A stretch of DNA of 64,000 nucleotides from Pseudoalteromonas rubra (lineage in GTDB: Bacteria; Pseudomonadota; Gammaproteobacteria; Enterobacterales; Alteromonadaceae): positions 1,178,001 to 1,242,000 of the forward strand of contig NZ_CP013612.1 of the NCBI RefSeq assembly GCF_001482385.1, read 5' to 3'. Under the pieces are notes generated by a model. The model searched no databases, was not told the DNA's origin, and was given only the letters and a program-made list of their open reading frames with translations. Shown piece by piece: positions 1 through 64,000 of this stretch (position 1 is the first letter of the stretch; every line of letters starts with the position of its first letter). Made by a program: the position numbers and the translations under genes.

Positions 1-113
1 GAGATCACAGAGCCTGACACTGATGAGCTTGAGATTTCAGCACTGGCTTGCTCATCGGCCATGCTGTGTCCTGCAAATGCCATTGCAAGTACAGATAAAT
101 AGAGTGATTTCAT
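1..113 (-). CDS. Second pore-former-like secreted protein of cassette A, N-terminal fragment
   Basis: The ATG at 113 follows a GGAAAG ribosome-binding site placed just after the stop of the GEVED gene. About 37 codons are visible before the window edge. They encode a signal peptide (MKSLYLSVLAMAFAGHSMA) and a Ser-rich start of the mature chain ending in GSVIS. The same GSVIS stretch occurs at the start of the 492-residue protein at 62156-63634, and the gene occupies the same fifth position with the same short spacer. I therefore infer that this is the cassette A copy of that MACPF/CDC-like protein. The rest of the gene lies outside the window, so its integrity cannot be judged. Confidence 0.75.
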   Translation of the reverse strand, partial: MKSLYLSVLAMAFAGHSMADEQASAEISSSSVSGSVI

Positions 114-124
114 ATCATCTTTCC

Positions 125-982
125 TTAACGAACCGTGAGCATATAATCTTCAACTTCACCATACTGAATATTGGTGCAGGCATTGTCTGAGCCGCCTCCT
201 GCATCCAGCGCGACGCGCATCAGGGTGACACCATCGGGTGTGTTGTCAGGAACTGACAACGTGAATTTCACTGTATTGCCAGTGGTGCTGTTGTGTACCA
301 GCTCATCGTTGTCAAACTGGCCGTTGTGGTTCCAGTCAACCCAAACTCGCGCTGCCAGCAAAGTTGGGTAGTTCGGGTCCAGTAAACCCGGTTTTATCTC
401 GACATTGGCGTCACGATTGGCCCGCAAATTGAGGACCTTACCAGATACGAGCGTGTGTGCTGTGCTCCCTGACGCGTGAATAAAGTCATCTACTTTGACT
501 TGCTCTATCCACTCCCACTCATTGTCGTAACTGTTGTTTGCGCAATACTTATTGGTCAGCACTGTGGTTTTGAGTGCAATCGCTTTGTACTCCGGTGGCA
601 TAGTGGTACAGGCTTGATCCTGGCTAGTGCCGGCATACCAGCCGTATGGGTTGGTAAAGTCTTCATTGGCGAAGGTCGGGTATTGCGCATTACCGGCAGC
701 AAGTGCTGAATCCGAAAGCCACAGTTGCTTGAGTTGATTGAGCTTTTCTTCTTTACTGATGATCTCGCGGGAGTCATACATCTGTTCCCACATTTCGACA
801 AGTAGCCCGTCGTAACATTTTTTCAGCCAGTCATAGCGACCCTTGGCTTCTGCCACAGTGAGCATATCGCCCAGTTCGTTAAAATTGGCTTCTTCAATCG
901 TATTGGCTGAGACGCTGCTGGTGGTGAGTGTGAGGCCACAGAGCACGGCAACCTGAGATAATCTAAATAACGTATTCATCAT
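125..982 (-). CDS. Secreted GEVED-domain protein, cassette A
   Basis: This 285-residue protein has a signal peptide (residues 1 to about 26, ending SVSA). A middle region follows with several Trp and Cys residues. The C-terminal module, about residues 160-285, has the marks of the GEVED family: a DWNHNGQFDNDE loop resembling a calcium-binding loop, an LMRVALDAGGGSDNAC segment and a terminal GEVEDY motif. GEVED modules occur in secreted proteases and other exported bacterial proteins; their function is poorly defined. The paralogue at 61276-62145 aligns over its whole length. It is the fourth gene of the cassette, starting 9 bp after the preceding stop, with AAGGA upstream of the ATG. The standalone module resembles the one at the C-terminus of the cassette protease, which hints at shared sorting or docking. 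Exact role unknown. Confidence 0.8.
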   Translation of the reverse strand: MMNTLFRLSQVAVLCGLTLTTSSVSANTIEEANFNELGDMLTVAEAKGRYDWLKKCYDGLLVEMWEQMYDSREIISKEEKLNQLKQLWLSDSALAAGNAQYPTFANEDFTNPYGWYAGTSQDQACTTMPPEYKAIALKTTVLTNKYCANNSYDNEWEWIEQVKVDDFIHASGSTAHTLVSGKVLNLRANRDANVEIKPGLLDPNYPTLLAARVWVDWNHNGQFDNDELVHNSTTGNTVKFTLSVPDNTPDGVTLMRVALDAGGGSDNACTNIQYGEVEDYMLTVR

Positions 983-991
983 TGTGTATCC

Positions 992-2239
992 TTACTTCAA
1001 AACATCACTGTAGGCACTGTAATCGCGATAGTAAGCCAGGTTAGCGGCTTCGTAATCGATGCAGTAGTTGCCCTCTGGGTTGCGCTCACAATAATCGACC
1101 AGGTCGGCAAACAGGTTGGCATTAGCCCGGCTGGCTGTTTCTATTTCTGACAGTTGATTGAGTTGTCCAGCGTTAAACTGAGAGGCGTAGTAGCGCTGCA
1201 AGTTCTTGGCTCGGCGATAGGTGAGACGTTCCTCAATCCAGCGCGAAGTCAGCTCTTTAACCACTAACTTAGTGAGATAGTTTATGGCTTCGTATCCTTG
1301 GGCCGGGATCAATTGCTGTAAGTTGGAACCAGAGTCCAGATACCTTGCAACATAAGTGTCTGTCACATTGAAGTCGTCCAGTGACTGAAACTGGTTGATA
1401 TAATCCGTTTTGAGATAATTGACCGCAGATTCAAAGAGGTTGAAGCAAGGTTCAGGATTCAGCAAAGTACAGCTCATGATCCCATTTGGGATGATCTGTA
1501 GCAGGCGATTTGGCTCGCCGCCACTTTGATAGCCACTGATGGTAATTTTAACGGATTGGCGTTTCTCATCGTCCAGCTTTTGCAGCTGGCCATCGACTTT
1601 GACCTTGCCTATCCAGTCCACGCTCAGATAACCACCAATGGTGCGTTTATCGCTCTCGTTGCGATAATCAATTTTCATATTGATCACTACATTGGAGCCA
1701 TAGGCAAAGCCTTGTATAAACCCATCACCAAGGTTTGCCGCCTTATTACCCGGGTAGGCCTGTGCCAGATCCAATGCAGCCTGTGTTGGCTGATAGCCAG
1801 CATCGGTTGACGGCATTAGGATCCGGGATTTGGGCTTTATTGAGGAATATACGGTATAGGTGCCGGTGTATTTGTCGGCGCTTATGTCTTTGGCATAGTT
1901 GGCACCGGCATCAACTCGTACAGCTGGAAACTTAAAGCCTGCGTCAACTTTTCCGTCAATCAGTTTTAATGCCTGCTCGTAGCCCAGGTCAACACCCACA
2001 CGAAAATCAATGTTGGTATTGCCAAGGTGCTCGACGGTTTGGCCATCGACTGACTTTAACCCGAGTAACACGTCACCTTTACTCTGATAAGCCGTGCCGA
2101 GTGGCGCCAGGTCAACCACATTGGAGGTTGCTGCCTGCCCATGTATCTCGCTCAGCTTAGTCGGCGCAGGGTGTGATGTGGCAAGCGCTGGCAAAGTCGC
2201 ACAGGCCAGTGTGACTTGAATGAGTTTTGCGTAGTTCAT
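992..2239 (-). CDS. MACPF/CDC-like secreted pore-former candidate, cassette A
   Basis: The 415-residue chain starts at the ATG at 2239, which has GGAGAG upstream; an in-frame ATG 15 bp earlier would overlap that site. A signal peptide covers about residues 1-25. The order of elements resembles cholesterol-dependent cytolysins and MACPF proteins. First comes an amphipathic beta segment (VDAGANYAKDISADKYTG, TYTVYSSIKPKS). A GDGF-x4-AYG strand around Y180 recalls the SNVAYG strand of perfringolysin. A second amphipathic segment follows, then a Gly-Gly hinge at G240-G241. The C-terminal part carries Cys pairs (DYCERNPEGNYC). No undecapeptide or Ig-like domain 4 of classical CDCs is visible, so the target would not be recognised in the usual cholesterol-dependent way. 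The copy at 60019-61266 is also exactly 415 residues with Y180 at the same position. The fold is inferred from motif order, not from a profile search. Confidence 0.6.
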   Translation of the reverse strand: MNYAKLIQVTLACATLPALATSHPAPTKLSEIHGQAATSNVVDLAPLGTAYQSKGDVLLGLKSVDGQTVEHLGNTNIDFRVGVDLGYEQALKLIDGKVDAGFKFPAVRVDAGANYAKDISADKYTGTYTVYSSIKPKSRILMPSTDAGYQPTQAALDLAQAYPGNKAANLGDGFIQGFAYGSNVVINMKIDYRNESDKRTIGGYLSVDWIGKVKVDGQLQKLDDEKRQSVKITISGYQSGGEPNRLLQIIPNGIMSCTLLNPEPCFNLFESAVNYLKTDYINQFQSLDDFNVTDTYVARYLDSGSNLQQLIPAQGYEAINYLTKLVVKELTSRWIEERLTYRRAKNLQRYYASQFNAGQLNQLSEIETASRANANLFADLVDYCERNPEGNYCIDYEAANLAYYRDYSAYSDVLK

Positions 2240-2255
2240 GTTTGATCTCTCCATG

Positions 2256-2274
2256 AGAGGCCCGCAGGGCCTCT
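2256..2274 (-). promoter_or_regulatory. Intercistronic hairpin before the pore-former gene (copy A)
   Basis: A perfect 8-bp stem (AGAGGCCC/GGGCCTCT) with a 3-nt loop lies between the Hint gene and the pore-former-like gene, just upstream of the ribosome-binding site. Copy B has a matching GGCCC/GGGCC hairpin at 59985-60002 in the same place, and both are followed by TCATGGAG. It has no long T-run in the direction of transcription, so a role in mRNA processing, stability or translation is more likely than strong termination. Confidence 0.6.
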
Positions 2275-2287
2275 ATTCGCTTGAACC

Positions 2288-4336
2288 TTAGTCTTTAAGA
2301 CTATTGAAGTAATCCTGATGCCAGGCTTCAGGAAGGTTGTTGAGCACATCCTCTGTGGTGATTTCACTGTCAGAGAACTCGTTGTCACTTTGCATTGCGA
2401 GATCACCAACTTGCAGGCCATTTGCAAACATGGTGAAGGTTTCGCCAGTGACGTGAGTCTCATCTGTGTCAGTGCGTTTCAGCTTGAGGTTGTAAACATT
2501 GTCGCTGTACTTCACTTCTTCGATGGCGGTGATCATCTCAATACCACTTTGGGTGCGGATTTGATCGCCTGTTTTTATTTTGTTAGCCCAGGCAGATAAA
2601 CCTGAAACTGTCACAACTGGGTGTGATTCAGTTAGCAGCAGAGTTTTACCAGAGGCAGTCGTTAGCTTGACCATTGGGATCAGTTCGACACCCACAGAAA
2701 TGTCTTCGATTTCAAGCGGGATGTGCTGATCTGGTGCAAACTGGCTGGCACCCAGCACGGAGTCACCGACACTGAGTTGTTCAATTGGCAGCTGCTTACC
2801 ATTGGCTAGCGTGATCAGTGAGCCTTTGGCCAGACAACTGTAGACCACCTGCATCGGTGGATGTTTGATGTCTTTCCAGTTACTCTCTGGCATATCTGAG
2901 CTGCCGATCACATAAGTAAAGTGACGTGTCATAACGCGTGGGCCACGTTGTTGCTCTACTTCAACTGCCAGATTCATGATCCAATGTGCATCCATGTAAC
3001 GGCCATATAAGGTCGCATCGCCGAAGACGCCCATGTTTCTTGGGATATTCCAGGACATACGTGTATAAGGGTAGTCAACACCGCCTACATCCTTGACGCC
3101 TTTTTGCAGCGTGATGTAGTCAGAGAACAGATTGATTGCATCAGATGCTTTGTAATCGTCTCCGATACGTGACGCACCGCCACCTTCACGTGTTTGAATA
3201 TAGATTTCGGAACCATAGTGCAGTCCATCAGGCTTGTCTGTAACGGGCTGACCCTGTGCATCTTTGATCAGTGACTTAGTACCTGCACCTGTATTTGGAT
3301 CATAACTGACAGCCAGTTGATGCCATTCAGGCGTATAGATCTTAGTGACCTCCCCCATCACTTCACGGAAACCACTAAAGGGGATAAGGAGCTTTAATTG
3401 CTCATTCGGGGTACCCTGGGCATACATGGCTTCGTAATCACAGTCTTGATATTTACGATTCAGACACACTTTGATGCGGTTCAGACTGGGATCCGCTTCG
3501 TTACGCTCTTTGACATCAACGGGATGTGTGATTTCATTTTCTAATATGCTGGTAGTGGTGCGGGCATAGCCATCGGGTAAAGTGGTTGCTAAGCCTGCTT
3601 CAGTATTGTTTAGAGTTGCCATCTTCGCCGTGGCACCATTGGTTTTATACACCCCTAGATCGGCCAGTAAGGTCTCTGGTGAATATTCAATAACGGATGT
3701 ACGAATTTCAGTGACTGTTTGACCATTGGCTCCCTCATATGACACGGTGAGGTATGCATCTGCAAAGATGCGTTCGGAGTTAATCAGTTTCGGTAGTACA
3801 TCTTCCATACGACCAACTGAGGCAACACTGACGCGCTTTTGTGGTTGATCGGATGTCCCTTGGCCAAAAAACTCGTTGAAGCTTGGCATGACCAGCTCTT
3901 CACCTTTTTCATTCATCAGGGTCAGGTCGATATAGGTGTAGTAAGTGGTACTGAATTCACTGTTGACCGCGGTTAATACCAGGTATTCCTGTCCGTCTTG
4001 GCGGGTCATTGAGCGCAGGCCCATGTGCTTGAAGAATGAACAAAGCTTGCCTGTTTGACAGTCTGATGACTGAGCTGTCGACATGATACCTGCCATTTCT
4101 GGCTGATTGGCTTTACGGTTTAGTGTTTCTTCCAAAGATCGAAACAGAAACGGGCGATTTTTTTCTGTAATGCCGTGTCTCGCAAGGCGTTGCTTGGCTT
4201 GATCCAATTCACCGAGTTGCTGAAATTTGACGATGCGTTCAGGGAAGCGCTCGGTTTCTTGAGTAAGAGGCGCTGAGATAGAAGCAAAAGAAGCTCCTCC
4301 CAGTGCAGCGGCAACTGCTAGGCTAACCAGTTTCAT
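2288..4336 (-). CDS. Secreted protein with C-terminal Hint autoprocessing domain, cassette A
   Basis: This 682-residue protein has a signal peptide (residues 1 to about 21) and a region of about 480 residues that I do not recognise. A Hint domain begins at Cys501. The splice-junction-like start is SCLAKGSLITLANGK, followed by LPIEQLSVGDSVLGAS. A TESHPV motif holds the block B Thr and His572, and a closing FANGLQVGD motif comes later. About 45 residues follow the Hint domain and end in a tail shared with copy B (EAWHQDYFNSLKD). Hint domains cleave the peptide bond before the first Cys through a thioester. Here cleavage would free the N-terminal region, possibly joined to a nucleophile as in hedgehog or bacterial intein-like domains. 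The Cys and TxxH residues are intact. AAGGA precedes the ATG. A terminator-like hairpin separates it from the protease gene. Confidence 0.8.
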   Translation of the reverse strand: MKLVSLAVAAALGGASFASISAPLTQETERFPERIVKFQQLGELDQAKQRLARHGITEKNRPFLFRSLEETLNRKANQPEMAGIMSTAQSSDCQTGKLCSFFKHMGLRSMTRQDGQEYLVLTAVNSEFSTTYYTYIDLTLMNEKGEELVMPSFNEFFGQGTSDQPQKRVSVASVGRMEDVLPKLINSERIFADAYLTVSYEGANGQTVTEIRTSVIEYSPETLLADLGVYKTNGATAKMATLNNTEAGLATTLPDGYARTTTSILENEITHPVDVKERNEADPSLNRIKVCLNRKYQDCDYEAMYAQGTPNEQLKLLIPFSGFREVMGEVTKIYTPEWHQLAVSYDPNTGAGTKSLIKDAQGQPVTDKPDGLHYGSEIYIQTREGGGASRIGDDYKASDAINLFSDYITLQKGVKDVGGVDYPYTRMSWNIPRNMGVFGDATLYGRYMDAHWIMNLAVEVEQQRGPRVMTRHFTYVIGSSDMPESNWKDIKHPPMQVVYSCLAKGSLITLANGKQLPIEQLSVGDSVLGASQFAPDQHIPLEIEDISVGVELIPMVKLTTASGKTLLLTESHPVVTVSGLSAWANKIKTGDQIRTQSGIEMITAIEEVKYSDNVYNLKLKRTDTDETHVTGETFTMFANGLQVGDLAMQSDNEFSDSEITTEDVLNNLPEAWHQDYFNSLKD

Positions 4337-4360
4337 ACAATTTTCCTTTTAGTTTATTTT

Positions 4361-4407
4361 AAAAAGGCTCGTAGATAGGGAGAAATCCTATCTACATAAC
4401 TGCGAGC
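4361..4407 (-). terminator. Terminator or attenuator between protease and Hint genes (copy A)
   Basis: Read on the minus strand, a 9-bp perfect stem (GTAGATAGG/CCTATCTAC, loop of 7) is nested inside a GCTC/GAGC outer pairing and followed by CTTTTT. This is a good intrinsic terminator shape in the 83-bp gap after the protease stop. It would uncouple protease expression from the four downstream genes, or allow partial read-through. No equally strong element is visible at the same place in copy B. Confidence 0.65.
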
Positions 4408-4419
4408 ACAAGGTGTTAA

Positions 4420-7400
4420 TTACCATCTAGTAATTTTGAATTGAATGTCTTCAACTTCTCCGTAAGTGAAGGATTTACAAGCATCCTGCTTTAGTGGGTT
4501 TTGAGGGTTTTCCTCAAATTTGGCTCTTAAGGTGAACAGTTTGTCTCTGCTCACCCAGGGGAGGCGTATGATTTTGCTTGACGTGACACGGCAATACTCA
4601 ATTCCGTCTGTGCGGGAATGACAATCTGTGGTGTAGTAGTCATAGCTGTAATCATTGCTACCATTGTGACCTTCGTCTTTACTGAATGTGTCATCATGGT
4701 TTTTATCCAGCCAGACTGTGAAACGCGCGCCAATTTGATTGTTACCATACAGGTTATTTATGGTGGACCGTGGGAGGAAGTTGGTCGAGCCAACCACGGT
4801 CAGGTATGAATTGTCGCTGCGCGAGAAGTTGTTCACAGTAGTAAAGTTATACCCTGACGCATTGTACCCGGTTACTTCAGGCACCTCATGCAATACAGTT
4901 GAGTAATAATTGAATGTCAGCTTGTCGATGTACAAAACGCCTGCATTGCTTGGGTCGGTAATGCCTGTACTGCAGCTTGAAACCGGTTGCAATATCAAAA
5001 CCTGGCTGCTGGTATGACTGTCACTGCCATCCTGATAACGTGTGGTCAGCGATACATTGAACGTCCCGCCATTCTCAGGAAATTGAACCACTGGGTTTTC
5101 GTCACTACTGGTTTGATTATCAAACCCAAACTGCCAGCTGTAACCCGGCTGTTTAGTCTGATTGGCTGTACTGTTATTGATGAATTTAACTTTGTTCCCT
5201 TCCAGGATTTGATAGCTAAAGTCAGCAATGATCGGCAGGTTCGGAGAGTCTACATCAATCATAACGTCAATGACCTGGCCTGCATCTACCACGCCGCAAC
5301 TGTGAATGTAAGAGTATTTATCATCTGAGATAGCGATACGCATCAAACCTATTCCCGGCGGGATGGCATTGCTTAGTTCAAAAGCGGCGCTATTGCTTGA
5401 GATGGTGGCATTGCCAATTAGTTTCTCGGTATAGGAGAATTCTCCGTCTTTATCCGAATCAAACAGTACCGTGAGCTTCTTACCGCTAAGATCTTTGTCG
5501 AAAATAAGGCCGTAACTGCGTTGTCGGGCAAGCGGAATTCTATTTCCAACCTCTGATAAATATTCTCCGGTGATGTTATTGATGCCATATGTGGCAATAT
5601 TTAGACTATTGGTATGCACCTGAGGAGAATTCAGATATGGCGGGCAGTTTACGTCAGCAGCACGGCTAAAGAAGTGGCGATAAGCTGTGCTGATATTGTT
5701 ATCACTGAACTGAACTTCTACAGAGGCACGTGCCAGAATATCGAGCGGCAACGTGTGTGTTTGCTGTAAAAAAGGATAGATAGGCTGATTATCACTCTTA
5801 CGCCAGGTACTGCCAGTACCATCGCCCCAATCGGCATGGATTTGTTCTATGTTATCAATCGCCAGGTGGCTGATATCATAGCTTAATTCGTTATAACTAA
5901 AACGGGCGTTGGCGTTTAGCGTTGACAAGTTGTTGTCTGCTACAATGCCGACGCCTAACAAAACATCTGTAATATCGGCTTTACGCTGGTCTGCATTTTT
6001 ACCTGAGATATCGATGAAGGGTGTCTGTGCAGCCAGACAGTAGCCGTATTCATCCATACTCATATTAGGAAACATACAGCCTGCTGTATTTGCGCGCAAA
6101 AACACTTTGAAGGCATCCTGAATCGACCAATGCTTAGTTTTTACCAGCTCGTAAAAAGCTTTGCGTAGCACACCACCATTGGCATGCTCTGTTTTGCCCG
6201 TCGAGAAATCAGCGACATGGTCGATACTGGTTCCGTCCCAGGAGGGTAATTCATAGAAGCGGACGCCCTGATCGGCATAGATGGCATCCCAGCCAAACCA
6301 CCATTTACGGTTTTGGCCGTACTGGCCTGCCTGCTCAGTAAATTGTTTGGTGAAGTATTCTGACTGACTGTAAGCGCCATCGGCCTGACTCTGAAAGTAG
6401 TCCATAACAGCGATAGTCACTAAATCAGAGAAGCCCTCGTTAATGGCACCATCTATGCCTTCAGCACCTATACCTGAGTTCCAGCTGGTGATGGCGTGGC
6501 CTATCTCGTGTGCAGCAATACTTAGCGTGGCTTGTGAATAGAAATAATAGCCATCACCGGAACCATAGTTGACAAACTCGCCGTCCCAGAACGCTTTATT
6601 GGTACCAAATATGGTGTTGCTATGTACTTTTTGTTTAAGTGGCTTGATGCAATAGCCATTGCTTGAGCAGTCTGAGGACTGGTTTGGGTATAAGTCCGCA
6701 AATTGATTGTGAAAGTACTGCATCACAACACCCGCATTGAAATGCGCTTCGCTGGCATGGCTGTAGGTGAACCAAGTATCAAAGTTGCTGGTTACCTTAG
6801 TGACATCAAAGTCCTCGTTGTTTGCTCCGCAGGAGTATGACACCGGGTTCGTATCTGAGCTTCTGGCATCAAAAGTGCTCAGGTAGGGGTTTTCGAGCGT
6901 ACATGAATCCAGCTCTTTTTTGACGACTAAGGGATATCCGCCAAATTGGGCAAAAATGGCATTGGGATTGGTGTCAGTAAATAGCAGGCGTTGTCCGACA
7001 GGTGTGAATTCGTCGTACTGATACGCCGTACAGGCTGCCATGCTGTCTGGCTGCGGGGAATAACAGATCGCGCCTAGTTTATCATTACCGCCTATCCCAC
7101 CTCCGGGTACATAGCTATTATCCAGTACAGGGTTTGCCGAAACGGTTTCTTTTGAATAGAAGGACGCACTAGAATGATGACGGATCACGGTGCCTTGTGC
7201 GCTGTCGACAACGAGCTGCTCCTGAATTCCTTTACGGTTGACCTCGATAACTGTCACGTTAAGTAACTTTCCGTTTACAACTAAATACGCAGAGTTTGAC
7301 TCATTAATTTTCGAGTGATCGTCCTGATAATGATTTGCAACGCTTGCTGCGAGGTCTGGCTGGTGGCCTGTGGCATGCTCAGCGACTTTAACTTCACCAC

Positions 7401-7731
7401 TAAGTAGCTTGCCCATGCTCTGAATAACATTGCCGTGGGTATCTCGCGCGATAACCAGCTGACTATCAAGTACAGGTTTGCCCTGATAGTAAGCCCGGTA
7501 GTGCTCGTACTTTGGCTGCGTACCCGCGACTTTTTCTAGCCGATAGGTCAATGCAGTAGTTACACGCTGAGCCTTAGTTGTCAGAGAGGTGTGTTCTGGT
7601 TGAGCCGCTGTTGGTAACTGTGACCAAAGGTGCTGCTGATTTAGTAGCGCTTGAGACTCGATAGAAGCTGCGGCTTGTGTACTAAACAAGGTAACAACTC
7701 CGGCGCCAAGCACTGCGCAAAGGCGTGTCAT
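4420..7731 (-). CDS. Secreted M4-like metalloprotease with PKD and GEVED modules, cassette A
   Basis: The 1103-residue precursor has a signal peptide (about 1-23). An FTP-type propeptide follows, with YEHYRAYYQGKPVLDSQLV near residues 85-105. The peptidase domain has HEIGH at 408-412 and the third zinc ligand at E432 in GAINEGFSD, the 20-residue spacing seen in thermolysin. The stretch matching the thermolysin catalytic His region reads EHANGGVLRKAF, without the usual His-x-x-Ser-Gly, so it is a divergent M4-like enzyme. After the catalytic part come a degenerate GEVED-like module (about 715-830, with DSDKDGEFS), a PKD domain (about 834-914) and a terminal GEVED module ending GEVEDIQFKITRW. 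The first gene of the cassette would be expected to mature itself outside the cell and could activate the pore-former-like proteins. Substrate unknown. Confidence 0.85.
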   Translation of the reverse strand: MTRLCAVLGAGVVTLFSTQAAASIESQALLNQQHLWSQLPTAAQPEHTSLTTKAQRVTTALTYRLEKVAGTQPKYEHYRAYYQGKPVLDSQLVIARDTHGNVIQSMGKLLSGEVKVAEHATGHQPDLAASVANHYQDDHSKINESNSAYLVVNGKLLNVTVIEVNRKGIQEQLVVDSAQGTVIRHHSSASFYSKETVSANPVLDNSYVPGGGIGGNDKLGAICYSPQPDSMAACTAYQYDEFTPVGQRLLFTDTNPNAIFAQFGGYPLVVKKELDSCTLENPYLSTFDARSSDTNPVSYSCGANNEDFDVTKVTSNFDTWFTYSHASEAHFNAGVVMQYFHNQFADLYPNQSSDCSSNGYCIKPLKQKVHSNTIFGTNKAFWDGEFVNYGSGDGYYFYSQATLSIAAHEIGHAITSWNSGIGAEGIDGAINEGFSDLVTIAVMDYFQSQADGAYSQSEYFTKQFTEQAGQYGQNRKWWFGWDAIYADQGVRFYELPSWDGTSIDHVADFSTGKTEHANGGVLRKAFYELVKTKHWSIQDAFKVFLRANTAGCMFPNMSMDEYGYCLAAQTPFIDISGKNADQRKADITDVLLGVGIVADNNLSTLNANARFSYNELSYDISHLAIDNIEQIHADWGDGTGSTWRKSDNQPIYPFLQQTHTLPLDILARASVEVQFSDNNISTAYRHFFSRAADVNCPPYLNSPQVHTNSLNIATYGINNITGEYLSEVGNRIPLARQRSYGLIFDKDLSGKKLTVLFDSDKDGEFSYTEKLIGNATISSNSAAFELSNAIPPGIGLMRIAISDDKYSYIHSCGVVDAGQVIDVMIDVDSPNLPIIADFSYQILEGNKVKFINNSTANQTKQPGYSWQFGFDNQTSSDENPVVQFPENGGTFNVSLTTRYQDGSDSHTSSQVLILQPVSSCSTGITDPSNAGVLYIDKLTFNYYSTVLHEVPEVTGYNASGYNFTTVNNFSRSDNSYLTVVGSTNFLPRSTINNLYGNNQIGARFTVWLDKNHDDTFSKDEGHNGSNDYSYDYYTTDCHSRTDGIEYCRVTSSKIIRLPWVSRDKLFTLRAKFEENPQNPLKQDACKSFTYGEVEDIQFKITRW

Positions 7732-8196
7732 AAATAATCCTTTTTTGTTGCATTATTGGTGTTTAATAGAGCTAAAGCTCTTAACTGTTCATTCAGTATA
7801 CAAATTAAAATAATTGTTGCAAATGTTTATTTATTGTTTCTTTTTGCGGGTTTCTTGGTCTGTTATAGTGGGTTTCTATGTACTCGGTACAAACTTTTGT
7901 ATGGCTTTGTTTTTGTTGTTCTTTGTAAACACTGACAGGAGACAGAATTCGTTTGTTGTGTTTTGAGGTACGATGTAAAAGAAGATGGATTATTTAGTTC
8001 GCGGTCTTCAAAAGCATCATGTTTGCAAGCGGTTTTAGCTTAGTGGAGAGTTTATCAACGCTCCTGATACGAGCGTGTTGGCCTGTCTTTGGCAATAAAA
8101 AGCGTCTGAATGTTGCAGGAATACTCGCCTGTTCAGTGTCACTGTATGTCAGGCGAGCAAGTTGAGTTGGTTAAAGGAAAAGGCGGGTCCTGTGTA
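7732..8196. promoter_or_regulatory. Upstream region of cassette A with a palindrome
   Basis: No credible gene is seen in this AT-rich gap, which separates cassette A from the 3' end of tesA. A 14-bp palindrome (AGAGCTAAAGCTCT, 7768-7781) lies about 37 bp before the protease start and could be an operator. Inverted arms CTCGCCTG/CAGGCGAG at 8124-8131 and 8150-8157, without a T-run, lie downstream of tesA. Promoter assignment is inference. Confidence 0.4.
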
Positions 8197-8820
8197 TTAT
8201 TTCTGCAACCACAGTGCAATGCGTTCGTACATAAAGTCCCGGATAATTGGCTGAGCTTCAGCATTGGGGTGTAAGTTATCGTTTTGCATCAGGCTGCGAT
8301 CTGCTGCGATGGGTAACATGAAGTACTCCATCAGATAGGCGCCAGTTTGTTCGGCCACCAATGGGTAACTGTCGGCAAACAGGGTACTGTAGCGTTTGCC
8401 ATAGTTTGGTGGAATGTGGATTTGCATTAAAGCGACTTTGGCGCCACTTGCCTGGCTTTTTTCTACCAGCTCGCGTAAATGTTTGCGGATCAGTTTAGGC
8501 GGAAATCCTCGCAATCCATCATTGGCGCCTAGCTCGATAAGCACGTGGCTCGGTTGGTGGCTCTCTAGTTGCTTGTCGATCGTGAGCAGCGCATTATCCG
8601 TAGTCTGGCCCGAGACGCTGGTATTCACCAAAGTGATCGCTTTTTGCTCTGCCTCGTATTTATTTTGTAACAAATTAACCCAGGACGGTGCTTGTTTGAG
8701 ACCATAACCGGCGCTTAAGCTATCACCTATGATCATAATTTTGGTATCGTTGGCGTTCGCTTTTAAGACGAAAAGTGTGCCGAAGATCAATACCACCAGT
8801 TGTAGGAAAAATCGCATCAT
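8197..8820 (-). CDS. tesA: Periplasmic SGNH esterase/thioesterase I
   Basis: This is a 207-residue GDSL/SGNH hydrolase of the TesA type: acyl-CoA thioesterase I, protease I, lysophospholipase L1. The signal peptide ends at about residue 23 (KANAN). Block I is MIIGDSLSAGYG with the nucleophile Ser. Block III is LIELGANDGLRGF, and the catalytic Asp-His pair sits in NLHPNAEAQ near the C-terminus. Length and motif order match the family. It is divergent from ybbA, the arrangement known in Escherichia coli, and the two start codons overlap (CATG), so each promoter must lie inside the other gene. It hydrolyses acyl esters in the periplasm. Confidence 0.93.
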   Translation of the reverse strand: MMRFFLQLVVLIFGTLFVLKANANDTKIMIIGDSLSAGYGLKQAPSWVNLLQNKYEAEQKAITLVNTSVSGQTTDNALLTIDKQLESHQPSHVLIELGANDGLRGFPPKLIRKHLRELVEKSQASGAKVALMQIHIPPNYGKRYSTLFADSYPLVAEQTGAYLMEYFMLPIAADRSLMQNDNLHPNAEAQPIIRDFMYERIALWLQK

Positions 8821-9538
8821 GTCAGTGCTTTCTCAGTTAAATATTATTCAGGTTAAGGAGTTGGGTAAAACCGTCAGTACCTTTGAAGGTGACCTCACTA
8901 TCCTTAGCGATATCAATTTTTCTGTCAAGTCAGGTGAATCAGTTGCAGTGGTTGGCACTTCTGGCTCGGGCAAGTCAACGTTACTCAGCTTACTGGCGGG
9001 ACTAGACATTGCCAGCAAGGGAGAGGTTTATCTCGATGGTGAGGCGCTACATCGCCTTGATGAAGAGCAACGCGCAAGACTCAGGGCTGAGAAAGTCGGC
9101 TTTGTGTTTCAGTCATTTATGCTGGTTCAGAGTTTGACAGCACTGGAAAATGTGATGTTACCAGCCGAGCTTGCGGGTGAAAAAAATGCCCGAGAGCAGG
9201 CACAAGCCTTGTTGGAAAAAGTAGGGCTGTCGCATCGGGTGGGTCATTATCCTTCTCAGCTGTCTGGCGGTGAGCAGCAGCGAGTTGCTATAGCGCGTGC
9301 ATTTATCGGTACGCCAAAAATTCTGTTTGCTGACGAGCCTTCCGCAAACCTGGACTCTAAAAACGGTCATTTAATCGAAAGCCTGCTGTTTGACTTAAAT
9401 AAACAACACGGCACAACCCTTATTTTGGTCACACATGACGAAGACCTGGCTAAGCAGTGTGATCGCATTATCCATATCGAGGGTGGTCAGTTGGCAAAGA
9501 TCCGCGATGGAGAAGGGGTGGCAGTAAATGTGGGCTAG
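8819..9538 (+). CDS. ybbA: ABC transporter ATP-binding protein YbbA
   Basis: This 239-residue ATPase of the LolD/MacB branch starts at the ATG at 8819. A longer frame upstream is only the antisense of tesA. Walker A is GTSGSGKST, the signature is LSGGEQQRVAIARA and Walker B is ILFADEPSANLD. The stop overlaps the ybbP start by 11 bp, so the two are co-translated. YbbA-YbbP forms an inner-membrane ABC complex of the mechanotransmission type. The exact substrate is unsettled; linkage to tesA suggests a lipid or acyl-related role. Confidence 0.92.
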   Translation: MSVLSQLNIIQVKELGKTVSTFEGDLTILSDINFSVKSGESVAVVGTSGSGKSTLLSLLAGLDIASKGEVYLDGEALHRLDEEQRARLRAEKVGFVFQSFMLVQSLTALENVMLPAELAGEKNAREQAQALLEKVGLSHRVGHYPSQLSGGEQQRVAIARAFIGTPKILFADEPSANLDSKNGHLIESLLFDLNKQHGTTLILVTHDEDLAKQCDRIIHIEGGQLAKIRDGEGVAVNVG

Positions 9539-12029
9539 ATTGGCGCTGAGATTATTTTTCCGAGAGTTGCGTCGAGGTGAGCTGACCATCATTTTCGCCG
9601 CCATTGCATTGGCGGTGTTGACGGTCTTTAGCTTAAGCTCAGTGACAGAGCGCATCCGACTTAACATTGAACAAAAATCGGCCGACTTTATTGCAGCCGA
9701 CCGTCGTCTGTCCAGTAACTATGAACTGGATGAAAGTTACCTCAAGGTAGCGCAGGATTTCGGTCTGCAAACGGCACAAAACATTTATTTTGACTCTATG
9801 CTCTTTGTGGGTGACGAATTGGTGCTGGGGTCGATTAAAGCGGTAAGCGATAACCACCCTCTGCGTGGCAAAATCACCCTCAGAGACGCATTGGATGCAG
9901 AGCGATACGACATTGCTGCGGCACCTGGTAAGGGGGAAGCCTGGCTGAGTGAGGGGCTGTTTCACACCCTCGGACTCAAAGTGGGCGATAAAGTCGAAAT
10001 TGGTGCGGGTATGTTTACCGTGACTAAGGTTTTGGTACAGGAGCCTGACGCAGCATTTTTCTCACTGGCAGGTAACAAGCGTGTGTTACTGAATATTGCC
10101 GATATCCCGACTACACAAGCGGTTCAGGCAGGCAGCGATGTGTTTTATCGATTGCTGTTTGCAGGCGATGAACAGCTACTCAAAGATTATTATGTTTGGC
10201 TAAAGCCTCGGCTCAGAGAAAACCAGAGCTGGCAAGGGATCAAAGACCGGCAGTCACCATTGGGTGAGAATCTTGAGCGCTCCGAGCGGTTTTTACTGTT
10301 GGCTGGCCTATTCGGCATTATGCTCGCAGCGGTGGCGATGGCGGTGTCTGCAAAACGTTATTGTGAGCGTCAGTATGACCCTGTTGCCATGATGAAAACC
10401 TTGGGTGGTAGTCGCGGGACAATTAAGCGTATCTTCCTGATGCACCTGTCGCTCGTAACCGTTAGCTCTCTGGCGATTGGTCTGGCAATTGGTTATGGCT
10501 TACAGGAAGTGGCGGTTGACTACCTGACCAGTTTTGTTGCCAATGAACTACCTCTCGCCGGGCCCAGACCCTGGCTGTTGTCTATTGCCATTGGTGTCGT
10601 GTGCGCGCTGATGTTTTCTCTTAAACCTTTGTTGGATTTGTTTGATATTCCCCCACTGCGTGTACTCAGAAGAAGTTTGGGCGATAAGCTGGCGGTCAGC
10701 CGGGTGCATATGGTGCTTTCGGTGGGTACCATCTTCATGTTGATGTGGCTGTTCAGCGGGGACATTAAAACCACACTGTTATTGTTTGCAGGTACTGCGA
10801 CATTGATGGGCGTGCTGTTTGGCTTGTCCCGACTGTTCTTTAGTGCGGGTCGTAAATTGGGGCTGAGCCCGGGCAACAGTTGGTCTCTGGCGATTGCAAC
10901 ATTGCAAAAACGCGCCAATGCAAACGCCATTCAGCTGATTAGTTTTGCGCTGGCTATTAAATTGATGTTGTTCCTGTTTGTGCTCAAAAATGACATGATC
11001 TCTGACTGGCAGATGCAGGTACCAGAAGATGCACCCAACGCCTTTTTAATTAACATTGGAGAGCGTGACGTTGCACAATTCAAGACCTTCTTTGCTGAGC
11101 AAAGTATTCATCATGAGGCATTTTACCCGGTCTTTCGGGGCCGCGTTAATGCCTTAAACGGCGAAGCATTTGCCCGTCGGGTATCTAAGCAGGAAGGTGA
11201 GGAGCAACAAGAAGATGCCCGTAATGGCGTTGGTCGTGAGCTGAACCTGACCTGGAGCGATACTTTACCGGATGGCAACGAAATTCTGGAAGGGCAGTGG
11301 TTTGAGCAAACAGATGAATTGCAGGTTTCTGTGTTTGAAGGCACAGCGGAGCGGGTTGGTATTGAGCTTGGAGACACGCTGACATTCTTGGTCAATACGC
11401 AGATCTTTGAAGCCAAAGTAACCAGCGTTCGCAGTGTTGACTGGGGAACACTTAAGCCTAACTTTGTGATGATTTTTAACTCTGCTATGGCCGAGCGTCT
11501 GCCGGTGACTTATTTTACGGCGGCCAAGTTGGAGGATAACCATGTTCGCCCGATTAGCCGATTGTTATTGCAGTATCCGACTGTGAGCATGATAGACATC
11601 AAGAACAATATCGCACAGGTACAATCTATGATTGCTCAGGTGTCCCTGGCAATTGGTTTTGTGCTATCCATTGTGTTGATAAGCGGTGCCCTGGTCTTGA
11701 TATCTCAGGTACAAGCCAGTCTGGCTGAGCGAATGCAGGAAGTGGTGATTTTACGCACACTTGGTGCCAGGGGTAAGTTGATTAAACTGGCTACCCTGTA
11801 TGAGTTCTTGTTGTTGGGCGCGCTGGCAGGTTTCGTTGCTGCGCTGGTCAGTGATATCACCCTGTTTGTTATCCAGCAGCAATTGTTTGGTGTGGATGGT
11901 AGGCTGCACCCGTATGTGTGGATACTGGGGCCAGTGTCAGGCGCTACTTTTGTGGCTTTAATCGGCTATTTTATGGTGGCACATACTATGCGTCAAAATA
12001 CTCAAGGGTTATTGCGAAAAGTCGCTTGA
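9528..12029 (+). CDS. ybbP: Large FtsX-like ABC permease YbbP
   Basis: This 833-residue permease pairs with YbbA. An N-terminal membrane helix (residues about 17-38) is followed by a large periplasmic MacB-core-like region. Helix groups then lie near residues 255-280, 300-365 and 390-440. A second periplasmic part follows, and C-terminal FtsX helices lie near 705-830, containing the coupling sequence LAERMQEVVILRTLGARG. Two FtsX modules in one chain is the usual YbbP layout, and the length is close to the E. coli protein. A terminator follows at 12050. Confidence 0.9.
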   Translation: MWARLALRLFFRELRRGELTIIFAAIALAVLTVFSLSSVTERIRLNIEQKSADFIAADRRLSSNYELDESYLKVAQDFGLQTAQNIYFDSMLFVGDELVLGSIKAVSDNHPLRGKITLRDALDAERYDIAAAPGKGEAWLSEGLFHTLGLKVGDKVEIGAGMFTVTKVLVQEPDAAFFSLAGNKRVLLNIADIPTTQAVQAGSDVFYRLLFAGDEQLLKDYYVWLKPRLRENQSWQGIKDRQSPLGENLERSERFLLLAGLFGIMLAAVAMAVSAKRYCERQYDPVAMMKTLGGSRGTIKRIFLMHLSLVTVSSLAIGLAIGYGLQEVAVDYLTSFVANELPLAGPRPWLLSIAIGVVCALMFSLKPLLDLFDIPPLRVLRRSLGDKLAVSRVHMVLSVGTIFMLMWLFSGDIKTTLLLFAGTATLMGVLFGLSRLFFSAGRKLGLSPGNSWSLAIATLQKRANANAIQLISFALAIKLMLFLFVLKNDMISDWQMQVPEDAPNAFLINIGERDVAQFKTFFAEQSIHHEAFYPVFRGRVNALNGEAFARRVSKQEGEEQQEDARNGVGRELNLTWSDTLPDGNEILEGQWFEQTDELQVSVFEGTAERVGIELGDTLTFLVNTQIFEAKVTSVRSVDWGTLKPNFVMIFNSAMAERLPVTYFTAAKLEDNHVRPISRLLLQYPTVSMIDIKNNIAQVQSMIAQVSLAIGFVLSIVLISGALVLISQVQASLAERMQEVVILRTLGARGKLIKLATLYEFLLLGALAGFVAALVSDITLFVIQQQLFGVDGRLHPYVWILGPVSGATFVALIGYFMVAHTMRQNTQGLLRKVA

Positions 12030-12049
12030 TGGTGATTCTCTGAGTGGTG

Positions 12050-12087
12050 GCGGCTTGTGTTGTAACTGATACAAGCCGCTTTTGTTC
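12050..12087 (+). terminator. Intrinsic terminator of ybbA-ybbP
   Basis: A 9-bp perfect stem GCGGCTTGT/ACAAGCCGC with a 12-nt loop is followed by TTTTGTT, just after the ybbP stop. Confidence 0.85.
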
Positions 12088-12171
12088 CCTACTATTGTGT
12101 ATACAAAACACCCCATTACCGGGTAAACCTGCCGCACCATAGAGCTAGGAACTTAGTTTTTCTGATTGAAG

Positions 12172-12960
12172 TTATAAAACGCCCATCTTGTTCAACGTAG
12201 CTTTGGCGATTTCGACCCGGGTGGATGCGACTTCTTTAAAGTTCTTGGCATCCATATTAAAAGCAAAATAGTGACGTCCTTGGCTGTTCTCAACAATGCC
12301 AACATACCAGCCTATGTACTTACCTTTGGCGACCGGTCCGGTTCCCGTTTTTGCATAAAGCTTGGTATTGGTCGTCTGCTCCTGTAAGAAAATCGTATCA
12401 AATGCCTGATAGGTCGAAGGCTTAAGTTTCAAAGCTTGGGTCTGTAACCGACGTAGAAATGTGACCTGCTCGACAGCACTGATTTTAATGCTGCTGTTGA
12501 GCCAGAACTTATCGTGAGGCCCGCTGATATCACGGTTGCCATAGTTAAAGTCATCCAGGTACTTTTGCATCACAGGCTTGCTCAGCAAGTTGGTCCAGGT
12601 CTGATATAAAGGCAGTGCTGAATACCTGAATGCGTCTTGTGGGGTGATTGACTCTTTGCGCCAGGCGTCAAACCACCATTTTTTAGCCGGATAGGTATCC
12701 AAATCTATCTGGTAACCCTGTCCGGGTTTGATGGTTTGCGTATCTAGTAAGATCAGTGTATTAGGCACTTTATAAGTAGAGAAGGGAGTATACGCTTGCT
12801 CCGCGCGCGATTGGTTTATAAATTGCCATTGTTGTGTGCGCTCGCTATATACCGCCATGGTACACGCCTGTCCATTTTGGCAGGCAGGCAAGGTCGCGGG
12901 GGTTGAAAGTACACTGGCTGCAAGCAGCGGTGTGAGGGTAAGTGAAGTCAGTAGCGGCAT
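12172..12960 (-). CDS. Class D (OXA-type) beta-lactamase
   Basis: This 262-residue periplasmic serine beta-lactamase has a signal peptide of about 25 residues. It carries the class D motif set in order: S61-T-Y-K64 (active-site Ser and the Lys that is normally carboxylated), S114-A-L, Y140-G-N, W153 ahead of SSIKIS, and K204-T-G. Length is typical (about 260). The gene lies convergent to ybbP and beside an AraC regulator, with no insertion sequence or integron signs, so it looks like an intrinsic chromosomal gene. STYK rather than STFK is a small variation. Substrate range cannot be read from the sequence. Confidence 0.88.
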   Translation of the reverse strand: MPLLTSLTLTPLLAASVLSTPATLPACQNGQACTMAVYSERTQQWQFINQSRAEQAYTPFSTYKVPNTLILLDTQTIKPGQGYQIDLDTYPAKKWWFDAWRKESITPQDAFRYSALPLYQTWTNLLSKPVMQKYLDDFNYGNRDISGPHDKFWLNSSIKISAVEQVTFLRRLQTQALKLKPSTYQAFDTIFLQEQTTNTKLYAKTGTGPVAKGKYIGWYVGIVENSQGRHYFAFNMDAKNFKEVASTRVEIAKATLNKMGVL

Positions 12961-13035
12961 GGGTTCATCCTTAGTTATTATAGTTAGACCGCGCCTATCA
13001 TATAAGCGAATCCTTACCTTAGCCTGAACCGTATA

Positions 13036-13902
13036 TTAAATAAGCGCTTTTTGCTGTAACCGGGCACGAAACTGGCTGGGTGTGCATTGCTTGATTGCAA
13101 GAAAGCGGCGGTTAAAGTTTGATAAATTATTAAAGCCGCACTGGTCGCTTATTACAGTGATTGGGGCTTTGGTTTTGAGTAGCAGCTTACAAGCTTTGGC
13201 GATCCTCAGCTGATTAATAAACTCAGTCACTGTACACTCTGTGCGCTTTTTAAAGAAGCGGTGGAAATGATTGGTACTCATGTGGGCCTGTCTGGCCAGC
13301 AGTTCTGCACTCAAAGATTCAGTGTAATTGTCGTAGATATAATTTATCACATGATCAAACTTATCCTTGGCAGGATCCAGCTGTTTGGCAAAACTAAACT
13401 CCATGGTCGACAGCGTTTGATAGGGGCTGTTTGTCATCAGGTTGAGCAGCTGAAAGAGTAAGATATAGCGTTCCATTGGCGACGCATTTTGCATTTTATT
13501 GAAGAGCTTTTCGCTTTTTTTAGCTGTTTTCTTATTAAAGCTTAGCCCGCATTTGGCATGATCTAATAAAGTATGCAATCCCTGTAACTCAGGATTTTGC
13601 TGCATTTGCTGTTGTAGCCAGGGGGCTGGGATCTGTGCCACATGAACAATGTGCTGACTGCCATCTGTATTGTCTTGAGATTGCCACGTATGGGGCAGTT
13701 CGGGCCCCATCAGTACCAGGTCGTAGTCGTCGTATGGCGTGATATGGTCACCAATGTGACACATGCCCTGGCTATTTAGGGTCAGGCAAATTTCATATTC
13801 AGGGTGGTAATGCCAGTTAAAAGGAATTTCGTCCAGCTGATAGAGGCAATAGCGCCATGAACAATTGTGAGATGGAATGACTTTTTCACACATAGCTTTC
13901 AT
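13036..13902 (-). CDS. AraC-family transcriptional regulator
   Basis: This 288-residue protein has an N-terminal cupin-like sensing domain with His-rich strands (NWHYHPEYEICLTLN and MGPELPHTWQ). The C-terminal pair of helix-turn-helix motifs covers about residues 185-285, including LSAELLARQAHMSTNHFHRFF and the typical second part ISDQCGFNNLSNFNRRF. AGGAG precedes the ATG. It is transcribed away from the TonB receptor gene across a gap of about 380 bp. Control of the amino-sugar uptake genes is plausible but inferred from position only. Confidence 0.85.
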   Translation of the reverse strand: MKAMCEKVIPSHNCSWRYCLYQLDEIPFNWHYHPEYEICLTLNSQGMCHIGDHITPYDDYDLVLMGPELPHTWQSQDNTDGSQHIVHVAQIPAPWLQQQMQQNPELQGLHTLLDHAKCGLSFNKKTAKKSEKLFNKMQNASPMERYILLFQLLNLMTNSPYQTLSTMEFSFAKQLDPAKDKFDHVINYIYDNYTESLSAELLARQAHMSTNHFHRFFKKRTECTVTEFINQLRIAKACKLLLKTKAPITVISDQCGFNNLSNFNRRFLAIKQCTPSQFRARLQQKALI

Positions 13903-14281
13903 TATATTGCTCCTTTATGTTAGTCAGCTGTGGTCTTTTAGCGCATGTTTTTTGCGCTAAAAGTTTGTCGATTCTGCTATCTTCGCGCCCTGCGCTCTGA
14001 AAGGTGATGCATTTCACTGCTCTTACAATACTATCCTATTCAATATGGGTAAAAAGGTACAAACTATTAACATGAGTTAAAAGAAAGCATGCATAATGTC
14101 GAGACATGGCTGGTCATTTAGTACTGCGTTTTAAAATGACAGCGCTGTTATCTGATAGATTTGTACCGATATGAGTTTGAAAATGCAAACTTATAAGTTA
14201 CAGGCCTGTTCAAATAGGGAAAGTGCCTGATGATTATTTCATCAGGCGTACATCTTGATAATACAGAATAAGAGGAAGAAG
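13903..14281. promoter_or_regulatory. Divergent promoter region with a leader hairpin before the TonB receptor
   Basis: The gap between the araC-type gene and the receptor holds no gene. A perfect inverted repeat GCCTGATGA/TCATCAGGC (14225-14233 and 14239-14247, loop 5) ends 34 bp before the receptor start and has no T-run. It could be an operator or a 5' leader hairpin. Binding by the AraC regulator is not shown by the sequence. Confidence 0.45.
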
Positions 14282-17254
14282 ATGAAACACAGCAATGCAG
14301 CATTCAGATTGTCTCGCATTTCATTTGCGGTCACTGCCGCAGTGATTTCAAGCACCGCCTTTGTTGCACCGGTTCAGGCCGAGCAAGAAGAGTCAGTGGA
14401 AGTTATTGAAGTTCGAGGGATCAGAGCTTCGACTGAAAAAAGCCTTAACACCAAGCGTTTTGCGGATGGTGTTGTTGACTCTATCACTGCAGAAGACATA
14501 GGTAAGCTGCCGGACGTGACAATCGCGGATTCACTTCAACGTGTACCAGGTATCCAGATCCGCCGAAGTGCCGGTGAAGGCTCAACGATTAACGTACGGG
14601 GTATGCCACAGGTCACTACCTTACTTAATGGTGAGCAGTTCCTCAGTGCTGGTTCACTGACCACAGTACAACCCGATTTTACCGATATTCCTTCGAGTCT
14701 GGTTGGTGCTATGGATGTGATGAAATCGCCAACTGCTGACACCTTAGCGGGTGGTATCTCTGGTACTGTCGATCTGAAAACGCGTAAGCCATTTGATTTA
14801 GAAGAAGGCTTCAGCGGCGCAGCATTGATAGAAGCATCACGTGGCTCTTATTCAAAAGAAACCGACCCTAAAACCATGATTGCTGCGGGCTATAACGCTG
14901 AGCGTTTCGCGGTACTTGCTACACTGACCAGAGATGAAGTGAATCTGGCAAACTATCGCTTTGGTTCGACTAACCATGGCTGGGGCTATGCACCTCAAGA
15001 AGCGGGTGGTTGCTGGTATTGTCCTGATGGAGATATCAATGGCGATGGTGATACTGATGATGCAGAATTCACTTACGTCAGCTACGGTATGGTTAACCGC
15101 TTTACCGAGCGTGAGCGTACAGGTGGTAGCCTGAGTTTCCAGGCGCAGCTTAATGACAATTTTGAGCTGAGTGCAGATGTTTTCTATACCAAAATGGATG
15201 ATGCAGATCGCCAGCGCGGCCTGATGGCGGACAATGCCTGGGGCGGTCACTGGGATTGGCAGGAACAGCATGATGCCATGGATCGGGGTAAAACGACTGG
15301 TGGATACAACCTGTATACTGCACAGGATATTACGCTGCACGCGCCACGTGTTGTTGCGCATTCTGAAAGTCATACCAATGAGCGTGAATCAACCAACTAT
15401 AACTTTGAACTGACCTACAAAGGCGATGGTAATTTCTCAGGTAAAATGCGCCTGATCACGGCTGATGCGGAGCGTATGCACACGGAAAATGTTGCTCAAG
15501 GGTACATGACCAGTGGTTTGGCACACAATTTGCGCCGTAACGAAGGCAATGGTCCGATTGCGGTAAACCCAAATGGTTATGGACCTGGCACTGTGCCGGT
15601 GAGATTGAACTATCAGGGTGATCACCCGGTATTGTTGCCGCCCAGTGAGATGCAAGGTGAAGTGTTTGGTTCCAATATGAACCGTTACTCAGTGGTATCA
15701 ACGTACTCTGAAAATAACTTTAACGAAGACGCCAGCTTGGACATTTTACGTCTTGATGGTGAATACCTGTTCGAAGATATGGGATCACTGACCAAAATGA
15801 GCTTTGGTGCTCGTTTAGGTAATCGTGACGTATCTCGTGAGCAATATGTATTGCTGGCGCCATTCAGCAACCCGGTTGGTGAAGGCAGTGTTGATGTAAT
15901 GTGGAAAGACCAAGGTCTGGCAGCCTTTGATACGGACGGCAGCGGCGGTGTACCGAGTGCGTCTGACGGTGACCTGACAATGGGTTACGACACGCCATAT
16001 ACCTTCGATAAATTACCAGCGGCATGGATCCAGCAGGTATCTGATTTTGGTCCGGTTAATGGTGGCAGCTATTTCTTCATCGACCCGCGTCAGCTTGACG
16101 ACCCATTTGCATTCCAGAATCAACTTTATCCGGGTAACAAAAAAGGCGGCGTACCAGGCAGCACCTATGAGGTTGAAGAAGAAACTCAAACGCTTTACTG
16201 GCGCGCTGATTTCTCTAGCGATCTGTACACCGCGAATCTGGGCTTCCAGTACATCAAGACAGATTTGGACATCCTGCAAAACGTGATTGGCGATTCTATT
16301 TGTGTGAACTGTCCGGGCTCTGTGGCAGCCGATGCGGGTGATATTAACACCAGTAAATCATTCAGTGACTTCCTGCCTTCATTGAACCTGGCGGTGAACC
16401 TGAGTGACGACCTGATCTTCCGCTCTGCCTGGGGTAAAACAATGACGCGTCTGGACCTTGGCGCAATTGCGGGTGGTTTGCAGGTAAGCCGTTCACGTGC
16501 CGGTGATGACCTGGCAGCGCGTGAAGGGATTTCTCCTGACTTGTTGATTGCAACCAATGCAACTATGCAGGGTAACCCTGAACTGGAGCCATGGCGTGCC
16601 ACAAACACGGATTTAGCGTTGGAATGGTATTTCTCACCAAGCGCATTGGTCAGCGTAGGTGTGTTCAATATCCAGCTTAAATCTTTCATTGAAACCAGTA
16701 CCTGGACAATGCCACTGGCTGATGCAGATGGTGTTGTACGTCGTGAAGTCAGCGTAACCGGTCAAGTCAATGGCCAGGGTGGTACAATGAATGGTGCCGA
16801 GTTTACCTATCAGCAAGCATTCGACTTCCTGCCGGGCTTCTGGAGTGGATTTGGTGCGGCATTTAACTACACCTATTCAGACAGTGAAAGTGGTCGCGTT
16901 GACTTCTATGGTGACGCACTACCGCTGGAAGATAACTCTAAAGAATCGTCTAACGCGGTACTTTGGTATGAAAAAGACGGTTTCCAGTTCCGTTTAGCGG
17001 CCAACCATCGCTCCAAGCGTCTGGCGCAGGTCACGACGACGGGTGGTATGGGTGATACGGCTATCTGGACTGAGCCGACAACCTATATAGATATCTCGGC
17101 CAGTTATGATGTGACAGACTATATGACGGTGTATATGTCTGGCAGTAACCTAACTGAGGAATACGAATCTAACTACGCACAATGGAAAGACAATCGTATT
17201 TCACAAAACGTTTATGAGCGTCGTCTGACACTGGGTGTTCGCGGTCGCTGGTAA
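14282..17254 (+). CDS. TonB-dependent outer-membrane receptor
   Basis: This 990-residue receptor starts at the ATG at 14282 with AGAGGAAG upstream; the earlier TTG in frame lacks such a site. After a signal peptide ending VQAEQ comes a TonB-box-like EVIEVRGIR. The plug domain reads VVDSITAEDIGKLPDVTIAD, SLQRVPGIQIRR and VRGMPQVTTLLNGEQ. The plug wording is typical of the Xanthomonas/Caulobacter-type receptors often found with sugar utilisation genes. The rest is a 22-strand barrel ending in the aromatic LTLGVRGRW. It probably brings chitin oligosaccharides across the outer membrane, judged from the transporter, kinase and hexosaminidase genes downstream. It has its own terminator at 17265. 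Confidence 0.9.
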   Translation: MKHSNAAFRLSRISFAVTAAVISSTAFVAPVQAEQEESVEVIEVRGIRASTEKSLNTKRFADGVVDSITAEDIGKLPDVTIADSLQRVPGIQIRRSAGEGSTINVRGMPQVTTLLNGEQFLSAGSLTTVQPDFTDIPSSLVGAMDVMKSPTADTLAGGISGTVDLKTRKPFDLEEGFSGAALIEASRGSYSKETDPKTMIAAGYNAERFAVLATLTRDEVNLANYRFGSTNHGWGYAPQEAGGCWYCPDGDINGDGDTDDAEFTYVSYGMVNRFTERERTGGSLSFQAQLNDNFELSADVFYTKMDDADRQRGLMADNAWGGHWDWQEQHDAMDRGKTTGGYNLYTAQDITLHAPRVVAHSESHTNERESTNYNFELTYKGDGNFSGKMRLITADAERMHTENVAQGYMTSGLAHNLRRNEGNGPIAVNPNGYGPGTVPVRLNYQGDHPVLLPPSEMQGEVFGSNMNRYSVVSTYSENNFNEDASLDILRLDGEYLFEDMGSLTKMSFGARLGNRDVSREQYVLLAPFSNPVGEGSVDVMWKDQGLAAFDTDGSGGVPSASDGDLTMGYDTPYTFDKLPAAWIQQVSDFGPVNGGSYFFIDPRQLDDPFAFQNQLYPGNKKGGVPGSTYEVEEETQTLYWRADFSSDLYTANLGFQYIKTDLDILQNVIGDSICVNCPGSVAADAGDINTSKSFSDFLPSLNLAVNLSDDLIFRSAWGKTMTRLDLGAIAGGLQVSRSRAGDDLAAREGISPDLLIATNATMQGNPELEPWRATNTDLALEWYFSPSALVSVGVFNIQLKSFIETSTWTMPLADADGVVRREVSVTGQVNGQGGTMNGAEFTYQQAFDFLPGFWSGFGAAFNYTYSDSESGRVDFYGDALPLEDNSKESSNAVLWYEKDGFQFRLAANHRSKRLAQVTTTGGMGDTAIWTEPTTYIDISASYDVTDYMTVYMSGSNLTEEYESNYAQWKDNRISQNVYERRLTLGVRGRW

Positions 17255-17264
17255 TTCTCCCTCG

Positions 17265-17297
17265 GGCCTGAGTAGGTTGTTCAGGCCTTTTCTTTTT
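17265..17297 (+). terminator. Terminator of the TonB receptor gene
   Basis: A perfect 7-bp stem GGCCTGA/TCAGGCC with a 9-nt loop is followed by TTTTCTTTTT, 10 bp after the stop codon. Confidence 0.88.
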
Positions 17298-17729
17298 GTT
17301 CTGGCATGAGATAAACGCGCAGCGCTGGATATATATGAGTGATCCTGTATTCGTGATTTTTTCTCATGCTACTTTGCTATCTTATCTGAATACTTTCCGT
17401 ATGCCTGCGCGCATAAATGCACTTGCTTTGAATTAGGCGGAATTTACCCGCAAAAACCCGGATAAATGATGCATTTCCCTCATTTCAATTAGTGTATTGC
17501 ACAGAATTTATTAACTTTTTCATATCGTAAGTTGAATAATATTTTAGTCTTGCCTGTCAATGTGCCGAGTAAACATAGAGTACCCAATTGGACGGCTAAG
17601 CTTATTGATAGATATCCAGTTTTTATGCCCCTGGCCGACCATACAGAGCACGAGAAAAGTATTAGCAATTGTTTGAAATGTGCCGCTACAGTGCTGGCAA
17701 TGACGGCAAACTAGTCTTACCAACGAGTT

Positions 17730-17820
17730 AAGGCGGTGGCTATCCCTAGCAGGATCCCCTTGGATCATTGAGTTTGTCTGCCCACAAACTGATTCCAAAT
17801 AAGCCACCGCCTTTTTATTT
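17730..17820 (+). ncRNA. Candidate structured leader or small RNA: three-way junction with a U-tail
   Basis: A perfect 12-bp closing stem (AAGGCGGTGGCT at 17730-17741 with AGCCACCGCCTT at 17802-17813) encloses two hairpins. These are GATCC-CCTT-GGATC (17753-17766) and AGTTTGT-CTGCCC-ACAAACT (17771-17790). The 3' side runs straight into TTTTTATTT, which is terminator-like, 26 bp before the transporter ATG. It may be a small RNA, or an attenuator in the leader of the transporter-kinase-hexosaminidase operon. A small palindromic mobile repeat is the main alternative. The rest of the 17298-17845 gap shows no convincing gene; two short frames there lack homology or a good start. Confidence 0.5.
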
Positions 17821-17845
17821 CTAAGCTCACGATAAGGTAAGACTC

Positions 17846-19108
17846 ATGAAACCCAATTACTCCGTGGTTGCCCTGGTGCTGGTAACCTTCTTTATGGTGT
17901 CGTTTTTCACCAATATTCTCGGTCCGTTGTTTCCGGAACTCATTAAAAGCTTTGATATAGGCCTTACTTTGGCCGGCTTATTCCCTTTCGCCTTTTTTAT
18001 TGCTTACGGCGTAATGTCTATCCCTGCCGGCCTAATGGTACAGCGTTTTGGTGAAAAACGCGTGATGCTGGGGGCTTTTACGCTTGCTGGTGTCGGGGCG
18101 TTATTGTTTGCTGTAGCCCCAGTGTTTGTGGTGGCTATGCTGGCGCTGTTTTTGATTGGTACCGCTATGGCGATGTTGCAAGTCGCCATTAACCCGTTAC
18201 TGCGACGCAGCGGCGGCAGCGCACATTTTGCAGCGTTCTCGGTACTTGCTCAGTTATTGTTTGGCGCGGCAGCCAGTTTGTCGCCCTGGGTTTATGTTTC
18301 ACTGGCCAGTCAGGTACAAGCGCATCCCGCCGATTTTACCTGGATCCCCGCTGCGATGCCCTGGTTAAGTATGTACTGGCTGTTCGCACTGCTAAGTGTT
18401 TTGATGTTGATCTGGATAGGGCTGAGCAGGCTTGAAGCGGTTGAACGAAAAGAAGAAGAGACACTGAGCTGGCAAGCGTGCGTTGGGTACTTTCGTAACC
18501 CTGTAGTGATCCGCTTCTTTTTTGCCATTGTGGCATATGTGGCACTGGAGCAAGGAATTGCCAACTCAATCTCAGTATTTTTACTGACTTATCATCAGAT
18601 TGAGCCGCAATCCAGTGCACAGGTGATCAGTCAGTTCTGGATGATGCTGACGCTGGGGTGTGTAGTGGGGCTAGTGTTGCTCAAACTGTTTGATGCCAAA
18701 CTTGTGCTCATGTTGTTTTGCCTGGGGGCCGCTTTGAGTCTCATTACTGCATTGATTGGCAGTACAGATATCGCACTGTTGGCTTTCCCATTATCCGGGT
18801 TTTTCTTATCTGTGATGTGGTCAGTGTTATTTTCTCTGGCGTTAAACTCTGTGTCGAGTGGCCATGGTGCCGTATCGGGGGTGCTATGTACTGGCATTGT
18901 TGGGGGAGCACTGGCTTCTCCTTTAATCGGCATGCTGGCTCAGCTGAGTGGTTCTTTGCAGCTGGCGTGTTTAGTGCTGCTCTTGCCGCTCGGGTACATT
19001 ACCTGGATAGCCTGGTGGGCACAGCCAATTGTGCGTAATCATACCGTCAGAATGTTCTGGCAAAAGCAAACTCAACTAACAGAGAAACAGGAAGCGGCGG
19101 GTCAATGA
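17846..19108 (+). CDS. MFS sugar transporter, FucP/NagP-like
   Basis: This 420-residue integral membrane protein has about 12 transmembrane segments. The first half shows the FucP-type pattern: FFTNILGPLFPELIKSFDI, PFAFFIAYGVMSIPAGLMVQRFGEK and an IGTAMAMLQVAINPLLR segment. FucP-family proton symporters carry fucose, glucose or, in Alteromonadales, N-acetylglucosamine (NagP). It is the first gene of a tightly coupled operon: its stop overlaps the ROK kinase start by 4 bp. GlcNAc or chitobiose as substrate is inferred from the kinase and hexosaminidase. Confidence 0.87.
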   Translation: MKPNYSVVALVLVTFFMVSFFTNILGPLFPELIKSFDIGLTLAGLFPFAFFIAYGVMSIPAGLMVQRFGEKRVMLGAFTLAGVGALLFAVAPVFVVAMLALFLIGTAMAMLQVAINPLLRRSGGSAHFAAFSVLAQLLFGAAASLSPWVYVSLASQVQAHPADFTWIPAAMPWLSMYWLFALLSVLMLIWIGLSRLEAVERKEEETLSWQACVGYFRNPVVIRFFFAIVAYVALEQGIANSISVFLLTYHQIEPQSSAQVISQFWMMLTLGCVVGLVLLKLFDAKLVLMLFCLGAALSLITALIGSTDIALLAFPLSGFFLSVMWSVLFSLALNSVSSGHGAVSGVLCTGIVGGALASPLIGMLAQLSGSLQLACLVLLLPLGYITWIAWWAQPIVRNHTVRMFWQKQTQLTEKQEAAGQ

Positions 19109-19980
19109 GTAAAATAATATGTGTTGATCTGGGCGGCACTAAAGCACAGGTTGCCCGGGTTGATGAACAAGGTGTTTATGAAGCTCGCCGTTATAGTGTG
19201 CCGGCCTCAGAGACTAAAACGCAGGTTAACGAGTTTATTACGGGCATTATCGCAGAGCAGCTCAGCAATGATTGCTGTGGTATCGCAATAGGTGTGCCCG
19301 GTATGGTTGATCTCAGTAATGGCACAGTACTGGAGACGGTTAATATTCCAGCGTGGCAGGATGTTCCGCTGGCTGCACAATTAACCACACATTTTTCTTT
19401 ACCTGTAGTTGTTAACAACGATGTTAACTGTTTTACTATGGGTGAATATTTTTATGGTCGTCATTACCAGTCAGGTGCCCCTTTTTACCAACCGGTGAGC
19501 AACCTGATGGGCGTGTGTCTGGGAACAGGCCTGGGCGCAGGACTCATTTTTGACGGCCGGCTATACAGTGGCAGGCATTGTGCTGCGGGAGAGTTCGGCA
19601 GTTTTCCCTATCGTGATGGTATCCTGGAACAATATACCAGCGGACAGTTTTTTCTGGAGCGAGGTACAAACGGAGCAGAGCAGGCAATGCTCGCACAGCA
19701 GGGGGATCGCTATGCACAATCTCTGTTCGACGAGTTTGGTAGCCACCTGGGGTTTGCACTGGCTCAGACGCTGCTGGCCTTTGACCCGGATAAAATTGTC
19801 CTGGGTGGATCTGTCAGTAAGTCGTACGACTTGTTTCAGCGCAGTATGTGGAAAAGCCTCGCCGGGCAAACACATCCGGCGTTGTTTAAACAACTCGAAA
19901 TTCAAGTAGGTGAGCTGGAGCATGCCGCGTTGCGTGGCGCTTATAAGTTGTTCCAGGAACAGTTTTCGGAGGGAATATGA
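19105..19980 (+). CDS. ROK-family sugar kinase without the zinc motif
   Basis: This 291-residue ROK kinase has the phosphate-binding DLGGTKAQVA at the N-terminus, GVPGMVDLSNG, NNDVNCFTMGEY and GTGLGAGLIFDGRLYSG. In most ROK kinases the next part is GEIGH followed by a CxCGxxGC zinc cluster. Here it reads GEFGSFPYRDGILEQYTSG, so the zinc ligands are absent, a subtype known among short ROK enzymes. It most likely phosphorylates GlcNAc on entry into the cytoplasm. It overlaps the genes on both sides by 4 bp (ATGA), which indicates translational coupling. Confidence 0.85.
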   Translation: MSKIICVDLGGTKAQVARVDEQGVYEARRYSVPASETKTQVNEFITGIIAEQLSNDCCGIAIGVPGMVDLSNGTVLETVNIPAWQDVPLAAQLTTHFSLPVVVNNDVNCFTMGEYFYGRHYQSGAPFYQPVSNLMGVCLGTGLGAGLIFDGRLYSGRHCAAGEFGSFPYRDGILEQYTSGQFFLERGTNGAEQAMLAQQGDRYAQSLFDEFGSHLGFALAQTLLAFDPDKIVLGGSVSKSYDLFQRSMWKSLAGQTHPALFKQLEIQVGELEHAALRGAYKLFQEQFSEGI

Positions 19981-22556
19981 ACAAGTTTGCTTGCCTGTTA
20001 ATGGCACTATTGGGTGTTCAAACAGCACACGCGGCTACAGCGCCGTTAACACAGGGCGAGTTGAATGTGTTGGCTGACAATCTTCAGATCCGTTATCAGT
20101 TAATTGATTCTATGCCACAGCAGTGTCCGGATCCTGTGAAGCAGTGTTACTTTTCTGAATTACAGCTGCGTTCACCTCAGCGTTATAGTGGCGCTGATTG
20201 GGCCATTTATTTTAGCCAGCTGATGCCAATTTATCAGATTGAATCTGACGTGTTCAGAATTGACCACCTGAATGGCGATTTGCATCGACTGACTCCCACT
20301 GAGCAGTTTGCTGGTTTCTCTGCAGATGAAACTTATAGCGTGCGCTTTTACACAGAGCATTCGCAGATCACCCGCTCTGAGTTTATGCCCAATTATATTT
20401 TAGCCGATCAATCTGAACGGCTGCTCCCTAGAGTGGTCGCCAGTACGCGTTCTGTCCGGGATGAGCAAACCCGGCTGGAACAGCAGCCATACCTGGCAGC
20501 GTTCGAGTCATACCATCAGTTGCGAGTCAGTAATAAAGATCAGACCCCCTGGATGGACGCAGCTTATCTGGCGCAGCACCAGTCTGAACCCGAGCTTCGC
20601 GCTGCGCCAGAGGGGCTGATCCCAACACCCCGCGAGTTTAAAGTGGTATCACAGGGGCGGATCAGTTTGAAAAAAGGAATTCGTTTTGAACTTAAGGGTC
20701 TTGATTTAGCACAGGTTGAAATGGCCGGAAAGCGACTCGCGCAGCTGGGTGTGAAGCAAACTCAAAAAGGTCTGTCAGTGCGGGTCACTGTGGATCCCTC
20801 TCTGCCGATAGCTGCACAGGGGTATCAGTTCAATAGTTCTACTCACTTGATTGATATTAAAGCATCTGATTCCGCTGGTGCCTTCTATGGCGTGCAAACA
20901 TTGGCCGGACTCATGGATTTGAAAACCCACAGTATTCCCAGTGTGGCTATTACTGATGCGCCCCGATATAGGTTTCGGGGGCTGCATATCGACAGTGCCA
21001 GAAACTTCCGTTCCAAGCAATTTGTGTTAGATACCATAGCGCAAATGGGCGCTTATAAATTAAACAAGTTACATCTGCATCTGGCAGATGATGAAGGGTG
21101 GCGCCTCGCTATCGCAGGCCTGCCGGAGCTGACAAAAGTGGGAGGGTTACGCTGTTTAGATCTCAGTGAAATGCGTTGCTTGTTACCACAACTGGGCGCG
21201 GGTACCGGTACTGGTGCGCCACGTAATGGCCACTATTCTCAGCAGGATTACAGTGAAATTCTGCGCTACGCTAAAGCACATCACATTGAAGTGATCCCAT
21301 CGCTGGATATGCCCGGACACTCTCGTGCCGCCATTATTGCGATGGAAGCGCGTTACCGGGCTCTGATAGCCAAAGGCAAAACTGAGGCGGCCAATGAATA
21401 TCGACTGGTGGAAGAAGCGGACGAGACGCGCTATTCCTCCATCCAGCATTACCACGATAATACCCTGAATGTGTGTTTGCCAGCGACTTATCGATTTGTA
21501 AATAAGGTACTGACTGAGCTTCAGCGGATGCATGAGCGTGCTGGTATACCTTTAAAAACGTATCACATAGGTGCTGATGAAACAGCGGGAGCCTGGCTAG
21601 ACTCTCCCGCCTGTAAAGCGCTGAATAAAAAGCAATCTATTGCTTCGATGAATGGATATTTTATTGAAAAAGTGGCGGCCATGGTCGCTGAAAAAGGCAT
21701 CACGGTGGCAGGCTGGAGCGATGGCCTGAGTGATGTGAATCCAGAAAAAATGCCTAAAAATGTTCAATCCAATGTCTGGAGTACGCTTAGCGAACAAGGG
21801 CATAAAGTCGCGCACAAACAGGCTAATCTGGGTTGGGGTGTGGTGCTGTCACTGCCCGATGTGACTTATTTTGACTTTCCTTATCAGTCCCACCCTGAGG
21901 AGCGCGGCAATCACTGGGCCAGCCGGGCATTAGATACCCGTAAAGTATTTGAATTTATGCCGGATAACTTGCCTGTGCATGCGGAGTTTTGGCGAGATGT
22001 GTTGCATCATACCTACAGCGCGGATGACAGTGATTCCGCTCTGAAACCGGACGTTGGCTATACAGGTATGCAGGGACATCTTTGGAGCGAAATGATAAGG
22101 GATGATCTGCAGGCTGAGTATATGCTGTATCCACGCTTGTTGGCTTTAGCTGAGCGTGCCTGGCACAAGCCTGCATGGGCTGTCCCATACCAAGGTGGTC
22201 TGGTATACAGTCGCAACAGTGGCCATTTCAATGATAAAAAGCGACGGTTACGTGAGCAGGACTGGCAACGTTTTGTTGCTTTGCTAGGCTACCGTGAGTT
22301 ACCCAAGTTAACGCGACAGGGTCGTTTTTTCCGAATACCTACTGTAGCTGCAAGTCGCCGTGATGATGGTACGCTGAATATGTTCAGTGAGATCCCCGGG
22401 TTTAAACTCGAAGCACTAATCAATGGTCGTTGGGTAAACTATCACCCAAGGTTGGGTTTTGATTCGGTTGATGCCGTACGAGCTGCATTAGAGGACGAAT
22501 CCCGAACCGGGCGGGCGTTACCATTGCCAGCCCCGGTGGGGCCTGGTAACCGTTGA
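19977..22556 (+). CDS. Family GH20 beta-N-acetylhexosaminidase (chitobiase type)
   Basis: This 859-residue exported enzyme has a signal peptide (MNKFACLLMALLGVQTAHA). A CHB_HEX-like N-terminal domain is followed by a GH20 beta-alpha domain (about 205-320) and the TIM barrel beginning RFRGLHIDSARNF. The catalytic pair is D534-E535 in YHIGADETAG. Other barrel motifs are LHLHLADDEGWR, IPSLDMPGHSRAA and GYTGMQGHLWSE, and the C-terminal beta domain closes the protein. It cleaves terminal GlcNAc from chitobiose and chitin oligomers in the periplasm, feeding the transporter and kinase encoded just upstream. Length agrees with chitobiases of this group. Confidence 0.93.
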   Translation: MNKFACLLMALLGVQTAHAATAPLTQGELNVLADNLQIRYQLIDSMPQQCPDPVKQCYFSELQLRSPQRYSGADWAIYFSQLMPIYQIESDVFRIDHLNGDLHRLTPTEQFAGFSADETYSVRFYTEHSQITRSEFMPNYILADQSERLLPRVVASTRSVRDEQTRLEQQPYLAAFESYHQLRVSNKDQTPWMDAAYLAQHQSEPELRAAPEGLIPTPREFKVVSQGRISLKKGIRFELKGLDLAQVEMAGKRLAQLGVKQTQKGLSVRVTVDPSLPIAAQGYQFNSSTHLIDIKASDSAGAFYGVQTLAGLMDLKTHSIPSVAITDAPRYRFRGLHIDSARNFRSKQFVLDTIAQMGAYKLNKLHLHLADDEGWRLAIAGLPELTKVGGLRCLDLSEMRCLLPQLGAGTGTGAPRNGHYSQQDYSEILRYAKAHHIEVIPSLDMPGHSRAAIIAMEARYRALIAKGKTEAANEYRLVEEADETRYSSIQHYHDNTLNVCLPATYRFVNKVLTELQRMHERAGIPLKTYHIGADETAGAWLDSPACKALNKKQSIASMNGYFIEKVAAMVAEKGITVAGWSDGLSDVNPEKMPKNVQSNVWSTLSEQGHKVAHKQANLGWGVVLSLPDVTYFDFPYQSHPEERGNHWASRALDTRKVFEFMPDNLPVHAEFWRDVLHHTYSADDSDSALKPDVGYTGMQGHLWSEMIRDDLQAEYMLYPRLLALAERAWHKPAWAVPYQGGLVYSRNSGHFNDKKRRLREQDWQRFVALLGYRELPKLTRQGRFFRIPTVAASRRDDGTLNMFSEIPGFKLEALINGRWVNYHPRLGFDSVDAVRAALEDESRTGRALPLPAPVGPGNR

Positions 22557-22569
22557 CCTGGTTAGACAG

Positions 22570-22600
22570 TAAGGGGCTAAATTAGCCCCTTAATTAATTT
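22570..22600. terminator. Bidirectional terminator between the hexosaminidase and amidohydrolase genes
   Basis: A 10-bp perfect stem (TAAGGGGCTA/TAGCCCCTTA, loop AAT) sits between two convergent genes and serves both sides. T-rich flanks are modest. Confidence 0.8.
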
Positions 22601-24341
22601 AACGCCGGTAAATAATTTCGCCATCCAATAGTGTCATTACCACTTGTGTATTGCGGATCTCGTTGGCGCCGGCTTCGAATAGATCGCGGTCAATGACCAC
22701 TAAATCGGCTAATTTGCCCACTTCAATACTACCGACTCGCTGCTCCTGTCGCATCGCATAGGCGCTGTTGAGCGTATAAGCTTCAATAGCTTGCGCCAGT
22801 GAAATGGCCTGTGGTTGACGTGACACCGCATTACTTAAACCGATAAACGGGTTAAACGGGCTGACATTCCAGTCACTCGACAGGGTGAGTGTGGCCTGAT
22901 TGTCGGCCAGGCTGCGAATGGGCACCAGATCCTGGGCTCGATCGGCGCCAATCAGTGGAATGGTGTCAGGCCAGTGGCTCGGGTCAGTGAAATCTCCGGC
23001 GACTTGTGCATCAGCAATCACATTCAGCTTGGCAAAGCGCGGTAGATCAGCAGGATCAACGACTTCCAGGTGTGTGATGCGGTGACGGGCCTGACCATTT
23101 GAGGCATTATCAATGGCATTTAACGCTTCGTGAATACCACGATCGCCAATCCCATGAATGTTAAAGTCAAACCCTGCTGGCTCCAGTGCCTTGATGTATT
23201 TTTCAAGCCGCGCCTGAGTAAAGTAATTGAGGCCACGATTGCCATCCAGCTCAAGCCAATTCTCCAGGTAAGGTTCATGCATGGCTGCGGTGGTATTGAC
23301 TAAAATGCCATCCATATAGAATTTGACCTGATTTACCTGTAACAGCTCAGCTGAGTTGTTCTGATATAAGGATTTGAGTTTGGCAAGCTGAGTGTTGTCG
23401 TCCATTTGCGGATATGCCCATAGCCCAAGCGAAACACGTAATGTTAGCTTGTCTTCATCCGCAACGCGTTGCCAAGTTTCCAGGTGACCGCGTTGCCAGT
23501 AGGTGCGGGCGTCACTGATGGAAGTGATCCCCGCCTTGTTAAGCTCTGGCATGGTGTATTCAAGCAGGCCAAGGTAGTCACTTTGTGCTGCATCTGGAAG
23601 AGACTGCATTGCCAGCTCCATGACCTGGTTTCCGGCATTGTCGTACAAAATACCATTCAGCTGGTTTTGTTCATTGCGACCCAGCACACCCCCAATCGGA
23701 TCTAAGCTTCTTGCTGACAGGCCCGCCAGCTCAAGCGCTTTGCTATTAACCCACATGGAGTGAGAAGTTTGTTCCATGATAATCACAGGTCGGTCTGGCA
23801 CGGCTTCGTCGAGTACCGCCAGTGGTGAGTCGGACATTTCCAATAGGGTCGAGATTTCATGGCCATAGCCAATCAACCAGCTAGCGGTAGGGTGCTGACT
23901 GGCGGCATAAGCCACTTCGTCTATGTATTCCCCTGCCGATGCAGCGGCGGGTACGGTAAATTGGGTGGCTTCAGAAGCAGATTCAAGCGGGTGCATATGC
24001 ACATCGTGAAACCCCGGAAGCATCATTTTACCTTGTAGGTCAATATGCTGTGTTGTGTCACTGATATACATTTGAGCTTCTTCGTTGCTCCCGACCAGGA
24101 CGATTTTATTACCCTGAAGTACCAGCGCCTGTGCCCAGGGTTGCTCGGCATTAACGGTGTAAATTCGCCCGTTGGTGAACACCATGGACGCGCTTTGTGC
24201 TTCGTTAGTTTGCTCAACATTTGAATTTGTTGAAGTTGATGGATTTGTGGTTTGGTTGTTGCTTTGATTGTCAGAGTTACAGCCACTGAGGGCTAAACCG
24301 GCTATCAGAAAACTGCTTGTGATCATCTTTGTTGCTCGCAT
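22599..24341 (-). CDS. Lipoprotein amidohydrolase, YtcJ-like
   Basis: This 580-residue protein has a lipoprotein signal (LIAGLALSGC) followed by a Gln/Asn/Ser/Thr linker of about 30 residues, so it is probably membrane-anchored in the periplasm. The amidohydrolase_3 domain begins FTNGRIYTVNAEQPWAQALV. It has the metal-binding GFHDVHMHPLES, later INHGIGDRG-type (here NIHGIGDRGIHEAL) and HLEVVDP His motifs, and SSDWNVSPFNP near the end. YtcJ-type enzymes hydrolyse amide or ester bonds of varied small molecules; the natural substrate is not known. AGGAG precedes the ATG. It lies convergent to the hexosaminidase gene. Confidence 0.85.
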   Translation of the reverse strand: MRATKMITSSFLIAGLALSGCNSDNQSNNQTTNPSTSTNSNVEQTNEAQSASMVFTNGRIYTVNAEQPWAQALVLQGNKIVLVGSNEEAQMYISDTTQHIDLQGKMMLPGFHDVHMHPLESASEATQFTVPAAASAGEYIDEVAYAASQHPTASWLIGYGHEISTLLEMSDSPLAVLDEAVPDRPVIIMEQTSHSMWVNSKALELAGLSARSLDPIGGVLGRNEQNQLNGILYDNAGNQVMELAMQSLPDAAQSDYLGLLEYTMPELNKAGITSISDARTYWQRGHLETWQRVADEDKLTLRVSLGLWAYPQMDDNTQLAKLKSLYQNNSAELLQVNQVKFYMDGILVNTTAAMHEPYLENWLELDGNRGLNYFTQARLEKYIKALEPAGFDFNIHGIGDRGIHEALNAIDNASNGQARHRITHLEVVDPADLPRFAKLNVIADAQVAGDFTDPSHWPDTIPLIGADRAQDLVPIRSLADNQATLTLSSDWNVSPFNPFIGLSNAVSRQPQAISLAQAIEAYTLNSAYAMRQEQRVGSIEVGKLADLVVIDRDLFEAGANEIRNTQVVMTLLDGEIIYRR

Positions 24342-24412
24342 TGTTGACTCCTCATTGATGCCGATACACTATCAGTAGCATGGTAACCACAAAGTAACAG
24401 TATAGAGGTTAA

Positions 24413-25093
24413 ATGCTGATCTTATTGGTTGAAGACGATGCCGTACTGGCAGCACAAACGATAGACTTTCTCAATGCTGAGGGAATCGAGGTGGATTATG
24501 CCGCAACCTTGAGCTGCGCAAAAGACATTGCAGCGCAAACGGCCACTTTCGATAAATATGATGCGATCGTGCTGGATATGGCGTTACCAGATGGTAATGC
24601 GTTGAGTTTATTACAGCAGTCGTTGGCCGGGTTTGATGCGCCTGTATTGTTTTGCACTGCGGCAACGGATCTGGATGACAAACTGGCTGCTTTTGCGGCA
24701 GGGGCACTGGATTATATGACCAAGCCCTTTGCCCTGCCTGAACTGGCGGTTCGGATTAAGTTGTTGGCGGGCAAGGTAAGCAAACATAATCAAGTATTTG
24801 AGCTTGGCAGCCTGCATGTGGATTTTTCGGCAAAAATTGTCACCCGCGGCAGCCGCACCATCGTTTTGTCGCCCCAGCAATGGCTGCTGCTTGCTTTGCT
24901 GGCGGAGCAGGCCCCCGCACCTGTTTGCAAAGCTCAGATCCTACGCCATGTCTGGCCTGACAGTGAGGTCAATAACAATATGTACAAATCGCTATTGACC
25001 CGGCTTCGGCATAACCTGAGTCGTGACGATGAACCCTCTGTCATACAAACTCTTAAAGGTCAGGGCGTTGCATTAAGAGAGCCGAGTTTATGA
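24413..25093 (+). CDS. OmpR-family response regulator
   Basis: This 226-residue protein has a receiver domain: the acidic pair in LVEDDAVL, phospho-acceptor D55 in IVLDMALPDG, and K in MTKPFAL. A winged-helix DNA-binding domain covers about 130-222, with LSPQQWLLLALLAEQAP and LRHNLSR. It overlaps the kinase gene by 4 bp. The pair forms a two-component system with an unknown signal. Confidence 0.9.
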   Translation: MLILLVEDDAVLAAQTIDFLNAEGIEVDYAATLSCAKDIAAQTATFDKYDAIVLDMALPDGNALSLLQQSLAGFDAPVLFCTAATDLDDKLAAFAAGALDYMTKPFALPELAVRIKLLAGKVSKHNQVFELGSLHVDFSAKIVTRGSRTIVLSPQQWLLLALLAEQAPAPVCKAQILRHVWPDSEVNNNMYKSLLTRLRHNLSRDDEPSVIQTLKGQGVALREPSL

Positions 25094-26271
25094 GGCAAAA
25101 AACACTCAGGTGGTATCTCGTACGATGGTTGTTTGCCCTGTTTGGACTGTTTTCCTTAATTTGGATCTGGGTGGCCAGTCAGGTGTATCACTATGCCTGG
25201 GATGGGACCTCAGAATATTATCTTTATCAGGACCTTGAGGTGGCGTTGTCGGGGCAGTTAATGTTGCCATACCAGGATGGTGGTAAGTTAATGGGTAATT
25301 GGCATGACTTACCCACAGACTATCAGCAAGCTTTACGTCAGCAAGGGCTTGGGCCAGAGGCAAAGGAGCAGGAAATCTCGCAACTGCTGATGCTGTCAGA
25401 TGATTATCTATATGCTCTGCGCTACACAGAAACCGCCTTCGAGCCGCTGTATATTGTTCATCGTATTAGTGGTCAGGATTCGCCAAGTCTGGTGGCGGTG
25501 TTTATTGCGCTGACGCTGGCCTTGTTAATACTCGCTGCAGTGGCCTGGTGGCCAATACACCGGCGTATTGCGCGTGAATCAGGGCGACTGACGGCATCTT
25601 TGCAGAGCGTATCTTTACAGGAGAATGAAACTCAGACGCCGCAATTTGAAGAGCTCTCTTACCACTCCATTCTCGCTGCAACGGATGCGTATGCACAGCG
25701 TTATGCGCAGCAACAGGAACGGCTTTATTCCGCTTTTTTAAGTCATGAACTTAACACGCCGCTGGCTCAAATCCACAATACGATCTCACGTTTTGAGCAA
25801 CTTGATGAACTTCCTTTAGATGCATTACCTTTGCTGACCCAGCTCGAAGAGGCCGGGCAGGATCTGGCGTCGCTGAGTGAAGCCATCTTGTTATTGTGTA
25901 AAGCCGATCAGGTCCGGCTGACGTCAATTGATCTCAATGTATTTTTGCAAACATGGCAACAGCACTGGCAGCAACAGGGGCTCAGGATCACGCTGGAAAT
26001 CCCATCAGAGTCAATAAGTAAGCCTGTGCAGTCGCGTTTGCTGAATTTGCTCCTGGAGCAGATAGGCAAAAATGCGCTGCAACACGGTGAGGGCACGCTC
26101 CGAGTGTCGTTGGACAGCGATGGGATTATCTTCACGAATGGTATTAGCACACAGCAAACGCATCAGGGGCAGGGGTTAGGCACTCGCATTGTGTCACGCG
26201 TGTGTGCTTGTTTTGGCTGGCAGGCACAGCATAAGTCGGGTCAGTATTACACACTGACGATCCAATTTTAA
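25090..26271 (+). CDS. Membrane sensor histidine kinase
   Basis: This 393-residue kinase has a first transmembrane helix near residues 10-30, a periplasmic sensor part of about 110 residues and a second helix near 135-155. The H-box is SHELNTPLAQIH with H219. The ATPase domain has an N-box-like LLEQIGKNALQHGEG and G-box GQGLGTRIVSR. The ATP domain is short but complete. It is the cognate partner of the response regulator just upstream. The sensor part has no domain I recognise. Confidence 0.88.
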   Translation: MRQKTLRWYLVRWLFALFGLFSLIWIWVASQVYHYAWDGTSEYYLYQDLEVALSGQLMLPYQDGGKLMGNWHDLPTDYQQALRQQGLGPEAKEQEISQLLMLSDDYLYALRYTETAFEPLYIVHRISGQDSPSLVAVFIALTLALLILAAVAWWPIHRRIARESGRLTASLQSVSLQENETQTPQFEELSYHSILAATDAYAQRYAQQQERLYSAFLSHELNTPLAQIHNTISRFEQLDELPLDALPLLTQLEEAGQDLASLSEAILLLCKADQVRLTSIDLNVFLQTWQQHWQQQGLRITLEIPSESISKPVQSRLLNLLLEQIGKNALQHGEGTLRVSLDSDGIIFTNGISTQQTHQGQGLGTRIVSRVCACFGWQAQHKSGQYYTLTIQF

Positions 26272-26304
26272 GGATGCTTTAAAACTCAGCACCAGAGAGA
26301 TTGA

Positions 26305-27120
26305 CTACGTCATGCAGGTGCGGGAAAAGCTATGATCACGGTTAAGTGTAATCGCGGGCAAATGAATGACAATGGCTTGCGAGGTAATATAAACGACCCA
26401 GTTGATAGCTCTGATCTGAGGGTAGTAGCCTCGTCCTTCATTGCCAAAGATCCAAAATTGGCCGATAAGTGCATCTGCAACAGTGGCCAGTATCATACCG
26501 AGTGCCAGAATCGCCCTCGGCGTTTTTGGTATATCAGAGCTGATAAGTAAACACAGACCTAACAATGCAGCTTGTGCTATGACTATGGCATAGCCACCAG
26601 TTAAGAGCGTGACATACCAGCCACTGCCAGGTAAGTGCATATGTAAGTAGCTGAATAAGGCCAGCAACGAGGTAATTAGCGTGGCAATCATAAAGTAAAC
26701 TACCTTAGCGCCTGAATAGCCCAGCAAACGCCAGCAGGCGAGAAATAAGAGCAGATAGCCGGGCATAAAAAACCACACAGAGTCTGCGAGGTAATCATGT
26801 TTTACTATGGCACTATGTTGGAAGTAGTTTTGAGTCAGGTTGAAGTTAACAACGTCGCCCGCCAGACAAAGCAGAAGAGAAAACACCACCAGGTTTGAAA
26901 GTGGCCGATAACTGCGTGCGTGTTGATGTTGGCCGATAACTTGTCTTATCATTAAACAATTACACAGCAATAAAGTCAGGGTCAATGCTTCAAAACTTAA
27001 TACCCAGTTGCGTGTTTCACCTACCACAGACCACACGCCGAGCAGAGTGAAAATGAGATCGAGCATGGCGAGTGCGATGATTAAGACACTTATTTTTACC
27101 GTATGCCTGTGGGCAACCAT
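26305..27120 (-). CDS. Multi-pass membrane protein, possibly YhhN-like
   Basis: This 271-residue protein has about eight hydrophobic helices. Two stretches recall the YhhN/TMEM86 (lysoplasmalogenase-like) pattern: VVFSLLLCLAGDVV in the first half, and ALGMILATVADALI followed by NWVVYITSQAIVIHLP near the end. The match is weak and the protein is longer than typical YhhN, so the family is a suggestion only. AAGGA lies before the ATG. It is divergent from the coiled-coil protein gene at 27233. Confidence 0.55.
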   Translation of the reverse strand: MVAHRHTVKISVLIIALAMLDLIFTLLGVWSVVGETRNWVLSFEALTLTLLLCNCLMIRQVIGQHQHARSYRPLSNLVVFSLLLCLAGDVVNFNLTQNYFQHSAIVKHDYLADSVWFFMPGYLLLFLACWRLLGYSGAKVVYFMIATLITSLLALFSYLHMHLPGSGWYVTLLTGGYAIVIAQAALLGLCLLISSDIPKTPRAILALGMILATVADALIGQFWIFGNEGRGYYPQIRAINWVVYITSQAIVIHLPAITLNRDHSFSRTCMT

Positions 27121-27232
27121 CCTGGATCCTTGTTGTTATCTCGGCCTGTTTGTTGAAGGTACAACTTTTAACAGTATTCTCCATGCAAAAGCAATGCTTT
27201 TTGTGTAGATTGCCAGGCTTGAGAGGAAATAT

Positions 27233-28159
27233 ATGTCACAATTTAAAACAACATTGTCGTTTACTTTTTCGGTTTGTGCGCTTGGCGTCGCACTCTACAG
27301 CCACGTTACCCAGTCACCAGCACTCAGTAGCACATCTGATGTTCAATCAGCAGAAAATGCATCATTGCAAGGTGACAGCGAACGGTATGCGCCTGTCGAG
27401 GCAGGCAGCTTGGTTAAAAAACAGCAGCATATTGAGCAATTAGAGGAGCAAGTGCGTTATTTACAGGAGCGTGTTCTCGAACTGGAGAATCGCACTTTCT
27501 CTGCATCGTCTTCTCCTGACGCACTTGAGGAATCTGTATTAGCCATCCTGGAGAAAAAGGAGCAGCAAGAACGTGCTGAGCACAGGCAGAGTAATCCGGT
27601 TTATGGTTTTTATGAGGACTTGCCTGATGACTATGAGATGCGTCTGAAAACCGATCCTGAATATGCCGATAAACTGGGCAGACAATTACAGCAAAAAGTG
27701 TTGGATGAGAGTCTACCTGTGATTGACCGTTTGTCGGCGATGGGTCAGTTGCAGATGAATATGTATGTGCTGAATCGCACCCAAATGGACACCATGAGTT
27801 ACGATACGGTGGACGCTGTGATTAAAATCAGCCGCGGGCAGTACGATGATAAACTCAGAGTTCAGGCACTGGATGTCGTTGCACAAACGCCAGTGGTAGA
27901 CGCGCGTATAGCGCGTTCTTTGCTGGATATTGTTGAAAAAGAAGAAAACGATTACATGCGAGCAACGGCTGCAGAAGGTCTGATGTCGCAATATTATCAG
28001 GCGAACGATGAGCAATATCCGGGGCTTAAGCGGCAGCTGGCAAACGATATTCTGAAATTATACGACAACGATATTGATAATCAGGTTTATAACCTGATGC
28101 AGCGTATGATCGGAGACGAAGACCTGCTGGATCAAATTCGCAAAGATGCCAATAAGTAA
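27233..28159 (+). CDS. Membrane-anchored coiled-coil protein of unknown function
   Basis: This 308-residue protein has one N-terminal hydrophobic helix (residues 7-25), which is a signal anchor or signal peptide. A low-complexity linker and a heptad coiled coil (about 62-92, QQHIEQLEEQVRYLQERV) follow. Then comes a charged, helix-rich C-terminal half with HEAT-like spacing (about 140-305). It would sit in the periplasm. I do not recognise the family. It reads as a real gene from its start with AGAGG upstream and from consistent composition. Confidence 0.7.
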   Translation: MSQFKTTLSFTFSVCALGVALYSHVTQSPALSSTSDVQSAENASLQGDSERYAPVEAGSLVKKQQHIEQLEEQVRYLQERVLELENRTFSASSSPDALEESVLAILEKKEQQERAEHRQSNPVYGFYEDLPDDYEMRLKTDPEYADKLGRQLQQKVLDESLPVIDRLSAMGQLQMNMYVLNRTQMDTMSYDTVDAVIKISRGQYDDKLRVQALDVVAQTPVVDARIARSLLDIVEKEENDYMRATAAEGLMSQYYQANDEQYPGLKRQLANDILKLYDNDIDNQVYNLMQRMIGDEDLLDQIRKDANK

Positions 28160-28641
28160 TCTTGCTAATCAGTTAGGTTTGAAACTTTTCTTTTCGTTAT
28201 AGGCATGGTGTCTGGCGTGTCAAACGCACAGCTTTAAGAACATTATGTACCCAGTACCCAGTACCCAGTACCCAGTACCCAGTACCCAGTTCAATACAGT
28301 TAACTGTTATTACCTGGAGTGATATGCAGGCACATTATCAATAATATGACTTCATGGTCATCAATGGTCCAAAAAGGTACCGGAAAATATCAGGCAAGGT
28401 ATGAATAGCTAAACCGAGGTCCCGCTAGCGCTGATCAATTGAAATGGTGTTTTAAAGGCAGGTTTTTTCAGCCAGTTGAGGTTGCCTTATTCAAACAAAG
28501 TGACAAATACCAATAATCGTATTTCGTAGTGTATTAATTACATCTATATTTATAGTGTATTTTTTCTGATAACTCGCATATTTAGCGCTGTCGCCTGCTC
28601 GTATATGAATAAGTTAGGTGGCGGTAAAGGAAGGGGTAGCC
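28160..28641. promoter_or_regulatory. Intergenic region before the chemoreceptor gene
   Basis: No gene is seen. It contains the 7-bp tandem repeat described separately and an AT-rich stretch at about 28500-28570 where promoters for the chemoreceptor would be expected. No specific promoter is claimed. Confidence 0.35.
28247..28290. repeat. Tandem repeat of GTACCCA, six copies
   Basis: Six exact copies of the 7-bp unit GTACCCA run from 28247 to 28288, followed by GT. The unit length is not a multiple of three and the array is non-coding, about 350 bp before the chemoreceptor start. Confidence 0.95.
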
Positions 28642-30669
28642 ATGTTGCCGTTGCGGCTTTCCATCAAGCACAAAATCACCCTGGGGTTTGGTGGTATTGG
28701 TATGTTGCTGGTTATTGCCAGTGCGTTAGCTTATTGGGCATTGTTAGAGATCCAGCGTGCCAATCATAAAGTTACAGACACTGCCCAGCCCATCTTGCAT
28801 GCCGCCGAGCAGTTCCAGCAACAGCAACTCAGGATCAGTAACCTAGTCTCCAAAGCATACAGTGCGGGTGATGAGTCCGGTATACAGCAGGTACAGCACG
28901 CTTTTAACCAGGCCGAATTGCGTGCGCAGTCGTTGCTCGATGAGTTAGAAATGCGCTCGGCAGATAATCCTGGCGTGGTGCAGCCGCTTCGGGAAGTTGC
29001 CTCAGTCCGTGCCGAGTTGCGGCAATTTTCAGACGCTTTGTTCGCCGCACGTCAGGCACAATTTCGTGCTGCATATACTATTGAGCAAGGCGTAGACCGT
29101 TTTTTTGAACACAGAAACACTGCGGGTATGGCGATGTTGGATATCGAGTTAATTGAAACAACGGATACCCGACTGAGAGAGGAAGTCGCGGGGACTGGGA
29201 TCCGCATTGATGATCTGCTGTTTACGCTGGAAAATAATGTGCAATCTCTCGCGCAACTTAGCCCCGATAGCCTTGCAACCCATCGCGAGGATGTTGGGTT
29301 TATCGTTGATAACATCAGTGACAACTTAACTTACCTGAAACGTCAGTCTGTTGGGCTGCCAATTGAACCGTTACTTAAGCAGTTTGAGCCGGCTTGGGAG
29401 CACATTGTTCGTCAGTTAAAAGAGCCTGGCACTTTGTATCAGGCGCTTGAGCAGCGCTACAGGGGACAGCAAACCGCTATGGGGAGTTATCGGCGTGCCG
29501 AGCAGGCCTTTGCCGACTTATTTAACCAGATCGATGTTATCCAAGGTCAGACCCAGAACCAGTTTGATTTATATCAGCAGGCATCAGACCAATTGATTGA
29601 GCAGGCTCAAAATGCGGCCCTGATATTGGTTTTAGTTTTTGCCATTTTAGCGGTCTGGATAGCACTGTCCACAAGCCGTGCGATGCTTATTCCACTTGCT
29701 GCTGTAAATAAAATGCTGAGATATATTGCCAGTGGTGATTTTTCCAGGCGAATGGTTAAACGTCAGGATGATGAGTTTGGCACCCTGACTAACAATATTA
29801 ATCAGGTAAAGCAAAGCCTCAGTAACTTGATGGAAGAAATAGACACTCAGGTATATGAATTAAAAGACTTAGCAGGTTCATCATTGGCGCGCAGCCAAAC
29901 CCTGACCAGCAGGGCAACGGCGCAGGTTGAGAGGACAGACAATGCATTGAACATTGCGTCTAATATTGCCAGCAGTGCCATTGATGTGTCTGAACAGTCA
30001 CGGGATGGTGTGTCCGGACTTAAGCATGCACAGCGACTAAATCAGGAAACGGCTCATAGTGTTATGCACAATAAGCAAAAGATCATGTCATTAAGCGGCA
30101 CGATGACCGAATCTGTGGGGGCGATGGACGGGCTCAGGGCACACAGTGAAGACATAGGAAAAATTTTGGATACGATAGTCGCAATTGCTGAGCAGACGAA
30201 TTTACTGGCATTAAATGCGGCCATCGAGGCCGCAAGGGCCGGAGAGCAAGGTCGGGGCTTTGCGGTGGTTGCTGATGAAGTCAGACAACTGGCTATTCGT
30301 ACACAAAATGCCACGCAGGAGATCAATAAAATGATCGCGGCTCTACAGGCTGATACGCACACGACCGCGACTCTAATCCAAAATGGGGAGCAGGATGTTC
30401 GTGCGTGTGCCCAGCAAAGTGAAGTGCTCGCGAGTAATATGGCGCAGGTCAGTGAAGCCATAGAACAAGCAACTGCATTGAGTGAGCGGGTACTCGACGC
30501 CGCAAATCATCAGGCAACGCACTGCGAGAGTATTGCCGGGCTGATGAAAGATGTTCAGGAAACGGCTGCACGTAACTCACAGGAAATGGGCTTCATGGCC
30601 AAAGACAGTGAGTCACTCAGTGGCTTTGCAGCCAGGCTGACCCAGCTTATTGAACGCTTTAAGCTCTAG
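28642..30669 (+). CDS. Methyl-accepting chemotaxis protein
   Basis: This 675-residue protein starts at the ATG at 28642 with AAGGAAGGGG upstream; a GTG 24 bp earlier is less likely. A transmembrane helix (about 12-36) is followed by a helical periplasmic sensor of about 290 residues, a second helix near 330-352 and a HAMP domain. The cytoplasmic coiled coil has the canonical tip: [20 protein letters not shown] followed by [18 protein letters not shown]. It signals to CheA/CheW. The ligand is unknown. No chemotaxis operon is adjacent. Confidence 0.95.
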
Positions 30670-30679
30670 CTTTTTGGCT

Positions 30680-30961
30680 TTAACCGGTACTGTCGATATG
30701 ACCCATATCACGTCCGGGATCGAGCTGATCCCGTACCCGACGTTTCAAAATTTTAGCCTCCGGAAAACCGCCATCACGTTCCCGACACCAGATCAGGATA
30801 TCGTTATAATAGACTTTAAATACACCCTTACTGGCCGGGACCAGAGCGACCTCGGCCAACTCATCTGCAAACGTTGACAGCAATTCCTGGGCAAGCCAGC
30901 CACTGCGTAGTAACCACTGGCATAAAACACAATACTGGATCGCTATTCTGGGTTTACTCAT
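30680..30961 (-). CDS. Rdx/SelW-family thiol protein
   Basis: This 93-residue protein has the SelW/SelT-like redox motif C11-V-L-C14 directly after the first beta strand (PRIAIQYCVLCQW) and later the GVFKVYYNDILIWCR and FPEAK elements of the Rdx family (thioredoxin-like fold). Cys replaces Sec, as is usual in bacteria. The start overlaps the nhaR-like stop by 4 bp, so the two are one operon. Function is a thiol-redox role that is not well defined. Confidence 0.88.
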   Translation of the reverse strand: MSKPRIAIQYCVLCQWLLRSGWLAQELLSTFADELAEVALVPASKGVFKVYYNDILIWCRERDGGFPEAKILKRRVRDQLDPGRDMGHIDSTG

Positions 30962-31872
30962 GTTGGTTCCTGATTGTCATCTATGCTGCGCGCATGTTGC
31001 ACAAACTCGGAATAAATCGAGTCTTTGATGAGTCTGTCAGGCGTAAAGGCATAGTAGTTCTGATAGACGTTTTCGATTGCACCTATGAAATTCACATCAT
31101 AGTGTCGCTCTATTTCTTCGCGTACAGACAAAGGTGCAGGGAATACCCCAAACCCTTGTTGCCCCAGCGCTTTCATCAATGCACTGTCGTCTACATGACC
31201 GGCAACAGATATCTCGATTTTGAGTTCATTGAGCCAGTACTGAATGGCGCTGGTGACCGGACTGTTCTTGGCTGGCAGTATGATTGGTGTGTCGGCCAAT
31301 GCAGCCGGAAAGTTGTCACCGGTTAAGGCCTGAACTTGCTTCATGCCATAAAACCCGATCTGACTCTTACCGATTTCGTGGCAAAAAAGTTTGAACGGGG
31401 TATCACCATCTAAGGGCTTATCCGCCAACACCAGATCCAGTTTGTGCGTGGCCATTTGCGCCAGCAGCTCAGCTTGTTGTCCGTCAATGCAGTGCAGATT
31501 GGAAATACGCTCGTTATCAATCAGGGGGGCCAACCATTTAGAGACCAGAGACTTTGGCAGCGCATCGGAAATACCGACCTTCAGTGTTCGATTGATAGAG
31601 GCAAGATCACCCTTGGTGGTTTCCAGCCATTCCTCTGCAATGGCAAACATGTCATCGGCATATTGCTGGGTGAGTTGTCCGTACTCGGTCAGTCGTAATC
31701 CTCTGCCTTCTCTTAAAAACAGTTGCTTACCCAGACGTTGCTCCAGACTGGTAATCTGTGCGCTGATGGTTTGGGGTGTCAGATGCAATATTTTGCTGGC
31801 CGCGGCAATGCTGCCGTGACGACTAACCTGCCAAAAGTAATACAGGTGGTTGTAATTTATGTTCGTTATCAT
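30958..31872 (-). CDS. nhaR: LysR-type regulator NhaR
   Basis: This 304-residue regulator has the NhaR-type N-terminus: INYNHLYYFWQVSRHGSIAA and LHLTPQTISAQITSLEQRLG form the winged helix-turn-helix, and the substrate-binding domain follows. NhaR activates sodium/proton antiporter genes and other targets in response to Na+. No nhaA lies nearby; instead it is co-transcribed with the Rdx gene. Orthology is by similarity to E. coli NhaR over the DNA-binding domain and through the VADAL/ISDALPKSLVS region. Confidence 0.85.
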   Translation of the reverse strand: MITNINYNHLYYFWQVSRHGSIAAASKILHLTPQTISAQITSLEQRLGKQLFLREGRGLRLTEYGQLTQQYADDMFAIAEEWLETTKGDLASINRTLKVGISDALPKSLVSKWLAPLIDNERISNLHCIDGQQAELLAQMATHKLDLVLADKPLDGDTPFKLFCHEIGKSQIGFYGMKQVQALTGDNFPAALADTPIILPAKNSPVTSAIQYWLNELKIEISVAGHVDDSALMKALGQQGFGVFPAPLSVREEIERHYDVNFIGAIENVYQNYYAFTPDRLIKDSIYSEFVQHARSIDDNQEPT

Positions 31873-32010
31873 TCGTAATATTCGAGGTTTTGCTAAGAAT
31901 TAATCAGCTTTTTTCTTTTTAAATACATTAGTAGATTAGCCTCATCGACGCAACAATATGAGTTCAATTTCCAGTAAATTGCTGGCTTTGTACAAGAGGT
32001 TGATAGCATT

Positions 32011-32313
32011 ATGAAACTAAATTTCAGAGCAACAGGCAAGCGTATTGCGCAGGCGACTAAGGCGCAGCTCGCAAAGTTGGCGACCAACAAGTTTATGCGC
32101 TATGACGCCCATATCCGCAAAGTGCGCATTGATGTGGATGAGCAGCCCTGTCAGCGCCACGGCGTTTTGACTATCTGTAAAGTGGAAGTGTTATTGCCCG
32201 GATTACCCAGTGTCTCTGTTCGAGCCAAAGGTAAGAATATGATGCAGGTGATCAAGCGTGCATTGTGTGACAGCGAATTGCTACTGGCGCGCCAGTTTAA
32301 TCGGGTTGCTTAG
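32011..32313 (+). CDS. Small HPF/RaiA-like (S30AE-fold) protein
   Basis: This 100-residue protein has the strand-helix-strand order of ribosome hibernation factors: MKLNFRATGKRI, helix ATKAQLAKLATNKF, IRKVRIDVDEQ, CKVEVLLPGLPSVSVRAKG and helix MMQVIKRALCDSELLLARQ. It is basic, which fits ribosome binding. It is the short type. Similarity is by pattern, so the family call is moderate. It is divergent from nhaR. Confidence 0.65.
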   Translation: MKLNFRATGKRIAQATKAQLAKLATNKFMRYDAHIRKVRIDVDEQPCQRHGVLTICKVEVLLPGLPSVSVRAKGKNMMQVIKRALCDSELLLARQFNRVA

Positions 32314-32695
32314 TATAGCCCCAAGCGTACTGGAGCAACTCTATTGAAAAGTAGAAAATTTATTCGACCCAAACTGAACGAAATAGGAGGTGGCGTCCAG
32401 GTTAGAATATGATTATGCAGTATTTACAGTTATTCCCAAGCACTTGCGGCGGCATGGAGGCCGCGCTTTCCACTGCTCTTGCCAGTTTATCACTTAACAA
32501 ACTTACCTAAATCCGCTACAAACAATGCTTCTTGGTGCAAGAATTAGTCAAGTAAGTTCAATAATGTACCCAGATTAATTTTCAAACTGATTAAAGTATT
32601 AATAAAATGTTTATTGTTGGTGACATTTAGATTGAGTTTTGCTATTTTCAGAGCCTGGTATTGATCAACACTTTTTAGTTTCAAGGACGTAGTGC
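32314..32695. other. Intergenic region before the adaptor gene
   Basis: There is no confident gene. A 33-codon frame (32409-32510, MIMQYLQLFPSTC... ending NKLT) has AGGAGG 18 bp upstream, too far for a standard start, so I do not annotate it as coding. A short GC-rich inverted repeat (GCGGC/GCCGC) lies near 32446-32464. The adaptor's AAGGA site is at about 32683. Confidence 0.35.
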
Positions 32696-33964
32696 ATGCA
32701 GTATATCGACGATACCAGCGCTCAGGACAGCCAACTAGAGAAAAAACATAACTACAAACTCTATTTCCTGCTCATCGCTGGTGTATTTATTTCATTTTAT
32801 TTTGTTGTTCCTCAGATACTTGCATGGGCAAGTGGAGAGAGCGCCGTGAGAATGGAAAACATTCATGTGGCGGAAGTACGTCGTGGTGAATTTGTGCGGG
32901 ATATTTCTGTTCAAGGCCGCGTGATAGCGTCACGTCGTCCTACACTATATAGCCCGGCAGAAGGAACAGTTACTTATTTGGTGACTGCCGGAGACTCGGT
33001 GGAAATGAGCCAGCCGTTGGCGCAGATAGACAGCCCAGAACTGAAAAGCTTGCTGGCTCAGGAGCTGGCAGAGTTAACGCGCCTCAGCACGCAACTGGAA
33101 CGAGAAAAAATTCAGGCTAAAAAGCAGGATCTTGCTCAGGAGAATTATCTGGGCAAAGCAATCGTGGCGCTGAATGCGGCAAAGCGTGAAATGCGCCGCA
33201 ATGAAGAAGGCAAAAAGAATCAGGTGGTCAGTGATATAGATTACCAAAAAGCCAAAGATGAACTGGAAAACGCACAGCGAGAGCATCGCCTGGCGGTTAA
33301 AGAAGTAGCTTTGCTGAAGGAAAGCCAGAAGTTTGAGATCCAAACACGTGCCATTGAATTGCAAGCTCAACAGGTTTTGGTGGACGAATTAAAAAGACGT
33401 GTCGCTTCGCTGGAAATTCGCTCACCGGTTAACGGCATTGTGGGTAACCTGAACGTCGATCAGAAAAATACGGTGGTGAAAAATCAGCCGCTGCTGAGTG
33501 TGGTGGATTTGTCCCATTACGAGGTTGAGGTCAATATTCCGGAAAACTATGCCGATGATCTGGCTTTGGGAATGCCTGCTCAAATTACCTTAAATGGCCG
33601 CGCTTATGAAGGTGAACTCACCGCAATATCGCCCGAAATAGTGCGAGGTCAGGTGGAAGGCAAGATCCGCTTTAAGGAAGCAGAGATCACTGGCCTGAGG
33701 CAAAATCAACGCTTAACCAGTCGGATTGTGCTGGAAGAAAAATCAGGCGTTACCTATTTGCCCAGAGGTCAGTTTGTCGATGCATACAGCGGCAAGTATG
33801 CCTATGTACTGGACGAAGGCAGTGCAGTGAAAAAGTCCATAAGTTTGGGATCGAAAAGTCTTGGTCAGGTAGAGATCCTGTCGGGGCTGGCTGTAGGTGA
33901 TACGGTCATCATTTCTGATACGCGCATGTTTAATAGTGCAGAGCGTGTGAGAGTCGTCCAGTAA
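32696..33964 (+). CDS. MacA/HlyD-type periplasmic adaptor
   Basis: This 422-residue membrane-fusion protein has an N-terminal transmembrane anchor (about 24-46). A lipoyl half-motif (PAEGTVTYLVTAGDSVEMSQ) is followed by a long alpha-hairpin (about 115-225). The second lipoyl half is EIRSPVNGIVGNLNVDQKN, then beta-barrel and membrane-proximal domains. It links an inner-membrane transporter to an outer-membrane channel. Two MacB-type permease genes follow, so this is a MacAB-like export system, though an ATPase gene is missing here. Confidence 0.9.
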   Translation: MQYIDDTSAQDSQLEKKHNYKLYFLLIAGVFISFYFVVPQILAWASGESAVRMENIHVAEVRRGEFVRDISVQGRVIASRRPTLYSPAEGTVTYLVTAGDSVEMSQPLAQIDSPELKSLLAQELAELTRLSTQLEREKIQAKKQDLAQENYLGKAIVALNAAKREMRRNEEGKKNQVVSDIDYQKAKDELENAQREHRLAVKEVALLKESQKFEIQTRAIELQAQQVLVDELKRRVASLEIRSPVNGIVGNLNVDQKNTVVKNQPLLSVVDLSHYEVEVNIPENYADDLALGMPAQITLNGRAYEGELTAISPEIVRGQVEGKIRFKEAEITGLRQNQRLTSRIVLEEKSGVTYLPRGQFVDAYSGKYAYVLDEGSAVKKSISLGSKSLGQVEILSGLAVGDTVIISDTRMFNSAERVRVVQ

Positions 33965-34045
33965 TTTAATCAACGCGAAGGCGCGATCACAACGATGATC
34001 GTGCCGACCCGGCGCTATTTTCGGGTACAACAAGGTGGAGGAAGC

Positions 34046-35380
34046 ATGCTGATGAGATATTATTTCAAACTGGCCTGGATAAGCTTCAAACAGACTCCAC
34101 TATTAAGTTCCTTAATTGTGGTCACTATAGCGGTCGGTATTGCCGCGACAATGACCACTTACACTATCAATTACATGATGAACCAAGAACCTGTGCCTGG
34201 TAAGTCAGACACCCTGTTTTTGGTCCAGCTTAACAGCTGGGGCCCGGAAAAAGCCTATTATAGTCAGGGCGAAGAAGAGCGGGTACCGCCTTATCTTACT
34301 TTTCAGGACGCGCAAAACTTATGGCGGGCAAACCGTGCCCAATCACATGTTCCTATTAGTGGTTATCGGGATCAGTTAAAGCTTCCAGAGCAGCCAGACT
34401 CTGTTGCAAAAACAGCATTGGTGCGTTCTACCAGCCGGGACTTCTTTACTGCCTTTAACGCCCCGATGAAGTTTGGTACTGCCTGGTCTGCTGAGGCCGA
34501 TAGGCTAGGGGAGCGAGTTGCTGTTATCAGTGCCGATGTTAATCAACGGCTGTTTAATGGTCAGAACTCGGTTGGTCAGTCCATTACGCTGGGCGCACTG
34601 GAGTATCGTGTTATCGGGGTGTTGGACACCTGGCCAATCCTGCCGCGCTTTTATGGCGAAGCCATGCATGCTTTTCGTCAGCCCAGAGATGTGTTCATTC
34701 CATTTGAAACCCAAGTGCGTAACGCCCTTTGGTCTGCAAACTTACAGCCGTTTGAATGTTGGCGCGATCCACAAGACAGCTCGTTCGAAGCGTTATTGGC
34801 ATCTGAATGTGTCTGGGTTTACTTTTGGGTGGAACTACAAGATACCAATCAACGCCGTTCTTACGAGGAATTCCTCTATTCCTACGTTCAGGAACAGCGT
34901 GTGCTGGGACGTTTTCAGCGCAAAATAGTCAATAAATTGAGTACACCTACTGAGTACCTGACTGAGCGCGAAGCTATTTCTGACGATAACCGGGTGGCAC
35001 TCGGGCTGTCATTGTGTTTTCTATTGCTATGTTTATTGAACAGTACCAACCTCATGATGGCAAAGTTTCATGGCAAGGCTGGAGAGATTGGGTTACGCCG
35101 TGCTGTGGGCGCGAGCAGGCAACAGGTTTTTATTCAGTTCAGTGTCGAAACTGTGCTGATGGGGATATTTGGCGGTGTACTGGGTCTGGTACTGGCTCAA
35201 TTGGGACTCACTATTTGCAGTCGGGTATATCAGCACTTGAGCAGCGATTTGATGCAAATGGATCTGTATATTCTGGTGTTGACGCCTTTGGTGGCGATAT
35301 CAGTCAGTGTGTTCTTTGGTCTTTTCCCTGTCTTTAGAGCCAGTCGGATAGAGCCGGCCAGCCAGTTAAACAGTGTGTGA
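34046..35380 (+). CDS. MacB-type ABC permease, first subunit
   Basis: This 444-residue permease starts at the ATG at 34046 behind GGAGGAAG; the longer frame has no ribosome-binding site. A first transmembrane helix (about 18-40) is followed by a MacB_PCD periplasmic domain of about 250 residues, then three FtsX-type helices. The loop KFHGKAGEIGLRRAVGASRQ is the usual ATPase coupling segment. It has no nucleotide-binding domain of its own. It is probably paired with the next gene as a heterodimer. Confidence 0.88.
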   Translation: MLMRYYFKLAWISFKQTPLLSSLIVVTIAVGIAATMTTYTINYMMNQEPVPGKSDTLFLVQLNSWGPEKAYYSQGEEERVPPYLTFQDAQNLWRANRAQSHVPISGYRDQLKLPEQPDSVAKTALVRSTSRDFFTAFNAPMKFGTAWSAEADRLGERVAVISADVNQRLFNGQNSVGQSITLGALEYRVIGVLDTWPILPRFYGEAMHAFRQPRDVFIPFETQVRNALWSANLQPFECWRDPQDSSFEALLASECVWVYFWVELQDTNQRRSYEEFLYSYVQEQRVLGRFQRKIVNKLSTPTEYLTEREAISDDNRVALGLSLCFLLLCLLNSTNLMMAKFHGKAGEIGLRRAVGASRQQVFIQFSVETVLMGIFGGVLGLVLAQLGLTICSRVYQHLSSDLMQMDLYILVLTPLVAISVSVFFGLFPVFRASRIEPASQLNSV

Positions 35381-35390
35381 GGGACAACTT

Positions 35391-36602
35391 ATGCGAGACT
35401 TGCTACCTATTCTCAAAACGCTGAATCACAGTCGGACCGCACCGATGCTGTTTGTGTTGCAAATTGCCGTCACCTTTATGATTTTGGTGAATGCCGCTTA
35501 TATGGCAGTGCAAAAGCAAAGTTTATTATCCCGGCCAAGTGGTTTGGATGAGCAAAATACCTTTTATGTTCTCACCAACTTACCGGGCGATGCTGCTGCC
35601 AGAGCCGCGGATATTGAGCAAGATTTGCTGGCGTTGAAAGAGATATCTGGCGTTATCAATGCCTCTGTTACCTCGGGTGTTCCATTAACTGGGTGGGGAA
35701 ATTTTCTGGAAGTCGCGACAGAAGCTGACGGAGACTACGATACGTTCAGTGGATACTATGGGGGAGATAACGCCCTGTTAGAGACCATGGGACTGACACT
35801 GGTTGCTGGGGAGGGCTTTACACAAGCCCCGCTCTATGCAGACACGGACGGATTTCGTGTCGCGACGGAGATCATCATTACACAGACGCTCGCACAGTCA
35901 TTGTATCCGGATGACTGGCGCCAGGCAGTAGGCATGACACTTTATATTGATAAACGGCCTCAGCAGGTTCGTGGTGTGGTGAAAAGTTTGCAGGCCGCCT
36001 GGAGCTTTTGGGTGGTCGTGGAGCACAGTGTGCTGGCCCCTGTGATAGAAACCAGTGAATACGTCTATTATCTGGTGCGCAGCGCACCGAGTCAGCAGGC
36101 TCAGGTGATGGCGAATACGGCGGATTATTTGATGCGCCGACATGGCCGGAAGATTGAAGAGTTGATGACTTTTGCTGAAGTTAAACAGCAAAGTTATCAG
36201 GCTGAGTACGCGGCGAGTATGACCTTACTCTGGGTCGTTGGCTGTTTGTCCTTAGTCACAGCCCTTGGCATATTTGGTCAGGCGCGTTTTGCTGTCACCC
36301 AGCGTATTCGACAAATCGGCATCCGCCGGGCGCTTGGCGCGCAGCAAGGGCAGATTGTGGGCTATTTTATGTTAGAAAATGCGCTGCTTACTTTGTTTGG
36401 TGTAGCGCTTGGCTGTGTTGCAGCGGTTGTACTGAATATGCAGTTTAGTAACTGGTTTGAATTGGCAATTGTGCCCGCTGAATTCTTCGCCTTGGGCGGA
36501 GTATGTATGATGTTACTGGGTCAGGTTGCGACTCTGGCTCCCGCCTGTCGGGCAGCTAAAGTTTCCCCTGCAATAGCAAGTCGTTTGGGCGCGCCAAGAT
36601 AG
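35391..36602 (+). CDS. MacB-type ABC permease, second subunit
   Basis: This 403-residue permease starts at the ATG at 35391 with GAGGGA upstream. It has the same layout as the preceding gene: helix, periplasmic MacB_PCD domain, and three FtsX helices with the coupling loop RIRQIGIRRALGAQQGQIV. It follows 10 bp after the first permease stop. It also lacks an ATPase domain, so the complex must borrow an ATPase coded elsewhere. Confidence 0.88.
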   Translation: MRDLLPILKTLNHSRTAPMLFVLQIAVTFMILVNAAYMAVQKQSLLSRPSGLDEQNTFYVLTNLPGDAAARAADIEQDLLALKEISGVINASVTSGVPLTGWGNFLEVATEADGDYDTFSGYYGGDNALLETMGLTLVAGEGFTQAPLYADTDGFRVATEIIITQTLAQSLYPDDWRQAVGMTLYIDKRPQQVRGVVKSLQAAWSFWVVVEHSVLAPVIETSEYVYYLVRSAPSQQAQVMANTADYLMRRHGRKIEELMTFAEVKQQSYQAEYAASMTLLWVVGCLSLVTALGIFGQARFAVTQRIRQIGIRRALGAQQGQIVGYFMLENALLTLFGVALGCVAAVVLNMQFSNWFELAIVPAEFFALGGVCMMLLGQVATLAPACRAAKVSPAIASRLGAPR

Positions 36603-36658
36603 ACTAGCGTACATGCGACTTGTTATGATAGACCCCAGAACAACAAGTCGTAGTCACT

Positions 36659-37072
36659 ATGTTAAAGCTATCAAATCATGTCGAACTGGCAGCCTGGGAA
36701 ATTGAACTATCAGCGATCAGAGCGCAAGGTGCGGGTGGGCAAAATGTCAACAAGGTATCTTCTGCCATTCATCTGAGGTTCGATATTCAGCGCTCAACCT
36801 TACCCTCGTTTTACAAAGAGCGATTGCTGGCCTTGCAGGACAGCCGCATCAGTAAAGAAGGTGTGATTGTTATTAAAGCGCAGAGTTTTCGCACTCAGGA
36901 GCAGAACCGAGAAGACGCGCTGGCCAGGTTGAAAGCGCTGATCCTCAGTGCAACGAAAGTGGAAAAAAAACGCCGTGCAACCAAACCTACCCGAAGCTCG
37001 CAGCGAAAGCGACTCGATAGCAAAAATAAACGGGCGCAAACCAAAGCGATGCGCGGCTCCGTGAAGTTTTAA
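36659..37072 (+). CDS. arfB: Alternative ribosome-rescue factor ArfB (YaeJ)
   Basis: This 137-residue peptidyl-tRNA hydrolase of the class I release factor family has the catalytic GGQ in RAQGAGGQNVNKVSSAIHLR. The basic C-terminal tail (KKRRATKPTRSSQRKR, then SKNKRAQTKAMRG) enters the empty mRNA channel of stalled ribosomes. Length and layout match E. coli ArfB. Confidence 0.95.
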   Translation: MLKLSNHVELAAWEIELSAIRAQGAGGQNVNKVSSAIHLRFDIQRSTLPSFYKERLLALQDSRISKEGVIVIKAQSFRTQEQNREDALARLKALILSATKVEKKRRATKPTRSSQRKRLDSKNKRAQTKAMRGSVKF

Positions 37073-37084
37073 TCAGCATGTATG

Positions 37085-38335
37085 CTAGGCTACAAGTGGC
37101 AGCCTGAGGGTAAAGCGGGCGCCACCCAGCTCAGAATCATCAATCTGGCAATCGGTGTGGTGCCATGACAGTATTTTACTGACGATAGCAAGGCCTAAGC
37201 CAAATCCGCCTGTATCCTTATTACGACTCTTGTCCAGCCTGGAGAACGGCTGGAAGACCTGTTCACGCTTTGATTCAGGAATGCCGGGGCCATCATCCTC
37301 AACCAGAAACACAGCCATATTGTGTTGTCTGCTCAAGGTGATCCGAATGGTGCTTTGACCATATTTATCAGCGTTCTGTAACAGGTTTTGTATGACCCGG
37401 GTTAACTGATGGGGATCGCATTTAACCGGGACATCGCTGACGACGTCGGTCACCAGTTGCTTGCTGCTGGTGCGGGCGAGTTTATCGAGTTGGTCCAGTA
37501 TCAGCGGTGCCAGGTCACATTGCTGCATGTGCAGTTGCTGGTTGGCAAACTCCAATCGCGCATAGCTGAGCATTTCATCAATCAGTACTTCCATTTCGGT
37601 TACGTCTTCTTCCATGGCTGAGACCTGTTCCGGTGCTTTTGGTGCCAGCATTGCCAGGGCAAATTTTAACCGTGCCAATGGGGTTCTCAGTTCATGGGAG
37701 ACAGCATTGACCAGCTGTTTTTGATTGCTCATCAGGCTTGCCGTTTTCAACGCCATTCTTTCAATTTGCTGAGTCAATGTGTATATGGCTGAAAACCTGG
37801 ATCTGGTGGGGGTCAGGTCGAGCGAGCCTGATGCAAGCTTCTCAGATGTACGCTTGAGTTGTACCAGGTCAATCCAAAGTGGCCTTAACCAGATGACCAG
37901 CAGCAGGGCCAGCAAGGAATATGAGAGCAATTTAATGGTGTATTGCTTCACTTTGGCTGACTTGGCAGGGGCAAATGGGCCAAGCTGAACGACAGAGGTA
38001 CTGTTGTTAACCACAAAAAGCAGCAGGGCATTACCTTTATCGTCAAAGGAGGTGATTATCTCGCCCTGTTTAAGTGCCGCCAGCTGTTCGGGTAACCAAG
38101 CGACATCTTCGTATGGAAATACGGTCAGCTGCGGCTGTGCTTGGAGGTAGGAATCAAGCTCGTCTTTCTGCAGGTAGCTCAGTGCCTGCTGATAGTTTTT
38201 AGCAACCTGAGTCGCGTGACGTAAATCATCGGGCGCTTGTTCCACCCAGTTTCGCCATATCGCCTCGCTGCCCAGGTTAATTGCAATAATACTGGCAAAT
38301 ACCACAATATAGAGGCTGACAAGTAAACGCAGCAT
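37085..38335 (-). CDS. rstB: Sensor histidine kinase RstB
   Basis: This 416-residue kinase has two transmembrane helices (about 5-25 and 130-155) around a periplasmic sensor of about 105 residues, then HAMP. The H-box is NAVSHELRTPLARLKFALAM. The ATPase domain has QNLLQNADKYG, DDGPGIPESKREQVFQPF and GFGLGLAIVSKI. It pairs with rstA, 6 bp upstream, and sits in the mipA-DUF3019-rstA-rstB order seen in several marine gammaproteobacteria. Confidence 0.88.
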   Translation of the reverse strand: MLRLLVSLYIVVFASIIAINLGSEAIWRNWVEQAPDDLRHATQVAKNYQQALSYLQKDELDSYLQAQPQLTVFPYEDVAWLPEQLAALKQGEIITSFDDKGNALLLFVVNNSTSVVQLGPFAPAKSAKVKQYTIKLLSYSLLALLLVIWLRPLWIDLVQLKRTSEKLASGSLDLTPTRSRFSAIYTLTQQIERMALKTASLMSNQKQLVNAVSHELRTPLARLKFALAMLAPKAPEQVSAMEEDVTEMEVLIDEMLSYARLEFANQQLHMQQCDLAPLILDQLDKLARTSSKQLVTDVVSDVPVKCDPHQLTRVIQNLLQNADKYGQSTIRITLSRQHNMAVFLVEDDGPGIPESKREQVFQPFSRLDKSRNKDTGGFGLGLAIVSKILSWHHTDCQIDDSELGGARFTLRLPLVA

Positions 38336-38341
38336 CGCGCC

Positions 38342-39031
38342 TCAGTCCCAGGCTGATTTAGAGCACAAGTATCCTTTACCCCAAACTGTGATTAATCGGT
38401 AGGGTTGTTCCAGGTTGTCATTGAGTTTTTTGCGCAGTCGGGAGATCCGGACGTCGACGCTGCGGTCCAGCCCATCATACGGTCGGCCAACGACCTGGTT
38501 ATATATGTGCTCCCGGCTGAGTGTATCACCGGCGTTTCGGGCCAGTTCCCAAAGCAAATCAAATTCATAACTTGTCAGTTCGACTTCCTGTTCACTCAGG
38601 TAGGTTTTACGCGCGGCTTTATCGATCCGCAACTGGCCCAGCGTGAGTTGATCTGTACTGTCAGTTTGTTTACCCTGGCGACGCAAGAGTGCATTGAGTC
38701 TGGCGAGTAAAACATAGGGCTCAACTGGCTTGATAACATAGTCATCGGCACCAATTTCAAGACCTCTGACATGGTCAAAGTCACTGTCTTTAGCAGTCAG
38801 AAATAGCACCGGCCCTGAGTAGTCTGGTCTGATCCGGCGGCATATTTCGAAGCCATCCAGGTTGGGCAGCATAATATCCAGGATCACCACATCGGGTTGC
38901 TCTCTGATGATTTTCTCTGGCGCGAGCGCCCCATCGTGTATCAGGGTTACATCATAATTATTACTTTGCAAAAACTGTCCGGTGAGCTGAGCCAGTCTCT
39001 CATCATCTTCTACCAGTATGACTTTGGTCAT
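38342..39031 (-). CDS. rstA: Response regulator RstA
   Basis: This 229-residue OmpR-type regulator starts at the ATG at 39031, which shares one base with the preceding stop; a TTG 15 bp upstream is unlikely. The receiver has VEDDERL, DVVILDIMLPNLDG and VIKPVEP. The winged helix has RPYDGLDRSVDVRISRLRKK and ends in GKGYLCSKSAWD, closely matching the RstA C-terminus. Confidence 0.9.
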   Translation of the reverse strand: MTKVILVEDDERLAQLTGQFLQSNNYDVTLIHDGALAPEKIIREQPDVVILDIMLPNLDGFEICRRIRPDYSGPVLFLTAKDSDFDHVRGLEIGADDYVIKPVEPYVLLARLNALLRRQGKQTDSTDQLTLGQLRIDKAARKTYLSEQEVELTSYEFDLLWELARNAGDTLSREHIYNQVVGRPYDGLDRSVDVRISRLRKKLNDNLEQPYRLITVWGKGYLCSKSAWD

Positions 39032-39429
39032 TAAAATAAACTCCAATCTGTTTTAAGTTTCCTGCGATACTTAGTGCTGACAACAGCATTGACTTTGACG
39101 GTCTTTTTGGCAAGCGTATTTTGCTGTGTATCCCGCAAACTGAATTCCATGTTTTGTGCCAGCTTGACGGCCAGCTTGGCTGTGCCTTTGTTGCTACTTT
39201 CCCAGCAATGCAAGCGAGCGTTTGCCTGATATAGGCAAAGGTTTTCCTGTACAGCATGATGCCAGTTAACCCGTATGGTCATCTGGCAGGTTTGTCCTTG
39301 TGTTTTTACCATACAGACCAGTGGCTTTATCTCGAACAGCGGAGGAGGCTCTGAGGCGGCTTGCACCGAAAACGTGCACCACACCAATGCACCAACCGAC
39401 AGGCCGTACGAGGCGCAGTTAAAACGCAT
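39031..39429 (-). CDS. DUF3019 secreted protein
   Basis: This 132-residue protein starts at the ATG at 39429 with GGAGG upstream; a longer frame only overlaps mipA. The signal peptide ends FSVQAAS. The mature part has four Cys residues, two in CMVKTQGQTCQ and then LCLYQ and HCWESS, typical of DUF3019, a small family found between mipA and an rstAB pair. It overlaps mipA by 11 bp and rstA by 1 bp, so the four genes are an operon. Function unknown; it may be an envelope accessory or signal protein. Confidence 0.85.
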   Translation of the reverse strand: MRFNCASYGLSVGALVWCTFSVQAASEPPPLFEIKPLVCMVKTQGQTCQMTIRVNWHHAVQENLCLYQANARLHCWESSNKGTAKLAVKLAQNMEFSLRDTQQNTLAKKTVKVNAVVSTKYRRKLKTDWSLF

Positions 39430-40411
39430 ACAAGCCTCCAATGAAGACTGAGGTTGTATAGTCTTCATCAACAATAGGGCTGTTTGCGATACTTGAGCCA
39501 AGCCATTGGTGCTTTGCGGTGAATTTAAATTGCCAGCTGTCGCTCAGTTTGTGGTTGTATGCGACGCCAATGTAAGGGTTGAAAGTGCTGTCCACTTGGT
39601 AACGAAAGTGGCTAAGTTCGGTATCTCTTTCAGTAATACCGTAATAATAACTTCCTAACTTTGCGTCTTTGTAATCGACGCCCACTTTAAATTGAAGCTG
39701 AGCATACTTAGGGTCGCCGAACGGCAGCTTGTAGCTATATCCCACTGAGCCGTGAAACCCTTTATAAATCCCCCGTACATCGTGAAGTAATTTTACTGTC
39801 AGCTTTTGTTGTTCGGAGATGTACCAGTGCGCCAATATACCGCTGTCGATCGCCCATTTTCGTTTTGCTAGATCGTCGAAGGTTAACGAAGGCTGTTGAG
39901 TCAGTTTTGGGTCTTGTTCTACGTCGGTGACCGGGACTTGTACGCTGACTTTATTGGGCGGATTGACGCTGTCTCCCCCATCTGCATCAGCACCATTGTC
40001 ACCGGAATTGACATCGATTTGGGGTAAGTTAACCCGTTCACTGATGTCCGGGGAAAGTGTATTTGAGCGCAACAAGGTACCAGGCCGGGAGCGGCTAAAG
40101 AAAGCCTGTTCAGAATTGAGTTCAGCAATCCAGCTGACATCAAATGCACGATGGTCAAAAAAAGTGTAACCGATAGCGGTGTTATCGAGAAAGAACCGGT
40201 CGCTGTAATAGCGCACATAAGGTAATACGACCAGAGGAGAGTGATCGCTATCTTTCAAAGGGTTAGTTGCAACACCTGCCCCGAGTGCAATGGAAACCTC
40301 CCATTGTGATACCTCAATGCAGTTTTCGGGGTGAGTGTCACAGTTGGCCAAAGCCGTACCGCTAAACAACACAGAGCCAATCACACCTGACAGACGTTTC
40401 ACTTTTTTCAC
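39419..40411 (-). CDS. mipA: MipA/OmpV-family outer-membrane protein
   Basis: This 330-residue outer-membrane beta-barrel has a signal peptide ending TALA. It starts with WEVSIALGAGVATNPLKDSD and LPYVRYYSDRFFLDNTAIGY, the usual MipA opening, and ends in an aromatic strand (FIGGLYAF). An insert around 120-170 is rich in Asp, Asn and Pro. MipA proteins bind lytic transglycosylase and murein synthase, or act as small porins. It is the first gene of the operon with DUF3019 and rstAB. Confidence 0.88.
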   Translation of the reverse strand: MKKVKRLSGVIGSVLFSGTALANCDTHPENCIEVSQWEVSIALGAGVATNPLKDSDHSPLVVLPYVRYYSDRFFLDNTAIGYTFFDHRAFDVSWIAELNSEQAFFSRSRPGTLLRSNTLSPDISERVNLPQIDVNSGDNGADADGGDSVNPPNKVSVQVPVTDVEQDPKLTQQPSLTFDDLAKRKWAIDSGILAHWYISEQQKLTVKLLHDVRGIYKGFHGSVGYSYKLPFGDPKYAQLQFKVGVDYKDAKLGSYYYGITERDTELSHFRYQVDSTFNPYIGVAYNHKLSDSWQFKFTAKHQWLGSSIANSPIVDEDYTTSVFIGGLYAF

Positions 40412-40564
40412 CCACTCCTTATTCAGAACAACTGTACTTTACCAATAAAATTACCAATTACCAGAAAGAGTTACATTAAATAACATTTCAAACCGCAGTA
40501 GTAACAGCAACTCTTTGGCATTCGAGTAAGGTTATGTACATACTTAATCCCAAGGAGACAGCCA

Positions 40565-42643
40565 ATGTTATATTCTACCCAGCAAAAGTTATGTGCTGCT
40601 GCGCTTACTTTAGCGCTGCTCAGTGCATGTGGCGGAGGGAGTGATAGTAATACTTCCACCCCTGATCCAGGCAATGGGGGGACTCAACCCCCACCCAACA
40701 AAGTGCCTGATTTGTCTACCGGCGAGGCCAGTGCTAAAAAGTTGCGCAAAGCACATGCGTCAGACTTTTCGACTTACCTTAAAAATGGTGTTTACCTGGC
40801 TCAAGGTACGACAACAAACCAGGATAGCGGCGAGCAGGTCAATTCGCCAGTCGCGGATGCTGCAACACCAAAGTATTCGACCACTAATGTTCAGGAACAA
40901 GCGGTTGACGAAAGTGACAGAATTAAATATGACGGTACACATTTGTTTATTGCAAATACGGCTGATTTTCAGGCCACTGAAGGAGAGCATAAACAGTCTG
41001 TGCGGATCTTAAAACGCGAAGAAAGTGGTGAGTTAGGGTCATCCAGTACTTTAGTGACCAGTACAGATTACTACGCTCGGCAGCAACTATACTTACAAGA
41101 GGATAGCCTCGCTGTGGTACTGAGTAATGACAAATTCGGTTTTTTCATTGAGCCTGCTGTAGTATCGGATGCCCTGGATACATACATGCCTTATTCATAC
41201 GTGCGCGATTTTGCTCTGACGCTGGTCGATGTCAAAGACCCTTCGCAGGGAAATATCACGCACCAGCTCCGTTTTGACGGTGAATTGATAGATTCTCGTG
41301 TTATTGGTGATTCACTCTATCTGATCAGTGAGTTTTCTGCGAGTTTTGACGGATTTGCGCAAGAAGGCGAGGATCTGGATTTAGCGAATTATCAAAAAAT
41401 CACCGGGACTGACATCGCTGAGTTATTGCCTAAAGTGACGGATCTTAAAGCTGGTACTGAGCGGCCCCTGGTTGACCCAACGACCTGTTATATGCCAGAT
41501 GAAGCAACAGAGCTGAATGGTTATCACCGCATTACCTCTGTGACTCGTGTGTCGCTGAGCGATCCGGATTCGCTAACGACAACTTGTATAGCCAGCCGTA
41601 CTGAGGGGATTTACATGTCTCAGAATAATGTGTATCTCTATGGCTATTACTATGAGCCTGAAGAAGTCACATTTGATGACTCTATACAGACAGTGATCCA
41701 CCAGTTTAACTTGGCAGAAGGTGCTGTAAATTATGCTGCTTCGGGCAAAGTGGCAGGGCGTTTAGGCAGCAGTAATCTCAACCTGAGATTCAGTGAGCAT
41801 GAAGGGGTCCTGCGTATAGTGACGTCACGCTTTACGGAAGTAAACGGTATACTGCATAAGCTCTATTTGCTGGAAAACACAGGTGACGAGCTTGCGGTGA
41901 TCAGCCAACTACCAAATGAAACACGCACTACGCCGATCGGAAAAGTGTCTGAAAATGGCCTGGTCGAAGAAGATATCTATGCTGTGCGCTTTTTCGGTGA
42001 CAAAGCTTACATAGTGACCTTTCGTCGGATTGATCCTTTGTATGTGCTCGATTTAGCAAACAAAAATGACCCTAAAATCACGGGAGCATTAGAAATTCCT
42101 GGCTATTCGGCATACCTCCACCCGGTGTCGGAAGACTTACTCATCGGCATTGGCCAAAATGTTCAGAACTGGTTTTTGGACGGGCCTTTAGAAGTTGATG
42201 ATGAAGTCGGTGCCAAAGTGAGCTTGTTTGATGTCAGTGACATTAGCGCGCCGTCACTGGTTGACGAAAAAGTGTTTAGTGGTGGGTTTAGCCCGGTTGA
42301 GTTTGACTATCACGCTTTTAGTTACCTAAAACACAGTGATCAGGTGTTTAGAATGACCTTGCCTGTGGAAAGCTGGCTTACAGAGAGTGAAAGTGACAAC
42401 ACTGTAAACTGGTACAAGCGCAACGAACTGGCCGCATTTGAAGTACATACAGGCGAAACGCCTAAGCTACAGTATATGGGCAGCAGTGTGCCGCAGCAGC
42501 AACCCGACGTTGAAGTATCCCCGTATATCTGGGCAGGTGATGATCGGGGTGTTCTGCATGGCGATCATATTTACTATGTGCACGGCAATTTTGTTTGGTC
42601 TAGCCTGTGGCAAACACCACAGAACACCACCGGACCATTCTGA
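40565..42643 (+). CDS. Beta-propeller domain lipoprotein
   Basis: This 692-residue protein has a lipoprotein signal (LALLSACGGGSDS) and a Pro/Asn linker, then the Beta_propel domain: YSTTNVQEQAVDESDRIKYD, LFIANTAD and repeated propeller strands through IYAVRFFGDKAYIVTFRRID and YLHPVSEDLLIGIGQN. Length fits the family. Members are secreted or membrane-bound and often co-occur with proteolytic functions, but the role is not established. AAGGAG precedes the ATG. It is divergent from mipA. Confidence 0.85.
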   Translation: MLYSTQQKLCAAALTLALLSACGGGSDSNTSTPDPGNGGTQPPPNKVPDLSTGEASAKKLRKAHASDFSTYLKNGVYLAQGTTTNQDSGEQVNSPVADAATPKYSTTNVQEQAVDESDRIKYDGTHLFIANTADFQATEGEHKQSVRILKREESGELGSSSTLVTSTDYYARQQLYLQEDSLAVVLSNDKFGFFIEPAVVSDALDTYMPYSYVRDFALTLVDVKDPSQGNITHQLRFDGELIDSRVIGDSLYLISEFSASFDGFAQEGEDLDLANYQKITGTDIAELLPKVTDLKAGTERPLVDPTTCYMPDEATELNGYHRITSVTRVSLSDPDSLTTTCIASRTEGIYMSQNNVYLYGYYYEPEEVTFDDSIQTVIHQFNLAEGAVNYAASGKVAGRLGSSNLNLRFSEHEGVLRIVTSRFTEVNGILHKLYLLENTGDELAVISQLPNETRTTPIGKVSENGLVEEDIYAVRFFGDKAYIVTFRRIDPLYVLDLANKNDPKITGALEIPGYSAYLHPVSEDLLIGIGQNVQNWFLDGPLEVDDEVGAKVSLFDVSDISAPSLVDEKVFSGGFSPVEFDYHAFSYLKHSDQVFRMTLPVESWLTESESDNTVNWYKRNELAAFEVHTGETPKLQYMGSSVPQQQPDVEVSPYIWAGDDRGVLHGDHIYYVHGNFVWSSLWQTPQNTTGPF

Positions 42644-42660
42644 CTTGATTGATAAAAATG

Positions 42661-42697
42661 ATGCAGCTGGTTTATGTTAGGCCGGCTGCATTGTTGT
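42661..42697 (+). terminator. Possible terminator after the beta-propeller gene
   Basis: Inverted arms ATGCAGC/GCTGCAT (7 bp, loop 17) are followed by a loosely T-rich stretch between two convergent genes. The loop is large, so the call is modest. Confidence 0.4.
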
Positions 42698-42699
42698 AT

Positions 42700-43221
42700 T
42701 TAGCGTGATGCAATTAAGCCCAGCTTTTGGTCGTGACACCATTGACCACCGATAATGTAGTTGTCTTTAAGTGTGCCTTCATGATCAAACCCCAGGCCGG
42801 TTAGTAAGTTAAATGACGCCTCGTTTCCTTCGGTGACGGTTGCTGTCAGTTTGTGATAGCCGCATTGGTTAAAGGCAAAGTCGATAATGGCGCGGGTCGA
42901 CTCTTTTGCATAACCCTTGCCCTGATGTTCCGGGGCTAGCATAAACCCAAGCTCAGCTTGCTGATAGGGTGCCCAGTTGGATAAGAAGCCATGAAGTCCG
43001 ACAGGATTACCGGTTTCTCGCTCTTCAATCACTAATGTTAGCCACTCCTCGCTGTCTTTTTGCCAGTCGATAAGCCGGCGGTCAAATTGCGCACGGATTT
43101 CATTTTGCTCAGACAGGTCGCGGATAAAGCGCATCACCTGAGGGATCTGATGCAGGCGCAAAAAAAATGACCAGTCTGAAGGTGTTAATGGTCGCAGCAT
43201 CAGGCGGGAAGTGGTAATCAT
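42700..43221 (-). CDS. GNAT N-acetyltransferase, RimJ/RimL type
   Basis: This 173-residue GNAT has SRLMLRPLTPSDWSFF at the start, ELGFMLAPEHQGKGYAKEST (acetyl-CoA-binding loop Q-x-x-G-x-G/A) and ATVTEGNEASFNLLTGLGF. It transfers acetyl to an amino group of an unknown substrate. Length is typical. It lies upstream of nothing coupled: 25 bp downstream of pxpA on the same strand. Confidence 0.88.
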   Translation of the reverse strand: MITTSRLMLRPLTPSDWSFFLRLHQIPQVMRFIRDLSEQNEIRAQFDRRLIDWQKDSEEWLTLVIEERETGNPVGLHGFLSNWAPYQQAELGFMLAPEHQGKGYAKESTRAIIDFAFNQCGYHKLTATVTEGNEASFNLLTGLGFDHEGTLKDNYIIGGQWCHDQKLGLIASR

Positions 43222-43246
43222 TGTATAGTCCTTTTATTGTTTGATG

Positions 43247-43978
43247 TTATTGGGTTTGGAGTAATTTTCTGATAGTGACGATTTGATTAATGCTATCCAT
43301 GTTGTCGCCATGCACACAGAGGGTGTCTGCTTTGAGTGGCAATGCCTGACCACTTGCCGTAGTAACTGTGCCATGAGTCAGCAGCTGTTTTACCTGTGCC
43401 AGTACGTTTGCTTCGTCGTGAACCGCATTGGGTTGAGTCCGTGGGCTGAGTTGCCCTTGGTCTGTGTAAAGCCTGTCAGCAAAGGCTTCAAATAGTAACT
43501 CTACTCCAAATTTCTCCGCAAGGCTTGTATGGTGTGCTTGCTCGGCCGTTGCCAGCAGCATTAGTTTGAGCTTAGCTGGGTACTCGGAGAGTGTTTTGAG
43601 TACTTGAAGAAGTATCGCTTCGTCACGCATCATGTCGTTATACAAGGCACCATGGGGTTTCACATAGCGCAATGTCATACCCTGTACCTGGGCCATCCCT
43701 TCCAGCGCCGCGATCTGGTAATGCAGTGTGTTGCGCAGATCAGTTTCACTCAAGTTCATAGAACGACGTCCGAACCCTTGCAGATCGGGGTAGCCTGGGT
43801 GGGCACCAATACCGACATTATGCGCTTTGGCCAGTGCGAGTGTGTTTGCCATTACAGTCGGGTCGCCCGCGTGAAAGCCGCAGGCAATGTTGGCCAGATC
43901 AATGTGCGGCATAACATGGTTGTCCAGTCCCATTTTCCAGGCACCGTAGCTTTCTCCCAGATCGCAATTTAGCAGCAT
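43247..43978 (-). CDS. pxpA: 5-oxoprolinase subunit A (LamB/YcsF family)
   Basis: This 243-residue protein has LLNCDLGESYGAWKMG, IDLANIACGFHAGDP and YVKPHGALYNDMM, the hallmarks of PxpA, plus CVHGDN near the end. PxpA works with PxpB and PxpC to open 5-oxoproline (pyroglutamate) using ATP. The B and C genes are not in this neighbourhood; the next gene upstream is a YcsI-family gene instead, as in the Bacillus ycs region. Confidence 0.92.
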   Translation of the reverse strand: MLLNCDLGESYGAWKMGLDNHVMPHIDLANIACGFHAGDPTVMANTLALAKAHNVGIGAHPGYPDLQGFGRRSMNLSETDLRNTLHYQIAALEGMAQVQGMTLRYVKPHGALYNDMMRDEAILLQVLKTLSEYPAKLKLMLLATAEQAHHTSLAEKFGVELLFEAFADRLYTDQGQLSPRTQPNAVHDEANVLAQVKQLLTHGTVTTASGQALPLKADTLCVHGDNMDSINQIVTIRKLLQTQ

Positions 43979-44097
43979 AGAATACTCTTATGTAGGGTTT
44001 TTCCAGACCTTAACATGGATTGCTGCGTCAGGGTTAGGGCTTCGCGTCCAATCAAGTTCACGTCTTCGGATCATAGCTACAAAACCAGGCTGGTGTG

Positions 44098-44895
44098 TCA
44101 GCTGATAACCAGGTTTAAATCGGCTTTGTCCGTAACCAACAGATGTTGCGGGCTGTTGATAATGCATAGTTCAGGGGCTGCCCGGGTAATTGCAAGGTGG
44201 GCAGTGAGGCTGGTTGTCCAGAAAACGGGGAGTTTATCGCTGGCTACGGGAAGCGGCTCACCAAAGTTTGGTTTATTCAGGTTGCTAATGCCTATTTCGC
44301 TTGCTTCACCGAAGTGCAGCGGGATGCCATGTGGTACTCGGCTGACAGAGCCTGCCTGAATGGCTTTGATCAACTCTGGTTTACTCATTGGGCGCATGCA
44401 AACTACTTTATTGCCACTAAATGGCCCGACCTGATTGCTCTCTATATTGCTGATATACATAGGTAAGGAGTGTGTTGGATTCGCCAGCGGGCTGGAGATG
44501 CCGAAGGAGTTGAGCACGGTATCAAAGGCCAGGTAACTGGCCAGTGCAAAAGTCACCAGATCGTCTCGCCATAGCTGTTTGATATCCGACACTTCCTCAG
44601 TAAGCTGGCCGTGTTTTAGGATCCGATAGCGCGGAATATCAGTACGAATATCAATGTCCTGACCTAACTGGTCGAGATGATAACACCCTGGTGAGATACT
44701 GCTTGCTAATAATGGGCAGCAGTCAGCATTGTGATGACAGTAAGTCATAAATTTAAACGCATAGGCTTCAGGCAGGATCAACACATTACATTGGGCGAAG
44801 CCGGGAACAAAGCCGTTAGTGGGGCCGGAATAGTCTCCGGCCCGGATCATGGCGCGAATAGCGTTAGGTGCAGTGAGTGATGCCTTTGGGTCCAT
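44098..44895 (-). CDS. YcsI/DUF1445-family putative hydro-lyase
   Basis: This 265-residue protein starts at the ATG at 44895, which has AGGA 7 bp upstream; an ATG 12 bp earlier is possible. It has GPTNGFVPGFAQCNVLILPE, FMTYCHHNADCCPLL and VVCMRPMSKPELIKAIQ followed by RVPHGIPLHFG, the conserved blocks of DUF1445. The family includes a D-glutamate cyclase in animals, which makes 5-oxo-D-proline. That fits a role next to pxpA in oxoproline or D-glutamate metabolism, although this is inference. Confidence 0.85.
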   Translation of the reverse strand: MDPKASLTAPNAIRAMIRAGDYSGPTNGFVPGFAQCNVLILPEAYAFKFMTYCHHNADCCPLLASSISPGCYHLDQLGQDIDIRTDIPRYRILKHGQLTEEVSDIKQLWRDDLVTFALASYLAFDTVLNSFGISSPLANPTHSLPMYISNIESNQVGPFSGNKVVCMRPMSKPELIKAIQAGSVSRVPHGIPLHFGEASEIGISNLNKPNFGEPLPVASDKLPVFWTTSLTAHLAITRAAPELCIINSPQHLLVTDKADLNLVIS

Positions 44896-44960
44896 ACATG
44901 TCCTCATCAGGTAACAGGCTGATTAAACAACATCTCATTCAATATTATAGGCAGCTAAGA

Positions 44961-46787
44961 TTAATCTGCCTGTTTGTCTATGGTAACGGGGAGCGTTCCT
45001 GTGGCTTTTTCATGACCTAAAATGACTTTGGCAAGTGCGGTATACGCCGGTCCGCTGACTTCATAGGCGGTTTCAATGTCGACATTGTAGGCGTAACTTG
45101 CCAGTACAGCCTGGCTGTATGGGGCAAACTGGGTGATTTCGTAAGGAGCGCGCAAACTGATGAATACAGTTGGTTTATGCTGAGATTGAGCAAACCGCAA
45201 TAAATCTTGCAGTGCATTAGGCTGGGCTTTGGTTGCCAGAGAAAACTGCGACAAGGTAGCCAGGTCTTCCATGCCCCCTATCTCTACAGCGCTTTGTGCG
45301 GGCGTTGCATGGCCACCAATGACGAAGTCTGCATTTTTTATATCTGCTTCTGCCTGGGCAGGGTTGAATCCTTGCAAACTGGACAGAGTAATCGTGAGCG
45401 GATGAGTTGCATGGGCTAATAAGGCTTGTTTCAGGGCCGTGGCTTTTTGCTTGTCTGGCATAATCACATGAATGCGCTGATTTGCTCGGGGTGCCAGTGG
45501 TAACAGCTGGTCATTTTTCACTTGTGTTATGGCTGCCAGTGCTAATTCAGCCTCCAGCTTACGGTGCTGCGGATTTCCCAGTACAGACTGGGCAATAGCT
45601 GAAGACAGCTGATGCTTTGATACTAAAAAGCGGGCTTTGAGCGTTTGTATTCTCTGGTGAGATGCCCTCAATTCAGAGATGCTCAGCTGTGCTGTGGCTT
45701 GTTGATAAAGCGCATCCATAAATTGTCTGAACGCGCTGATATCATCTGTGCTGCGTATCGCAAAAGGCATCAGGGCAATGTCTACACCCGCAGCAAAGGT
45801 CTCTATGACGGCCTGCTCGGGCTCAAAGAAGTCACTGATCCCGGCCATATCCAGAGCATCTGTGATGGTGACACCCTGATAGCCCAGCTCCTCTCTCAAT
45901 AAGTCATGCATAATTTTTCGTGACATCGTTGCCGGGCGCAGCATTTTTTCATTACGTTTGTTAAGTATGTTTGTATTATCCAGCGCTGGGTACTGGATGT
46001 GCGCCGTCATTATCATACCCGGAGCGTGTTGTTTAATGATGCTGGCAAACGGCGCAATGTCTTGCTGCTGTATCTGTTCCAGGGGATGATTAACACGGGG
46101 TAAGCCGGTGTGGCTGTCGACATTAGTATCACCATGCCCGGGAAAGTGCTTGATGGCAGATATCACTCCCTGTTGCTCGAATGCTTTGACTTGTGCGGCG
46201 CCCAGTTTTGCCACCATGTGTGGGTCTTCGCCAAATGACCTGACATTAATGACCGGGTTATCCGGATTGGCGTTGACATCAACGGTTGGTGCGAAATTGA
46301 CATTGACCCCAAGCACGGACAGCTCTTTACCAATGACTGATGCAACCTCATGTGCATAGTGCGTGCCATGCTGAACATAGCTGGCACCTATGCTCATGTT
46401 GCCTGTGAAGGAGGTGGCCTCAGCGCGATTAATTCTGGCAACCCGACCGCCTTCCTGATCAATGGCGATAAAAGGGGGTTGCTCTGTTGCATTGTGGATC
46501 TGTTGCGTGAGTGCGACTATTTGGTCAATTTCCTGGACATTTTCGGCAAACAGGATCACACCGCCAATCTGATAGTCATGCAGTATCTGTTTAAGCTCCG
46601 GTGGCAGGGTAGTCATAGGCTCCCGACATTTAGCCCCTTTGCCTTGTTGACAAAAGTATCGCAAATCGAGCATGAGCTTTTGGCCGATCAGGGTACGTAA
46701 TTCAGGTGCAGATTGAGCACTGTGGCTTGGGGCTGTGAGGGTCATGAGCAAACCTATTAAGAGTACGCGGAACAAGATATTCGTCAT
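44961..46787 (-). CDS. Exported family GH3 beta-N-acetylglucosaminidase-like enzyme
   Basis: This 608-residue enzyme starts at the ATG at 46787 (the TTG one codon upstream is unlikely) and has a signal peptide ending SHSAQ. The GH3 barrel has IGGVILFAENVQ, AIDQEGGRVARI, VNFAPTVDVNANPDNPVI and the NagZ-type KHFPGHGDTNVDSH with the acid/base His dyad. The nucleophile Asp is in ITDALDM. A GH3 C-terminal domain follows (about 390-608), absent in cytosolic NagZ. It removes GlcNAc from chitin oligomers or peptidoglycan fragments outside the cytoplasm. Confidence 0.88.
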   Translation of the reverse strand: MTNILFRVLLIGLLMTLTAPSHSAQSAPELRTLIGQKLMLDLRYFCQQGKGAKCREPMTTLPPELKQILHDYQIGGVILFAENVQEIDQIVALTQQIHNATEQPPFIAIDQEGGRVARINRAEATSFTGNMSIGASYVQHGTHYAHEVASVIGKELSVLGVNVNFAPTVDVNANPDNPVINVRSFGEDPHMVAKLGAAQVKAFEQQGVISAIKHFPGHGDTNVDSHTGLPRVNHPLEQIQQQDIAPFASIIKQHAPGMIMTAHIQYPALDNTNILNKRNEKMLRPATMSRKIMHDLLREELGYQGVTITDALDMAGISDFFEPEQAVIETFAAGVDIALMPFAIRSTDDISAFRQFMDALYQQATAQLSISELRASHQRIQTLKARFLVSKHQLSSAIAQSVLGNPQHRKLEAELALAAITQVKNDQLLPLAPRANQRIHVIMPDKQKATALKQALLAHATHPLTITLSSLQGFNPAQAEADIKNADFVIGGHATPAQSAVEIGGMEDLATLSQFSLATKAQPNALQDLLRFAQSQHKPTVFISLRAPYEITQFAPYSQAVLASYAYNVDIETAYEVSGPAYTALAKVILGHEKATGTLPVTIDKQAD

Positions 46788-46925
46788 CAATATGTTATTT
46801 TTTCTGGCACTCTAACACGCCTCAGCGCTAATATGGAGCCAATTCAGTTCAATATGTTATCGGTTTTTATCAGGTGTAGGTGAACGCACATTGAATGCCA
46901 AGACAATAATAAAAAGGGAAAGACG

Positions 46926-47276
46926 ATGAAACATCATACGCTCAACTATGTAGAGTTTGCTGCTTCTGATTTACCGGCGACGCAGACATTTTTTGAATCG
47001 GTTTTTGGTTGGCAATTTCAGTCATACGGTCCGCAGTATGTAGCGTTTAGTGAGTCTGGGCTGGAGGGGGGCTTTTTTCAAAGTGATGTTTCGGCCAGCC
47101 AGGTACAGGGCGCCCCGTTACTGGTTTTGTACAGTGATGATTTGGTACAGACACAGCAAGCCATAGAGCAGGCTGGTGCCACCATCAATAAAGCGATATT
47201 TAGCTTCCCCGGTGGCAAGCGGTTTCATTTTATTGAGCCCAGTGGCAATGAACTGGCGGTGTGGAGCGATAAATAA
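46926..47276 (+). CDS. VOC-fold (glyoxalase-like) protein
   Basis: This 116-residue vicinal-oxygen-chelate protein has LNYVEFAASDLPATQTFFES at the start, FGWQFQSYGPQYVAF, and FPGGKRFHFIEPSGNELAVW at the end, with a Glu metal ligand candidate in the last strand. It may be a glyoxalase or antibiotic-resistance type; activity cannot be told. Confidence 0.85.
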   Translation: MKHHTLNYVEFAASDLPATQTFFESVFGWQFQSYGPQYVAFSESGLEGGFFQSDVSASQVQGAPLLVLYSDDLVQTQQAIEQAGATINKAIFSFPGGKRFHFIEPSGNELAVWSDK

Positions 47277-47279
47277 GCC

Positions 47280-48010
47280 TTAACTGGCTATGCCCACGTC
47301 CAGCTTTGCAAACCACTCAAGAAATTCAGCGACAGCGTCGCCTTTAAATAAGCGACCATGCTGAGGCGCCATAATGTCGATATCGAGTTCTCTTACTCGG
47401 GCTATCCAGTTTGCTTTAGCGCGATTGGATGGCATCCAGCGACGATGGAAATACTCCATGTGCTTAATATGAGCCGCAAAGTCATCAACAAATATTGGTG
47501 CATTGGTTTTTTCCAGCGCCGCACCTACATCACCACTCATCAGTATTTTTGCCAGCGGGTCATATACATGAAAATTACCAGATGAATGCAGGTAGTGTGC
47601 AGGGATGAGTTTCAGGCTGATATCATTCAGGCGAATGTCGCCTCCCTCGTCTTTGATCCCCTGATATTTGATATTGTTCATACCAAAGTGCCGGATAAAC
47701 CCTTCCCACAGCCAGGGCGCATGCAGTGTGGCATCCGGAAGGGCTTTATCCCAAAGCCCCAGCGAAGAAATGATGTCAGGATCTTGATGTGAGGCGAATA
47801 AGGTGGTCAGCTCTTCCAGCTCTATGTGTTGCAAGATTGCAGCCAGCATGGGGAAAAAAGCTCTGTGCCGCCTGGGTCGAGCAGCACTGCCTGACCTATG
47901 CCTTTCACCAGATACTGGTTAGTATCAATGATCTTTTCTGGTTTTCCTTCGTCGCGGCCAAACATCAGCCAGGTGTGGCTCGGAGCCTGATAGAGTTGTG
48001 TTGCTTTCAA
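47280..48010 (-). pseudogene. ODP-type metallo-beta-lactamase diiron protein, frameshifted
   Basis: Two frames together form one MBL-fold protein of the oxygen-binding diiron protein (ODP) family. The first part starts at the ATG at 48010 (MKATQLYQAP) and runs through LLDPGGTELF. At a T6C4 run (about 47851-47860) the frame shifts, and the second frame continues LAAILQHIELEELTTLFASH, with SHQDPDI, PAHYLHSSGNFHVYDP, MSGDVGAA and PQHGRLF carrying the metal ligands. Frame 0 otherwise ends after 62 residues. One missing base, a sequencing error in the homopolymer, or a programmed -1 shift would each explain it. Its ATG overlaps the stop of the chemoreceptor-like gene (ATGA), so the two are translationally coupled. 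Confidence 0.8.
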
Positions 48011-48612
48011 TGCAGGGCGCCTCTTAGGGTATTGATTTCGTTTAAGTTTACAGTGACTGATTGCTTAATTGTTTTGGCTGCAGTGGCAATGAAATCCGAG
48101 ACCGACTGCAGGCTGTCACTAAATTCCCCAGCGTTTGATGCCTCAACACGGCTGGTCACGGCAATGTATTCCGCACTGCGCATTTGTTTATTGATCTCTT
48201 CAAAAAAGCTCTCCAGGTCCTGTAAAGCGATTTCCAGTTTTTTGGTCTGGTGTTGCCGCTCTTGTTTTGCTCTGTGTTGCAAAGCAGCAACTTGAGGTGT
48301 GGAGATGAGGGTTGCTGCATTGTCGACGTGCATGTCGAACTGAGTGCTTCTGACCGCCTCGAGCGCAATTTTGAACAGCTGATTAGACAAAGTGGAGATA
48401 TGCGTAGTGGTCTTGATGGTTTGTTCTGAAAACTCATCAATGAAGTTTGTAATGGGTTTAAAGCCAGAGGCCGAATCACCTGCTCTCAGCGCGACCACGC
48501 GGGCGTTCTTTGCGGTGAGAGAAAGGTTTTTAGCTTCGGCCAAAATCGCGTCAAGATTTGCAATGATACGCGCAACGCGAATGAAGCTATCTACTATGTT
48601 GTCGTCGCTCAA
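48007..48612 (-). CDS. Soluble chemoreceptor-like helical protein
   Basis: This 201-residue protein has no transmembrane helix. I chose the TTG at 48612, which has GGAG 7 bp upstream (protein begins MSDDNIVDSF); a TTG 33 bp earlier is the alternative, and no ATG fits. The chain is mostly helical, and one stretch (NARVVALRAGDSASGFKPIT) looks like a degenerate chemoreceptor hairpin tip ([20 protein letters not shown]). A second stretch near the C-terminus (SRVEASNAGEFSDSLQSVSD) looks similar. The CheA/CheW-binding residues are not kept, so it may act as an adaptor or signal partner of the ODP protein coded next to it rather than a true chemoreceptor. Confidence 0.7.
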   Translation of the reverse strand: MSDDNIVDSFIRVARIIANLDAILAEAKNLSLTAKNARVVALRAGDSASGFKPITNFIDEFSEQTIKTTTHISTLSNQLFKIALEAVRSTQFDMHVDNAATLISTPQVAALQHRAKQERQHQTKKLEIALQDLESFFEEINKQMRSAEYIAVTSRVEASNAGEFSDSLQSVSDFIATAAKTIKQSVTVNLNEINTLRGALH

Positions 48613-48830
48613 TGCAAAACTCCACTGTCTACGGGCTGCTTTCAAGACACTAGAATAAAAATCGCCGAAATTCCAGAAATCGGTATAATTGTGCGTATAG
48701 TTTTTACCTCTGCCAAAACACTAAACTCTATCATTAACAAAGGCTTCAAAAACTCCAGTTGCAGTACCAAAGTCCTGTTATTACGACTACGCTTGATAAG
48801 ATCTGTGTTTAATAGATGACTGGAGTTTGA

Positions 48831-51074
48831 GTGAAAATCTCTGCTTTGCAATATTTTGTGAGCCTGTGTTTGTCTGTGTTGGGGTGGCAGGCGAGTGCTG
48901 TGCCTCAAACAGCCTCAGAGCTTGCGCCTTCAGTGAATGGCACGACTAATGCCATGATGATTGTGCTTGTCGTCGGCGGTCTGATGGCGGCAATGGCGGG
49001 CACAGTGGTTTGGTGGTTGAGTCGTCGATCGGATCAAGGGCGTCAACATGGTCATGATGAAGCACACCACTTTTACCTCGAAGCATTTCAGGCCAGCCCC
49101 GGCTTTGAATTTGTGTTTAGCTCTGATGCAAGTTTGATTTGCATGAGTGACGGGCTTACAACCGCGCTTGGCAAAAGCCACAAAGCGCTGTTTGCTTACA
49201 ATTTGCATGAACTTCTGGAACCGGATAGCTGGGCATGTTTGGCAGCCTGGCTGGAAGAACCTAAACCCGGTCAGGTGATTAAACTGACCCTGGTCAGCGC
49301 GCACAGTGAGCGTTTTACCGGACTTTTTGAGTTGCGAAGTTCTGAGCACTGCAATTTACATCTTGCCCGCTACTTGCACCTCTCGCCTCATCTGGGTCAG
49401 GCGGACACCGATAGCGAGCTGCTGGCGGTGACGCTCAGCTCCATAGGTGATGGCGTAATATGTTGCGGTATTGATAGTCGGGTGATTTTTATGAATCCGG
49501 TTGCTGAGGCGGTACTTGCCTTACTTACCGAAGAAGTTAAAGGGCAGCCCATTACTGAGGTGATGCCGTTATATCATGAAGGCAGTGACCGACCCATCGA
49601 AGATCAAATGGCTGTGTGTATGCGCAGTCAGCAAACGGTTAGCCTGCCGGATTCTACCTGTTTTCGAAATCACCTTGGGCTGGAGTTTGCCATTGATGAT
49701 TCCTGTTCCCCAGTATATAACAATTCAGGCAAAGTCATTGGTGCCGTGATGATTTTTCATGATGTGACTGAATCAAGGGCACTCAAACGCAAAATGAACC
49801 ACCTGGCCCACCATGATGCACTGACAGGGTTGCCCAATCGTTTGCTGCTTCAAGATAGGCTTATCCAGGCGTGTAAACGGGCGTTGCGTAATCGCCATCA
49901 GTTTGCGGTTGTGTTTATGGATCTGAATAAATTTAAGAAAATCAATGACTTTTTGGGGCATGATTTTGGCGATTTACTCCTGAAACACATTGCACAACGG
50001 TTAACGGATTCTGTTCGGGCATGTGATACCGTGTCCCGGATGGGCGGTGATGAATTTGTATTGTTACTGGATGCCATTGAAGATAAACGTCATGTACGAA
50101 GCGTGATTAAAAAAGTGCTTGATGGCGTGTGTGGTCAGTATGAGATCAAAGGCGTTGAGGTACAGGCTGCGCTGAGTGCTGGCGTCGCGCTGTATCCTGA
50201 TGACGGCGATAACGCTGAATTACTGATGAAACGTGCTGACAGCGCTATGTATCGGGCAAAAAGGTCGGGCAAAGGCGGGATGCAGTTTTACTGCTCGAAA
50301 TTGGATAATGAAGCTGAGCAAAACCAGGCTCTGGAGCAGGCCATTTTAGACGCATTATCGGCAGATAAGTTTGTACCGTATTTCCAGCCTGTTGTCAGCG
50401 CATCAGATGGCCGGCTTGTTCAGGTGGAGATGTTGGCCCGGTGGCACAAAGAAGGCACACTGGTCGAAGCGAATCGATTTATCAATGAAGTAAGCGAAGT
50501 GGGTTGCCTGATGGCATTGCAATCTAAGCTCTGGGAGCAAGCGTTTAAGCACTTTGCCAGTTGGCAAGCAACAATCCCTGAACTCAGGCTGAGTATCAAT
50601 GTGTCTGTGAAAACATTGCAACAGGATGAAGCATTGAGCGAACTAAACAGGTGCCTGACCGCACAGCAATTGCAGCCTCAGCAAATCGAAATTGAAATTA
50701 TGGAACAGCAACTCACAATGCTGGGGACGGAGGCCAGTAACGTGATAAGTCACTGGCAGCAGGCTGGTTTTACAATAGCAATCGATGATTTTGATGCCAG
50801 TCACACCAGTATTGGACAGCTACATGATTTAAAAATCGACGTTCTGAAGTTGGATCCAGGATTACTACACGGGCTGGCCGACAGGCAGTCACAGAGTTTA
50901 ATAAAATCTGTCTTAGTGATGGCAAAAAACATCAACGTCACCTGTTGTGCTGAGGGGGTTGAATCTGCTGAGCAGGCAAAGATATTGACCGAGATGGGCT
51001 GCACATTAATGCAAGGTTATCATATTGGCGAGCCAGTCAGTGCTGAGCAACTAGAGGCGTATCTGACAAGTTAG
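48831..51074 (+). CDS. Membrane GGDEF-EAL protein with PAS domain
   Basis: This 747-residue protein starts at the GTG at 48831 with GGAG upstream. A signal peptide and a transmembrane helix (about 42-64) are followed by a PAS-like region of about 200 residues, with a PAS domain at about 200-310 (VTLSSIGDGVICCGIDSRVI). The GGDEF domain is intact (MGGDEFVLLLDA). The EAL domain has EML for EAL, but the metal-binding set is visible: SINVS, EIEIMEQ, DDFDAS, LKLD, AEGVES and QGY. It could both make and degrade c-di-GMP. It is divergent from the ODP and chemoreceptor-like genes, with a 218-bp shared promoter region. Confidence 0.9.
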   Translation: MKISALQYFVSLCLSVLGWQASAVPQTASELAPSVNGTTNAMMIVLVVGGLMAAMAGTVVWWLSRRSDQGRQHGHDEAHHFYLEAFQASPGFEFVFSSDASLICMSDGLTTALGKSHKALFAYNLHELLEPDSWACLAAWLEEPKPGQVIKLTLVSAHSERFTGLFELRSSEHCNLHLARYLHLSPHLGQADTDSELLAVTLSSIGDGVICCGIDSRVIFMNPVAEAVLALLTEEVKGQPITEVMPLYHEGSDRPIEDQMAVCMRSQQTVSLPDSTCFRNHLGLEFAIDDSCSPVYNNSGKVIGAVMIFHDVTESRALKRKMNHLAHHDALTGLPNRLLLQDRLIQACKRALRNRHQFAVVFMDLNKFKKINDFLGHDFGDLLLKHIAQRLTDSVRACDTVSRMGGDEFVLLLDAIEDKRHVRSVIKKVLDGVCGQYEIKGVEVQAALSAGVALYPDDGDNAELLMKRADSAMYRAKRSGKGGMQFYCSKLDNEAEQNQALEQAILDALSADKFVPYFQPVVSASDGRLVQVEMLARWHKEGTLVEANRFINEVSEVGCLMALQSKLWEQAFKHFASWQATIPELRLSINVSVKTLQQDEALSELNRCLTAQQLQPQQIEIEIMEQQLTMLGTEASNVISHWQQAGFTIAIDDFDASHTSIGQLHDLKIDVLKLDPGLLHGLADRQSQSLIKSVLVMAKNINVTCCAEGVESAEQAKILTEMGCTLMQGYHIGEPVSAEQLEAYLTS

Positions 51075-51301
51075 GCCACACGTGATGCAGGGCGGTGCCA
51101 TATCGTTTTACAAGTATCAACATAGGCTTGTTTGGCGTGACCTAATCCACATGTAGCATGCCACTTCGACAGCCTTGCAAAAAGTGGTTCTCTGAATGTC
51201 GACATTGGCGTTTGAATTTTAAAATGGTGTGAGCAGGCTATACTCAAAGTGCAAGTCTGTAAGGCATGTTGCCAGGAACAGGGCTTGCGAGGAGCAAGCG
51301 T

Positions 51302-52537
51302 GTGAACACCAATACTTTATCTGATCAGCTGGTGATTCAATGGAATGAGCTTTTAACTCGAGTTGCCGAACTACTGGATGTACCGGTGGCATTGATCATG
51401 AAGCTCAACGGTCCGCACCTGAGTGTATTCAATAAAAGTCTTAATGATGAAAACCCATATGAAATTGGCGACAGTGAATGCTGGGAAAGCTCAGGACTAT
51501 ACTGCGAAACCGTTATCAAAACAGAAAGAGAGCTCTTTGTGCCCAACGCCCTGGCAGATCCTGTCTGGGACCAGAATCCAGATATTAAGCTCAACATGAT
51601 TGCCTATCTCGGCTTACCCATTAAAAATGTTGATGACTCTGTCTTTGGCACGGTCTGTGTTTTGGACAGTAAAGAAAACACCTTTGGCACGAAGGCGAGA
51701 GCTATGTTGAGCTCTCTCAAGCACCTGTTTGAACTACAACTCAGAATGCTGTCACAGCAAAAGGAGCACGACCATAAAGAAGCTTTTAAAGAGCAAGCTC
51801 TGATGACCATGGGACTGGCCCATGAATTGAATACGCCACTGGGTGTGAGTGTGACTTCGGCATCTATGCTGAGTGAGTCAGCCAAACAGCTCAGCGGTTT
51901 ATTGCAGCAACACCCCGTGCCATTTGTTGAGGTACAAAAGCAGGCTGCCTGCATCCAACAAGCTGCGGATTTGCTATCACGTAACCTCCATCATATTGAT
52001 GACAAAATAGACAGGCTTAAGCAGTCAATTGTTCAGGGGCACGATGGCGTAACCAGGGTATGCCGCATCACCGATGTATTTAAATCTCTGGATAGTGTCT
52101 GGGAGTCTTCTTTGGCGATGCACAATGTTGTGCTGAATATTGACGTTGAGCAAAGCGCCGATGTGCTCTTGTATCTAAAGCCTGCCAGTCTCATCGAGGC
52201 GTTAAATCACCTAATTACAAATGCAGTTGAGCATGCTTTCTGTGGGGTTGAACAACCAACCATTACAATCGCCGTAAAAGTAAAGCAAGCGGAGCTAAAG
52301 CTGAGGTTTAGTGATAATGGAGTTGGGGTTGAGTTGACTCACCCTGAAGATATATTTGCACCCTTCTATTCGACTAAAAAGCACGTGGCTGGCTCAGGGC
52401 TGGGTCTGGCACACGTCAAACGCATTGCGATGAATGATCTAGAGGGAACAGTTTACGTAAATTGCAATCAAAGTGGGTTAGGTATCATGTTGCGCTTTCC
52501 TGTGACTCATGCGCAACCAGAGTCCATAGAGAATTAG
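51302..52537 (+). CDS. Soluble GAF-domain sensor histidine kinase (orphan)
   Basis: This 411-residue protein starts at the GTG at 51302 behind GAGGAGC; the longer frame lacks such a site. A GAF domain (about 20-155) includes LGLPIKNVDDSVFGTVCVLD. The H-box is MTMGLAHELNTPLGVSVT, and the ATPase domain (about 290-405) has NHLITNAVEHAF and GSGLGLAHVKRI. There is no membrane helix. No response regulator gene lies beside it. Confidence 0.88.
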   Translation: MNTNTLSDQLVIQWNELLTRVAELLDVPVALIMKLNGPHLSVFNKSLNDENPYEIGDSECWESSGLYCETVIKTERELFVPNALADPVWDQNPDIKLNMIAYLGLPIKNVDDSVFGTVCVLDSKENTFGTKARAMLSSLKHLFELQLRMLSQQKEHDHKEAFKEQALMTMGLAHELNTPLGVSVTSASMLSESAKQLSGLLQQHPVPFVEVQKQAACIQQAADLLSRNLHHIDDKIDRLKQSIVQGHDGVTRVCRITDVFKSLDSVWESSLAMHNVVLNIDVEQSADVLLYLKPASLIEALNHLITNAVEHAFCGVEQPTITIAVKVKQAELKLRFSDNGVGVELTHPEDIFAPFYSTKKHVAGSGLGLAHVKRIAMNDLEGTVYVNCNQSGLGIMLRFPVTHAQPESIEN

Positions 52538-52539
52538 GA

Positions 52540-53214
52540 TCAGAGTCCTTTTTGCGCTTTGACCGTAGAGATAGCAAGGGCAATTTGTGCGGCGAGTCCT
52601 GCATGCTTCTTGTGCATTACGTGGTAGGCTTTGGAGCGAAACAAGTGGTGCACATGTAAATGAGATAATGAGTCAGGGAGCGGCCACTGAGTAGAAACTA
52701 CGAATATTGCATAGTCAAACCGATGCACATTCAGCAGTTCGGGTAACTTAGCCAGATTATTTATATGATAAAAAGTGTTTCTGTGCGCATGCGGATACTT
52801 GTTGAGTATAACGCGCTTGGACTGGTCGGTGGCGACTATGGTACTGGGCGTTGCCACCAACACAGAGTTATCACAAGGCACATTCGCAACACATAAAAGG
52901 ACAAATTCCACCTCCGTTAAAGCAGGCCCAACGGCAATAACATCTTTAAAGGGGGCGAAAATTTCTCGTGCCAGGATCACATCACCATCGGTGTGTTGTG
53001 CTGTAATTTCGTGCAGTACGCGATGTGCTGGCATGGCTACAAAATTGGCCTTAATTCCAGCCTGGTTGTAAGCGGCCTGGATTAAAGGCAGGGCTTGATC
53101 GCGCACACTTGGGTGTTGTAGATAAGAGATTGTTAATGGTGTGGCAAACAGCGATGCACTAAAAGTACACAAGATGATAACTTTGGCAATTAGGCTAAAA
53201 ATTTTTTTGAGCAT
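52540..53214 (-). CDS. Periplasmic substrate-binding-like protein
   Basis: This 224-residue protein has a signal peptide of about 24 residues ending LFATP. The next part is TISYLQHPSVRDQALPLI, an SBP_bac_3-like (family 3 solute-binding) fold of the small type often seen as orphan sensor or binding protein in this group. No permease gene is adjacent. Convergent with the GAF kinase (2 bp apart). Ligand unknown. Confidence 0.7.
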   Translation of the reverse strand: MLKKIFSLIAKVIILCTFSASLFATPLTISYLQHPSVRDQALPLIQAAYNQAGIKANFVAMPAHRVLHEITAQHTDGDVILAREIFAPFKDVIAVGPALTEVEFVLLCVANVPCDNSVLVATPSTIVATDQSKRVILNKYPHAHRNTFYHINNLAKLPELLNVHRFDYAIFVVSTQWPLPDSLSHLHVHHLFRSKAYHVMHKKHAGLAAQIALAISTVKAQKGL

Positions 53215-53683
53215 AAAAAAGCGCCTTGGGAGAACTTCGCAGAATTATACCCAGTTTGGATGCAAAGCATAGTCTCCAAAGGTGTTATATCAGGTTAAAT
53301 TAACCACAATTTGCCCTCGATCATAGTCCCACCAATTAGCCAAAATAAAAAAGGTACACCCTTGTTTCCTCTGCCTTGAAAGCGACTTGTTAGTGTCATT
53401 AAGAATTAATAAATATGATTAAAAATTAGTTGACTTAGAGGGGCAGCCCGATAAGATGAACGTAGACAGAATTTGGGTCAGTGTTTATAAATCTCCATTA
53501 CGTTGTTGTATAAGTTTTTGCTTGTAGTAGTACCGTCCTGAAGTTTTATCACCGGCAAAATTTAGGTCTATGCGCCCACATGGGCATAGGTTTGCCAGTT
53601 TTTTGTATAGAAGGATCCTTTGCAACAGGGCAGAGGTTAGCTTTTAAGGATTGGCATCATTTTAATATTCAGGATTTACTATC
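53215..53683. promoter_or_regulatory. Upstream region and probable long leader of the cold-shock gene
   Basis: No gene is found in 470 bp. Cold-shock genes normally have a long 5' leader, and the T-rich stretch at about 53500-53660 could be that; no cold-shock box is asserted. The AGGATT near 53670 fits as ribosome-binding site. Confidence 0.4.
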
Positions 53684-53893
53684 ATGTCTAATACTTTAAC
53701 AGGTACCGTAAAGTGGTTTAACGAATCAAAAGGCTTTGGTTTCATCGCTCAGGAAAATGGCCCAGATGTCTTTGCACACTTCAGTGCTATCAAAGGTGAC
53801 GGCTTCCGTACACTAGCTGAAGGCGAGCGCGTTGAGTTCAAACTGACTCAAGGTCAAAAAGGCCCTCAGGCAGAAGAAATCGTTAAGCTATAA
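53684..53893 (+). CDS. CspA-family cold-shock protein
   Basis: This 69-residue single-domain RNA chaperone has [16 protein letters not shown] with the RNP1 motif KGFGFI, and VFAHFSAI with RNP2. Length matches the CspA family. It melts mRNA structure during cold shock or growth transitions. A strong terminator follows at once. Confidence 0.96.
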
Positions 53894-53911
53894 TTTATGG
53901 CTTAAGAGAAA

Positions 53912-53937
53912 AAGCAAGCTAAGGCTTGCTTTTTTTG
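53912..53937 (+). terminator. Terminator of the cold-shock gene
   Basis: An 8-bp perfect stem AAGCAAGC/GCTTGCTT with loop TAAG is followed by a run of T residues, 18 bp after the stop. Confidence 0.93.
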
Positions 53938-54019
53938 TGCCTGAAATCTGGCGCAGCATACCTTTCAGCTGACTGGCTGTGGTAAGATCGCGCGATTACT
54001 CCCTGACGTGTTTTATTCC

Positions 54020-54523
54020 ATGGATCAGACTCAATTTTGGCAGCTCATTGCCATTGATAACCAAACCAAAGACAAAGCGGCACAATTAAAAGCCAGGCTT
54101 GAAACGCTCTCTGATACTGATGTCGCCGATTTTGATAGTTATTACAGTAAACAGCTCAGACGTTTATGGCACTGGGATATCTGGGGCGCAGCTTATGTTA
54201 CTTGCGGTTGTAACAGTGAATATGACTTTCTGGATTTCTGCAACTGGTTACTGACTCAGGGTGAAGAGCTGGTAGATCAGGTGTTGGCCCAGCCAGACAG
54301 CCTGGCAAACATTGATGACATGCCTCTGCGCGACAATTTGCCCTATCCGTATTGTGACGAATTAGATCTGACAGCAGGACTGCTCTACGAGCAAAAAACT
54401 GAGCAGGAATTGCCATATCACAACACAGTGAACTATGCGCCACAGGGCAAGCAGTTTAAAAATAAACCCAAAGTGTTAAAGCAAACCTACCCACAATTGT
54501 TTGCAAAATACTGGCAGGGGTAA
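54020..54523 (+). CDS. DUF4240 protein
   Basis: This 167-residue protein starts at the ATG at 54020 (a GTG 12 bp earlier is less likely). It has MDQTQFWQLI and the YYSKQLRRLWHWDIWGAAYV and YDFLDFCNWLLTQGEE blocks typical of DUF4240. The domain is widespread and of unknown function. No membrane helix is seen. Confidence 0.82.
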   Translation: MDQTQFWQLIAIDNQTKDKAAQLKARLETLSDTDVADFDSYYSKQLRRLWHWDIWGAAYVTCGCNSEYDFLDFCNWLLTQGEELVDQVLAQPDSLANIDDMPLRDNLPYPYCDELDLTAGLLYEQKTEQELPYHNTVNYAPQGKQFKNKPKVLKQTYPQLFAKYWQG

Positions 54524-55093
54524 TGTACCCCCGCCCAGACATCGTTTTCTGGCTATTTTTGATATCTGCATCAGTGATAAAGCGTCGGTACAGATGAATG
54601 GTTTGTCTTACATGGCTAAGGATGGTCGATTAAGTGAATTACCACATTAACTTTTGTACACCAAACGCAAGCCCGTGTTTGGCGCTTAAGTTCTATTAAA
54701 GCAAATAGTTTCCCTGTCATGATAACTCTGGGGCCAGCTTATTCTTCTGAAATATAGATTAATTTTCTCATCAATGGCTTCATCTTATTTTTGCATAGCG
54801 GAATAATCTTCCGATTGTTTGTAAAAGACCAGCATACAAACTAACAAGGTATTGAACTTGTCTGCTTCGCCTGAGCGTGGAAAAGTGAGATCTCGAATAT
54901 GAAATTTTAACAGGTTGTTTGTTTTTTGTTTCATTTTTATTTTTTGTAAATTACGCTTTTATGACGCAATGCGTTAGGTTTGAACGCCCAAGTAAAAGCT
55001 GCATTTACTTTATAGTGTATGCGCCATAGCCGGGTCACAAACTTAAAAGGAAAAGTCTATTCTGTAAACAATATGTATTCAGGGAGAGAGTGA
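54524..55093. promoter_or_regulatory. Upstream region of cassette B
   Basis: No gene is seen in 570 bp. The part nearest to cassette B is AT-rich (about 54890-54970), and GGGAGAGAG before the ATG at 55094 is its ribosome-binding site. I saw no clear sequence match to the region upstream of cassette A, so the two copies may be regulated differently. Confidence 0.4.
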
Positions 55094-57922
55094 ATGCCTA
55101 TAAACAAAACCCCCATTGCGGCCTTTTTGTGTTGTTTCAGTTGTCTGAGTCATGCTGATACACAGTGGGTCGACAAACACGCACTATTAAACCAACAGCA
55201 CTTGTGGCAGGAAATTGAGAACCAGCTAAAGAAACAGGATCGAGCCAAGACCGCTGCAGTGGGTGGGGAACTTAGTGATAACGGAATACGTTATCAGCGG
55301 GTGAAAACCATAGGGAATACCAAGCGCTTCGAACATTATCAAGTTTATTATCGTGGTATACCAGTCATCGGTGGTCAATTTGTGCTATTCAAAGACAGTA
55401 TCGGTAAAGTCTTGCAGGGTCTGGGTGCAACTTTGAGAGCGCAAGAGCTATCGGGAGCCACTGATGGACGTTATTTCCGTTTGCCTCAGGCTGACATAGA
55501 GCAACGACTGGCGGCAGGTTTTGACTTAAAGCCCGAGACCAAGTTGCAAGATCTCAGGCGTGCGTATTTGACTTGGCAAGGCCGTTTAATAGGCGTGTTT
55601 GAGGTCACCGTCACTTCGAAGGAGGGCATACGCACTCTTACCATCGATGCGGATACACTGAATGTCCTTAAGTCTGAGCAAGGCATTATGCACTCTTCCC
55701 GTGAAGAGCAACGCGCAGAGCAGCTTTCTGCTGACGGGCAATACGTTGCTGCTGGTGGCATAGGCGGCAACGAGAAAATGGGGGCTATATGTTATTCACC
55801 GCAGCCTTCGACAATGAAAGCCTGCCTCAGGTATCAATATGATGAAACGACCAGCCCATCAACGGAGCTGTTATTTAATGATATCAGCGACACCGATCGC
55901 CCGCTCATTTTTGCCGACTTTGATGGTTATCCATTTGTTGTCAGAAAAGATGGAGGGCGCTGCTTTTTAGAAAACCCGTATGTGCAGACTATTAACTATT
56001 TAATCCATGAATCAGAGCCACATAAATTTGATTGTAATGATAATATTGAAAATTTTGATCAAACTTTAGCCGATCAAGTTTATTATCATCTGTTTAGTTA
56101 TGGTCCTGAGAATGAAGCTCATTTTTATGGAGGGCTGACCATGCAGTTTTTTCATAAGCAGCTAGATGAGCTATTTCCCGAACAAGACGCTCATTGCACG
56201 GATAATGGTTACTGTCTCCATAAACTAAAACAGAGGGTACATCATAATTTTCTTGGTATGAACCATGCGTATTGGGATGGTACTTATACTAATTTTGGTA
56301 ATGGCGACAGTTATTTTAATTATTCGCTAACTACGTCGAGCGTAGTCGCACACCAGGCTGCGTTTGCATTAACACAATGGAATAGTCAGCTGGAAAGTCG
56401 AGGGGAAGCCGGTGCTTTTTATCAAGCGTTTTCTGATATTGCGAGCCTTGCCGTACTGGATTACTTACAGCGCAGAGTGTCTGGCAGCTTTAGCACCTCT
56501 GAGCCATTTTTATCGCAAATACTGGATGGCACTGGTCGCCCGCAAGACGATAAAAAGTGGTGGCTCGGTTGGGATGTTAAAACTCAGGATATAGGGCATC
56601 GCTATTTTGCACTTCCGTCAATGGATGGCAGTGGCATTGACCATCTGATCATGTATCGTGCGAATATGTCGAGCTATAGTGTGGGTGGCATTTTCAGAAA
56701 AGTGTTTTATGAACTGGTTAAAACCTACGGCTGGACAATCAAAGAAGCGTTCAAGTTATATCTGAAAGCGAATGTATCTTGCCTTCCGGCCAATGCCAGT
56801 TTTGATGATGCTGCAGCCTGCTTGATACTGGTTGCAGATTCGGATGTTGTGAATAAGCCTGTACAGGAAGCACAAAATAATGTTGATGGGGCGTTGCACC
56901 TGGTGGGGCTGGTGGCGCAATCATCGGAGATTTCCAGTCTGGCAGTCACGGCGGTACCTCAGTATGACGAGTTCAGGTATTTAGTTGGGACCCTACCTAT
57001 TAGTGAAATAGAGCGTATCTCTGTTGACTGGGGGAATGGGGCCAATGAAGGCTGGTCTCGTGGTTCCGGTAATGCGATTTATCCGTTTTTACAGAGGGCG
57101 CATGTTATTGAACCTGATTTACTGACGCGTTTTAAGATCAACGTAGTCAAAACAGACGGTGAGGAGTTGCTTGCTTACCGTGATTATTATTCACGCGCTC
57201 TGGGCGTGGCTTGCCCACCGTGGTTTCGAGAAGAAAATACAGGCCTGATGAGTCACGTGTTGATTAATGGTCACAGGTTACAATTACTGCCACAGAACTA
57301 TCAAGAGATATTGGACCAGCCCTTGAATTTATACCTTAAGCAGCGAAACACCATTGAGCTCGGTGCCTATTCTGTTGGACAAGAAGTAACGGTATTACTG
57401 GATACCAACCGCAATGGAGCTTATGAAAAGCAAGAAGTCTATCTAGTCGAAGAGATAATGGATACTGGGCTGCTCACTTTTTCTTTGCCTGATGGCTTCC
57501 AGCCGGGCAAAATAATGATGCGTGTGGTTGTCGGCTCCAGATATGGTTTTCTCTTTTCATGTGGAGAAGTAGATGAAGGCCAAGTTTTCGATGTAAAAGT
57601 TGACTTTTCAGGTGCTGGCGAGTGGTCTCGCACTGATTTTAAGTTTGAAATTCAAATCGGCAATAACGTTAAATTCACTAATAGTCTTTTGCCAGATAAT
57701 GCTAAATCCTCAGAAAAACTTGAACAACCGGTGAATGTAAATAGCTCAACCTATGTCCCCTTCTCTGGCGCCACTTCGTATCCTGTAGATTTTCAGACTT
57801 GCTTAGAATTGGTATCTGAAAAAAGATCTCAACGCTATACATATAGTCAATTATCAGATTTATTTGCCTGCCGAACAAAAAAAGACATATCTCACATATA
57901 CAGCGTGCTCCATCCGACTTAA
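55094..57922 (+). CDS. M4-like pseudoprotease (zinc site lost), cassette B
   Basis: This 942-residue paralogue of the cassette A protease keeps the signal peptide, an FTP-like propeptide (FEHYQVYYRGIPVIGGQF) and the overall peptidase fold, including GGIGGNEKMGAICYSPQPS and KWWLGWDVK. The HEIGH motif has become H420-Q421-A-A-F424, and the third ligand site is Q444 in GAFYQAFSD instead of NEGFSD. The catalytic Glu, second zinc His and zinc Glu are thus all replaced, so no activity is expected. The GEVED-like module after the peptidase part is kept (CGEVDEGQVFDVKVD), but the PKD domain is reduced and the terminal GEVED is absent; the last 100 residues are unlike copy A. The frame is intact, which argues that it is retained for a non-catalytic role. 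Confidence 0.85.
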   Translation: MPINKTPIAAFLCCFSCLSHADTQWVDKHALLNQQHLWQEIENQLKKQDRAKTAAVGGELSDNGIRYQRVKTIGNTKRFEHYQVYYRGIPVIGGQFVLFKDSIGKVLQGLGATLRAQELSGATDGRYFRLPQADIEQRLAAGFDLKPETKLQDLRRAYLTWQGRLIGVFEVTVTSKEGIRTLTIDADTLNVLKSEQGIMHSSREEQRAEQLSADGQYVAAGGIGGNEKMGAICYSPQPSTMKACLRYQYDETTSPSTELLFNDISDTDRPLIFADFDGYPFVVRKDGGRCFLENPYVQTINYLIHESEPHKFDCNDNIENFDQTLADQVYYHLFSYGPENEAHFYGGLTMQFFHKQLDELFPEQDAHCTDNGYCLHKLKQRVHHNFLGMNHAYWDGTYTNFGNGDSYFNYSLTTSSVVAHQAAFALTQWNSQLESRGEAGAFYQAFSDIASLAVLDYLQRRVSGSFSTSEPFLSQILDGTGRPQDDKKWWLGWDVKTQDIGHRYFALPSMDGSGIDHLIMYRANMSSYSVGGIFRKVFYELVKTYGWTIKEAFKLYLKANVSCLPANASFDDAAACLILVADSDVVNKPVQEAQNNVDGALHLVGLVAQSSEISSLAVTAVPQYDEFRYLVGTLPISEIERISVDWGNGANEGWSRGSGNAIYPFLQRAHVIEPDLLTRFKINVVKTDGEELLAYRDYYSRALGVACPPWFREENTGLMSHVLINGHRLQLLPQNYQEILDQPLNLYLKQRNTIELGAYSVGQEVTVLLDTNRNGAYEKQEVYLVEEIMDTGLLTFSLPDGFQPGKIMMRVVVGSRYGFLFSCGEVDEGQVFDVKVDFSGAGEWSRTDFKFEIQIGNNVKFTNSLLPDNAKSSEKLEQPVNVNSSTYVPFSGATSYPVDFQTCLELVSEKRSQRYTYSQLSDLFACRTKKDISHIYSVLHPT

Positions 57923-58012
57923 TTGAATGAATTGTTGTAGGGTTTCTCCGGCACACCGCTGGTGAGACCTGAGCACTTGCTCAAATAACTCTCCATATTA
58001 AGGGAATAAAAT

Positions 58013-59965
58013 ATGAAACCTCTGTATTTATCCATTGCTATGGCATTGGGGACGGTCTCCGTCATGCCTGACACTTTTGCTGGTTCATTAAAAGCTGCCA
58101 GTGATTCAGTTTATCAGCAAGACATGCTGATTAAAAATGAGCGTTTAAACGCGCGACTGGCACAGCATGGCCTGAGCAGAAAGAATCGGCCTCAATTGTT
58201 TTCGCTGATTGAGCAAAGGCTGGAGCTAGACAAGTTGGTAACAGAAAACCTGAACCCTAGCTCATTACAAAACTGTTTGAGCGGCAGACCTGAACTGTGC
58301 TCTTTCTTTAAACATATGGGTATTGAAGTCGCCACTAGTAATGCAAATGGTGAGTCCTATGTAGTGTTATCTGCGTTAAACAGTAAAACGGTATCGACCG
58401 ATTATACATTGATAGATCTGCACTTAACCAATGAGAAAGGCGAGCAGCTCACCCAACTGGCATACAATGAGTACTTTGGCGACGGGCAGGAGGCTAAACG
58501 CAAATCCGTTTATTCCTTCGCAAAGGTACAAGATATTCTTCCTAAGCTTGCCGCTTCAGAGCGTATTTTTGCCGATGGTTGGGTAACCTCAGTATATAAG
58601 GGGGCCGACAATAAGCAAATTGTTGAAGACCGAAACATTGTGGTGGAGTATTCTAAGGATACATTGCTGGCTAAGTTAGGCTATTTTGCTCAGCCGAGAG
58701 CAGGCGAGTCTGGTACAGAGGGCGTCTCACTACTTCCTTTGGCGGGGCGAGATGGTTTCGAAACGACCATTAATAAGCCCATTGATAACCGCTCTGAAGG
58801 CGGTGCGGATGTGCCTGATGGTAAGATTGTAGTATGCCTCAATCGAAATTATGGCGATTGTGATTATGAAAATATTTACCCAATAGGCACACCAACCAGC
58901 GAAACTAAATTAAAGGTCCCGTTTCAAGGGAGCTTTGACGTGATGGGTAAGGTGACGCGCATCTATCTGCCGGATTTTACAACACTGGGAGTTCATGAGG
59001 AAAACGGCGTAATAACCCTAGTCGAGAACCCGGTAGTTGATAAGCCTGCCTTCATGAATCACGGAACGAATATCTTTATACAGACAAAAGAGGGTGGCGG
59101 GGCAGCTGCAATTGGTGATTCTAGTTATCAAGACATCAGCGATTTTTTCGCAAAGAAATTAAACCTGCGCTACGACAAGTGGAATGGGATAGATCGGACA
59201 ACCATATCCTGGAATATTCCGCAAGATGAGGGGATGTTTGGAGACGCCACATTATTTGGCAGATACCAGGATACCCACTGGATAATGCATTTTGCGCTTG
59301 ATAATGTGTCACGTCCGGGCAGACCGCCACGAGCGGCTTCTTTTGTCATTGGCTCTACAGACATGGACAGTGGCTGGGGTGACACAGACCACCCCCAAAT
59401 GCAAATTGTCTACAGTTGTCTGGCCGAAGGCACTTTAATCACTTTACCAAATGGTAAGCAGCTTCCAATAGAACAGCTTGAAGTGGGCGACCAGGTGTTG
59501 GGGGCCAGTGAGTTTTCACCTGCTAACCATCTTGCTCTGACAATTGAGGATATTTCTGTTGGAGTTGAAACCATTCCTATGGTCCAGCTCAAAACTAAAT
59601 CGGGTAAAACGCTGTTATTGACAGAATCTCACCCTGTTGTGATGCAATCAGGTCAGGCTATATGGGCCAGCAAGGTTGAACAAGGAGCGCAAATCTTAAC
59701 TGAAAATGGGCTGGAGATGATCACGCATATCGCTGAGGTTGAGTTTAGCGATAAGGTCTATAACCTTCGTTTGGGCCGCGGTAAAGATGATCCGGAATAT
59801 CAGCTAGGTGAATCCTTCAGTATGTTTGCAAATGGCCTGCAAGTGGGTGATCTGGCAATGCAAAGTGAGCATGAGTTTAGCAATGAGGTCGAAACGACAG
59901 AAGATGTACTTAATCGCTTGCCTCAGGCCTGGCATCAGGACTACCTGAACAGTCTGAAGCAGTAG
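58013..59965 (+). CDS. Secreted protein with C-terminal Hint domain, cassette B
   Basis: This 650-residue paralogue of the cassette A Hint protein has a signal peptide (about 1-24), an unrecognised N-terminal region of about 440 residues and the Hint domain from Cys469 (SCLAEGTLITLPNGK). TESHPV carries His540, and FANGLQVGD closes the motif set. The catalytic Cys and TxxH are intact, unlike the protease of the same cassette. The tail (QAWHQDYLNSLKQ) is kept. Similarity to copy A is strong in the Hint domain and scattered over the N-terminal region, where insertions and deletions occur. Confidence 0.82.
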   Translation: MKPLYLSIAMALGTVSVMPDTFAGSLKAASDSVYQQDMLIKNERLNARLAQHGLSRKNRPQLFSLIEQRLELDKLVTENLNPSSLQNCLSGRPELCSFFKHMGIEVATSNANGESYVVLSALNSKTVSTDYTLIDLHLTNEKGEQLTQLAYNEYFGDGQEAKRKSVYSFAKVQDILPKLAASERIFADGWVTSVYKGADNKQIVEDRNIVVEYSKDTLLAKLGYFAQPRAGESGTEGVSLLPLAGRDGFETTINKPIDNRSEGGADVPDGKIVVCLNRNYGDCDYENIYPIGTPTSETKLKVPFQGSFDVMGKVTRIYLPDFTTLGVHEENGVITLVENPVVDKPAFMNHGTNIFIQTKEGGGAAAIGDSSYQDISDFFAKKLNLRYDKWNGIDRTTISWNIPQDEGMFGDATLFGRYQDTHWIMHFALDNVSRPGRPPRAASFVIGSTDMDSGWGDTDHPQMQIVYSCLAEGTLITLPNGKQLPIEQLEVGDQVLGASEFSPANHLALTIEDISVGVETIPMVQLKTKSGKTLLLTESHPVVMQSGQAIWASKVEQGAQILTENGLEMITHIAEVEFSDKVYNLRLGRGKDDPEYQLGESFSMFANGLQVGDLAMQSEHEFSNEVETTEDVLNRLPQAWHQDYLNSLKQ

Positions 59966-59984
59966 TCATGGATTGACAAATACT

Positions 59985-60002
59985 AAGGCCCTAACGGGCC
60001 TT
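59985..60002 (+). promoter_or_regulatory. Intercistronic hairpin before the pore-former gene (copy B)
   Basis: A 7-bp perfect stem AAGGCCC/GGGCCTT with a 4-nt loop lies just before TCATGGAG, the ribosome-binding site of the next gene. It corresponds to the hairpin at 2256-2274 in copy A. Confidence 0.6.
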
Positions 60003-60018
60003 TCATGGAGATATGATA

Positions 60019-61266
60019 ATGAAAATACGTAATGTGGTTTCGATTATGTTGTTACTGGGAGCCTCCTTGTTATTGATAAAGGCTTATGCTCACGCCGTAG
60101 CTGTCCATGAAGTAGAAGAGCGAACGATCATTGATCTGAGTAACGACCTTGTGCCGCTGGGAACGGCTTACCAGAGCAAAGGTAAGCAATTTTTAGGGCT
60201 GCAATCTGTGCTTGGCAGACAAGTCGAACATCTGGGCAACTCGCATATAGATTTTAGAGTCGGTGTTGATTTGAGTTATCAGCAAGCCCTGAAGCTTGTT
60301 GATGGTAAGGTTGATGCTGGCTTCGAATTGCCTGCGGTGCGAGTGGATGCTGGTGCAAACTATGCCAAAGATATCAGTGCTGACAGGTATACCGGTACCT
60401 ACACTGTCTATTCTTCCATTAAACCCAAATCGAGCATGTTGGTTCCCATTAATGATTCGGGCTATCAGCCGACACTAGCCGCGAAGGAATTGGCAAAGGC
60501 GTATCCCGGAAACAAGGCGAGCAACCTGGGTGATGGATTTGTACATGGATTTGCGTATGGCTCAAATGTGGTCATTAACATGAAAATTGACTACCGAAAT
60601 GAAACGGACAAACGCATCATCGGAGGCTACTTGAGTGTCGACTGGATAGGCACTGTGAAGGTTGACGGTGAACTTCAGAAAATAGCCGAAGATAAGCGAA
60701 AGTCAGTTAAGATCACGATCAGCGGTATTCAAAGTGGGGGAGATCCCAACAGGCTGCTACAAGTCATACCTAACGGTATCATGCACTGCACATTGTTCAA
60801 CCCTGAGCCCTGCTTCAACCTGTTTGAAGCCGCGATACATTATCTAAAAACAGACTATGTCAATCAGTTTAATTCACTGGATGACTACAATATTACTGAC
60901 GTATATACAGCCAGTTATCTGGATTCCGGTGCAGATCTCCAGCAGCTTATCCCAGATAGTGGCTATACACCGGCTAACTACTTGACTCAATTGATCGTCA
61001 AAGAGCTGACGGCACGCTGGATAGATGAGCGATTGGTCTATCGCCGTGCAAAAAACCTGCAGCGTTATTACGCAGCACAATTTTCTGCACAGCAACTTGA
61101 ACAGCTGCAGGATATTGAGACTAAGAGCCGTGCTAACGCTAACTTATATGCCGATTTGGTGGATTACTGTGAACGCAACCCGGAAGGTAATCACTGCATT
61201 GATTACGAGGCCGATAATCTGATTTATTTACGTGATTATAGTGCCATCAGTGATGTATTAAGATAA
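60019..61266 (+). CDS. MACPF/CDC-like secreted pore-former candidate, cassette B
   Basis: This 415-residue protein starts at the ATG at 60019, 8 bp after GGAG (the ATG at 60013 is too close). It has a signal peptide of about 27 residues. The chain aligns without visible gaps to the copy A protein for most of its length: the same VDAGANYAKDISAD segment, the AYG strand at Y180, the Gly-Gly hinge and the NPEGN-type Cys-rich end. The long identical stretches point to strong constraint. As in copy A, the fold is inferred from motif order. Confidence 0.6.
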   Translation: MKIRNVVSIMLLLGASLLLIKAYAHAVAVHEVEERTIIDLSNDLVPLGTAYQSKGKQFLGLQSVLGRQVEHLGNSHIDFRVGVDLSYQQALKLVDGKVDAGFELPAVRVDAGANYAKDISADRYTGTYTVYSSIKPKSSMLVPINDSGYQPTLAAKELAKAYPGNKASNLGDGFVHGFAYGSNVVINMKIDYRNETDKRIIGGYLSVDWIGTVKVDGELQKIAEDKRKSVKITISGIQSGGDPNRLLQVIPNGIMHCTLFNPEPCFNLFEAAIHYLKTDYVNQFNSLDDYNITDVYTASYLDSGADLQQLIPDSGYTPANYLTQLIVKELTARWIDERLVYRRAKNLQRYYAAQFSAQQLEQLQDIETKSRANANLYADLVDYCERNPEGNHCIDYEADNLIYLRDYSAISDVLR

Positions 61267-61275
61267 GGATATCCC

Positions 61276-62145
61276 ATGAATATACTCAGATTTTTGTTGG
61301 TTTTACTCATCTTGTGTGTAGCTTTAAACCGGTCCGCTCTGGCGTTAGCGTCAGAGCAAAACTCACATACACACCAGCAAGCCAGGTTCAGCGAGTTAGG
61401 TGATTTACTTACGGTGGAGCAGGCGAAGGGCCGATTTGCCTGGCTGAGCAAGTGTTACGATGGCTTGTTGGTTGAGCTGTGGGAGCGGATGCATGGCACA
61501 ACTGACATTGTCGGGAAAGAAGAAAAGCTTCGCCAGCTAAAAGAGCTATGGCTCTCTGACGCTGCATTAGCAGCGGGTAAAGCTCAGTACCTGACCTTTG
61601 CAAACGCTGATTTTACCAACCCATATCAATGGTATGCAGGCACCAGTGTGGGTCAGGCATGCGCGATATTGCCTCCTGAATATGAGCCGGTTGCTCTTAA
61701 AACCACAGTGCTGCCGAGATCGTATTGCGATAATCGCAGTTATGATCACGAATGGGAGTGGATCTCTGAAGTAACGGTGGATGACTTTACGCACCAGTCT
61801 GAAAAACACGGCCACAGCTTGATTTCGGGAAAAGTGATTTTACTTAGGGCGAATCAAACATCGAAAGTCACCATTAAGCCGGGAAATAAAGAACCGGAGT
61901 TTCCTTCATACGTGGCTGTTCGGGTATGGTTAGACTGGGATCACAATGGTCAGTTTGAGCAATCTGAAATGGTGTATCACTCCGCATCATCAGGCGTTTT
62001 TAAGTTTTTGTTGGATGTGCCCGCAACAGTGCCTGAAGGTTTGACTATGATGCGCATTGCTACCGATGCTGGCGGAGGCTCGGACAATGCGTGTACTCGT
62101 ATTCATTATGGTGAAGTCGAAGACTATCTGGTGACGGTTCGTTAA
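61276..62145 (+). CDS. Secreted GEVED-domain protein, cassette B
   Basis: This 289-residue protein has a signal peptide of about 25-30 residues ending near LALAS, a middle region (WLSKCYDGLLVELWERM) and a C-terminal GEVED module with DWDHNGQFEQSE and GEVEDYLVTVR. It aligns over its whole length with the copy A protein, including the FTNPY-x-WYAGTS stretch. It starts 9 bp after the pore-former stop. Role unknown. Confidence 0.8.
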   Translation: MNILRFLLVLLILCVALNRSALALASEQNSHTHQQARFSELGDLLTVEQAKGRFAWLSKCYDGLLVELWERMHGTTDIVGKEEKLRQLKELWLSDAALAAGKAQYLTFANADFTNPYQWYAGTSVGQACAILPPEYEPVALKTTVLPRSYCDNRSYDHEWEWISEVTVDDFTHQSEKHGHSLISGKVILLRANQTSKVTIKPGNKEPEFPSYVAVRVWLDWDHNGQFEQSEMVYHSASSGVFKFLLDVPATVPEGLTMMRIATDAGGGSDNACTRIHYGEVEDYLVTVR

Positions 62146-62155
62146 GGAAGATGAT

Positions 62156-63634
62156 ATGAAACCAATTTACCCTGCATTACTGGCGATAGCGCTGGCAGTT
62201 GTGAGCTGTTGTACATACAGTGCTGATACTCAGATAACTAATAACAACCTTACAGGCTCTGTCATTTCAGGGCTTATCAACGATCACATAGAGATCGGCA
62301 CGGCTTATGATAGCCAAAAAAAGCGTTTTCTGAACGTTCAGCCAATCAAAGGTGTTACTGACGAAAGCTTTGGTAATACCGAGCTGCAATTTAAAACCGG
62401 CATCGACATGAATTACGATGACATGCTGAGCATGCTTAATGGCAGTGTTGATACTGATGTGAATTTTCCTGTGGTGCGTGTGTCTGCCGGAGCTTCGCTT
62501 GCAAAAGAAATGGCATCCAGCACGTATTCAAGCTCTTACACATTCAGTGCTTCCAGCACGCCGAAAAAGCGTGTGTTTTTGCCAGTGAATCAAAATATTG
62601 GATATACCCTATCACAGGTTGGAGAGAAAATAGCCCAGAATCACCAGACTCAGATACAAGATTTGGTTGGTGATGAGTTTGTAACGGGTATTGAGTATGG
62701 TGCAAATGTCCTGGTTAATTTAAAGATTGATTATGGGAGCAACAAAGATAAGTCTGATATCGGTGGGTACCTGGATGTTGATTTGTACGGGGGCGCATTT
62801 AATGTCGGTGGGCAACTTAATTATTTGCAGCACGATATCAAATCGTCGGTCAAAATTACAGTGAGGGCGGTACAGCAAGGGGGCGACCCAAAGCAGCTAC
62901 TTACTGTTATACCTAACAATATCATTACCTGCTCTTTGGATAATCCACAGCCTTGTTTTGACATGTTTTATGAGGCGGTTAAATACGCGAAAACAGGATT
63001 TAATAGCCAGCTAACATCGCTCAGCGATTACAATGTGGTGCGTTATTACACAACCCGCTACGACAAATCATCTTTGCCATTACGCGCGCTGGTGCCAGAT
63101 TATCAGATAGTGAGAAATGCAACCAAGTGGTTGATCAGTGAACTCGAAGATGACTTTAAACAAGCTATTTTGGATGAGCAAAGAGCTGCAAGTTTGCTCA
63201 CCAGCTATTATGCCTATCTGCCCGAGACACAACGCCTGGCTGTCGAACGCATCAAAGATCTGGCCTATGACAATGCCTGGTTTTCCTTCACCGCAGCCCA
63301 GTTCTGTCGTGATAACCCCTTTGGATATGTTTGCGAGAATAAAATTCAGGAAATGAAAAATGCTTGTGTGCAGCGTGGGAAGTCTTGTCCTGCTAGCTAC
63401 GATATAACCGATTTACAATTACCTACCAGCGACGCTCAGGATTGGAAGCAGTGCGAGCTGGCCAGGCAAGAGGCTGTTCGTTCTGGGGCCATTTCACAGG
63501 CACATAGTGTCCTGTTCCGCAAGTTGCGCTGGGCACCTACTTTCATCGATTCAGGCGCACCCGCGCGTGGGATTTTGAACTGGCGACTGTGTGAGGGGGC
63601 ATTAAGTACTTATGGTATGGCCTTTCAACAATAA
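62156..63634 (+). CDS. Second MACPF/CDC-like secreted protein, cassette B
   Basis: This 492-residue protein has a signal peptide (about 1-22). It is a divergent relative of the 415-residue protein in the same cassette: same order of segments, GDEFVTGIEYGANV with Y181 at the place of Y180, and the Gly-Gly hinge at G242-G243 (QQGGDP). A C-terminal extension of about 90 residues is rich in Cys (FCRDNPFGYVCE, NACVQRGKSC). Two related but unequal pore-former-like proteins side by side fit a two-component toxin with a short and a long partner. The family assignment is inferred from pattern only. Confidence 0.6.
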   Translation: MKPIYPALLAIALAVVSCCTYSADTQITNNNLTGSVISGLINDHIEIGTAYDSQKKRFLNVQPIKGVTDESFGNTELQFKTGIDMNYDDMLSMLNGSVDTDVNFPVVRVSAGASLAKEMASSTYSSSYTFSASSTPKKRVFLPVNQNIGYTLSQVGEKIAQNHQTQIQDLVGDEFVTGIEYGANVLVNLKIDYGSNKDKSDIGGYLDVDLYGGAFNVGGQLNYLQHDIKSSVKITVRAVQQGGDPKQLLTVIPNNIITCSLDNPQPCFDMFYEAVKYAKTGFNSQLTSLSDYNVVRYYTTRYDKSSLPLRALVPDYQIVRNATKWLISELEDDFKQAILDEQRAASLLTSYYAYLPETQRLAVERIKDLAYDNAWFSFTAAQFCRDNPFGYVCENKIQEMKNACVQRGKSCPASYDITDLQLPTSDAQDWKQCELARQEAVRSGAISQAHSVLFRKLRWAPTFIDSGAPARGILNWRLCEGALSTYGMAFQQ

Positions 63635-63640
63635 GGATAC

Positions 63641-63668
63641 AGCGTGTGCCTGTTAGCAGACATACGCT
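63641..63668 (+). terminator. Weak terminator-like hairpin after cassette B
   Basis: AGCGTGTG pairs with CATACGCT (8 bp with one G-U pair, loop 12) and is followed by TTAAAT. There is no true T-run, so this may be a weak terminator or only an mRNA end hairpin. Confidence 0.4.
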
Positions 63669-63878
63669 TTAAATCGTTACCCTATCAACGGCAATGACGT
63701 CACTGTTACTGAATGAAAAACCAATGTGAAATCATTTATTTTGGGTGTTTATTCGTTGAGATTGGAGGTATATCGAATTTTTGTAACTTTTATGTTAAAA
63801 TAGTCTTGGCGTTAGCTGAGGAAAGTGAACACGGTTTTAGTGTTGTGTATGATTCAATATCACTATCAAGGAGTGACT

Positions 63879-64000
63879 ATGTACAAAGTAATGACCGGTC
63901 TTTTATGTTTTTTGACCTGCACGGCAGTGGCAAGTGACGCCCAGTACTTTTGGCGGTTTGGTGATGGGTCTGTTTCTCATGAAGCCGAGCCTGAGCATCA
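63879..64000 (+). CDS. Secreted protein, N-terminal fragment at the window edge
   Basis: The ATG at 63879 is preceded by AAGGAG (5 bp spacing). The 40 visible codons encode a signal peptide (MYKVMTGLLCFLTCTAVAS) and the start of a mature chain (DAQYFWRFGDGSVSHEAEPE). The protein continues past the window edge. It may belong to the cassette B neighbourhood, but it is separated from it by 244 bp and a weak hairpin. Family unknown. Confidence 0.7.
   Translation, partial: MYKVMTGLLCFLTCTAVASDAQYFWRFGDGSVSHEAEPEH

Follow-up and report, generated by a model that had tools for sequence, protein, structure and literature searches.

The gene cassette that we analyzed, carried in three copies by Pseudoalteromonas rubra, is probably a secreted multi-component pore-forming system, apparently a weapon of several parts that has not been described before. 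Proteins of the MACPF/CDC type are central in immunity and bacterial attack, and this strongly conserved gammaproteobacterial operon combines three pore-former-like paralogues with a protease and a Hint protein of its own.

Organization of the cassettes

The window, a stretch of 64,000 nucleotides, contains cassette B entire and cassette A1 in part. Cassette B is composed of five ORFs spanning 55094-63634 on the plus strand, in the order protease, Hint protein, short pore-former-like protein (S), GEVED protein and long pore-former-like protein (L), with gaps of 9 bases between the S and GEVED genes and of 10 bases between the GEVED and L genes. The genome carries two further copies in tandem, A1 and A2, and a sixth gene (X) is present in both of these and absent in B. 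The features are as follows:

55094..57922, plus strand: cassette B gene 1, homologue of M4-type metalloproteases, with a GEVED domain and an FTP-like propeptide (ORF of 942 aa; pseudoprotease)
58013..59965, plus strand: cassette B gene 2, Hint protein (ORF of 650 aa)
60013..61266, plus strand: cassette B gene 3 (S), the shorter MACPF/CDC-like protein and a paralogue of L (ORF of 417 aa, 415 from an inner ATG; fold by homology with L)
61276..62145, plus strand: cassette B gene 4, small GEVED-domain protein (ORF of 289 aa)
62156..63634, plus strand: cassette B gene 5 (L), the longer MACPF/CDC-like protein (ORF of 492 aa; predicted fold)
63879..64000, on to 64598 in the genome, plus strand: start of an optional seventh gene, PKD-domain protein with a C-terminal GlyGly-CTERM sorting signal
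4420..7731, minus strand: cassette A1 gene 1, M4-type metalloprotease that keeps HEIGH ... NEGFSD and carries PKD and GEVED domains (1103 aa)
2288..4336, minus strand: cassette A1 gene 2, Hint protein (682 aa)
992..2254, minus strand: cassette A1 gene 3 (S) (420 aa)
125..982, minus strand: cassette A1 gene 4, GEVED protein (285 aa)
1..113, minus strand: cassette A1 gene 5 (L), of which the window includes the first codons; complete at L007:13636-15114
L007:12508-13614: cassette A1 gene 6 (X), after L, beyond the window edge
L007:1641-11892: cassette A2, entire tandem copy beyond the left edge of the window, past A1 gene 6 (X)

The initial annotation had proposed that the same five genes recur in the same order at 7731-1 (minus strand) and 55094-63634 (plus strand), and this is borne out by the ORFs and by the identities between A1 and B (protease 36%, Hint 51%, S 72%, GEVED 58%, L 79%), which, by sequence comparison, are far above chance level. 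The set of five that it named stands as well, but the GEVED gene, which it placed last, sits between S and L.

The GEVED profile, built on 23 of the 45 sequences, gave nothing decisive against PDB sequences. Together with the PKD/GlyGly-CTERM proteins, the GEVED proteins would serve as extracellular binding or surface-anchoring parts. The count of PKD/GlyGly-CTERM genes leaves out loci L038, L042, L044, L048, L049 and L050, where PKD domains lie inside other proteins.

The pore-former-like proteins

Structure prediction gives L a bent core sheet of four strands, in which helical clusters separate strand 1 from strand 2 and strand 3 from strand 4. The predicted chain is arranged as a core (residues ~35-306), a helical part (~316-425) and a C-terminal extension containing Cys. 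The core is structurally matched by stonustoxin, EaCDCL, perfringolysin O, pneumolysin, MPEG-1 and C8, while the matches of the segment ~316-425 (16 of 50 rows) are unspecific helical arrangements and were set aside. The MACPF/CDC core that the initial annotation had suspected in the 492-residue protein is thus present in the predicted model. S and X are, by sequence, paralogues of L, and homology with L suggests the MACPF/CDC fold for both. Within one cassette, S has 417 residues and L 492, the latter consisting of an S-like core followed by the C-terminal extension. The presumed CDC/MACPF-like pair is therefore real as regards the relatedness of S and L, but the paralogues number three (S, L and X) and form a pair only in B-type cassettes.

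Searches with sequence profiles add little to this picture. No match to the Pfam MACPF or thiol-activated cytolysin families was obtained at E ≤ 1 with two S, one L, 35 sequences of the L alignment and three X. Neither Pfam and NCBIfam searches with S and L nor searches of PDB sequences, by L on its own or by an S profile, gave anything decisive; the best PDB match of the X profile (alignment of 25 of the 39 X sequences) has an E value of 0.028 and was taken as chance. Inspection of S, L and X by eye revealed no tryptophan-rich undecapeptide of the cholesterol-dependent cytolysins, as this motif is given in PMC7527733. S carries YGS and L carries YGA, each followed by GGDP/GGEP; the X proteins of A1 and A2 carry YGR and are devoid of the glycine pair at the corresponding place, and the two elements occur together in no X type seen.

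The missing arginine of YGR in S and L, the lack of an X type with both elements and the many extracellular binding modules among the partner domains (GEVED, PKD, GlyGly-CTERM) would suit MACPF/CDC-fold proteins that are non-lytic and form a surface matrix, adhesion or nutrient-capture assembly with the protease, GEVED and PKD proteins; MACPF proteins that act without lysis do exist. However, both inter-strand segments of L, at ~40 residues, have a length that would suit membrane hairpins, as would their modest beta-amphipathic pattern, and the short/long pairing of the paralogues resembles the CDC-like pair described in PMC7527733. We regard such a non-lytic assembly as rather unlikely.

Conservation in other genomes

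The cassette order is kept far outside this genome, as a gene-neighborhood search suggested by the initial annotation makes clear. Among the 42 loci found through L, which correspond to 37 contigs, five of them with two loci each, 40 have the protease and then the Hint gene upstream of S, in order; in one of the remaining two the protease and Hint genes are swapped, and in the other the contig ends within the protease gene. Extra M4-type genes adjoin some cassettes (L014, L042, L048 and L050), and the Hint and M4 unit also occurs elsewhere without S and L, beside an RTX-repeat protein. Both latter arrangements would be in line with a set of genes for digesting prey or scavenging nutrients, where protease and Hint protein work independently and the pore formers are merely co-secreted, with no activation chain, but the ordered position of protease and Hint before S in all but the swapped and the cut locus argues against this reading, which we hold to be improbable.

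Four plasmid matches of L were found, three of them on Pseudoalteromonas replicons of 0.9-1.3 Mb and one weak. In the databases, S and L are named hypothetical proteins or "internalin". The latter name, given to some L entries, was rejected, as no leucine-rich-repeat family match is found in the L sequences; leucine-rich-repeat proteins adjoining some cassettes (L044 and L049) are its possible source.

The Hint protein

The Hint protein of cassette B is made up of an N-terminal part of ~465 residues, a C-terminal Hint domain and a conserved tail of ~37 residues. The N-terminal part has no Pfam or NCBIfam match and is unrelated to L, and its residues 1-70 show a weak PDB match to a flagellar protein (E 0.0084). 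In the PDB, the Hint domain profile best matches an intein-like domain of bacterial origin (E 4e-7). In the alignment of 28 of the 45 proteins (42 loci and three own), Cys1, Thr69 and His72 are present throughout (28/28), and Asp occupies position 45, not Hedgehog's 46, in all 28 as well as in 4/4 non-cassette Hint proteins. Positions 143-145 read V/I/L-G-D/G (28/28), the C-terminal His-Asn and nucleophile of splicing inteins are absent, and the tail that follows position 145 contains invariant Gln149, Leu165, Trp172, Asp175 and Asn178. Since the C-terminal Asn is missing, the protein is not a splicing intein. Its earlier description as self-cleaving agrees with the invariant residues of the N-terminal step, but full intein chemistry also requires the missing Asn. 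On sequence grounds, the domain is possibly hedgehog-like.

Active and inactive proteases

The initial annotation had named a protease in the cassette. Each copy encodes an M4-type protease homologue, but the one at 55094-57922 has lost its zinc site: HQAAF replaces HExxH, and the third ligand, Glu, is changed to Gln. The same loss is observed in 6/6 B-type proteases (our own copy and five orthologues), while HExxH and the third Glu are intact in 38 of 44 cassette proteases, which constitute the A-type; this count is restricted to proteins > 900 aa and leaves out the ORFs of 900 aa or less (L014, L021, L041, L042, L048 and L050) and the truncated protease ORF of L039. With the zinc-binding and catalytic residues lost, the B-type protease should not be an active enzyme; only A-type proteases can be the activator. 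Some cassette proteases display a weak match to the FTP propeptide.

The B-type cassettes form a fully supported clade kept in six genomes, and no X gene lies downstream of L in any of the six loci (in L009, 0.9 kb after L are covered). Among the six orthologues, no B gene has internal stops; the median pairwise dN/dS is 0.183 for the protease (0.124 over its catalytic-fold stretch) and lies at 0.048-0.097 in the remaining four, ratios that are rough because dS is above 1 in many pairs. The ratios are higher in B genes than in A genes (A set of five, own genome left out; protease split at fixed codons, not at domain borders). The dead B protease seems still to be under purifying selection. Although the vanished zinc site, the absence of X and the elevated dN/dS relative to A are what a decaying, functionless copy could exhibit, plain decay was rejected on the dN/dS values, with the reservation on dS, and in view of the stop-free genes and the clade kept in six genomes it is highly improbable.

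A model for the cassette

In the pore-forming system that we favor, S, L and X would be exported by the Sec route, as suggested by their N-termini; signal peptides were judged by eye from hydrophobic N-terminal stretches. L would bind the target and start the ring, and S would make up most of it, as the analogy with the complement membrane attack complex and with two-component CDC-like toxins suggests. X may be a further subunit, one that initiates, halts or holds back assembly, or it may shield the producer. We infer, again by analogy, that activation takes place by cleavage outside the cell, where the A-type M4 metalloprotease of the same operon would mature at least one of S, L and X. The B-type protease may be an inactive but preserved partner; as it is inactive and X is lost, cassette B would supply alternative S and L, processed by an A-type protease encoded on the same contig. 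The Hint protein would not splice; a thioester formed at Ser-Cys1 would let it set free its N-terminal domain, which would be either hydrolyzed off or passed to a nucleophile. A bolder version, which we consider doubtful, would have a complement-like three-part pore matured by the metalloprotease and by a hedgehog-like Hint protein in which cleavage of the N-terminal domain is coupled to attaching a small nucleophile, a lipid or sterol from target or producer, so that a part of the cassette becomes tethered to a membrane, with the dead B protease as an escort and B pores switched on only by the A-type enzyme.

The cassette would make several questions testable: many-part pore assembly in a bacterium, control of activation by an own versus a foreign protease, the reason why an inactive protease persists beside an active one, and hedgehog-kind Hint chemistry in a secreted bacterial protein.

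Comparison with known systems

CDC-like genes are known from many phyla, and short/long pairs are reported mostly from Bacteroidota genera (PMC7527733). The two-component CDCL toxins of Elizabethkingia and Bacteroides are similar to the cassette in their MACPF/CDC core, in the short and long paralogues encoded together and in their Gram-negative producers; the known cases involve proteolysis, according to PMC7527733, PMC11169675 and PMC11952106. The cassette differs by its three paralogues, by S and L without YGR, and by an operon that also encodes an M4 protease, Hint and GEVED proteins and often a PKD/GlyGly-CTERM protein. In contrast, according to PMC11169675, no further genes are co-transcribed with the CDCL genes of E. 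anophelis, and activation of the B. fragilis pair falls to a C11 protease of the target cell. The CDCL motif (Evans et al. 2020), F/Y-F/Y-Xn-YGR with a downstream glycine pair, is not found in S and L, and another CDCL feature, a short paralogue without the C-terminal region encoded beside the long one, is shared by them. Because S and L lack YGR and X lacks the glycine pair, S and L are not filed as CDCL. No description of the operon is found among the open-licence literature matches listed; an earlier listing is possible in the supplementary CDCL species trees of PMC7527733.

Relative to M4 (thermolysin-like) metalloproteases with GEVED or PKD domains, the cassette proteases share the M4 catalytic fold, with HExxH and the third Glu in the A-type, whereas the B-type copies are pseudoproteases. 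L aligns with stonustoxin, of the MACPF/CDC/SNTX branch, at 15% identity. The stonustoxin subunits come from fish venom and have different C-terminal domains, and no comparable operon is known for them.

In Hint numbering, Cys1, Thr69 and His72 of the cassette proteins coincide with those of Drosophila Hedgehog, and the Asp46 of Hedgehog is a putative counterpart of the cassette's Asp45 (PMC9163320 and PMC4695875); a coordinating Asp can be present in inteins as well, according to PMC4695875. In the cassette proteins, C143 of the Hog domain is replaced by Val, Ile or Leu (28/28), and the tail of ~37 residues takes the place of a sterol-recognition region; because this second Cys is absent, the cassette Hint is not filed as a Hog protein. 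HINT polymorphic toxins, as presented in PMC3482391, carry a variable C-terminal toxin domain after HINT where the cassette protein has only its short conserved tail, and they resemble it in being secreted bacterial proteins with the Hint domain towards the C-terminus.

Three cassettes in the source genome

The window (G000:C2:1178001-1242000) belongs to a genome of 5.9 Mb in three contigs. The five-gene set described in the initial annotation consists of real ORFs at the place it gave (cassette B), with a mirror copy (A1) at the left edge of the window; S and L denote the short and long MACPF/CDC-like paralogues.

55094-57922, +, cassette B protease, ORF of 942 aa
58013-59965, +, cassette B Hint protein, ORF of 650 aa
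60013-61266, +, cassette B S, ORF of 417 aa
61276-62145, +, cassette B GEVED protein, ORF of 289 aa
62156-63634, +, cassette B L, ORF of 492 aa
7731 to left window edge, -, cassette A1, mirror copy, 1103, 682, 420 and 285 aa, L starting at 113
L007:1641-11892 (genome C2:1164640-1174891), just left of the window, cassette A2, complete, with gene X

A search of the same genome with S gave six places, corresponding to three S and three L; the extra S/L pair comes from cassette A2, the third copy, arranged in tandem with A1. The count of two copies was right for the window and understated for the genome, A2 and gene X having been missed because both lie outside the window. Gene X is a sixth gene, found after L in both A copies (368 and 373 aa).

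Gene order and distribution

A pattern scan with the L alignment over one genome for each of 84,980 species retrieved 42 loci on 37 contigs, from Pseudoalteromonas (31), Shewanella (4), Reinekea (2), Zooshikella (2), Thalassomonas (1), Aestuariibacter (1) and an uncultured Saccharospirillaceae (1). The gene order is kept well beyond the source genome, in several genera: with ORFs labelled by BLASTP against the P. rubra cassette proteins, protease-Hint-S-GEVED-L-X was found in 35/42 loci and its X-less version in 5/42, while Hint and protease are swapped in L047 and the contig end truncates the protease gene in L039. The median intergenic gaps along the cassette (88, 47, 10, 11 and 57 bases) look as in an operon. 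When ORFs of at least 150 aa flanking ten representative loci were compared, the only one common to different genera was a seventh gene, encoding a PKD-domain protein; two more are common to two Pseudoalteromonas loci.

An L/S match is present in 39 of 108 genomes of the genus, the source genome counted, and in 5 of 369 genomes sampled from the class, namely the source genome and four others, in which the matches are distant and fall in other proteins. S or L matches are frame-split or contain TAA at G061:C1:1099267-1100438, at G107:C2:489306-490783 and in L of G009 and G080, in single genomes each.

S, L and X form one family

Structure prediction bears out the proposed MACPF/CDC fold, with a core predicted in L. 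S and L are about 34-38% identical, and profile comparison (hhalign) aligned X with L over 343 columns (probability 98.7%, E 1.9e-16) and with S at a probability of 98.3% (E 1.4e-14), against 0.5% for the control Hint profile. By these profiles S, L and X are a single family; no Pfam family match names any of them. The pore-former-like pair of the initial annotation is incomplete in number. The database label 'internalin' on L was rejected, as L has no leucine-rich-repeat match.

As judged from sequence matches, the range of the S/L core is wider than the cassette. Distant relatives occur within other proteins at L053, L054, L055 and L056; one of these carries TPR repeats, and another combines HYDIN-like Ig domains with a glycine-rich tail.

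The protease: zinc site intact in A, missing in B

HExxH together with the third Glu is retained by 38 of the 44 cassette proteases that exceed 900 aa. The zinc site is lost in exactly six, the local copy (55094-57922) and five orthologues (L009-L013), so that the suggested role of this copy as an active enzyme does not hold. In all six, the second His is replaced and Gln stands as third ligand. In each of these six cassettes X is missing from its place behind L, and the PKD/GlyGly-CTERM gene follows the set. The five contigs with a B-type orthologue all harbour an A-type cassette as well (L018-L022), and 66-80 kb separate the B-type from the A-type L gene; the distance from A1 to B is 64 kb in the source genome. 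In the joined S+L tree, the B-type forms a clade and A1 and A2 are sisters, both with 100/100 support.

No internal stops were found in the B-type genes of the six genomes. Median pairwise dN/dS, a rough ratio here since median dS exceeds 1 in most B genes, is 0.183 for the B-type protease (0.124 in its catalytic-fold stretch) and 0.048-0.097 for the other B-type genes; in the A-type set (n=5) it is 0.080 for the protease (0.035 in the catalytic-fold stretch) and 0.009-0.040 for the other genes. We read the dead B-type protease as probably conserved, yet less constrained.

The Hint protein

The C-terminal Hint domain was matched below the cut-off in Pfam and NCBIfam, and a PDB search with the profile gave a bacterial intein-like domain at E 4e-7. 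The active-site residues are present: Ser0, Cys1, Asp45, Thr69 and His72 do not vary over an alignment of 28 Hint proteins from the cassettes, nor do Gln149, Leu165, Trp172, Asp175 and Asn178 in the tail. Positions 143-145 read V/I/L-G-D/G, and the terminal His-Asn is therefore absent. The counterparts in Drosophila Hedgehog are Cys258, Asp303 (D46), Thr326 and His329; according to PMC9163320 and PMC4695875, Asp303 is required for cholesterol transfer, not for the first step, and is described as absent from inteins, which have their own Asp with a similar coordinating role. The match between the Asp at 45 in the cassette protein and the one at 46 in Hedgehog is a putative one, read from the sequence.

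Four non-cassette Hint proteins in genomes of the same genus have identical key residues in other settings. Three of their genes are flanked by two M4-type proteases; HExxH is present in 4/4 of those checked around L078 and L080, where an RTX-repeat gene precedes the cluster (2/2).

L078:3509-14603 and L080:3043-14595, S/L-less cluster: RTX-repeat protein, M4 protease, Hint, second M4 protease
L077:9358-11268, -, single Hint protein from this family, with unrelated enzyme genes (peptidase, hydrolase) next to it

Since Hint-M4 pairs are found without S/L, the Hint-M4 unit is a separable module. L079 has a similar arrangement to the L078/L080 cluster.

GEVED, PKD and neighbouring genes

The GEVED domain is common to the small GEVED protein and the cassette proteases. 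The seventh gene lies near 18 of the 42 loci, directly downstream on the same strand in 16, and a GlyGly-CTERM signal at or above the NCBIfam cut-off is present in five of nine of its products tested, one of the five only just reaching it. As Vibrio GlyGly-CTERM proteins are processed by rhombosortase (PMC6219818 and PMC3237569), this suggests by analogy that the PKD/GlyGly-CTERM protein may be surface-anchored.

Other genes were seen around the cassettes. Extra protease-like genes lie at L014:12743-15322, L021:34-1947 and L041:30-2216, and also at L042, L048 and L050; leucine-rich-repeat proteins adjoin cassettes at L044:15048-17711 and L049:12924-15596.

54008-54523, DUF4240 protein gene, upstream of cassette B; a 171-aa ORF has the matching position in L009-L013
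14255-22556, one strand, TonB receptor, MFS transporter and GH20 hexosaminidase genes, between the cassettes, perhaps for amino-sugar or chitin utilisation
L018:12792-15320, gene for a TonB-dependent receptor, immediately behind X of an A-type locus from P. rubra; L019-L022 have an equal-length ORF there

Proposed mechanism and comparison with CDCL pairs

The cassette proteins would be secreted by Sec, with L as the binder, S as the ring former and X as a third subunit. Maturation would fall to the A-type protease, the Hint protein may free its own N-domain, and the PKD protein could provide surface anchoring. Bacteria, algae, protists and animal cells are all candidate targets.

MACPF/CDC pore formers are of a known kind; a search of listings of open-licence papers found no description of this operon type. 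In known CDCL pairs, as set out in PMC11169675 and PMC11952106, proteolysis is required for both components and a ring of short subunits is begun by one long subunit. One difference lies in the protease, which in the B. fragilis case is that of the target, whereas the cassette encodes its own.
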